From positions 1 to 22,301 of the IMG/VR virus record IMGVR_UViG_3300046652_000054: a stretch of DNA of 22,301 bases; one strand, 5' to 3'. The notes beneath the pieces were generated by a model that was given only the letters and a program-made list of their open reading frames with translations, had not been told where the DNA came from and ran no database searches. The translations under genes were made by a program, and so were the position numbers. This DNA is from a virus. Positions 1-22,301 of this stretch are shown here, piece after piece (positions within the stretch are counted from its first letter, which is position 1; every line of letters starts with the position of its first letter).

Positions 1-1862
1 AGGTAAATATTATGAGCCGTTGTAACGGCTGCTGTCGTACCTGTCAGGGTTAAGATAGGAGTGGTGTTACCGTTGCGATAAATATTTCCAGTAGTGCTAC
101 CCGTAACAGAGACTATGTGCATCCCAGCGGTATTAGACAAAAGTCCAGTATTGGCTGGGGCACCGATACCCCCCGCTTCGCAAAAATAATTTAAAGTAGG
201 ATTCCAAAGAAGTCCTAAGTCTCTAGGTGCGGCACCATCGTCAGCGCCCATAGCATAAAAAAATGAGTTGGCCGTCCTAGCAGTCAGGCAGTAACAACCA
301 AATGACCAGTCATTCTGAGAGAAACCTGTCTTGTTATCGAAGCCAGTATCAAGATATCCAGTAGAGCCGTTGCCGGTATATCCATGATCGGCTGTAAATG
401 TTAATGTGCCGGTTTGGGTGCAAATATAGCTCGAACTTTTCAGATTTATCTTTGCTGTCGCAGTAATATCTGCGGCATGTATCCACAAACCAAAGAGTTT
501 TGACCACACACCGTCCGCTACAAGCCCGTCGATCAACGCGGCATATAGAGCGCGCCTTGCCGCGCCCGGATCAGTAATGCGTTTTATAAATTGACTTGCT
601 TGGGGAGAATAAGAGTTCGCAGATAGTGAACTAGAGCCGGCAAACGTCGCGCTCGCCGTTCGGAAGAGACTAGCGGAAGCAGCTAAAGCCGCAGCACCGG
701 CAAGCGTTGCAAATCCAGCAAGGGGGATGGAAGCCCTAGCAGTGAGCGAGCCAGTTGCGGCTAATATCGCCGTACCTTGCCAAGCCGTTACCGCACTAGA
801 GATCGTCGCATTGGCAGAAATGTTGCCGGAACCGGCGAGCAGAGATGTCGTTTGTGGCGTATGCAAAGCGGAAGCAATTATAGAACTCGAGCCGGCGAGC
901 GTCGCGTTCATCGATAGCTGATGTATAGATTGGATATTTCCAACCGCCGAGAGGCTGCCCACACCGGCAAGTAAGGCATTTGACCTTTGGATCAAGCCCG
1001 CATAAGCGGACAGCGAGCCAACACCGGCGAGCGTTGCAGATCCGGCGAGCCCACCTATCCATGTGTCTGTATCGATCCAGATGCCAGTGTCAGCCCAATA
1101 TCCGGTAGCCAATATCCAATTGCCGCTCCACACAGAGAGGCTGCCCACGCCGGCAAATGCTGCCTTCGCCGTAAGCGCCAAGATGGCAGAGGCAGCGAGT
1201 GAACTTGTGCCAGCAAGCTTTGCGGACCCGGTGAGGTAGAGGGCGCCAGTGGCAGCGAGCGAACTAGACCCGGTGAGCGTCGCTTGCGCCGTGAACTGAT
1301 GTAAAGATAAGATATTTCCAAGCGCCGAGAGCGTGCCAACGCCAGCGAGTAACACATTGGCGCTAAGGTTCAGATTTGCAGAAGCAGATAACGAACCCAC
1401 ACCGGCTAGGATTGCCGTCGCTTTGAGGGGGCCGGAAGCCCTAGCAGTGAACGAACCCACACCAGCGAGTAACGCATTGGCGCTAAGGATCAAGCCCTCA
1501 CTTGATGCGCCAAGATCAAATTCTTGCGTGAGCGTGACATTTAATCTAACTACGCTGGCACCAAGATAAGTGCGTTTTATCGGTCCATTCGTCCATTTGT
1601 ATTGTGTTGCTTCGAGCGGCAGCGTGTAAAAGAAAGTTTCCGCGCCGCCGCGCGCTATAAAGAACGACTCGATCGTGTCGGCATCGGTCGAAGAGAGTGC
1701 CGGCCAATCGAGCGATACACTGCGACCAATATAATTCAAACCGTCTGGACTGCGCTGACTAAAGCCATCACCTAAACGCGCGATCAGCGCGCGCGGTGTC
1801 GTGGTCTTTGTTGTGCTTGATGGCCCAGGCTCGGTCGGTGGAGTAAAAGTTGGTGTGGTCAT
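1..1862 (-). CDS. Minor tail protein M-like domain fused to 20-residue repeats and a lectin-like domain (runs off left edge)
   Basis: I translated 620 uninterrupted codons from an ATG at 1862 to the window edge, with no stop, so the C-terminus is missing. Residues 1-118 are a second copy of the lambda gpM-like protein encoded next door (1898-2251), with the family motif GDGFSQR at 31-37 and about three quarters identity to the neighbour. Residues 129-423 are 13 repeats built on a 20-residue unit of the type NALLAGVGSLSA. Residues from about 425 on look like a concanavalin A/LamG-like jellyroll with the phage adhesin signature FTADHGYTGNGSTGYLDTGF. The likely role is a tail-tip adhesin: the M-like domain docks at the tail tip under the tape measure and the repeats carry a carbohydrate-binding domain outward. 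Domain order and openness are seen; the receptor role is inferred. The start copies the neighbour's start, MTTPTFTPP. Confidence 0.9.
   Translation of the reverse strand, partial: MTTPTFTPPTEPGPSSTTKTTTPRALIARLGDGFSQRSPDGLNYIGRSVSLDWPALSSTDADTIESFFIARGGAETFFYTLPLEATQYKWTNGPIKRTYLGASVVRLNVTLTQEFDLGASSEGLILSANALLAGVGSFTARASGPLKATAILAGVGSLSASANLNLSANVLLAGVGTLSALGNILSLHQFTAQATLTGSSSLAATGALYLTGSAKLAGTSSLAASAILALTAKAAFAGVGSLSVWSGNWILATGYWADTGIWIDTDTWIGGLAGSATLAGVGSLSAYAGLIQRSNALLAGVGSLSAVGNIQSIHQLSMNATLAGSSSIIASALHTPQTTSLLAGSGNISANATISSAVTAWQGTAILAATGSLTARASIPLAGFATLAGAAALAASASLFRTASATFAGSSSLSANSYSPQASQFIKRITDPGAARRALYAALIDGLVADGVWSKLFGLWIHAADITATAKINLKSSSYICTQTGTLTFTADHGYTGNGSTGYLDTGFDNKTGFSQNDWSFGCYCLTARTANSFFYAMGADDGAAPRDLGLLWNPTLNYFCEAGGIGAPANTGLLSNTAGMHIVSVTGSTTGNIYRNGNTTPILTLTGTTAAVTTAHNIY
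594..1478 (-). repeat. Thirteen in-frame repeats of about 60 bp coding a 20-residue unit
   Basis: The repeats code for units such as TAILAGVGSLSASANLNLSA. Nine or more units are exactly 20 residues. Two are 24 residues and end in a LHQ/IHQ variant. One is 25 residues with an AVTAWQ insert, and one is 42 residues because of a Trp-rich insert. Hydrophobic LLAG and small-residue G-S-L-S-A positions recur at fixed spacing, as expected for a beta-rich stalk or solenoid. The reading frame is kept throughout. Confidence 0.9.
1053..1130 (-). other. Trp-rich insert inside repeat six of the M-like adhesin
   Basis: About residues 245-270 of the gene starting at 1862 contain seven tryptophans in short W-x-x-G/T spacing (for example WILATGYWADTGIWIDTDTW). 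This replaces the usual half-repeat and lengthens the unit from 20 to about 42 residues. The cycle is itself repetitive (GxWxxxGYW / TGIWIDTDTW). It may be a small carbohydrate-contacting loop or a degenerate internal repeat; function is unknown. Confidence 0.6.
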
Positions 1863-1890
1863 TAGTTAGGCCACGCGCATTTGTTTCATT
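1858..1890 (-). repeat. Relic of the tape-measure gene's 3' end between the duplicated M-like genes
   Basis: The short gap between the two M-like genes matches the last codons of the tape-measure gene at about 2247-2293. Both contain ATGAA(A/G)CAAATGCG, then GGCCTAACT(A/G)ATGACCAC leading into the next start codon. The copy at 1858-1890 has lost about 14 bases in the middle and has a few substitutions. The duplication that made the second M-like gene therefore began inside the tape-measure gene and carried its stop and start junction along. Confidence 0.8.
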
Positions 1891-1897
1891 TTCAGTG

Positions 1898-2251
1898 TTA
1901 AGAAGGATCAAACTCTTGCGTGAGTGTGACGTTCAATCCGACCGTATCTGCGCCCAGATAAATACGTTTGACTGGACCGCTCGTCCATTCATATTGAGTC
2001 GCCTCAAGCGGCAATGTGTAAAGGAAAGCCTCATAGCCACCGCGTGCGTTGAAGAATGCTTCGATCGTGTTAGCGTCGGTCGAAGAAAGCGCAGGCCAAT
2101 CCAAGACAAAAGATCGCCCATTATAATTCAAACCGTCTTGGGTGCGCTGACTATAACCATCGCCGAACTGAGCGCGCAAAACGCGCGGGGTTATCGTCTT
2201 CGCAGACGAGATGCCTGGTCCGACTGGCGGGGTGAAAGTCGGCGTGGTCAT
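1898..2251 (-). CDS. Minor tail protein, lambda gpM-like (PF05939 type)
   Basis: This 117-residue protein has the gpM family layout: FGDGYSQR at residues 29-36, a middle stretch DWPALSSTDANTIEAFF followed by the conserved GG-Y/F-x-x-F-L-Y-T-L-P segment, and a C-terminal strand ending in T-x-E-F. In lambda, gpM follows the tape measure gpH and builds the tail tip, and it sits in the same place here. Its ATG shares one base with the TGA of the tape-measure gene, so the two are translationally coupled. The neighbour at 1-1862 is a longer paralog. I assign it by motif and position. Confidence 0.88.
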   Translation of the reverse strand: MTTPTFTPPVGPGISSAKTITPRVLRAQFGDGYSQRTQDGLNYNGRSFVLDWPALSSTDANTIEAFFNARGGYEAFLYTLPLEATQYEWTSGPVKRIYLGADTVGLNVTLTQEFDPS

Positions 2252-4914
2252 CAGTTAGGCCGCAGAATGCCGCCTGGACGCATTTGCTTCATGATCGTGC
2301 TGTTGACCAACCCCTCCATCTCGCGGCGGATAGCGCGCGCTGTCGTGGCAGCGGCTTGTGGATCGGAACTCGTGGCGTCGCTAGCGACGTTGATGTGGAA
2401 TGTGTTTTGCATAGAACTGCCACCCATCGCCGCCATCTGGCCGGGGGTGAAAACACCCTCGCCCTTATGAGCGATGATTGGAACTTCGCCGCTTACGATG
2501 CCACCAGAACCAAAATGTGGGGCATCGTCGAAGTAGGCAGGATGGATGTAGCGATGATCAGAGAGAGACCCAACCATTCCGCCTGTATGGGCCACAGCAG
2601 CATCCATGAAATTGAATCCACCGGAACCCACACCAGCACCACCAAAATCAGCCGATGTAGGAGCGGCTGTGGCTCCAATTCCAAGGCCTGGGAAGATGCC
2701 ACCGAGCCCACCCTGCAATGAGCGCATCAGCGGCCCAACGATCATCAACTGGATAATCATTTTCTCAATGGCACCAATCGCGATCAGGCTGAAGTCCTTG
2801 AATGATTGAGCCGCCGTCTTTGTCCCCATCGTGATATCGGTCAGTGCCGTCACTAGCCCTCCACTTATCGCCTGCGACGCGCTCGACATAGCCGAATTCA
2901 AGCGCAGTGATGCAGCCTGACTGCTCGCCATCGCGGCGGGAATATCGGTGCCATAGAGCCCCTTGAGTTGCTGCGCTATCTGCACATCGTCGGACGTAAG
3001 TAAAGACGTCTTCTGGCCAAAGCTGATCGATGAATCAATCTTAACCTTTTCGAGATTCTGAGCGGCCACGCCAGCGTTGTTCGCCATGGTCAAGAATGCA
3101 GCACTTACCCCATCCATCGCCGGTTTCCCGGCATTCAAATTCTCGTTGATTTTTGTCTGCACCACGCGGAAAGTTTCAGCAGCGCCGGCCGCCATATTAA
3201 ATGATCGCGCCTGGACATTAATGGAATCAATCTGCCCTTGCAGCGCATAGGCGCCATCGGCCTGGGCTTGGATCAGACGCTTGGAATTTGCAATTTGATC
3301 GTTGGTGAGGCCAGCGCCCTGTTGCTGTTGTTTTGCCAGCGCCGCCATCTTTGCGGCAACGGTATCGGAAACGGTTGCGCCGACACCAAGCGCGGCATTA
3401 TGCAGATTTATTACAGCAATATAGGCATCGAGTTCCGCTGCCGACTTTCCGATTGCCGCCGCATATTTATTTTCAGCAGTAGCGTTCCCATCTACGTTTG
3501 CCTGCAATTCCAGAAGTTTTAACTTAAGCTTGTCTGCCTCGGTTGCGCCGCTGCCAAGCAGAGTCACATATTCCTTCATGTCGGCGAGCTGTGCCTTGAT
3601 ATCTTTTTGCGGTATGGGTGGCGATGTTCCCATCATGTCAAGCGGCCCACCATAGGTCGGCATCTGATTAAGCGCTGGCTGACCCATGCCACCGCCGCCA
3701 GCTTGAAGGCCGAACACTTTTGCGGTTGTGTCCGGTCCCATTGCATAGTTGCTCAATCTGAATAAGAACGCGGACCATGGGGAAAGCGTCGATGTTCCAT
3801 TAGCAATATCAGAAAGAACCCCAGCCACCTGCTCGCGCATCTTTTGCCAAGCAAGTCCAGTTTCCAGAATCGGCTTAGCCCCGATCGACCCCATCATCAG
3901 ATCGGCATGTTTTGTAGTCTCGTCCAACTGAGCCTTTAATATTTGAATCTCTTTCAGCAAACTATCGTTGATCACCTTGCCAGCATCGACCGCATTTTGC
4001 GTCAATCCAGCCAGGCCACCGGCATCGGTGATTGCATTTGCCACGCCTGTGAATGCCGCAACGCCGCCGCGCCCACCACCCGCCCTCATTAACTGATTGC
4101 GCGCGGCAATATCGCCGGCCGCATCGGCCTTTTGAATAGCCAGAACATAAAGATCAATCGCGGCGGCGACGTCTTTAGTGCGCTGCATTTGATCAGCTAG
4201 GCCAGGATCAATCTTTTGTAACTGCGTAAGAAATGCCCCACCACCTAGACGCGCTTGCTCCCAAGAGGTTGTGAACCGCACGATTGCCGCCATGGTCTGA
4301 TCGGCCTGCACGCCATGTCTCGCTGCGGCCTGAGTCAATGCCTGCAGAGCATCGGTAGAGAGACCGGTTGTCTCCTTGAACTTTTCAAGGCTGACCGCTT
4401 CCACCGCTAATAGCTGAGTGGTGCGTTGCGCTTCGGCGAACGCGGCAGCGACCGCAGTAAGTCCAAGAGCCGCCACCACCCCCCATGGCCCGAGCGCAGC
4501 CAAGAATATCCCCACAGGTCCAGCACCAGCCGCCATCGCGACCAATTGCCCCGATACTCCCGACATGGCGCCTTGCAATTTGCTGTGCGCGACGGTCGCG
4601 TCGTTTAGCCGTGTCGTATTGAGCGCGCTCAATTGATTGTAGCGGTCGAGAGAAATCATGCCCTCATTATAGCCGCGGGTGATAGCGAGCTGCGCCGTGT
4701 TATGTTGCTGCTGCGCACGATATGTCGTGTCGAGCGACATCTGCTGTTTCTGCAGCGCATTCGAAACGCTCGTCGACGCCTTCGATGATGTATCGGAAAC
4801 AACCGCGACATCGCCCTGCGCCTTGGAAAGCTTGTTCAAATCAGCAACGGTCTGATCAATCCCTTCCGAGATTGCCTTGATCGTCAGCGTTCTGATTTCG
4901 TCGACAGATGGCAT
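2251..4914 (-). CDS. Tail length tape-measure protein
   Basis: This is the longest complete head/tail assembly gene here apart from the repeat-rich fibre gene: 887 residues, Ala/Gln/Asn-rich and largely helical. The N-terminus is coiled-coil-like (about 1-120). A hydrophobic stretch lies at about 125-170 (GPVGIFLAALGPWGVVAALG), of the kind tape measures use at the host membrane. The C-terminus (about 770-887) has the typical H-x-GG-x-VG ... RYIHPAYFDDAPHFGSGGI ... EVPIIAHKGEGVFTPGQM signature of lambda-type tape measures in alphaproteobacterial phages. At roughly 0.15 nm per residue (the usual tape-measure rule) it would specify a tail of about 130 nm. It starts 5 bases after the chaperone frameshift product ends and overlaps the gpM-like start by one base. 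Confidence 0.95.
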   Translation of the reverse strand: MPSVDEIRTLTIKAISEGIDQTVADLNKLSKAQGDVAVVSDTSSKASTSVSNALQKQQMSLDTTYRAQQQHNTAQLAITRGYNEGMISLDRYNQLSALNTTRLNDATVAHSKLQGAMSGVSGQLVAMAAGAGPVGIFLAALGPWGVVAALGLTAVAAAFAEAQRTTQLLAVEAVSLEKFKETTGLSTDALQALTQAAARHGVQADQTMAAIVRFTTSWEQARLGGGAFLTQLQKIDPGLADQMQRTKDVAAAIDLYVLAIQKADAAGDIAARNQLMRAGGGRGGVAAFTGVANAITDAGGLAGLTQNAVDAGKVINDSLLKEIQILKAQLDETTKHADLMMGSIGAKPILETGLAWQKMREQVAGVLSDIANGTSTLSPWSAFLFRLSNYAMGPDTTAKVFGLQAGGGGMGQPALNQMPTYGGPLDMMGTSPPIPQKDIKAQLADMKEYVTLLGSGATEADKLKLKLLELQANVDGNATAENKYAAAIGKSAAELDAYIAVINLHNAALGVGATVSDTVAAKMAALAKQQQQGAGLTNDQIANSKRLIQAQADGAYALQGQIDSINVQARSFNMAAGAAETFRVVQTKINENLNAGKPAMDGVSAAFLTMANNAGVAAQNLEKVKIDSSISFGQKTSLLTSDDVQIAQQLKGLYGTDIPAAMASSQAASLRLNSAMSSASQAISGGLVTALTDITMGTKTAAQSFKDFSLIAIGAIEKMIIQLMIVGPLMRSLQGGLGGIFPGLGIGATAAPTSADFGGAGVGSGGFNFMDAAVAHTGGMVGSLSDHRYIHPAYFDDAPHFGSGGIVSGEVPIIAHKGEGVFTPGQMAAMGGSSMQNTFHINVASDATSSDPQAAATTARAIRREMEGLVNSTIMKQMRPGGILRPN

Positions 4915-4919
4915 GGATT

Positions 4920-5252
4920 TTATTTCGGGGGATGGTTCGGTGGCGGGGTCATTTGCTGATGATGCTCACGATCAGCATCATCCATCGCACTGATTAAACG
5001 CGCGAAACGCTCGAATTCGTCCAGATCATCGATGCGGTAGCGTTGTGCATACCGATCAATCGATGACCAGGGAATGCGGCCTAACTCAAAACCGTTTGAG
5101 CGGTCGCGCCGCAGATCGAGAAACGCGCGCCATTCGAATTCAAGATGTTCGGCGAGCTCAGGCTTATTGACCAGAAACGGCAGGTCTGGAATTTCCCTGC
5201 CGCCTTCCGACGCTGCCAGCCTGATCGTTTCAGCTTGTTCTCCCCAATCCAA
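4920..5252 (-). CDS. Tail-assembly chaperone, T part (made as the -1 frameshift extension of 5273-5683)
   Basis: This 110-residue frame opens with TTG and no ATG, but the same frame stays open upstream to the slippery site at 5276-5282. The natural product is therefore the G-T fusion: 136 residues of the upstream gene, 8 linker residues (LIDSLIWS) and these 110, about 254 in total. The T part contains an IPWSSIDRYAQRYRIDD segment of the phage GT/DUF1799 kind and a hydrophilic tail ending in PPPNHPPK. In lambda, gpG and gpGT coat the tape measure during tail assembly and are absent from the virion. This gene sits just before the tape measure, as in lambda. I doubt a free-standing T protein is made. 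Confidence 0.85.
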   Translation of the reverse strand: MDWGEQAETIRLAASEGGREIPDLPFLVNKPELAEHLEFEWRAFLDLRRDRSNGFELGRIPWSSIDRYAQRYRIDDLDEFERFARLISAMDDADREHHQQMTPPPNHPPK

Positions 5253-5282
5253 GGACCAGATCAGGGAGTCGATCAGTTTTTT
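5240..5282 (-). promoter_or_regulatory. Programmed -1 ribosomal frameshift site with downstream stem-loop
   Basis: On the minus strand the end of the G gene reads ATA AAA AAC TGA, which places the heptamer A AAA AAC exactly in the X XXY YYZ phase (5276-5282) and right before the stop. A 7-base spacer follows. Then CTCCC (5264-5268) can pair with GGGAG (5240-5244) around an internal TCC/GGA pair. The -1 frame is open straight into the T frame at 4920-5252. Slippery site, spacing and stem are all seen; efficiency is unknown. Confidence 0.9.
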
Positions 5283-5683
5283 ATGTCAGCTTCCGTTGCC
5301 TGCGCGGCTGAATCACCGACCACAGTGCAGGCCCACAGTGCGGCATCGCGGAACGCGCGGAACGATGGATCGGTCAGATAGAGTGTGGCGGCTTCTTTCG
5401 AATATGGAATCGCCGCTCCTTTATCGGTCAGGTTTTCCCAATCGGTCACACCGGTATCACGCAGGCAGATCGAAGTTATGCGGTCGACCTCATCCGGATC
5501 AAGTCGGCCTGCCGCACGCTTGCCGCGCGGCACCGCCGAAATCAATCTCGCCTGTAGCTTGCGCCAGTCGGCATTTCCAACACCACGAACCTTCAAACGC
5601 AGATCGCCCATATCGGGAATGCTGTCGATCCAATCACCCTGTTCGATTTTTACGGGATCAACCTTAACGCCTTGCATATCCAT
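5273..5683 (-). CDS. Tail-assembly chaperone, G part
   Basis: This 136-residue protein matches the small phage chaperone that precedes the tape measure in alphaproteobacterial siphophages. It has a conserved IPDMGDLRLKVRGVGNADWR segment (about residues 22-41), a middle RLDPDEVDRIT motif, and a C-terminal LTDPSFRAFRDAALWA helix. It follows the tail-tube gene by 34 bases; a GGAG lies about 10 bases before the ATG. Its last codons form the -1 slippery site that makes the longer G-T product. The G:GT ratio sets proper tail assembly in lambda; the same is inferred here from position and the frameshift. Confidence 0.88.
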   Translation of the reverse strand: MDMQGVKVDPVKIEQGDWIDSIPDMGDLRLKVRGVGNADWRKLQARLISAVPRGKRAAGRLDPDEVDRITSICLRDTGVTDWENLTDKGAAIPYSKEAATLYLTDPSFRAFRDAALWACTVVGDSAAQATEADIKN

Positions 5684-5717
5684 GCTGCATCACTCCGATT
5701 TAAGAAACGTGTTTCGA

Positions 5718-7196
5718 CTACGGTAGGAACCAGAACCGACAAATGCTCGCCGTATAAAGCAAGGTGGCATCCATAAACGCGGTCGCATTGCTGTTGATCA
5801 TGATGTCGGCGTTCTTACCAGATACCGTCGGCGCACCAGTGCCCAATTTGATCGACGGGAAATCGAACATATAGGCTTCCTTGTTGCCGTCATTGCGGCC
5901 AAGCGCACAGTTGAACGAGGTAAGTGTATTGCTGGTTACCTTGTCGAGAACGGTCTTGCTGCCAAAATAAAAGTTTAATCCCAAGGTGACACTAAATTCC
6001 CCATTACCCGTTCCGACGATTCCAGTAACGCCGACCGCAAGTTGTCGACGAAGGTTATTGTTGAATGCCCAATTAGCACTCATCAGATAGTTCGGCGTGG
6101 CAACGGCAGTGCCATCGAACGCAATCGCATCGACACTCGATGCCGTATTGAGCACGAAGTTGGTTGGAGACGCGACATCAGTTGCCCCAGACGCGCGCGC
6201 CGTGGTAACCGTGGAATCCGAACCGATATAATCGACCGATAGAGTGGCAATCTTCTGCGCATCTGCCGTGACGGTCATTTTATCGATGGTCTGGCCACGC
6301 AGATATTCATAAGATACCGGACTGTGATCGAGATATTGCCGCTCGAAAGTGGCAGAGCGCAGTGTCGATCCATTGATCAGAAAGTCAGATGTAAATATCT
6401 GCACCGTTTTGGAACTGCCAGCATCCGCCACCCAGGTCGAGGGCACACGGCCAAACGAAAGGCGAGTTGCGGTGATCGCCGAGATGCGACAGAACCCGCC
6501 GACACCGGCCGTGGCAAAGGCATTGCCTACCGCCGCGCCGCCGACATAAATCCATTGCCCGACAGCTAGGCCGAGCGTGGTGAAATTAAGTGCCGTCGAG
6601 GTAATAGCGTTGCCGCCAGCGGTCACCGCAACCAGATCGCCCGCGGCTCCCTGGAAGCCGACCGTGCGTACACTGGCGCCGACTGGAATCGCGGCACCTT
6701 CAATTGTGAAACTCAATGCAGGAAAGACAATCGTTGTACCGGTCGATGATGCGACGCGCGACAGAATATTATTGTTCGCAGCCGTGGTGAATCCTGATGT
6801 GTAGGCCAGCATACCGGCCACAAATGGCGTACCGAGTGGCGTAACGACAGTCAACGTCGTCGCCGTCACATCGCTGATTTCGGTATCGCTGGTGGCAACA
6901 GTAATCAGGGGAGAGTTGGACCATGTTCCCTGCAGAGCCTCTTCGAATTCATCGTCATAACTTTTGAACGATAATTCGCCTGCGACCGCCCCTCCAGCCT
7001 GATAACCCAAAAATATCAGATCGGTTACCTGCCGATCGGATCGTATTTCTGACGAGACGACCGTCTGCGGGGCAGAACTCAGTCCGCTCGAAGTCTCGCG
7101 CTTGGTATTGAATACCGGATTGGTCGGAATGACACCGAAGGTTGCTTCGCGAGCGCGCGAAAGTTTGACGCGATTGGTGGATTGTAGTGCGGTCAT
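5718..7196 (-). CDS. Tail tube protein (Phage_tube_2-like)
   Basis: This 492-residue protein starts MTALQSTNRVKLSRAREATF, the usual opening of the large tail-tube proteins that carry extra beta-sandwich domains. It contains repeated beta-rich inserts (about residues 100-170 and 185-260, with V-G-Q-W-I-Y-V-G-G and SAITATRLSF). A later section (ERQYLDHSPVSYEYLRGQT) is typical of tube subunits. It lies between the tail terminator (7215-7643) and the chaperone pair, exactly where lambda gpV lies. A clear AGGAG sits 9 bases upstream of the ATG. Tube subunits stack as hexameric rings along the tape measure. Confidence 0.88.
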   Translation of the reverse strand: MTALQSTNRVKLSRAREATFGVIPTNPVFNTKRETSSGLSSAPQTVVSSEIRSDRQVTDLIFLGYQAGGAVAGELSFKSYDDEFEEALQGTWSNSPLITVATSDTEISDVTATTLTVVTPLGTPFVAGMLAYTSGFTTAANNNILSRVASSTGTTIVFPALSFTIEGAAIPVGASVRTVGFQGAAGDLVAVTAGGNAITSTALNFTTLGLAVGQWIYVGGAAVGNAFATAGVGGFCRISAITATRLSFGRVPSTWVADAGSSKTVQIFTSDFLINGSTLRSATFERQYLDHSPVSYEYLRGQTIDKMTVTADAQKIATLSVDYIGSDSTVTTARASGATDVASPTNFVLNTASSVDAIAFDGTAVATPNYLMSANWAFNNNLRRQLAVGVTGIVGTGNGEFSVTLGLNFYFGSKTVLDKVTSNTLTSFNCALGRNDGNKEAYMFDFPSIKLGTGAPTVSGKNADIMINSNATAFMDATLLYTASICRFWFLP

Positions 7197-7214
7197 AGTG
7201 GTGGCTCCTTCGGC

Positions 7215-7643
7215 CTAGCCAATGATGTCGAAATAGTAGGGAACGGCGAACGACATGATCCAGTAGTTTCCGTTATCGTTGCTGTTATCGAGCACGGGCG
7301 ATGAAGGTGCCCATGTATTTACGCCGCTGAATTGCTTGCCGCGGAACAATGCTGCGATCTCATCGCACCAGCCCATGCCTTGCGAGACACCAGAGCCTCG
7401 CTGGATGGAAAGAACAAACCGAATGGCACCCAGATCGCGAAAGACTTGCGAACCGGGAGAGCCGATTGATATCTGATCGGCATTTGAAATCGGATATTGA
7501 ATCTCGATGAACGGCGAGCCATCGACCGGCGATTGACCGGTTGTGTTCGGATCAAATACCGGCAACGATGCGCTATCGACTCCACTTATCCACGGATTGC
7601 CGAGCCGAGCCGCGACCGCATCCATTACCGCTTTCTGCGCCAT
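7215..7643 (-). CDS. Tail terminator protein (DUF4128-like)
   Basis: This 142-residue protein has the usual size and layout of siphophage tail terminators, which cap the tube and join it to the neck. The N-terminal helix is MAQKAVMDAVAARLGNPW. It is followed by the beta-strand run PFIEIQYPISNADQISIG, a RFVLSIQRGSGV strand, and a C-terminal strand ending YWIMSFAVPYYFDII. It follows the tail-completion gene by 2 bases and precedes the tube gene, the classic neck order. Assignment rests on pattern and position. Confidence 0.75.
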   Translation of the reverse strand: MAQKAVMDAVAARLGNPWISGVDSASLPVFDPNTTGQSPVDGSPFIEIQYPISNADQISIGSPGSQVFRDLGAIRFVLSIQRGSGVSQGMGWCDEIAALFRGKQFSGVNTWAPSSPVLDNSNDNGNYWIMSFAVPYYFDIIG

Positions 7644-7645
7644 GG

Positions 7646-8335
7646 TTATCTCGGTGTGACAACAATGCAGGGATAGCGCGATGCGGATACATTATATGCT
7701 TTGGAACCCTGACCCTTCTTATTGCGTCGGGTTGGATCGCGCAGAGGATTAACTAGCGTCCCGGAACCGGATGACAATCCAATTAGGCCGCGATAGGTAA
7801 ATTCTATTTTTGCACTATTGCCGAAACGAGCCCGCGCCATGATTGCGACGGCCTCATAAACACCATCAGGAAATTGTGGACTATGGCCATGTTCTATCTT
7901 GCGGGAATAAATCAAAGCATTCGTGAACACGTATTCCGAAGATGGCGGGACGTCTGAGCCTAATGGGATCAACTTCCCGTCAGCATATAATTCATGCGAA
8001 GCCTTATACAAACCGGGGTGAGGATCGCGTCCGGAACCGACCGGCGAATTAAGAATGAGCTGCTGGCCGATCCAGATCAAAGCATCGCTGACAATCTCGA
8101 ATTCATAGACGATCACACCATCCGGCCGCACACTGTCTTCAGATGCCCCAACGCTGCCGTCGACGAAAGTCTTATGAGGTGGAATGTGCCCGAGAACACT
8201 TTCGTTCTGCGCTTCAGCTTCGCCCAACTTTTCTCTTGCGAAGTCAGCAAACATCCGGCTGCGGTCTTGCGGCGTTCCGGTCAACCGAATAATCAGATCG
8301 CGGTCTATCGGCTGAAACTTGGTCGTGACGACCAT
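7646..8335 (-). CDS. Neck / tail-completion protein (HK97 gp10-like)
   Basis: This 229-residue protein sits between a head-closure-type gene and the tail terminator, where HK97 gp10-like proteins occur. The segment NALIYSRKIEHGHSPQFPDG followed by VYEAVAIMARARFG matches the conserved core (a residue run ending in an aromatic/basic R-x-x-E-x-G and then an amphipathic helix) seen in these proteins. The C-terminus is basic (PTRRNKKGQGSKAYN). Its ATG shares one base with the upstream TGA. It is longer than classic gp10 (about 130-150 residues) because of an N-terminal extension. The family link is moderate. Confidence 0.65.
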   Translation of the reverse strand: MVVTTKFQPIDRDLIIRLTGTPQDRSRMFADFAREKLGEAEAQNESVLGHIPPHKTFVDGSVGASEDSVRPDGVIVYEFEIVSDALIWIGQQLILNSPVGSGRDPHPGLYKASHELYADGKLIPLGSDVPPSSEYVFTNALIYSRKIEHGHSPQFPDGVYEAVAIMARARFGNSAKIEFTYRGLIGLSSGSGTLVNPLRDPTRRNKKGQGSKAYNVSASRYPCIVVTPR

Positions 8336-8727
8336 CAGCCCGTAACCCGCATATTGATCCGCACCAACTCCCCATTTGCGAATTGAGGATCCACCAAGGC
8401 GACCGTGCGCAGTCGCCTTTGAACTATGGCCTTATCCGTCGCCGTCCTTGGCACCCGCTGATCCACATCGAAGGGTGGGACGAGAGGAACCGTGCCGCCG
8501 GGCCATTGTGCGTTATTGATCTGGGTCGGCGACAGAATCACGTTCTGATCAGTTTGCATAATACCGGCGGCGATTTCCTGCACCGATACCGCATTGACCT
8601 TGGCGCGGCATTTCACGTCGATGTTTTTGACGTTGTTTCCGCTGCCGATCACGCGGCGCAGGATGATGTCCTCGCCATTCTCGGCCAAGGCGCTATCCAG
8701 CGCAGCGATGCATTCTTGCGGACTCAT
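8335..8727 (-). CDS. Probable head-closure / joining protein
   Basis: This 130-residue protein reads MSPQECIAALDSALAENGED then IILRRVIGSGN, with a later QNVILSPTQINNAQWPGG stretch and a final GELVRINMRVTG strand. Proteins of this layout occur in many alphaproteobacterial prophages between the connector and the neck genes and are usually left as hypothetical. The beta-rich pattern with a short N-terminal helix fits a head-closure stopper. Both ends overlap the neighbours by one base (TGATG), so it belongs to a tightly coupled run. The molecular role is inferred from position. Confidence 0.65.
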   Translation of the reverse strand: MSPQECIAALDSALAENGEDIILRRVIGSGNNVKNIDVKCRAKVNAVSVQEIAAGIMQTDQNVILSPTQINNAQWPGGTVPLVPPFDVDQRVPRTATDKAIVQRRLRTVALVDPQFANGELVRINMRVTG

Positions 8728-9017
8728 CAGCCTTGCGCCTTCGCATCGCCCTTCCAGCTATCCTTCGGCTCGATGGACGACCCTGATGAGCCGTCCGAAA
8801 TAGGGCCTCCATTGGTTTTTTCTAAATCAGCCAGCAATGCGTCGACCTCGCCCAATGCCGCTTCGCTCTGATCTAGGCGCATATGGGCACCTTTGAATGC
8901 CACATCGCCGCGCTGATCGACCGCCTCGATGCGCGCCAGCAATTTGTCGGCACGACTGTCGAGATTGTGATGCAATTTGGCCAACGCGGAAGCGATGCCT
9001 TGAACTTTCGGTGTCAT
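8727..9017 (-). CDS. Small helical phage protein of unknown function
   Basis: I start this gene at the ATG at 9017 because AAGAGA lies about 10 bases upstream. A GTG at 9107 would add 30 residues with no ribosome binding site and an unlikely sequence. The 96-residue product MTPKVQGIASALAKLHHNLD continues as charged helices (about residues 5-70, a likely coiled coil) and ends in a flexible, acidic, Gly/Ser-rich tail (NGGPISDGSSGSSIEPKDSW). Similar small helical proteins sit among neck genes in related phages. No enzymatic motif is seen. Confidence 0.7.
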   Translation of the reverse strand: MTPKVQGIASALAKLHHNLDSRADKLLARIEAVDQRGDVAFKGAHMRLDQSEAALGEVDALLADLEKTNGGPISDGSSGSSIEPKDSWKGDAKAQG

Positions 9018-9046
9018 CGGTTTTTTTCTCTTGGCGTAAGCAACCG

Positions 9047-9069
9047 GAAAACCGTCACGCGCGGTTTTC
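9047..9069 (-). other. Stem-loop in the 91-base gap before the small helical gene
   Basis: GAAAACCG and CGGTTTTC form a perfect 8-bp stem around a 7-base loop. The sequence lies in 9018-9108, the longest gap between genes here. No T-run follows on the minus strand, so it is not a clear rho-independent terminator. It could be an RNA processing or stability element. Nothing else is seen in the gap. Confidence 0.5.
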
Positions 9070-9108
9070 GCATGCAGGATCAGGATATAGGCGCGGAGAG
9101 AATCCACA

Positions 9109-9510
9109 TCAGCGCACAGAGGCTCGCACGTCGAGCGTGGTGTTCACATATACCCCGGTCGTCGTCACCACGGCACGCAGCATGTTGCCAAATATACCGT
9201 CAAGTACACCTTCGCTCGATAGCGCGGCGTAAGTTGTCACCGCCTTCGAAAGCAGACCCTCCAGATTGCAGACCGCCTTGCGCGATGACGTGGTAAAATC
9301 AAACCGCGCGATGTCGTACCAGATGGTCCCACCATCGAGGGCCGTTTGTACCGTTACCGAGGCGGTCGTTCCGCCACTGCCATAACCAAAGTCGGCAACA
9401 AGCGTGATTGCAGCAAGTCCGTCGAGTCCATCGATCGTGGTCTGCACTTGGCTCGTGAGTGCGGCCGTCAAATTCAAGGCAGCCAGCGTATAGCAAGAAG
9501 AATTATCCAT
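9109..9510 (-). CDS. Beta-rich phage structural protein of unknown function
   Basis: This 133-residue protein begins MDNSSCYTLAALNLTAALTS and is rich in Thr, Val and Gly. It has alternating strands (VTVQTALDGGTIWYDIARFD) of the kind seen in small virion decoration or tail proteins that read like fibronectin or jellyroll sandwiches. The ATG is about 12 bases after a GAGGG, and the gene lies 21 bases behind the repeat-rich lectin gene. The context, between the fibre genes and the neck genes, suggests a virion component. I recognise no specific family. Confidence 0.7.
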   Translation of the reverse strand: MDNSSCYTLAALNLTAALTSQVQTTIDGLDGLAAITLVADFGYGSGGTTASVTVQTALDGGTIWYDIARFDFTTSSRKAVCNLEGLLSKAVTTYAALSSEGVLDGIFGNMLRAVVTTTGVYVNTTLDVRASVR

Positions 9511-9531
9511 GATGGATATCGCCCTCGATAA

Positions 9532-12198
9532 TCATTGCGTTCGTCTGCGCGGAGTAACCTTGACATTACCTAAACGGCGATTCAGAAATCCTTCACCGCC
9601 AAGTGAGGCATGTTGAGGCTCATCTTTAATGGTGGCGCCATCACCAATATGGCGAACGAGAAATCCGCCGCTGCCCATTAAGGCGTGCTGTGGTTCCGTT
9701 TCCGATATAACGCCGGTCTCTAGATGCCGACCAAAAAATCCTTCAAGCAAAGAACCGTGAACCAGCAACTCAATAGAATCGTCAACTATCGGAGCAAAAG
9801 TAAACACTCGCGCGTCGGCCGCCAGGTTACCGAAGGCGGTCATTTCAGACTGAGCCGCAAGCAGCGCAGCCACTTGCGCGGCGAGTACGCCCTCGCCTAC
9901 AAGAATTCCGAATCCGCTGAATATCTGAAGCGTTATGGCATCGAGTGTGCCAGAGGCCATCAGACCGGCACGCGCCGCCAGGGACGCCTTTGTCGTGACC
10001 GAAAGAGAGCCGACGCCAGAGAGCGATGCGGAAGTAGCCATCAACATCGAGACGGAAGCATTAAGCGTTCCGACGCCGATTAGTGATTCGCTACTATCAA
10101 GCAATATCCGAGTAACTGCGGCAGTTAGAGCGCCGGCCCCGATCAGTTGTGCAGAGCCTTGCCATGCGGTTGTTGCGCCCGCAATCTGCGCTAAGGCCGC
10201 AAGACTGCCGGCCCCAGATAATAGGGCCACCGCGACCATGCGCTGTATGGCTGCAGACGCGAGCTGACCGTTACCTGTCAGCAGAGCCGTAGCTTGCGGA
10301 GTGTGCGAGGCACTAGCCGAAACGTAGCTGGTGCCAGCCAACACCGCCGCAGATAACATGGCCTGGGTGGCAGAGGCCGCCAGTCCGCCTATTCCGGAAA
10401 GCGCCGCGCTTATCTGCGCATTTAGAAGAACCGAGACAGATAGTGTACCAGAACCAACCAGCAGAGAAGTAGCTTGCCAAGCCGTTACTGCGCCCGCGAT
10501 CTGCGCAAATGCCGTTAGATTTCCAGCGCCCGACAACAGCGCCGCCGTAACCATGCGCTGAACTTCGGCAACTACAACCGAACCGTTGCCTGTTAGAACC
10601 GCCGTGCCCTGCGGGGTATGTATGGCGTTGGCCAAGACAGTGCCAGAAGCGGCGAGCAGCGCCGCAGCGGACATGGCCTGAGTAGCGGAGGCCGAAAGGT
10701 TACTGGTTCCTGCTAACAGCGCATTCGTTTGAGTATTGAGCAGAACTGAAGCGATTAGTGAACCGGACCCGGTCAGAACCGCAGATGCGGTTAGAAGGGT
10801 ATTCGCAGTTGTCGCCAGCACACCAGCGGCAGTAAACAGCGCCGTGGCTTGCGGCGTATGAGTAGCCGTTGCAAAGAATGCGCCAGCACCAACCAGAACA
10901 ACGGACGCAGCCAGAAGATCGGTCGCTGTTGCTGCCAGCGTTCCTGCACCAGCGAGCAACGACGTGGCCTGCGGCGTATGTGCGGCACTGGCCGAAACAT
11001 TTCCCGCGCCAGCCAACAGCGCTGCAGATAACATGAACTGCGAGGTAGAGGCCGAGAGCGTTCCAGAACCAGCCAACAGTGTATTCGTCTGCTCATTGAG
11101 CAGAGCATAAGCGATTAGCGAACCGGATCCGGTGAGAACAGCAGAGGCAGCCAGTAGTTCAGTTGCTGTTGCCGTCAGCGCGCCAACACCAGCCAGCAGA
11201 GCTGTAGCTTGCGGCGTGTGGGTGGCCGAGGCAGAGAGAGTACCAGAACCAACTAGCAGCGACGTAGCTTGCCAAGCCGTTACTGCGACTTGGACTGTGG
11301 CGTTGGCAGCTAAAGCTCCCGCGCCAGCAAGCAGAGACGTGGCTTGTGGTGTATGTGTGACAGAGGCAGAGAGCACACCAGCGCCGGATAAGACCGTGCT
11401 GGCTGCGAGCAACTGCACGGTAGACGCAACCAACGAGCCAGCGCCAGCGAGCTGAGACGTGACCTGAGGAGTGTGCGTAACAGAAGCAGAAAGAACGCCA
11501 GAACCAGCAGCAACCGCAGTGCCTGTCCATGAAACGCTGATACCACCTATCCATCCGACGCTCGATACGGCCTCGTCGTCGAAATAAAGGAAGGGTGTGT
11601 CGTTAACGGAGACGTCGGCAAAGTGAAGGAGGTATGCGTATGGATTGCCAGAATTCGTGTTTTGGTTGCCGACTAAGGAAACGACCGTAGAACCGTCGAC
11701 CTTGACCTGGATCGTTCCGACGGTGGAGCTGCGAAGAACGTGCCATTCGATCAGGTGCCATGCGTTCGCCGTCATCGCACCGGTGTTTCCCACAACGGTG
11801 GAATCGCCGGGGTCATAGACGTTAACTGAACCGTCGGTCTCTAGTTTAAAATTTATAGAGGTTCCACCACCGGTGTCTCTGACAGCAAATATGTACTTGA
11901 CTTCCGCCGCAGGATTTGCCGTGAACTGGAAGTAAAACCGGCCCCAGAGTTCGTTGGAACCCCACGAGATGCCAGTAAGTTGGATCTGGTGATTGGTGCT
12001 ACTAAGACCGAGTTTGGCGGCGTAGGTGCCGGAGTTAACCGGGCTGGTGACAATGCTCGCGGCGGAGCCGTTGGTGGTCCAGACCGCAGGAAAGGTGCCT
12101 CCGTTCTCAAATCCGTCAGTAAAATTTATGGTCTGGGTCGTCAAGTCGACCAGCGTACCGGTCAGACTGGTTCCTGCTGCGCCTGAACGAGTTGCCAT
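9532..12198 (-). CDS. Large repeat-rich fibre/adhesin with an N-terminal lectin-like domain
   Basis: Residues 15-225 of this 888-residue protein form a concanavalin A-like jellyroll: after the GFENGGTFPAVW opening come WGRFYFQFTANPAAEVKYIF, WHLIEWHVLRSSTVGTIQVK and a FLYFDDEAVSSVGWIGG end. Polysaccharide-binding and lyase-type phage domains look like this. Residues about 228-801 are about 28 repeats of 20 residues. The C-terminal 85 residues hold three H-x-S/M-L ... G-F-L-x-R units. No transmembrane or signal segment is seen. It follows the fibre-like pair (1-base gap) and precedes small structural genes, so it is probably a virion adhesin. The order is the reverse of the gene at 1-1862 (lectin first, then repeats). 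Codon spacing is regular over the whole length. Confidence 0.88.
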   Translation of the reverse strand: MATRSGAAGTSLTGTLVDLTTQTINFTDGFENGGTFPAVWTTNGSAASIVTSPVNSGTYAAKLGLSSTNHQIQLTGISWGSNELWGRFYFQFTANPAAEVKYIFAVRDTGGGTSINFKLETDGSVNVYDPGDSTVVGNTGAMTANAWHLIEWHVLRSSTVGTIQVKVDGSTVVSLVGNQNTNSGNPYAYLLHFADVSVNDTPFLYFDDEAVSSVGWIGGISVSWTGTAVAAGSGVLSASVTHTPQVTSQLAGAGSLVASTVQLLAASTVLSGAGVLSASVTHTPQATSLLAGAGALAANATVQVAVTAWQATSLLVGSGTLSASATHTPQATALLAGVGALTATATELLAASAVLTGSGSLIAYALLNEQTNTLLAGSGTLSASTSQFMLSAALLAGAGNVSASAAHTPQATSLLAGAGTLAATATDLLAASVVLVGAGAFFATATHTPQATALFTAAGVLATTANTLLTASAVLTGSGSLIASVLLNTQTNALLAGTSNLSASATQAMSAAALLAASGTVLANAIHTPQGTAVLTGNGSVVVAEVQRMVTAALLSGAGNLTAFAQIAGAVTAWQATSLLVGSGTLSVSVLLNAQISAALSGIGGLAASATQAMLSAAVLAGTSYVSASASHTPQATALLTGNGQLASAAIQRMVAVALLSGAGSLAALAQIAGATTAWQGSAQLIGAGALTAAVTRILLDSSESLIGVGTLNASVSMLMATSASLSGVGSLSVTTKASLAARAGLMASGTLDAITLQIFSGFGILVGEGVLAAQVAALLAAQSEMTAFGNLAADARVFTFAPIVDDSIELLVHGSLLEGFFGRHLETGVISETEPQHALMGSGGFLVRHIGDGATIKDEPQHASLGGEGFLNRRLGNVKVTPRRRTQ
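9568..9762 (-). repeat. Three-unit C-terminal repeat (H-x-x-L-x-G-x-G-F-L-x-R) in the lectin-repeat protein
   Basis: About residues 813-877 of the gene at 9532-12198 contain HGSLLEGFFGRHLETG, HALMGSGGFLVRHIGDG and HASLGGEGFLNRRLGN. The first two units end in EPQ right before the His of the next. Each unit is 24-25 residues. This differs from the 20-residue repeat upstream and may be a separate trimerisation or docking motif. Confidence 0.75.
9790..11517 (-). repeat. About 28 in-frame repeats of 60 bp (20 residues), three units with a 5-residue insert
   Basis: Units such as SLLAGAGTLAATATDLLAAS and AVLTGSGSLIASVLLNTQTN repeat at exactly 20 residues. Three units are 25 residues, each carrying (V/T)TAWQ: numbers 4, 17 and 22 from the N-terminus. 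HTPQ(A/V/G)T closes many units. Higher-order copies exist: units 17-18 and 22-23 resemble each other, as do 7 and 13. That is the trace of unequal recombination. The last four units are the most diverged. Confidence 0.92.
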
Positions 12199-12199
12199 G

Positions 12200-12592
12200 T
12201 CAGCCCAACGTGATCTTTAAGGCACCGGCAGCAATTGAGATTATATCCGCAGATGCGCAGCCAATGCTCGCCGTCACGGTTCCGAAGGCCAATCTGTTCC
12301 CAGCTGCTGCAGCATCATAGAGATTCCAACCGCGCACGGTCGCTATCGCCGTTGCTGTTCCTCCACTGATGGCGGCGACATTAGTGACAGAACCCTGCGG
12401 AGAGTTCATCGGTGCAAAAGTCACCGTCTGGCGCGCACCGACACCACTCACGCTAAACGGCCCATCTGACGCGCCATTAACATTTGGGCTTCCGGTCGCC
12501 CAACTTATAAACCGCCCAGCGGGCCGAGTGGCGGCAGCACCGCCAAGCATCCAATCGAGCGTTTGCTTTGCTAGATATTGGCTAAGCGGCAC
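12200..12592 (-). CDS. Tail fibre-like protein, second tandem copy
   Basis: I start at GTG 12592, 7 bases after the stop of the paralog upstream. The GTG is preceded by GGGG and lines up with the paralog's N-terminus, whereas the longer frame runs into it out of family. The 130-residue product reads VPLSQYLAKQTLDWMLGG, then an AV/VTFAP stretch, a W-N-L-Y-D-A segment with ...RLAFGTVTASIG, and ends GALKITLG. The paralog has the same opening (YLVKQTLDWMLGG) and ending (GALAITLG). The layout fits phage tail-fibre proteins with the aiyDA...G-x-l-x-y-g-x-l and final aG-x-l-x-i-x-l pattern. It stops 1 base before the lectin-repeat gene. Confidence 0.75.
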   Translation of the reverse strand: MPLSQYLAKQTLDWMLGGAAATRPAGRFISWATGSPNVNGASDGPFSVSGVGARQTVTFAPMNSPQGSVTNVAAISGGTATAIATVRGWNLYDAAAAGNRLAFGTVTASIGCASADIISIAAGALKITLG

Positions 12593-12599
12593 CCTGGCG

Positions 12600-12998
12600 T
12601 TACCCCAACGTGATGGCCAGAGCCCCAGCAGCCAGCACCAATGAGTCACCGATACCGTAAGTGCGGGCGGTCTGCAGCGTTCCATACCAAAGCATATTTG
12701 AGGATGCTATTGGACTGCCGTCCCAGAGGTGAATGCCGAGGGCTGACCCACCGGACGAGAACGGCCCAAATGTCATCGCGGCCGTGTTCGATGCACTTCC
12801 GGTTGGTGAGGCAGCGGCACCGAACAGGGCCGTCAACCTGGAGAAGTATCCCTGTGCGGCGGCGAGTTCTGACCCACTCACACTGGTCGGTGTGCCGGCT
12901 GCCAAGCCTGCCCAACGGTTTGCCGGTTGCGTTCCAGTGGCACCACCAAGCATCCAGTCGAGGGTTTGCTTGACGAGATATGCGCTGACACTAGCCAT
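12600..12998 (-). CDS. Tail fibre-like protein, first tandem copy
   Basis: This 132-residue protein starts MASVSAYLVKQTLDWMLGG and ends LAAGALAITLG. In between it has a Gly/Ser-rich head, an AAMTFGPF strand and IHLWDGSPIASSNMLWYGTL. This is the beta-sandwich pattern of a phage tail-fibre family. It is a tandem duplicate of 12200-12592. The start is firm: AGGAG lies 6 bases upstream and inside the last codons of the DUF5672-type gene, with which it overlaps by 8 bases. It is probably a virion-surface or fibre subunit. Confidence 0.78.
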   Translation of the reverse strand: MASVSAYLVKQTLDWMLGGATGTQPANRWAGLAAGTPTSVSGSELAAAQGYFSRLTALFGAAASPTGSASNTAAMTFGPFSSGGSALGIHLWDGSPIASSNMLWYGTLQTARTYGIGDSLVLAAGALAITLG

Positions 12999-13776
12999 GA
13001 ATAGCTCCTTTTAAGGTGGGTTGATCTTTCAGTAACTCTTTTACAATCTCAGGATTCTTTTGACAGAACGCCTTCATGAACTGGCTGTCTGGATTTGATA
13101 TGTAGGGCGACCGCAGCGCGATCCCCATGCGCTCAATCAAACGATCATGGTCGAGAACTTCGTTCCAGTTGAACATCCCGTGAAAACCGAAGTGCTTCGA
13201 TGTCGGGCTCGGGCGACAACATTCGAATGCGAAGTCATGGGCTACCTTCTCCGGCGCCCACAAAAATCCAGCGGTTTCTAGCTTTGGCCGATACTTGCGA
13301 CAGAGCAGATCGTCATCAACAGCAGTGTCGCATGGGAACTGATCGCGGCGATTGCAGATATATCGTTTTAGCCTCGTGCTGATGATTGAGAAGCCGCCGT
13401 TACCTACGTTCTTGCCGTCCTTGTACCACCAGGGAGCGCCCACATAGTCATAATCCATGAACTCGTCGCGCCACATTGACGTGTCCCAAATCCACGAGTC
13501 CCACTGAATGTTGAGAGTCTGGCGCGTTCGCAGAAGCGGGGGCACGTCGAACCACCAGGAGCGCGACCATCCCAGCTTGTCGGGCCAGTCGGGGACGATG
13601 TGAAAGCGCGGCTCACAGTGATGTGTCAGCGGTGAAAACTCTAGCGGTCGGTCGGTGACAATCAGCACCTCGCCAAACTCAGCCACGCGCAAGCAATCCT
13701 CAACAGCCATGCGGGCGAGATCATGCTCGCGTGTCTCTACCATCACCAGCGTTACATCAGGCAGTTTCAGTTTCAT
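12991..13776 (-). CDS. DUF5672-like glycosyltransferase-type protein
   Basis: The 261-residue product (start at ATG 13776) begins MKLKLPDVTLVMVETREHDL. It has the DUF5672 pattern: NIQWDSWIWDT, then YDYVGAPWW, VGNGGFSIISTRL, a FLWAPEKVAHDFAFE segment and HFGFHGMFNW. The family has a GT-A-like fold and occurs in surface-glycan loci. An upstream ATG at 13824 is possible but would extend into the overlapping small gene without a ribosome binding site. The substrate cannot be told. It overlaps the tail-fibre gene downstream by 8 bases. Confidence 0.85.
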   Translation of the reverse strand: MKLKLPDVTLVMVETREHDLARMAVEDCLRVAEFGEVLIVTDRPLEFSPLTHHCEPRFHIVPDWPDKLGWSRSWWFDVPPLLRTRQTLNIQWDSWIWDTSMWRDEFMDYDYVGAPWWYKDGKNVGNGGFSIISTRLKRYICNRRDQFPCDTAVDDDLLCRKYRPKLETAGFLWAPEKVAHDFAFECCRPSPTSKHFGFHGMFNWNEVLDHDRLIERMGIALRSPYISNPDSQFMKAFCQKNPEIVKELLKDQPTLKGAIHG

Positions 13777-13930
13777 TCTCACGTTCCACAACTTTCGCAG
13801 CGAGTTTGATCGCGTCAGCGTCATCCGTAACGTTAAAGATAATCTTGCCGGCCGCGTCTGCTACGGCTGTGCGCGATCCTGGTCGCTGACCACCAAACTC
13901 ATTGATAAGCCTAAGTGGTGTTTTAAGCAT
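13757..13930 (-). CDS. 57-residue protein, overlapping small gene
   Basis: A 57-codon frame starts at ATG 13930 (inside the last codons of the GT9 gene, ATGCTTAA overlap) and ends TGA at 13757. It translates to MLKTPLRLINEFGGQRPGSR followed by TAVADAAGKIIFNVTDDADA and an IKLAAKVV helix. The sequence is typical of small phage proteins, fills the gap between 13923 and 13776 exactly, and runs 20 bases into the DUF5672-type gene start. Translation is likely by coupling, since I see no Shine-Dalgarno. No function is known to me. Confidence 0.7.
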   Translation of the reverse strand: MLKTPLRLINEFGGQRPGSRTAVADAAGKIIFNVTDDADAIKLAAKVVERENETETA

Positions 13931-14990
13931 GGGCGCGTAACGGTACTACGTTATCAGCCACGTTCCAAAGTCTCTCGACATTCTCCATGATCGTATCGAC
14001 CGAGATATCGCTAATGCAGGCGGCAGCGTTTCCTCCGTCCTTGTTCGGCGTGCAGGTCGAGATGTCTGAATGGAGACGATGACACGGCCAGCATGGCACG
14101 TTGTTACGGTCGGCGCGCAGCGTCGTGGTGTTAATCCAATGCTTCGTAATGTTTTCCGCGCTCGCGTGCGACACCATAACGATCTTTGGCATTGACTCCA
14201 TCGCTGCGGCCCACGCCACTCCCGTATCTGGAGTGATTACCAAGTCCGAAGCTAAAACTTGCGTTAGGCTGCGGCGAATGGGCCAATCTTGATGTCCACC
14301 AGAATCCGCGCCATCAGGAGTCAGCGCCAGATGCAATCCCTTCAAACTGCTGTTGGTTCTTTTGACATCGGACTCGACCTGCTTGGCATATTCAAACTGG
14401 CGTCCGCCACCACCGACCATCACGACTGGGATGTCGAATTCCTTGATGATGCGGCAAATCGCCATCGCGGCGTAGGGATAAACCTTATCGATCCGTGAAC
14501 CTGAGAGAACCCAGGTTAAATACCGACCACCGATTGTCTCTCGTGTCTTGGCTGCCCGATCTTTTTCGTCGTCAGTTGGGAAAAACAGCGGACCAAATTC
14601 GTATGGCACGCCGACTATGTCATGCACCGTTTCAAGATAACTTCCGGCGCATAGCTTGCGGCGATATTCCGGTGACCACCAGAATGCGGTCTGGTCTGGC
14701 GTGAGCGCATGTCGTACTTCGCATGTATGCGAAAGATGTGCAAAGATGTCGTATTCGTTGGCCCGCGAAACAAACCACTTCTGCCATTCTGCCCCGCCAG
14801 GAATATCCTTCTCGCCCTTGATGCTCAGTTTATCGACGTAAGGGTTATTGAGAAACACCACATGCGAAAGTTCGGAAGTGATAACCTCCGTCATGTAGCC
14901 CATGCGTTTGAGCGGACGCAGCGTTGATGCGGCAATCAGATTGTCTCCGATTCCGCCCAAACGGGCAACCGCGGCCCAGCGATTGCTCAT
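13923..14990 (-). CDS. GT9-type (heptosyltransferase-like) glycosyltransferase
   Basis: This 355-residue protein carries the GT-B / GT9 core. The N-terminal glycine loop is ARLGGIGDNLIAASTLRPLK (residues 9-28). The middle linker holds GGRYLTWVLSGSRIDKVYP. The C-terminal nucleotide-sugar segment ASDLVITPDTGVAWAAAMES has the GT9 hallmark D-T-G. The late part has a Cys-rich tail (CWPCHRLHSDISTCTP). GT9 enzymes move heptose-type sugars onto lipid or protein acceptors; the acceptor here is unknown. It starts in a TGA/ATG overlap (ATGA) with the small gene upstream (14987-15211). Similar enzymes are known from phage genomes. Confidence 0.85.
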   Translation of the reverse strand: MSNRWAAVARLGGIGDNLIAASTLRPLKRMGYMTEVITSELSHVVFLNNPYVDKLSIKGEKDIPGGAEWQKWFVSRANEYDIFAHLSHTCEVRHALTPDQTAFWWSPEYRRKLCAGSYLETVHDIVGVPYEFGPLFFPTDDEKDRAAKTRETIGGRYLTWVLSGSRIDKVYPYAAMAICRIIKEFDIPVVMVGGGGRQFEYAKQVESDVKRTNSSLKGLHLALTPDGADSGGHQDWPIRRSLTQVLASDLVITPDTGVAWAAAMESMPKIVMVSHASAENITKHWINTTTLRADRNNVPCWPCHRLHSDISTCTPNKDGGNAAACISDISVDTIMENVERLWNVADNVVPLRAHA

Positions 14991-15211
14991 TGCACCAATT
15001 TCCCATCGCGCAGAATGTGAATCTTGCTTTCGTCAATTTTTAGTTCACCCATGCCACCGAGATCGGGCTGTTTTTTGACGCGCACAACATGATAAATGGC
15101 GACCGGCTTGACACCCGGTACGATCTGCCAACCGTCGGCGACCATCTTAGAAACCTCAGTCGGCAAATTATCATCGACTGGAATAACCTTGATCTCGTGT
15201 TCAATTTCCAT
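14987..15211 (-). CDS. Small conserved phage protein of unknown function
   Basis: The 74-residue protein reads MEIEHEIKVIPVDDNLPTEV then SKMVADGWQIVPGVKPVAIY, a compact alpha-beta pattern that recurs in small phage genes. It overlaps the GT9 start by 4 bases. It begins 10 bases past the downstream copy of the 43-bp direct repeat, so it probably once followed the connector gene directly (see the cassette entry). No Shine-Dalgarno is evident. Confidence 0.7.
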   Translation of the reverse strand: MEIEHEIKVIPVDDNLPTEVSKMVADGWQIVPGVKPVAIYHVVRVKKQPDLGGMGELKIDESKIHILRDGKLVQ

Positions 15212-15220
15212 GTCAGATGC

Positions 15221-15263
15221 TCACATCCAAACGCGATAGCTTTGAAGAAGTGACTGCACGGCG
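15221..15263 (-). repeat. Downstream copy of a 43-bp direct repeat, matching the connector gene's 3' end
   Basis: 42 of 43 bases match 17830-17872, with 38 bases (15226-15263 and 17835-17872) identical. In the connector gene the sequence codes the final AVQSLLQSYRVWT and stop. At 15221-15263 it lies alone between the stop of the GH99-like gene and the start of the small gene. It is a relic without coding use in that frame. Confidence 0.95.
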
Positions 15264-15271
15264 ATAGCTCA

Positions 15272-16390
15272 TTATGTTACACTTAGGAGCGATTGCCCCT
15301 TTGTTCCTGTAGGATCACCAATTGTAGGCATCATTGCTACGCCACCTTCGGCACACTCGGACCAGGAATAGACCAAGACGGTATGTGCGTCGCAAATCGC
15401 GGGGTTATTGGCGAAGTTGCTACCATGTTGAAAGTGAGTGGTAAGTTCAATCGGCGTCGGTTCAACAACTGAATTTGAAATAGGTGTCCAAAAACTAGGG
15501 GGCAGTTCATTTAAGGGAACTGGATTATATCCAACGTTGCAAGTCGGGACATAAGGAGAGAAGGCCGCCGCATCCGTTACCCAATAACCCTCAACACTTG
15601 CGGTCATCGCGGCGAAGGTTCCGTTAAGCCCTGACGGGATTGGACCAATATAGCGGGAATAGGCATCGGCACCGAGGGCAGTCGGCACCGTTCCGCTGCT
15701 TACCCCGCCAGTGATGACGACTAAATATGGATTACCAAAGCCAGCACCTTGCACAAGCGAGCGCAGAGCGTCTAGTGCTGCTTTGTAGTTTGCGTTACTG
15801 CCGCCCCAATAAGATGTGATATTGGCGGTGGTGTAATAGATGTAGATGAGCGGTCTATTACCCTTCACAAACATATACCAAGGGCTTTGAATATATGTCA
15901 GCGTGAGGGCGATCTGTGTGGAATAGTTACCTGTAGTGCCAAGTGTTCCGGTACTTTCCATCAGGCATAAGCGGGGTCGAGAAGGCTGGGTGCTGCTCAT
16001 ATAGAAATCAAGAGCAACATTCAATGTCGGCTGCACAGCCGGAGCGTAATGGTCAAAGACCCAGTAATCTAAACCGAATTTATTAGCCGCAAGGATTTCA
16101 TTGTCGAACGTAGCCTGCGATGCCGAAGCCCATGAGATTGTATTACTTCCTACCGTTGCATGAACCGGAGCGCGGAATTGCCAAGCATTAGGTGCAAGCG
16201 TACCAGGATTAACAGCCAGTTCGTATGGAACTGATCCGTTGACCATTGAGTACCAAGCATCCCAACGGATCGCGCCGAACTTCGGTCTATTGCGGACCCG
16301 CCGAAATCTTGATCCGCCAAAGCTCTGAGCGAGAGCCTTGTCGCCGATCAATGCAACCGATGCTGCCGTAAACAGTCGTCGAGTTATCAT
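15272..16390 (-). CDS. Exported GH99-like (glycan-acting) protein with a Tat-type signal
   Basis: The start is ATG 16390 (a TTG at 16396 is in frame). The 372-residue product begins MITRRLFTAASVALIGDKAL, with TRRLF matching the twin-arginine motif and a signal-peptidase-like ALAQ end. The mature part opens FGAIRWDAWYSM, then FDNEILAANKFGLDYWVFDH, a PLIYIYY strand, and near the C-terminus SWSECAEGGVAMMPTIGD. That acid-rich W-x-E-x-x-E-G-G plus P-T pattern is the GH99-like/WbsX-type signature, whose members act on mannose-type or capsule glycans. It starts 2 bases after the stop of the glycine-rich gene. Enzymatic activity is not established. Confidence 0.75.
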   Translation of the reverse strand: MITRRLFTAASVALIGDKALAQSFGGSRFRRVRNRPKFGAIRWDAWYSMVNGSVPYELAVNPGTLAPNAWQFRAPVHATVGSNTISWASASQATFDNEILAANKFGLDYWVFDHYAPAVQPTLNVALDFYMSSTQPSRPRLCLMESTGTLGTTGNYSTQIALTLTYIQSPWYMFVKGNRPLIYIYYTTANITSYWGGSNANYKAALDALRSLVQGAGFGNPYLVVITGGVSSGTVPTALGADAYSRYIGPIPSGLNGTFAAMTASVEGYWVTDAAAFSPYVPTCNVGYNPVPLNELPPSFWTPISNSVVEPTPIELTTHFQHGSNFANNPAICDAHTVLVYSWSECAEGGVAMMPTIGDPTGTKGQSLLSVT

Positions 16391-16392
16391 TT

Positions 16393-17256
16393 TCAATAAT
16401 GTATTACGAAGAAACCCTGACCACCGTTGCCCCCAGTGCCTCCGGTGGAGGTGCCGCCACCACCACCCCCTGCACCAAAACCAGGAGCAGTTATTGTGTT
16501 TCCTACCGCTCCCGCCGCTCCACCATTTCCGCCGTGCCCAAAGAAACTACTTCCACCACCGCCACCACTGCCATTACCGCCCCCACCTGCACCATCCACT
16601 GTGCTGCCGCCATGAGCAGGACCATATATGACGCTATTCCCACCTGTACCTCCTGCGGACGCCGTTGCACCGCCGCCACCACCACCCGCTCCTGCGACAG
16701 TACCCCAGCCGCGTGATCCGGCGAATGAAGCACCGGTTGCCGCAGATGCCCCTCCTGCTGAGCCAGCAATGCCACCGCCATTACCACCGATTCCGCCTGT
16801 CCCTGCTGCGCCTACAATGCCTGGATTTCCCATAGTTAAAGATGGAAAAGTACCGAGAACATCCCCAGTCAATGTGGAAGCCGTTGTTACCGACCCCGAA
16901 GAACCGACGTTTCCACCGGCCCCGCCGGCTGTAACGGTTAGGGTAAGAGTTGACCCTGGCGTAACAGCAAGGGGATAACTAATGACGCAATACCCTGAAC
17001 CCCCACCCCCACCACCTGCCGTGGTGGCACTGTTCTGGCCTCCTCCACCACCTCCGCCGGGCCCGCATGCATCAACAAAAACCATTGTTACATTAGGAGG
17101 AACAATCCAAGTCTGTGCACTTGTGCTGTTAGAGCATCCCGTAACGGCGGTATTTGTGAAGCATACGCTTTGCTGCGCGTAACTCGACGGCCCAACTGTC
17201 TGTGCCGCAAGCGGCGTCGCAAGCAAGAGGGCGAAAAGTGCGATAAGTTTTTTCAT
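16393..17256 (-). CDS. Exported glycine-rich adhesin-type protein
   Basis: This 287-residue protein has a Sec-type signal MKKLIALFALLLATPLAAQ with the cut near residue 19. It then has a short N-domain with four Cys and TWIVPPNVTMVFVDACGPGG, and a long Gly tract (GGGGGGG, GGNGG, GAGGGGGG) ending GGQGFFVIHY. The tract resembles the polyglycine adhesin domain of phage tail-tip proteins (Gly_rich type). Virion adhesins usually lack a signal peptide, so its presence is odd. It sits between two other signal-peptide genes in the cassette. Repeated GGA/GGT-rich sequence makes it prone to slippage. Confidence 0.78.
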   Translation of the reverse strand: MKKLIALFALLLATPLAAQTVGPSSYAQQSVCFTNTAVTGCSNSTSAQTWIVPPNVTMVFVDACGPGGGGGGGQNSATTAGGGGGGSGYCVISYPLAVTPGSTLTLTVTAGGAGGNVGSSGSVTTASTLTGDVLGTFPSLTMGNPGIVGAAGTGGIGGNGGGIAGSAGGASAATGASFAGSRGWGTVAGAGGGGGGATASAGGTGGNSVIYGPAHGGSTVDGAGGGGNGSGGGGGSSFFGHGGNGGAAGAVGNTITAPGFGAGGGGGGTSTGGTGGNGGQGFFVIHY

Positions 17257-17257
17257 A

Positions 17258-17767
17258 TTACTGGCTCGTCACGATGTAGCCGTCACCAGCGGTGCCGGTG
17301 ATTCCGACTGCGTCTGTTAAAACAACTGGCCCGGCATTACAGGATATTGTTTGACCGGCATTAATCTGAAACGAGTTAGAAGTTGTTGCCGATCCGAGTG
17401 TGCCGAAGTAAATGTACTGCACATGCGCTCCGGTATTTTGCAGCAAACACCCTTTGCGCGTTGCAGAGGCAGCCAATGCAGCCTGAAATGTATTGGTGAC
17501 GGAAACAGTAGAATTCACTGTGGTTGTTGTTGCTGCGGTTGTTGTTCCTTGTCCCGAACTTCCCGAACATTGATAAGTCCCGGCCGCATTGTATATTGGG
17601 ACGGCTTGTCCCGACAAATTTATGCAAAGTTGTACGAAGCTTCCGACGGTATCATGTCCATTCGGGGTTGGCCAAATCATCTGCGCAAATGCTGCAGATG
17701 AAATTCCAAATGCCAAACATCCGGCAAAAATAGCGGGTGCGAATGCACGTCTCATGAGCGATCGCAT
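17258..17767 (-). CDS. Exported protein of unknown function
   Basis: This 169-residue protein starts MRSLMRRAFAPAIFAGCLAF with a hydrophobic core and an SSAAFAQ cleavage site near residue 29. The mature part is Thr/Ser/Gly-rich with a TTTAATTTTVNSTVSV tract and a short beta-rich C-domain (ATRKGCLLQNTGAHVQYIYF, then INAGQTISCN). Four cysteines are present in the mature protein and could form disulfides. GGAG lies 9 bases upstream of the ATG. I recognise no family. It opens the cassette behind the connector gene. Confidence 0.72.
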   Translation of the reverse strand: MRSLMRRAFAPAIFAGCLAFGISSAAFAQMIWPTPNGHDTVGSFVQLCINLSGQAVPIYNAAGTYQCSGSSGQGTTTAATTTTVNSTVSVTNTFQAALAASATRKGCLLQNTGAHVQYIYFGTLGSATTSNSFQINAGQTISCNAGPVVLTDAVGITGTAGDGYIVTSQ

Positions 17768-17829
17768 TTCTATATCTCCGATTGGGGCAGTGAGTCTTTA
17801 TCCGATATCAAATGGCGAAGGGACGAGGA

Positions 17830-17872
17830 TCACGTCCAAACGCGATAGCTTTGAAGAAGTGACTGCACGGCG
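17830..17872 (-). repeat. Upstream copy of the 43-bp direct repeat (inside the connector gene's 3' end)
   Basis: This is the coding copy: it encodes the connector's last residues, AVQSLLQSYRVWT, and its stop. The other copy is at 15221-15263. See that entry for the match. Confidence 0.95.
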
Positions 17873-18561
17873 CCATTGAGGGCAGTTTCAGCTCCACCGC
17901 CCATTGTCCAGCCTTTATCGGAAACTCCAGGAATCGTGTCTCGGCTTAGAAAAAGATTGCGCGCCGTCAGAGATCGAAAATGGCTCGCCTGCAACGTGAT
18001 CCCCATTCTAATGTCTTCTGGAACGTCAGAACCTTTATCTCCATAGCCGGCGATGAACCGAACCACGACCGAACCAGGCGTCAACGCGGACGATGGCCAA
18101 CTCGCGCCAGCCACCAGAGATAAATCGGATGGCGCATCTTTGTTTACGATGTAGGTCGCCGGATCGAGTGTCTGTGGCGCACCATTCACATCGGTATAGG
18201 TGACACTCACTACTTGCTGCAGCGGCGGCAGTGGAATCGCGATGCCGTGACGTTTCTTCGAACTATACGGATACGTCCCCCACAATTCCTGTGGGTACGG
18301 ATACCAGACTTCCTGCGGATAAAACCCTTTTTCCTGGTAGTAATAATTCGATGTCGGGAAGCGATCGAGCACCAAATCCCAAGTCTGTGTCACCAGCGCG
18401 CGCCCGAGCCATCCATCCCTGCCGTCAATCATATTACGGGAGGCCGAGATCATCGCCTTCATTACATCGTCAGAAACTTCATCACCGATATTGAGCCTCG
18501 CCTTCGCTTCCGCGGCGGTCAATGGTTCAACAGCCGGTCCGGCGACGAGATTCAGCGACAT
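17830..18561 (-). CDS. Head-tail connector protein (phiE125 gp8-like)
   Basis: This 243-residue protein starts MSLNLVAGPAVEPLTAAEAK and continues as a helical ISASRNMIDGRDGWLGRALV stretch, the usual opening of the phiE125 gp8 / gp6-type connector that docks on the portal. A beta-rich middle follows (IPLPPLQQVVSVTYTDVNG), then GSVVVRFIAGYGDKGSDVPE with a long C-terminal helix and a LLQSYRVW end. Residues 70-104 are an unusual Tyr/Pro/Trp-rich loop (YYYQEKGFYPQEVWYPYPQE). It lies 3 bases behind the GT-B-like gene. Its 3' end is the repeat used at the cassette boundary. Confidence 0.88.
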   Translation of the reverse strand: MSLNLVAGPAVEPLTAAEAKARLNIGDEVSDDVMKAMISASRNMIDGRDGWLGRALVTQTWDLVLDRFPTSNYYYQEKGFYPQEVWYPYPQELWGTYPYSSKKRHGIAIPLPPLQQVVSVTYTDVNGAPQTLDPATYIVNKDAPSDLSLVAGASWPSSALTPGSVVVRFIAGYGDKGSDVPEDIRMGITLQASHFRSLTARNLFLSRDTIPGVSDKGWTMGGGAETALNGAVQSLLQSYRVWT

Positions 18562-18564
18562 GGA

Positions 18565-19425
18565 TCACCGCTTATTGCAGTATTTTAGGAATTTCTGGCA
18601 TTCCGCAACAATCAGATCGGCACGATCATCGCACCAGACTAAACGCTGATAGTCTGGCGAGCTCGGCAATTGCTGCCCCGGAGTTACACCGCATTGCTGA
18701 AAATAACTCTCGGTAAATACATGCAGATGGCCGGCGATCGTCGGCTTGAACATCAGAACCGGAGCATCAAGCGCAATGGCAAACCACGCCGGCCCATTTG
18801 ACACGAACAGATTGCACAATGCGGAACGATAGAGTGCGGCACGGGCCTTAAGATCGACGGCAGCCTCGACATTGATCGGAAACAGTGCAATCGGCTCGGC
18901 ACATTTGCGAGTATCGCGTACGAAAACGATGTTATAACCGAGACAGGACAGTTCTTCTGCGGCGCGGATCCATTGTGCAAAGTCACTATTTCGTTCCGGC
19001 CAATGATCGGCTTCCCGCAACGTGATGGTGATCAGTTTTTCCTTTTGTCGCGGCTCGACTAAGGGACGCAGTGGTCGACTGCCGTCCTTTAACGCCTTGA
19101 CATGAACGGCCAGGCCATAAAGTGAAACGCCAAACCCGACTGAATTAGCAACCGGCTGCGTCGGACGATCGTTCGCCACTTCAACCGTTGCGGACGGCAG
19201 CAGATGCGCCATCGGCAACGCAATCTGTTCGAGCATAAGACGTCTGACAGTTATTTCACGCGGCCACAAATTATCTCGACGAAATCCCCCCACTGGCCCA
19301 GGAAGGATAATAATATTTAGTTGACTCTCATCCCTTCTAATCCGCTCCGCTTCTATCTCACTGAGAAACGAAACGATGTCATAACTTGCCGGCGATGTCG
19401 CGAGATCATAATAAGCCGTCAGCAT
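18565..19425 (-). CDS. GT-B-like glycosyltransferase-type protein
   Basis: I start at ATG 19425, where the ATG overlaps the TGA of the GT-A-like gene upstream (AATGCTGA). An ATG at 19470 would add 15 residues that read poorly. The 286-residue product has the two-domain layout of GT-B enzymes: an N-part with IIILPGPVGGFRRDNLWP and a C-part with LITITLREADHWPERNSDFA, LGYNIVFVRDTRK and ALCNLFVSNGPAWFAIALDA. The last of these resembles the GT9-type D-T-G-x-x-x-A-A-x segment (here SNGPAW), as in the gene at 13923-14990. Acceptor and sugar are unknown. It is the last gene before the connector. Confidence 0.72.
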   Translation of the reverse strand: MLTAYYDLATSPASYDIVSFLSEIEAERIRRDESQLNIIILPGPVGGFRRDNLWPREITVRRLMLEQIALPMAHLLPSATVEVANDRPTQPVANSVGFGVSLYGLAVHVKALKDGSRPLRPLVEPRQKEKLITITLREADHWPERNSDFAQWIRAAEELSCLGYNIVFVRDTRKCAEPIALFPINVEAAVDLKARAALYRSALCNLFVSNGPAWFAIALDAPVLMFKPTIAGHLHVFTESYFQQCGVTPGQQLPSSPDYQRLVWCDDRADLIVAECQKFLKYCNKR

Positions 19426-20369
19426 TGCTGGAAATCGTCGTTTCTGGCAGCCGCCAGAATTTGCGTACATATTTCATGATCGCCGATATCAACTCGATTT
19501 CCACATATTGCAATCTGATGCTCAAACATCCATCGATGCATCGGGTTGGTGTGGCGTCGCGTCGGGAAATTCTCATCCTTATCCGACGCCCACTTAGCCA
19601 CACTACCCACGCTCATCTTGTCAGCCATGAGTGGCAAGTTTCCCCAACCTGGAACTCGGGGGGATACTTCAGCAAAGGCCGCCTCGCCTGACCCGGTTAC
19701 GATGTGAATCTCGTCGCGAGCATAGGAACTGACCAATTCATTATCGATCGTCGTTCCAAAATCGATCGAGCGATCCTTGATCAGTGAAAACGGATGCAGA
19801 TGAAACGCGCGCATCACAATATCTTCGCCGCGCCGAAAATAAATTGTAAAAGGACACGCACAATGGCCTTCATCCCAGAACCGCTCGATGACAGACGGAT
19901 GCCTATGCTGCATCGTCCAGACTAATAATTCTGACGCAGAAACACCAATCGGCGGGATATCATCGGCGACCGTACTGGTCGCCGCCATCATAATTAGCCG
20001 TTTCCCATGATTGAATTGATGCTCGGCTGCAGCAAAACATTCTATCGATGGCACCATATCCGCATTGATGAAGGCTATGCACTCTCCTTCCGCAGCTAAT
20101 TCCAATGCCTCACGGTGAGCAGCGCCAAGTGAGTGATATGGATCCCGCTCGATTACTGGTTTCTTAATCCTTATATCGGCAGCGAGATTTCCAAGCGCAT
20201 TTCTTATTTTCTCAGGCTGATCGGTCTGCACCAGGAAACGGACATTACCGCTGATACCGGGTAGAGCCGCCTTTACTCCCGGCAAGGTCACTCTACAAAA
20301 AAGATCGACGCAACGCGGTCCCCACGCCGGAATACAGATCAGCCAATCATAGTTTCGGTACGCTCTCAC
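19419..20369 (-). CDS. GT-A-like protein, second of two tandem paralogs
   Basis: A 316-residue protein starting at GTG 20369, where GTGA overlaps the stop of the paralog upstream. It has WLICIPAWGPRCVDLFCRVT, then FINADMVPSIECFAAAEHQF (a D-x-M element of the GT-A type), then GKRLIMMAATS and IYFRRGEDIVMRAFHLHPFS. The paralog upstream has the same order: WIITIPTWGQRCNDAF, FLCADMVVSVECFAFAEKRF, IYFKRGKNIVLRAFHLHPFA. Nucleotide-sugar transfer is likely by fold but unproven. It lacks the N-terminal module of its paralog. Confidence 0.75.
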   Translation of the reverse strand: MRAYRNYDWLICIPAWGPRCVDLFCRVTLPGVKAALPGISGNVRFLVQTDQPEKIRNALGNLAADIRIKKPVIERDPYHSLGAAHREALELAAEGECIAFINADMVPSIECFAAAEHQFNHGKRLIMMAATSTVADDIPPIGVSASELLVWTMQHRHPSVIERFWDEGHCACPFTIYFRRGEDIVMRAFHLHPFSLIKDRSIDFGTTIDNELVSSYARDEIHIVTGSGEAAFAEVSPRVPGWGNLPLMADKMSVGSVAKWASDKDENFPTRRHTNPMHRWMFEHQIAICGNRVDIGDHEICTQILAAARNDDFQQC

Positions 20370-21397
20370 GGCCTTGGCGATGGCAGTTGACGCAACACAT
20401 CCTCGACGATTTTAATTTCGCCACACTGGCCGGTTCCCGTGATCGTGATCGGGTTGTCGCTAAAGAACCAACGATGAACGTCGATCGTGTTTCTAGATGC
20501 CCATGCTGCGATGCTATCAACCGTGATCGGTGTCGAGCGCCCTCCGAGTATCCGACTCAATGGAGAGACTTCGGCCATTGCCATCTCATTCGCGCCCGCG
20601 ACCACATGAATCTCGGCGTGCGAATAAGACGCAGCCAGATCGTAGTCAATTGTCGCACCGGAAAATTTTAACTTGTTGTCTTTGACGGCCGCAAATGGAT
20701 GCAGATGAAACGCGCGCAGTACGATATTCTTTCCGCGCTTGAAATAAATTGCCCACGGAACGTCACCTTTACCGGTTTCCCAGAAGCAATCGACCGTGAT
20801 CGGATGCGGATGTCGCATCGTCCATGCCAAAAGATCGCGAGATTTTGCTCCGATTGGTGGTTCATCGCCAAACGTGCGCGATGAAGCCCCCATGATTATC
20901 TTCTTGCCTTGCGCAAATCGTTTTTCCGCAAAGGCAAAACATTCCACCGACACAACCATGTCGGCACAGAGAAAACAGATAAATTGGCCATCGCCAGCTA
21001 GGTTAATCGCATCAATATGCGCCGTACCCAACTTATGATGCGGCGATCGGCCAGCCGGCACCACTCTAAAAAAAACGTCCAGCCCCTCCATGGCTTTCTT
21101 GATTCGGATCGGATCATCGGTATGGATCAAAAAACGCGCGGGTACTTTCGCCAGCCTCAATGCCGCCCGCAGTGATGGCAGACCGACATTAATAAAAGCA
21201 TCGTTACAGCGCTGGCCCCAGGTCGGAATAGTGATGATCCAGCGCGGCGTCGATTCTCCTTGTTGAGAGTTGGCGTCCAGTTCGGCTAAGCCATGCAGAA
21301 CTAATTCTCTAGCCCGTGACTCGCTCGCCAAAAAGATCTGTTCCGGTTCGACGTGCCCTTCGTGCTCTGCGTTGAACCATGACCGGAGCGCTTTCAT
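20366..21397 (-). CDS. GT-A-like protein with an N-terminal KALRSWFNAE module, first of two tandem paralogs
   Basis: I start at ATG 21397 (in-frame GTGs at 21400 and 21406 are possible). Residues 1-45 (MKALRSWFNAEHEG to ARELVLHGLAEL) resemble the small protein encoded at 21917-22207, which begins MSVRMKALKAWHNAEYEG. The rest is GT-A-like: IITIPTWGQRCNDAFINVGL, FLCADMVVSVECFAFAEKRF, then IYFKRGKNIVLRAFHLHPFA and EIHVVAGANEMAMAEVSP. The product is 343 residues. The gene overlaps the Rossmann-like gene by about 89 bases. A fusion of a head-side module with a transferase is unusual. The substrate is unknown. Confidence 0.75.
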   Translation of the reverse strand: MKALRSWFNAEHEGHVEPEQIFLASESRARELVLHGLAELDANSQQGESTPRWIITIPTWGQRCNDAFINVGLPSLRAALRLAKVPARFLIHTDDPIRIKKAMEGLDVFFRVVPAGRSPHHKLGTAHIDAINLAGDGQFICFLCADMVVSVECFAFAEKRFAQGKKIIMGASSRTFGDEPPIGAKSRDLLAWTMRHPHPITVDCFWETGKGDVPWAIYFKRGKNIVLRAFHLHPFAAVKDNKLKFSGATIDYDLAASYSHAEIHVVAGANEMAMAEVSPLSRILGGRSTPITVDSIAAWASRNTIDVHRWFFSDNPITITGTGQCGEIKIVEDVLRQLPSPRP

Positions 21398-21899
21398 CAC
21401 GATCACGGTTGAGCGCCTTTTCCAAACTCATGATCGGATATGAAGTAAGAGCCGAAGACGCGCTCGCGTTGATAATCTCGACACCCATACCGACCAGTTC
21501 ACTGGCTGCCTCATCAAGAATGCGGCGCCACTTGATTACGTTATCGAGACCAGGATTACCGAGCTCCGTTCTATGCTCGCCATGCCAGTGAACGCCGTTG
21601 TCGACCCTCATATCGAAGCCGACTAGCACGATGCGGCACGCCCCGAGTTGCACCGCCAGATTGATCGCTTGAAATCCACTGTTGCCGCCGGAGCCGATAT
21701 AGCCCCGAGATGTGATGATGCGATTGCAGCCTTCGTAGTCATCGCCAGAGTTGACGCATTCGATGAATTGCAGGGCCGGATATCGTTCGCGGACTTCCCT
21801 GAAGCAAGTAAATTTGGCTCCCTCAAATTCCGGCAATCCGGCATTTAAGAACCACCACTTGCCATCGCCGGCATAGAGGGCATCGGCCCACGGTGCCAA
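21309..21899 (-). CDS. Rossmann-like phage protein of the glycan/DUF115 type (start uncertain)
   Basis: The frame from TTG 21899 codes APWADALYAGDGKWW, then RGYIGSGGNSGFQAINLAVQ, LGACRIVLVGFDM and HWHGEH. This set is known from phage proteins that resemble DUF115 / sialyltransferase-like Rossmann folds (the G-x-G-G-N-S-G-x-x-A motif and the V-G-F-D-M strand). The family's normal N-terminus lies upstream in the same frame: TVVIIASGPSAANENL, then AKVLVVNESWRLAPW (21998 to 21897). So 21899 is not the true start. No ATG, GTG or TTG exists in this frame between 21900 and the stop at 22128. The C-terminal tail past SALTSYPIMSLEKAL runs into the next gene for about 90 bases. Confidence 0.68.
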   Translation of the reverse strand: MAPWADALYAGDGKWWFLNAGLPEFEGAKFTCFREVRERYPALQFIECVNSGDDYEGCNRIITSRGYIGSGGNSGFQAINLAVQLGACRIVLVGFDMRVDNGVHWHGEHRTELGNPGLDNVIKWRRILDEAASELVGMGVEIINASASSALTSYPIMSLEKALNRDRDESAPVMVQRRARRARRTGTDLFGERVTG

Positions 21900-22022
21900 T
21901 CGCCAGCTTTCATTGACTACAAGAACTTTCGCTCGCCCCCTGATTTGCGTGAGGTTTTCATTGGCTGCGCTTGGGCCGGAGGCGATGATGACGACTGTTC
22001 GATTTTGCCAGCCTCGCCGAAT
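21900..22022 (-). CDS. N-terminal extension of the Rossmann-like protein, overlapping 21917-22207 in another frame
   Basis: Reading the frame of 21309-21899 upstream gives codons for IRRGWQNRTVVIIASGPSAA and NENLTQIRGRAKVLVVNESW, a textbook first beta-strand and glycine loop. The opposite frame is also good coding sequence for the small protein. The only unusual starts in range are ATT 22022 and ATC codons at 22046 and 22070. Alternatives are an un-annotated -1 frameshift from the small gene or an indel. I saw no slippery heptamer in the overlap. Confidence 0.6.
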
Positions 22023-22207
22023 TCTAAAGGGCGAGGTGGTGCCGATTGCACTTCCAGCTTCGGCTTCGATACCACGCGAACCGCGAGTTGACCGCGCTCC
22101 AGATCGCGCGCACGGTCTTCCGTCGCATTAAATTCCTGATTGATAATCACGGTGCCTTCATACTCAGCATTGTGCCAAGCTTTCAGGGCTTTCATTCGGA
22201 CTGACAT
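21917..22207 (-). CDS. Small head-side protein (KALKAW module)
   Basis: I start at ATG 22207 because AGGAGA lies 6 bases upstream. A longer ATG frame from 22255 would read through the terminator hairpin. The 96-residue product MSVRMKALKAWHNAEYEGTV has an Asp/Glu/Arg-rich helix (ATEDRARDLERGQLAV) and a disordered Ser/Pro tail with a basic end (SPPAQAQPMKTSRKSGGERK). Such proteins commonly lie next to the capsid gene in related phages. It overlaps the Rossmann-like coding signal in a -1 frame. Its N-terminal module recurs in 20366-21397. Confidence 0.8.
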   Translation of the reverse strand: MSVRMKALKAWHNAEYEGTVIINQEFNATEDRARDLERGQLAVRVVSKPKLEVQSAPPRPLEFGEAGKIEQSSSSPPAQAQPMKTSRKSGGERKFL

Positions 22208-22219
22208 ATCTTTCTCCTG

Positions 22220-22252
22220 AAAAATGCTCGGCGGCATATCGCCGCCGAGCAT
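22220..22252 (-). terminator. Rho-independent terminator
   Basis: Minus-strand sequence ATGCTCGGCGGC pairs perfectly with GCCGCCGAGCAT over 12 bp around a 5-base loop (GATAT), followed by a T-run (22220-22223). It sits between a likely gene end (stop at 22257-22259) and the AGGAGA of the small gene at 22207. It should lower transcription from an upstream head gene into this run. Confidence 0.9.
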
Positions 22253-22256
22253 CATT

Positions 22257-22301
22257 TCATTTCGAACGGTGATAGCCGTTAAGACAAGGCGCCGTAAATG
22301 A
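22257..22301 (-). CDS. Possible 3' end of an upstream head gene (truncated)
   Basis: The last 45 bases read SFTAPCLNGYHRSK then TGA at 22257-22259, just upstream of the terminator hairpin. By position it may be the end of the major capsid gene, which normally precedes the small gene here. A second frame is open through this stretch, so the call is tentative. Confidence 0.3.
   Translation of the reverse strand, partial: SFTAPCLNGYHRSK

Follow-up and report, generated by a model that had tools for sequence, protein, structure and literature searches.

Gene content of the locus

The window, a stretch of 22,301 nt from an uncultured soil-type phage, holds two sets of sugar-enzyme genes, one by the capsid gene and the other by the fibre genes (Table 1). 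The head module (18565-22207) lies between the capsid gene and the head-tail adaptor at 17830, and this adaptor separates it from the enzymes of the fibre module (9532-14990). The block starts directly 3' of the major capsid gene, as is visible in L004 (the same phage, extending farther upstream), and ends with the fibre genes. A preliminary description of this DNA had named seven sugar-enzyme ORFs, all of which were found at the same coordinates on the minus strand. Five of these calls stand (21309, 20366, 19419, 13923, and 12991), and two were not confirmed (GT-B for 18565 and GH99 for 15272). The clustering is real, but what had been read as a single block consists of two modules with separate distributions. 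A megablast search of cultured phages gave no match to the window.

Table 1. Features of the two modules and of the region between them.
Feature	Coordinates	Strand	Basis or remark
Small post-capsid protein DOCK (P0025)	21917..22207	-	ORF; 96 aa, a domain of about 45 aa plus a Pro/Ser-rich tail
-1 slippery heptamer C_CCT_TTA	22025..22031	-	Canonical; in the DOCK reading frame
Sialyltransferase-like domain (P0006)	21309..22025	-	phrog_4603; weakly MptE-like; reached by predicted -1 frameshift
DOCK domain fused in-frame to GT-A glycosyltransferase (P0005)	20366..21406	-	Model, fold matches
GT-A paralogue without DOCK (P0004)	19419..20369	-	45% identical to P0005
Possible GT-B-like protein (P0003)	18565..19470	-	Sub-threshold match
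Head-tail adaptor	17830..18561	-	TIGR02215, phrog_442
Cassette (15264-17829) between 43-bp direct repeats	15221..17872	-	Three genes: 17258, 16393 (Gly-rich), 15272 ("GH99-like")
Small conserved protein	14987..15211	-	Found ahead of the GT9-like gene in some relatives
GT9-fold glycosyltransferase (P0002)	13923..14990	-	AF2 model; iron-finger-type set, four cysteines
DUF5672 protein	12991..13824	-	PF18922, E 1e-13
Gp80-type fibre protein a	12600..12998	-	PF23140
Gp80-type fibre protein b	12200..12685	-	Annotated start probably too far upstream
20-residue-repeat Ala/Ser/Thr-rich fibre	9532..12198	-	22% S+T

The head module

DOCK is 70% identical to its homologue in the relatives L005/L006. On visual inspection, small DOCK-like ORFs also preceded the sialyltransferase-like gene in L017, L088, D3, S20, and Psp6. 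A tblastn search with DOCK found no relatives in phages, so the likeness of the ORFs in D3, S20, Psp6, and L017 is judged solely from size, place, and motif. The gene at 21309, described earlier as Rossmann-like, can now be assigned more specifically. Its product P0006 matches the profile of phrog_4603 "alpha-2,3-sialyltransferase" (E 1.9e-37), where "sialyltransferase" is an annotation name only. The ORF as first read was truncated, since the N-terminal GPS motif lies upstream of it with no start codon there. Once the upstream frame is added, the Rossmann N-terminus is complete with its GPS motif.

The GT-A-like calls for 20366 and 19419 were borne out by the structural model of P0005 and by the identity between the two paralogues. 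In this model (pLDDT 75.7), residues 52-307 have glycosyltransferases as all of their top structure matches (Z 13-16). The match to AvpGT reaches Z 16.4, and WrtF, K4CP, TarP, and SpsA are also matched. D149, at the acidic metal/nucleotide position of GT-A enzymes, is kept in all five family members. Two loci with GT-A relatives (L173 and L174) have the order capsid, MptE-like gene, GT-A gene, and connector, despite an unrelated connector. For 18565, the GT-B call found only a sub-threshold match to TIGR04372 (NCBIfam, E 0.08). Reaching a GT-B call via the GT9 family was rejected (hhalign probability 1.4%, no profile match).

In the window, the small DOCK domain shares one reading frame with GT-A; in a relative, its in-frame partner is another enzyme-like domain. 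L005/L006 keep DOCK, the sialyltransferase-like gene, and the adaptor, and the domain behind their second DOCK is replaced. A relative of the DOCK-fused domain of L006 has no Pfam match, so the enzyme family of that domain is putative.

A predicted -1 frameshift

The DOCK ORF and the sialyltransferase-like ORF overlap in -1 geometry, and an X_XXY_YYZ heptamer sits in the upstream frame. No in-frame ATG, GTG, or TTG is present for the N-terminus of P0006. A canonical -1 heptamer was found in all six start-less homologues checked: CCCTTTA in the window, CCCTTTG in L006, L017, and S20, AAAAAAA in L088, and TTTTTTG in Psp6. The multiplied background probabilities are 1.4e-8 for all six and about 1e-6 when the related L006 is left out. 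Among homologues with a possible start, the heptamer is absent in 12 of 14 (Fisher p 7e-4 against the start-less set). Alternatively, 21309 might begin at a non-standard start codon. The frameshift is favored because of this heptamer pattern and the lack of any ATG, GTG, or TTG in frame. As judged from the sequence, a -1 frameshift would apparently join DOCK to the sialyltransferase-like domain in vivo. The same fusion is predicted in the cultured phage D3, which carries the heptamer CCCAAAG, as does its relative D14C. Both have an in-frame GTG/TTG upstream, so independent starts are possible in these two phages. The RNA after the slippery site of the window has no unusual structure (z +0.84 over 74 nt downstream). 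A downstream stimulatory structure is helpful but not strictly required at bacterial frameshift sites.

Phage coat proteins of A2 and T3 are extended with Ig-like domains by a -1 frameshift (PMC5009743). In both cases a virion-region protein is lengthened with a folded domain, but here the glycosyltransferase-like domain would be added to a small post-capsid protein instead of the coat protein. The shared genetic trick raises the alternative that the sialyltransferase-like and DOCK-fused domains are low-copy, sugar-binding decorations of the head that catalyse little or nothing. The annotation of homologues in PAJU2 and Eowyn reads "structural protein", and the fixed minor-to-major ratio set by a frameshift would suit assembly. 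This reading is nevertheless quite improbable, given that various enzyme-like domains replace one another behind DOCK, that P0005 retains the D149 position, and that neighbouring enzymes without DOCK exist.

The fibre module

The GT9-like call for 13923 was upheld as a GT9-type GT-B fold. The AF2 model of P0002 (pLDDT 93.9) matches the GT9 structure 3tov (Z 24.8 over 287 residues), WaaF (Z 24.4), WaaC (Z 20), and TibC (Z 19.8). P0002 is called GT9-fold and not a family member because it has no Pfam match, PF01075 is matched nowhere in the window, and the NCBIfam match has E 0.035. A search of PDB sequences with P0002 and its profile returned nothing significant. Chains of the NDH-PSI supercomplex also rank among the fold matches of P0002.

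D16 corresponds to the Asp in the GD motif of the N-lobe, and D255 lies in the C-lobe D-[ST]-[GA] motif. Both are invariant in 53 sequences and align with Asp in WaaF, WaaC, WaaU, and WaaQ. The catalytic positions are kept. Four cysteines, a candidate iron finger of the TibC type, are likewise invariant in the 53 sequences. Their spacing (CxxC-x9-C-x11-C) is like that of TibC (CxxC-x15-C-x11-C) in its first and last elements and differs in the middle, 9 versus 15. The set is absent from all four E. coli LPS-core GT9s, which were the only controls. TibC, a bacterial autotransporter heptosyltransferase, glycosylates a beta-helical adhesin (PMC4358343) and shares with P0002 a GT9-like GT-B catalytic fold, four cysteines, and a gene beside a repetitive adhesin. 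Residues 1-352 of P0002 align with TibC 92-397, so P0002 starts at the catalytic domain and lacks the N-terminal beta-barrel of TibC.

The family of P0002 is closely linked to fibre genes. Uncultured viral contigs contain 91 relatives in 62 non-redundant loci. Gp80-type or repeat-fibre genes lie downstream in 44 of the 45 loci with at least 6 kb of downstream sequence. None of the 37 control loci selected by the adaptor has any of GT9, Gp80, fibre, FkbM, or DUF5672. In the reverse direction, 28 distinct Gp80 loci have at least 3 kb of upstream sequence; in 26 of them a glyco gene lies within those 3 kb, and in 24 it is GT9. The enzymes cluster beyond what chance would give: relatives keep the flanking genes and swap enzymes, and the fibre-side set was recovered in about 60 other non-redundant loci. 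The linkage could also stem from shared descent among related phages, or the site could be a hotspot that takes up moron genes of any kind. The DUF5672 call for 12991 held at the level of Pfam, and by context this protein is probably a glycosyltransferase.

No member of the GT9 family was found in 50,697 cultured phage records, and tblastn with P0002 or P0005 gave no match in cultured phages. Profile scans of genome contigs with the GT9 and GT-A alignments found no confirmed relative of either; the scans used short peptide patterns and are a weak sign of absence.

LPS synthesis is the classical role of GT9 enzymes, and phages are known to alter the surface sugars of their hosts. A modification of the LPS or capsule of the infected cell, for superinfection exclusion or receptor change, was first drawn from the GT9 fold; the position of the genes would then give only late expression. 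The best structural matches of P0002, LPS heptosyltransferases and a GT9, fit this explanation, as do the UDP-sugar dehydrogenase and methyltransferases that accompany the family gene in relatives. It was lowered to an unlikely one by the fibre linkage and by the lack of membrane parts. In diverse phages the GT9 family stays by fibre genes, the adaptor-only controls lack it, and its four-cysteine set is found in the protein-modifying TibC but not in the four E. coli LPS-core enzymes. Gtr-type serotype conversion cassettes have a membrane flippase and a membrane-bound transferase. In contrast, no membrane segment is predicted in P0001-P0006, and neither component is among these genes of the contig, to which this comparison is confined.

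Repeat-flanked cassette between the modules

The direct repeats (17830-17872 and 15221-15263) are identical at 42 of 43 positions. The three genes between them have predicted export signals by eye. The GH99 call for 15272 found no match in Pfam, PHROGs, NCBIfam, or PDB sequences, and no relatives of this gene were found beyond the same phage. Such repeats around a 2.6-kb cassette could mean that both gaps are recombination hotspots collecting unrelated moron genes with no shared function. In L005/L006 the entire block 9532-17829 is missing, and L009 has the adaptor region and none of these enzymes. This explanation is very improbable, as the replacing genes are repeatedly glyco-related (L006, L014, L017, and L029) and the same order of genes is seen again in phages whose connectors differ. 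The loci without enzymes, such as L009, indicate that the modification is not essential.

A model for virion glycosylation

To our knowledge, virion glycosylation in tailed phages has been proven in only a few cases, and its enzymes and acceptors are hard to recognize. Both arrangements seen here, GT9 and DUF5672 with fibre genes downstream and a small ORF with enzymes after the capsid gene, recur in unrelated phages. On balance, we favor the reading that two late-gene modules glycosylate the phage's own head and fibre proteins, with the head enzymes tethered by DOCK. Glycosylation of virion proteins, already suggested in the preliminary description, is the best-supported reading, although that description overlooked the predicted frameshift fusion and the small domain common to the enzymes behind it. 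It has been strengthened by the linkage of GT9 to fibres, the position of the head enzymes between capsid and connector, the lack of membrane segments, and the retained catalytic residues.

In this model, DOCK would be made after the major capsid gene, and a fraction of ribosomes would slip back by one at CCCTTTA to give a DOCK-sialyltransferase-like fusion. Next would come the second DOCK copy, joined in-frame to the GT-A enzyme, and then the paralogue that lacks DOCK. The likeliest role of DOCK would be to attach to a head protein, so that soluble transferases reach the capsid during assembly and transfer sugars there. On the fibre side, the GT9-fold transferase and the DUF5672 protein, which a methyltransferase often accompanies in relatives, would attach and cap sugars on the products of the adjoining downstream genes, the Gp80-type and 20-residue-repeat fibres.

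More tentatively, tailed phages might use a programmed -1 frameshift to anchor exchangeable glycosyltransferases on a small head protein, at a fixed low ratio on the assembling capsid or the finished virion. If so, phages may alter their sugar coat by exchanging the catalytic domain while the docking domain in front of it stays constant. Two gene orders would then flag glycosylation from sequence alone: capsid, small ORF, frameshifted glycosyltransferase-like gene, and adaptor for capsids, and GT9, DUF5672/methyltransferase, Gp80, and repeat fibre for fibres.

Counting against the reading for the head, some members of the sialyltransferase-like family (P1 PmgO and phiNP) are not encoded near capsid genes. 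PmgO, labelled with a putative morphogenetic function, has its own ATG and no slippery heptamer. Pseudomonas phage D3 (orf6-orf6.5-orf7-orf9) has the same order of capsid, small ORF, sialyltransferase-like gene, and head-tail adaptor. Its small ORF and sialyltransferase-like gene are annotated as two separate genes, and no DOCK-GT-A fusion was seen. The model would give orf6.5/orf7 a testable function, and a modular, swappable glycan-coating system, so far unannotated, would run through cultured phages such as D3.

In the mycobacteriophages Che8 and Rita, phage glycosyltransferases attach glycans to the major capsid proteins (Freeman et al., 2023, as cited in PMC11256854). This resembles the proposal made here, in which phage-encoded transferases would act on virion proteins. 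In the related phage Maravista, according to the same source, the glycosyltransferase genes lie near the 3' end of the genome, whereas those described here lie beside capsid and fibre genes, and one of them belongs to a predicted frameshift fusion.

Two clusters of glycan-type genes flank the head-tail adaptor

The window, a viral contig of 22.3 kb, has a late operon on the minus strand. Contig L004 derives from the same phage (99.99% identical) and reaches further upstream into genes for the terminase, portal, protease and HK97-type major capsid. The capsid gene is followed 3' by a small ORF, a sialyltransferase-like gene (P0006), two GT-A genes, P0003 and a head-tail adaptor matching TIGR02215 (5e-28). 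Past the adaptor lie three genes whose products carry export signals as judged by eye, then a small ORF, the GT9-fold gene P0002, a DUF5672 gene, a pair of Gp80-type fibre genes, a fibre gene with 20-residue repeats and the tail genes. Given this order, the six-gene glycan cluster noted among head-tail genes in the preliminary description is real, but it is split into two clusters, one on either side of the adaptor.

The DUF5672 assignment was borne out by a Pfam match (1e-13), the Rossmann-like P0006 was placed in phrog_4603 (1.9e-37), and the GT-A proposal holds for P0005 (model pLDDT 75.7) as well as for its paralogue P0004. P0002 has no match in Pfam, yet its model (53 homologues, pLDDT 93.9) shows the expected GT9 fold, matching 3tov (Z 24.8), WaaF (24.4), WaaC (20) and TibC (19.8). 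No support was found for a GT-B protein at 18565 or a GH99 protein at 15272. Catalytically dead enzymes, a refuting condition set in the preliminary description, are argued against by key positions: in P0002, D16 and D255 are invariant across the family and align with E. coli WaaC/WaaF/WaaU/WaaQ, and five homologues retain D149 of P0005.

Features of the window and of compared viral loci
Feature	Location	Strand	Remark
Small post-capsid protein P0025	21917-22207	-	
Slippery heptamer C_CCT_TTA	22025-22031	-	just past domain of small ORF
P0005	20366-21406	-	
P0004	19419-20369	-	
P0003	18565-19470	-	
Adaptor	17830-18561	-	
43-bp direct repeats	15221-15263, 17830-17872		42/43 identical, copying adaptor-gene 3' end
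Export-signal genes	15272-17767		apparent Sec-type signal peptides on 17258, 16393 (Gly-rich), 15272, among head-tail genes
P0002	13923-14990	-	
DUF5672 gene	12991-13824	-	
Repeat fibre	9532-12198		Ala/Ser/Thr-rich repeat
Minor tail protein	3-1862		N-terminal phage minor tail domain (PF05939)
Two other signal-peptide proteins	L009:5355-6486		in capsid-adaptor gap of this relative
Cys-rich protein, HNH-type by eye	L006:3346-4350		334 aa, directly 3' of capsid gene
Cys-rich protein, HNH-type by eye	L010:6487-7443		318 aa, directly 3' of capsid gene
SASxSPS-type Ser/Pro repeat protein (long)	L034:8516-9541		directly ahead of adaptor
SASxSPS-type Ser/Pro repeat protein (long)	L037:8456-9481		directly ahead of adaptor
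Gene annotated GT9 heptosyltransferase	L186:5060-5528		D14C, D3-like Pseudomonas phage; shortly past adaptor

The 43-bp repeats enclose a 2.6-kb cassette of the three export-signal genes and are likely the footprint of its insertion or excision.

A small domain shared within the head module

Because residues 1-45 of P0005 align with the small post-capsid protein, one small domain (DOCK) appears, by sequence, in three settings: on its own, joined to GT-A and joined to a different domain. In the relatives L005 and L006, the small ORF is conserved at 70%, the sialyltransferase-like gene at 81% and the adaptor at 78%. Both retain the first 64 residues of P0005 (52%), followed by a different domain of ~340 residues and then a methyltransferase gene. 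Beyond L006, DOCK likeness was judged by size, place and motif. The Cys-rich proteins, insertions in the phage's relatives L006 and L010, are related to each other (8e-41).

Loci L014, L017 and L029 carry sialyltransferase-like plus other glycan-type genes ahead of the adaptor. L173 and L174, which have an unrelated connector, show the order capsid, extra head-like gene, MptE-like gene (2e-17 and 8e-14), GT-A once or twice, and connector.

A predicted -1 frameshift into P0006

The annotated start of P0006 falls within the fold. The N-terminus left out by it (TVVIIASGPSAANEN...) lies in the same frame further upstream, where it overlaps the last part of the small ORF, and this stretch contains no ATG, GTG or TTG in the window or in L006. 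The small ORF is read in the frame that a -1 shift would have to leave, and the predicted DOCK-sialyltransferase-like fusion would be 299 aa. Both L006 and, independently, the distant L017 have C_CCT_TTG as the heptamer; in S20, CCCTTTG lies exactly where the sialyltransferase frame opens. Others are TTTTTTG (Psp6), AAAAAAA (L088) and CCCAAAG (D3 and its relative D14C); the sequence varies while the slippery property is kept. A heptamer was present in 6/6 start-less cases versus 2/14 with a possible start (Fisher p 7e-4), and absent from homologues with their own start, e.g. P1 PmgO, PAJU2, Eowyn, C1, L029 and L093. The product of chance probabilities, each from the locus's own background rate, is 1.4e-8 for the six start-less loci (~1e-6 without L006). 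No stable RNA structure was found 3' of the site in the window. Ig-like domains are known frameshift-added folded extensions of phage virion proteins (PMC5009743). Glycosyltransferase-like additions are not mentioned in the portions consulted of that article or of the PRFect paper, and a search limited to open-access papers found none on them.

The fibre module across phages

Relatives of P0002 number 91 in IMG/VR contigs (62 non-redundant loci). A search of 50,697 cultured phage records found none, and a limited, pattern-based scan of 85,000 genomes, which misses distant relatives, confirmed none. Gene maps of the loci show GT9, often an FkbM-like methyltransferase (38/61; weak by Pfam, 1.6e-4) and DUF5672 (26/61), then Gp80 and a repeat fibre; GT9 and methyltransferase form a single ORF in several. 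Gp80 or a fibre gene lies downstream of GT9 in 44 of the 45 loci with 6 kb downstream, and the reverse search from Gp80 found a glyco gene within 3 kb upstream in 26 of 28 distinct loci; these counts are not fully independent events, since loci of one family share ancestry. Control loci picked by adaptor alone, several on short contigs, had none of GT9, Gp80, fibre, methyltransferase or DUF5672 (0/37). The module follows the adaptor in L048, precedes it in L049 and also occurs where this adaptor was not seen, as in L050, whose portal suggests a podovirus-like phage.

A parallel from protein glycosylation is TibC, an enzyme that adds heptose to the beta-helical adhesin TibA and whose iron finger contains four cysteines (Cys339/342/358/370; PMC4358343). 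In P0002, four cysteines (300/303/313/325) are invariant, and their first and last spacings equal those of TibC, but P0002 lacks the TibC beta-barrel and is therefore not filed in the TibC family. The cysteine set is absent from the E. coli LPS-core GT9s used as control; such cysteines may occur in other bacterial GT9s as well.

Putative glycosylation of virion proteins

The modules are best explained as putative virion-protein glycosylation machinery, because the enzymes are soluble with kept catalytic residues, are constantly linked to presumed acceptor genes and are joined to a small protein of the head region through fusion or a predicted frameshift. The main rival is that these enzymes modify the host surface. 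For virion glycosylation, the predicted acceptors of the GT9 module are likely the fibre and Gp80, and DOCK-linked enzymes likely act on a head protein. For mycobacteriophage Che8, phage enzymes have been reported to glycosylate the capsid (Freeman et al. 2023, as cited in PMC11256854). P0006-type proteins may also have a virion-bound role, since the PAJU2 and Eowyn homologues are annotated 'structural protein'.

The minor tail protein carries the repeat type of the repeat fibre, which is thus common to two virion proteins. The SASxSPS-type proteins of L034 and L037 are possible O-glycan acceptors.

Follow-up and report, generated by a model that had tools for sequence, protein, structure and literature searches.

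Phage genomes are mosaics, and the order in which their parts were joined is usually erased. The window analysed here, i.e., the whole stretch of 22,301 nucleotides at positions 1 to 22,301 of the IMG/VR virus record IMGVR_UViG_3300046652_000054, carries the last 43 bases of a head-tail connector gene twice, with three genes between the copies, raising the question of how a second connector end came to lie within a head-tail operon. The repeat is most likely a real and informative recombination scar that is ordinary in kind, and not the sign of a self-moving element. As a core-gene stub of 43 bases lying between two cargo modules of different history, it suggests which of these was acquired first and shows where the most recent join has one of its ends.

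The 43-base direct repeat

The main genes of the window are all located on the minus strand. Among them, the connector gene (17830-18561) encodes a protein of 243 amino acids (aa) matching the head-tail adaptor family phrog_442 (E = 2e-25). Its last 43 bases (17830-17872, copy A) recur on the same strand at 15221-15263 (copy B) as a stub of the connector 3' end, identical at 42 of 43 positions; the single mismatch, A at 15225 and G at 17834, is followed by 38 identical bases, confirming the repeat as given in a preliminary description of this DNA. Exact 38-mer pairs are expected by chance only ~3e-15 times in a 22.3-kb sequence, and as a BLAST self-hit of the window the repeat has an E-value of 2e-15. 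When the flanks are included, the longest extension is 48 bp at 94%. One border coincides exactly with the connector stop codon TGA, beyond which the copies continue into unrelated sequence, and the other lies at an arbitrary position within the connector open reading frame (ORF). Read in the connector frame, copy B is preceded by a TGA stop just upstream with no start codon in between, and its own stop codon lies 9 bases ahead of a 74-aa gene. The last codon is ACG (T) in copy A and ATG (M) in copy B, and the ATG ending of copy B is also that of the relative L004, which ends ...CGCGTTTGGATGTAA, whereas the ACG ending of copy A differs from it. In addition, a 9-base word, AGCTATCGC, at 15261-15269 runs across the start of copy B and is found again 29 bases on within this copy, at 15232-15240; the pair may reflect the way in which the join arose.

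Another IMG/VR contig, 3300048797_000169 (L003), contains the two copies together with their flanks and shares 99.99% identity with the window over 10.6 kb, making misassembly of a single record unlikely. This contig extends further upstream and carries terminase, portal, protease and major capsid genes. When 61 loci (0.88 Mb, window included) were compared with themselves, we recognised no other solitary gene-end repeat like this one; the hits examined closely were those of L012, and these fall in a repetitive fibre-type gene. In L012, a relative, positions 4119-7022 between portal and protease form another cargo site of the head operon, made up of small genes of fibre-like type and one highly repetitive gene.

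Cargo sites in the head-tail operon

In the window, glycosyltransferase-like genes, named by sequence alone with no family match, are followed by the connector, a cargo region, a 133-aa gene (9109-9510, minus strand) and further small genes, including a 130-aa core gene that has a related gene in most relatives. Behind these small genes come a tail-completion-like protein, the tail terminator and tail proteins. The connectors of the relatives L004-L006 are 77-79% identical to that of the window. Some relatives have no cargo at the site: in L005, L006 and L015, the connector is directly followed by a homologue of the 133-aa gene (71% identity in L005/L006, 53% in L015), and in L023 by a homologue of the 130-aa gene. 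In two other relatives, the same place is filled by other genes, comprising 3.7 kb in L091 and 13.5 kb in L092. The stub also draws attention to the site behind the connector as one at which these phages acquire cargo of various kinds, among it unusual exported proteins.

The cargo region of the window spans 8.3 kb (9511-17829), and the cassette bounded by the repeat makes up the upstream third only. The preliminary view that the repeat bounds the interruption of the operon consequently holds for the upstream part, while the interruption itself is larger, reaching from 9511 to 17829. The repeat was absent from the five connector relatives tested, including the two with other genes in this place, and the further cassettes bounded by the same 38 bp that the preliminary description suggested looking for were not found among them. 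Searching genome contigs with the connector profile gave 97 pattern matches, none of them a relative. Applied to 397 genomes from the order to which the Methylobacterium contig L026 belongs, the profile found distant relatives only (best E = 1e-29), which were left out of the repeat analysis.

A second variable cargo region is located at 18565-22255, where glycosyltransferase-like genes lie between the major capsid gene and the connector, and its content varies among relatives. Here, an N-terminal segment of ~40 residues of a small post-capsid protein (21917-22255) recurs at the start of a 346-aa protein (20366-21406), and the same segment repetition is seen in L005/L006 (L005 2367-4373).

The three-gene cassette

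The three genes between the copies, encoding proteins of 169 aa (17258-17767), 287 aa (16393-17256) and 374 aa (15272-16396), are all real ORFs on the minus strand, and their placement outside the head-tail core by the preliminary description was borne out, as none matches a head-tail core family in Pfam or PHROGs. A crude signal-peptide screen of 27 window ORFs flagged exactly these three, with Sec-type signals in the 169-aa and 287-aa proteins and a twin-arginine-like signal (TRRLF) in the 374-aa protein. Scanning the cassette with Pfam, PHROGs and NCBIfam returned only a glycine-rich domain (PF21722, Pfam E = 8e-9) and weak tail-protein matches, both in the 287-aa protein, and neither a recombinase nor an endonuclease. 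The GC content at fourfold-degenerate sites is 0.43 in the cassette against 0.61 in the rest of the window (p = 4e-14), ranging per gene from 0.39 to 0.46 compared to 0.54-0.78 for the other window genes, and is the lowest among all three-gene stretches. Moreover, the three genes are missing from every connector relative examined, of which four run from the connector straight into a core gene and two hold other cargo. Both the composition shift and the absence from relatives support the three genes being a foreign insertion.

Sequences related to parts of the cassette are found in other phages. The C-terminal 78 aa of the 169-aa protein have an 87% identical counterpart in a gene of another phage (L095/L096); the best PHROG families of that phage's portal, terminase and protease differ from those of the window phage. 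At the nucleotide level, window positions 17189-17533 match L095 9962-10309 with 77% identity over 348 bp, extending from the last part of the 169-aa gene into the signal peptide encoded by the gene after it; inside this signal peptide the match breaks off, and the mature part is different. The edge of this match presents the signal-peptide region as an exchange boundary. A relative of the 374-aa protein was found in 1 of 385 genomes of the class, with 35% identity over 330 aa. This relative (L093 694-2571) is a domain of a 625-aa phage protein, the other part of which matches phrog_13532, and its gene lies just before a tail sheath gene. No match to annotated phages was obtained for the cassette proteins or the 74-aa protein, and searching viral contigs with the 74-aa and 374-aa genes returned the same lineage only.

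The 374-aa protein gave no Pfam, PHROG, NCBIfam or significant PDB match, and a fold prediction from its one sequence was uninformative (pLDDT 29.7). It contains a motif, SWSECAEGG (NELAEGG in the relative), which we take to recall glycoside hydrolases of the GH71/GH99 type, and the protein possibly contains a glycoside-hydrolase-like domain. It is plausible that the putative role of the cassette proteins, being exported and fibre- or enzyme-like, is to act on glycans of the host surface. The cassette genes follow the direction of the operon, and a scan covering the sigma-70 consensus type found no excess of promoter- or terminator-like sites over shuffled sequences. A 23-base inverted repeat within the cassette (15346-15368 and 17386-17408) was set aside, as it lies inside two coding regions, partly in the SWSECAEGG segment of the 374-aa protein; by a hand estimate, its 16-base exact core is expected ~0.06 times per window.

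The module downstream of copy B

Copy B forms the seam between the cassette and a second set of genes, here called module 2, all encoded on the minus strand. The first is the 74-aa gene (14987-15211), which is 50.7% identical to a gene in L098-L100, followed by a 355-aa protein (13923-14990) resembling GT9/heptosyltransferases, a weak naming based on a sub-threshold match to TIGR02193 (E = 0.035). Next are a 277-aa DUF5672 protein (12991-13824; PF18922, E = 1e-13), two gp80/fibre-type genes of 132 and 161 aa (12200-12998; the 132-aa protein matches PF23140 with E = 1e-18) with homologues in L098-L114, and an 888-aa repetitive fibre-like protein with internal repeats (9532-12198). The 355-aa protein has relatives with 48-71% identity in 17 other viral contigs, and a DUF5672 homologue stands behind this gene in most of the other phages. 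In L098-L100, module 2 recurs in order, with the 74-aa relative likewise directly ahead of the 355-aa homologue (51% for the 74-aa, ~71% for the 355-aa, 62% for the DUF5672 and 75% for the gp80 protein) and some extra genes between, and in L098, L101 and L102 a repetitive protein like the 888-aa one follows gp80. L101-L114 hold parts of module 2, and wherever their small genes were aligned, all were a different small gene. The genes after copy B form a module separate from the cassette, travelling as a unit in otherwise different phages.

Module 2 is also found joined to a connector with no cassette in between. In L105/L107 and L106, a connector homologue is followed 25-27 bases past its stop by a small gene, a 355-aa homologue, DUF5672 and gp80; further downstream, L106 also has homologues of two core genes, those of 133 aa and 130 aa. 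The connector homologues of L105/L107 and L106 were hit by the profile with E-values of 3e-64 and 2e-11, respectively, the L105 protein being itself a row of that profile; compared directly, it is 32% identical to the window connector (E = 1e-17). Since the small gene that adjoins the connector in L105-L107 lacks homology to the 74-aa gene, this arrangement is analogous to, and not identical with, the pre-insertion site that would be expected. Hence, the anticipated connector leading directly into the gene at 14987-15211 was not seen in the same lineage but has an equivalent, with a different small gene, in these three loci. Since such direct junctions exist, copy B can be read as the site of an older junction between connector and module 2. 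In the lineage of the window, the empty junction is predicted to consist of the connector stop, then directly GCATCTGACATG, and searches of viral contigs found neither a donor nor a pre-insertion genome of this lineage. Loss of the cassette by recombination between the copies is possible, yet it would not restore a compact head-tail operon as first proposed, as the separate 5.7-kb module 2 (9532-15211) would remain.

Origin of the repeat

We consider it probable, at about 0.68, that the repeat is a scar of recombination in which the cassette entered by one homologous and one illegitimate join and left the displaced connector tail behind as a stub. In the ancestor, the connector would have been directly followed by module 2, with its 74-aa gene and glycosyltransferase-like gene, and the incoming DNA would have comprised a closely related connector end and the three-gene cassette of exported proteins. 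One join would have formed by homology within the connector gene; the far join, behind the 374-aa gene, would have formed with no real homology, 43 bases ahead of the stop of the resident connector. The connector would thereby be kept whole, the last 43 bases of the resident gene would become copy B, between the cassette and module 2, and retaining this stub would keep the start region of the 74-aa gene. Such a process would work like homology-facilitated illegitimate recombination, and relaxed phage recombination could account for the homologous join.

On one side of the insert, there is homology to the recipient, as the connector is intact and its end agrees with the stub at 42 of 43 bases; on the far side, the connector match stops at the start of copy B. 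A displaced remnant is present, namely copy B, and a pre-insertion arrangement occurs elsewhere, in L105/L107 and L106, with a non-homologous small gene. As in insertions of cargo or moron genes, the inserted genes are missing from relatives at the same site and deviate in composition. A repeat that ends exactly at the stop, with unrelated sequence beyond, fits two connector-bearing genomes that differed only past the gene, and the L004-like ATG of copy B is compatible with this copy being the resident connector end. A single mismatch in 43 bases does not separate a second parent from a local duplication; the two-parent event, its polarity and its enzymes are inferred.

A local duplication is the main alternative. 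Unequal crossing-over could have duplicated the DNA in tandem from a point 43 bases ahead of the connector stop, with the second cassette copy later replaced by module 2. The near-identity of the copies suits a recent local event, and slippage is hinted at by the 9-base word, which occurs twice at the join at a distance of 29 bases; however, this route is unlikely, as it requires a second event with a breakpoint exactly at the stop codon of the stub, and other phages join module 2 to connectors with no cassette at all. A role in regulation, in which copy B was kept, e.g., to give the 74-aa gene its context for translation initiation or to act as an RNA element, is quite improbable. While only 9 bases separate copy B from the start codon, and a possible weak ribosome-binding GTGAG is present in the region of its stop, copy B folds no better than shuffled sequence (z = -0.49), promoter- and terminator-like sites are not in excess by the sigma-70 consensus scan, a start site does not require 43 coding bases, and the small genes of L106 and L107 have other leaders. 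Finally, fusion of two related phages at a common sequence during assembly is hardly credible: such IMG/VR contigs are metagenome assemblies, and assemblers fail at repeats, yet two contigs agree over both copies, a 43-base repeat is shorter than a typical read, and the copies can be told apart by one base and by their flanks.

Some integrative elements rebuild the 3' end of their target gene, leaving a direct repeat of that end at both borders. Likewise, the cassette might have come with a connector 3' end of its own that served for attachment, and a recombinase provided in trans might have integrated it so that the gene was restored. A whole gene followed by a cassette and a displaced 3' end is the layout left by such integration, with the repeat corresponding to the gene's 3' end at both borders, and copy B does resemble an older end. 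Unlike these elements, however, the cassette is located inside an operon of virion genes, no recombinase was recognised by Pfam, PHROGs or NCBIfam in the window proteins that were scanned, and the window contains no tRNA or known structured RNA element. As the stub also folds at the level of shuffled sequence and the five connector relatives, including the two that have other cargo there, offer no second example of the repeat, we regard site-specific integration as very unlikely. Of the two origins initially proposed, a site-specific insertion or a duplication trapping new genes, what stands is a foreign insertion with the second copy as its boundary; its site specificity is not supported, given the missing recombinase and recurrence.

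Comparison with known systems

Displaced 3' ends, or 'orphan' ends, have been described with this geometry in a study of Vibrio cholerae T6SS loci, which puts forward homology-facilitated illegitimate recombination as a putative mechanism and refers to a like proposal for Rhs loci (PMC5361080). As in these loci, a module would have entered the window lineage through conserved upstream homology and pushed the old 3' end downstream as a remnant; in contrast to them, the anchor is a phage connector whose product is unchanged, the swapped part follows the gene, and the remnant is only 43 bases long. Homology-facilitated illegitimate recombination itself is a mechanism in transformation and conjugation, by which bacterial chromosomes take up linear DNA (PMC3240628). 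The likeness lies in foreign DNA being inserted by one homologous and one illegitimate join, whereas the present case concerns phage genomes, in which the process is reconstructed rather than observed. For phages, relaxed homologous recombination has been argued to be the commoner route of mosaicism (PMC3945230, De Paepe et al.). Similarly, cargo modules are swapped here between conserved flanking genes, but a clean homologous exchange would leave no stub, and the stub would mark a non-homologous join.

Exported proteins near the connector

It could be speculated that, in this phage group, recombination anchored in the connector 3' end repeatedly stacks sets of Sec/Tat-exported, fibre- or enzyme-like proteins at the junction behind this gene. 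Such a docking site would form a transferable system for remodelling the host surface or the use of receptors, although we regard this general role as doubtful. Export of proteins encoded in a virion region is unusual. By the crude screen, genes with Sec-/Tat-type signal peptides cluster by the connector in L004 (11633-16695), L092, L091 (6073-6486) and L015 (8068-8938), and such genes are also found among structural genes in L095 (9728-12645).
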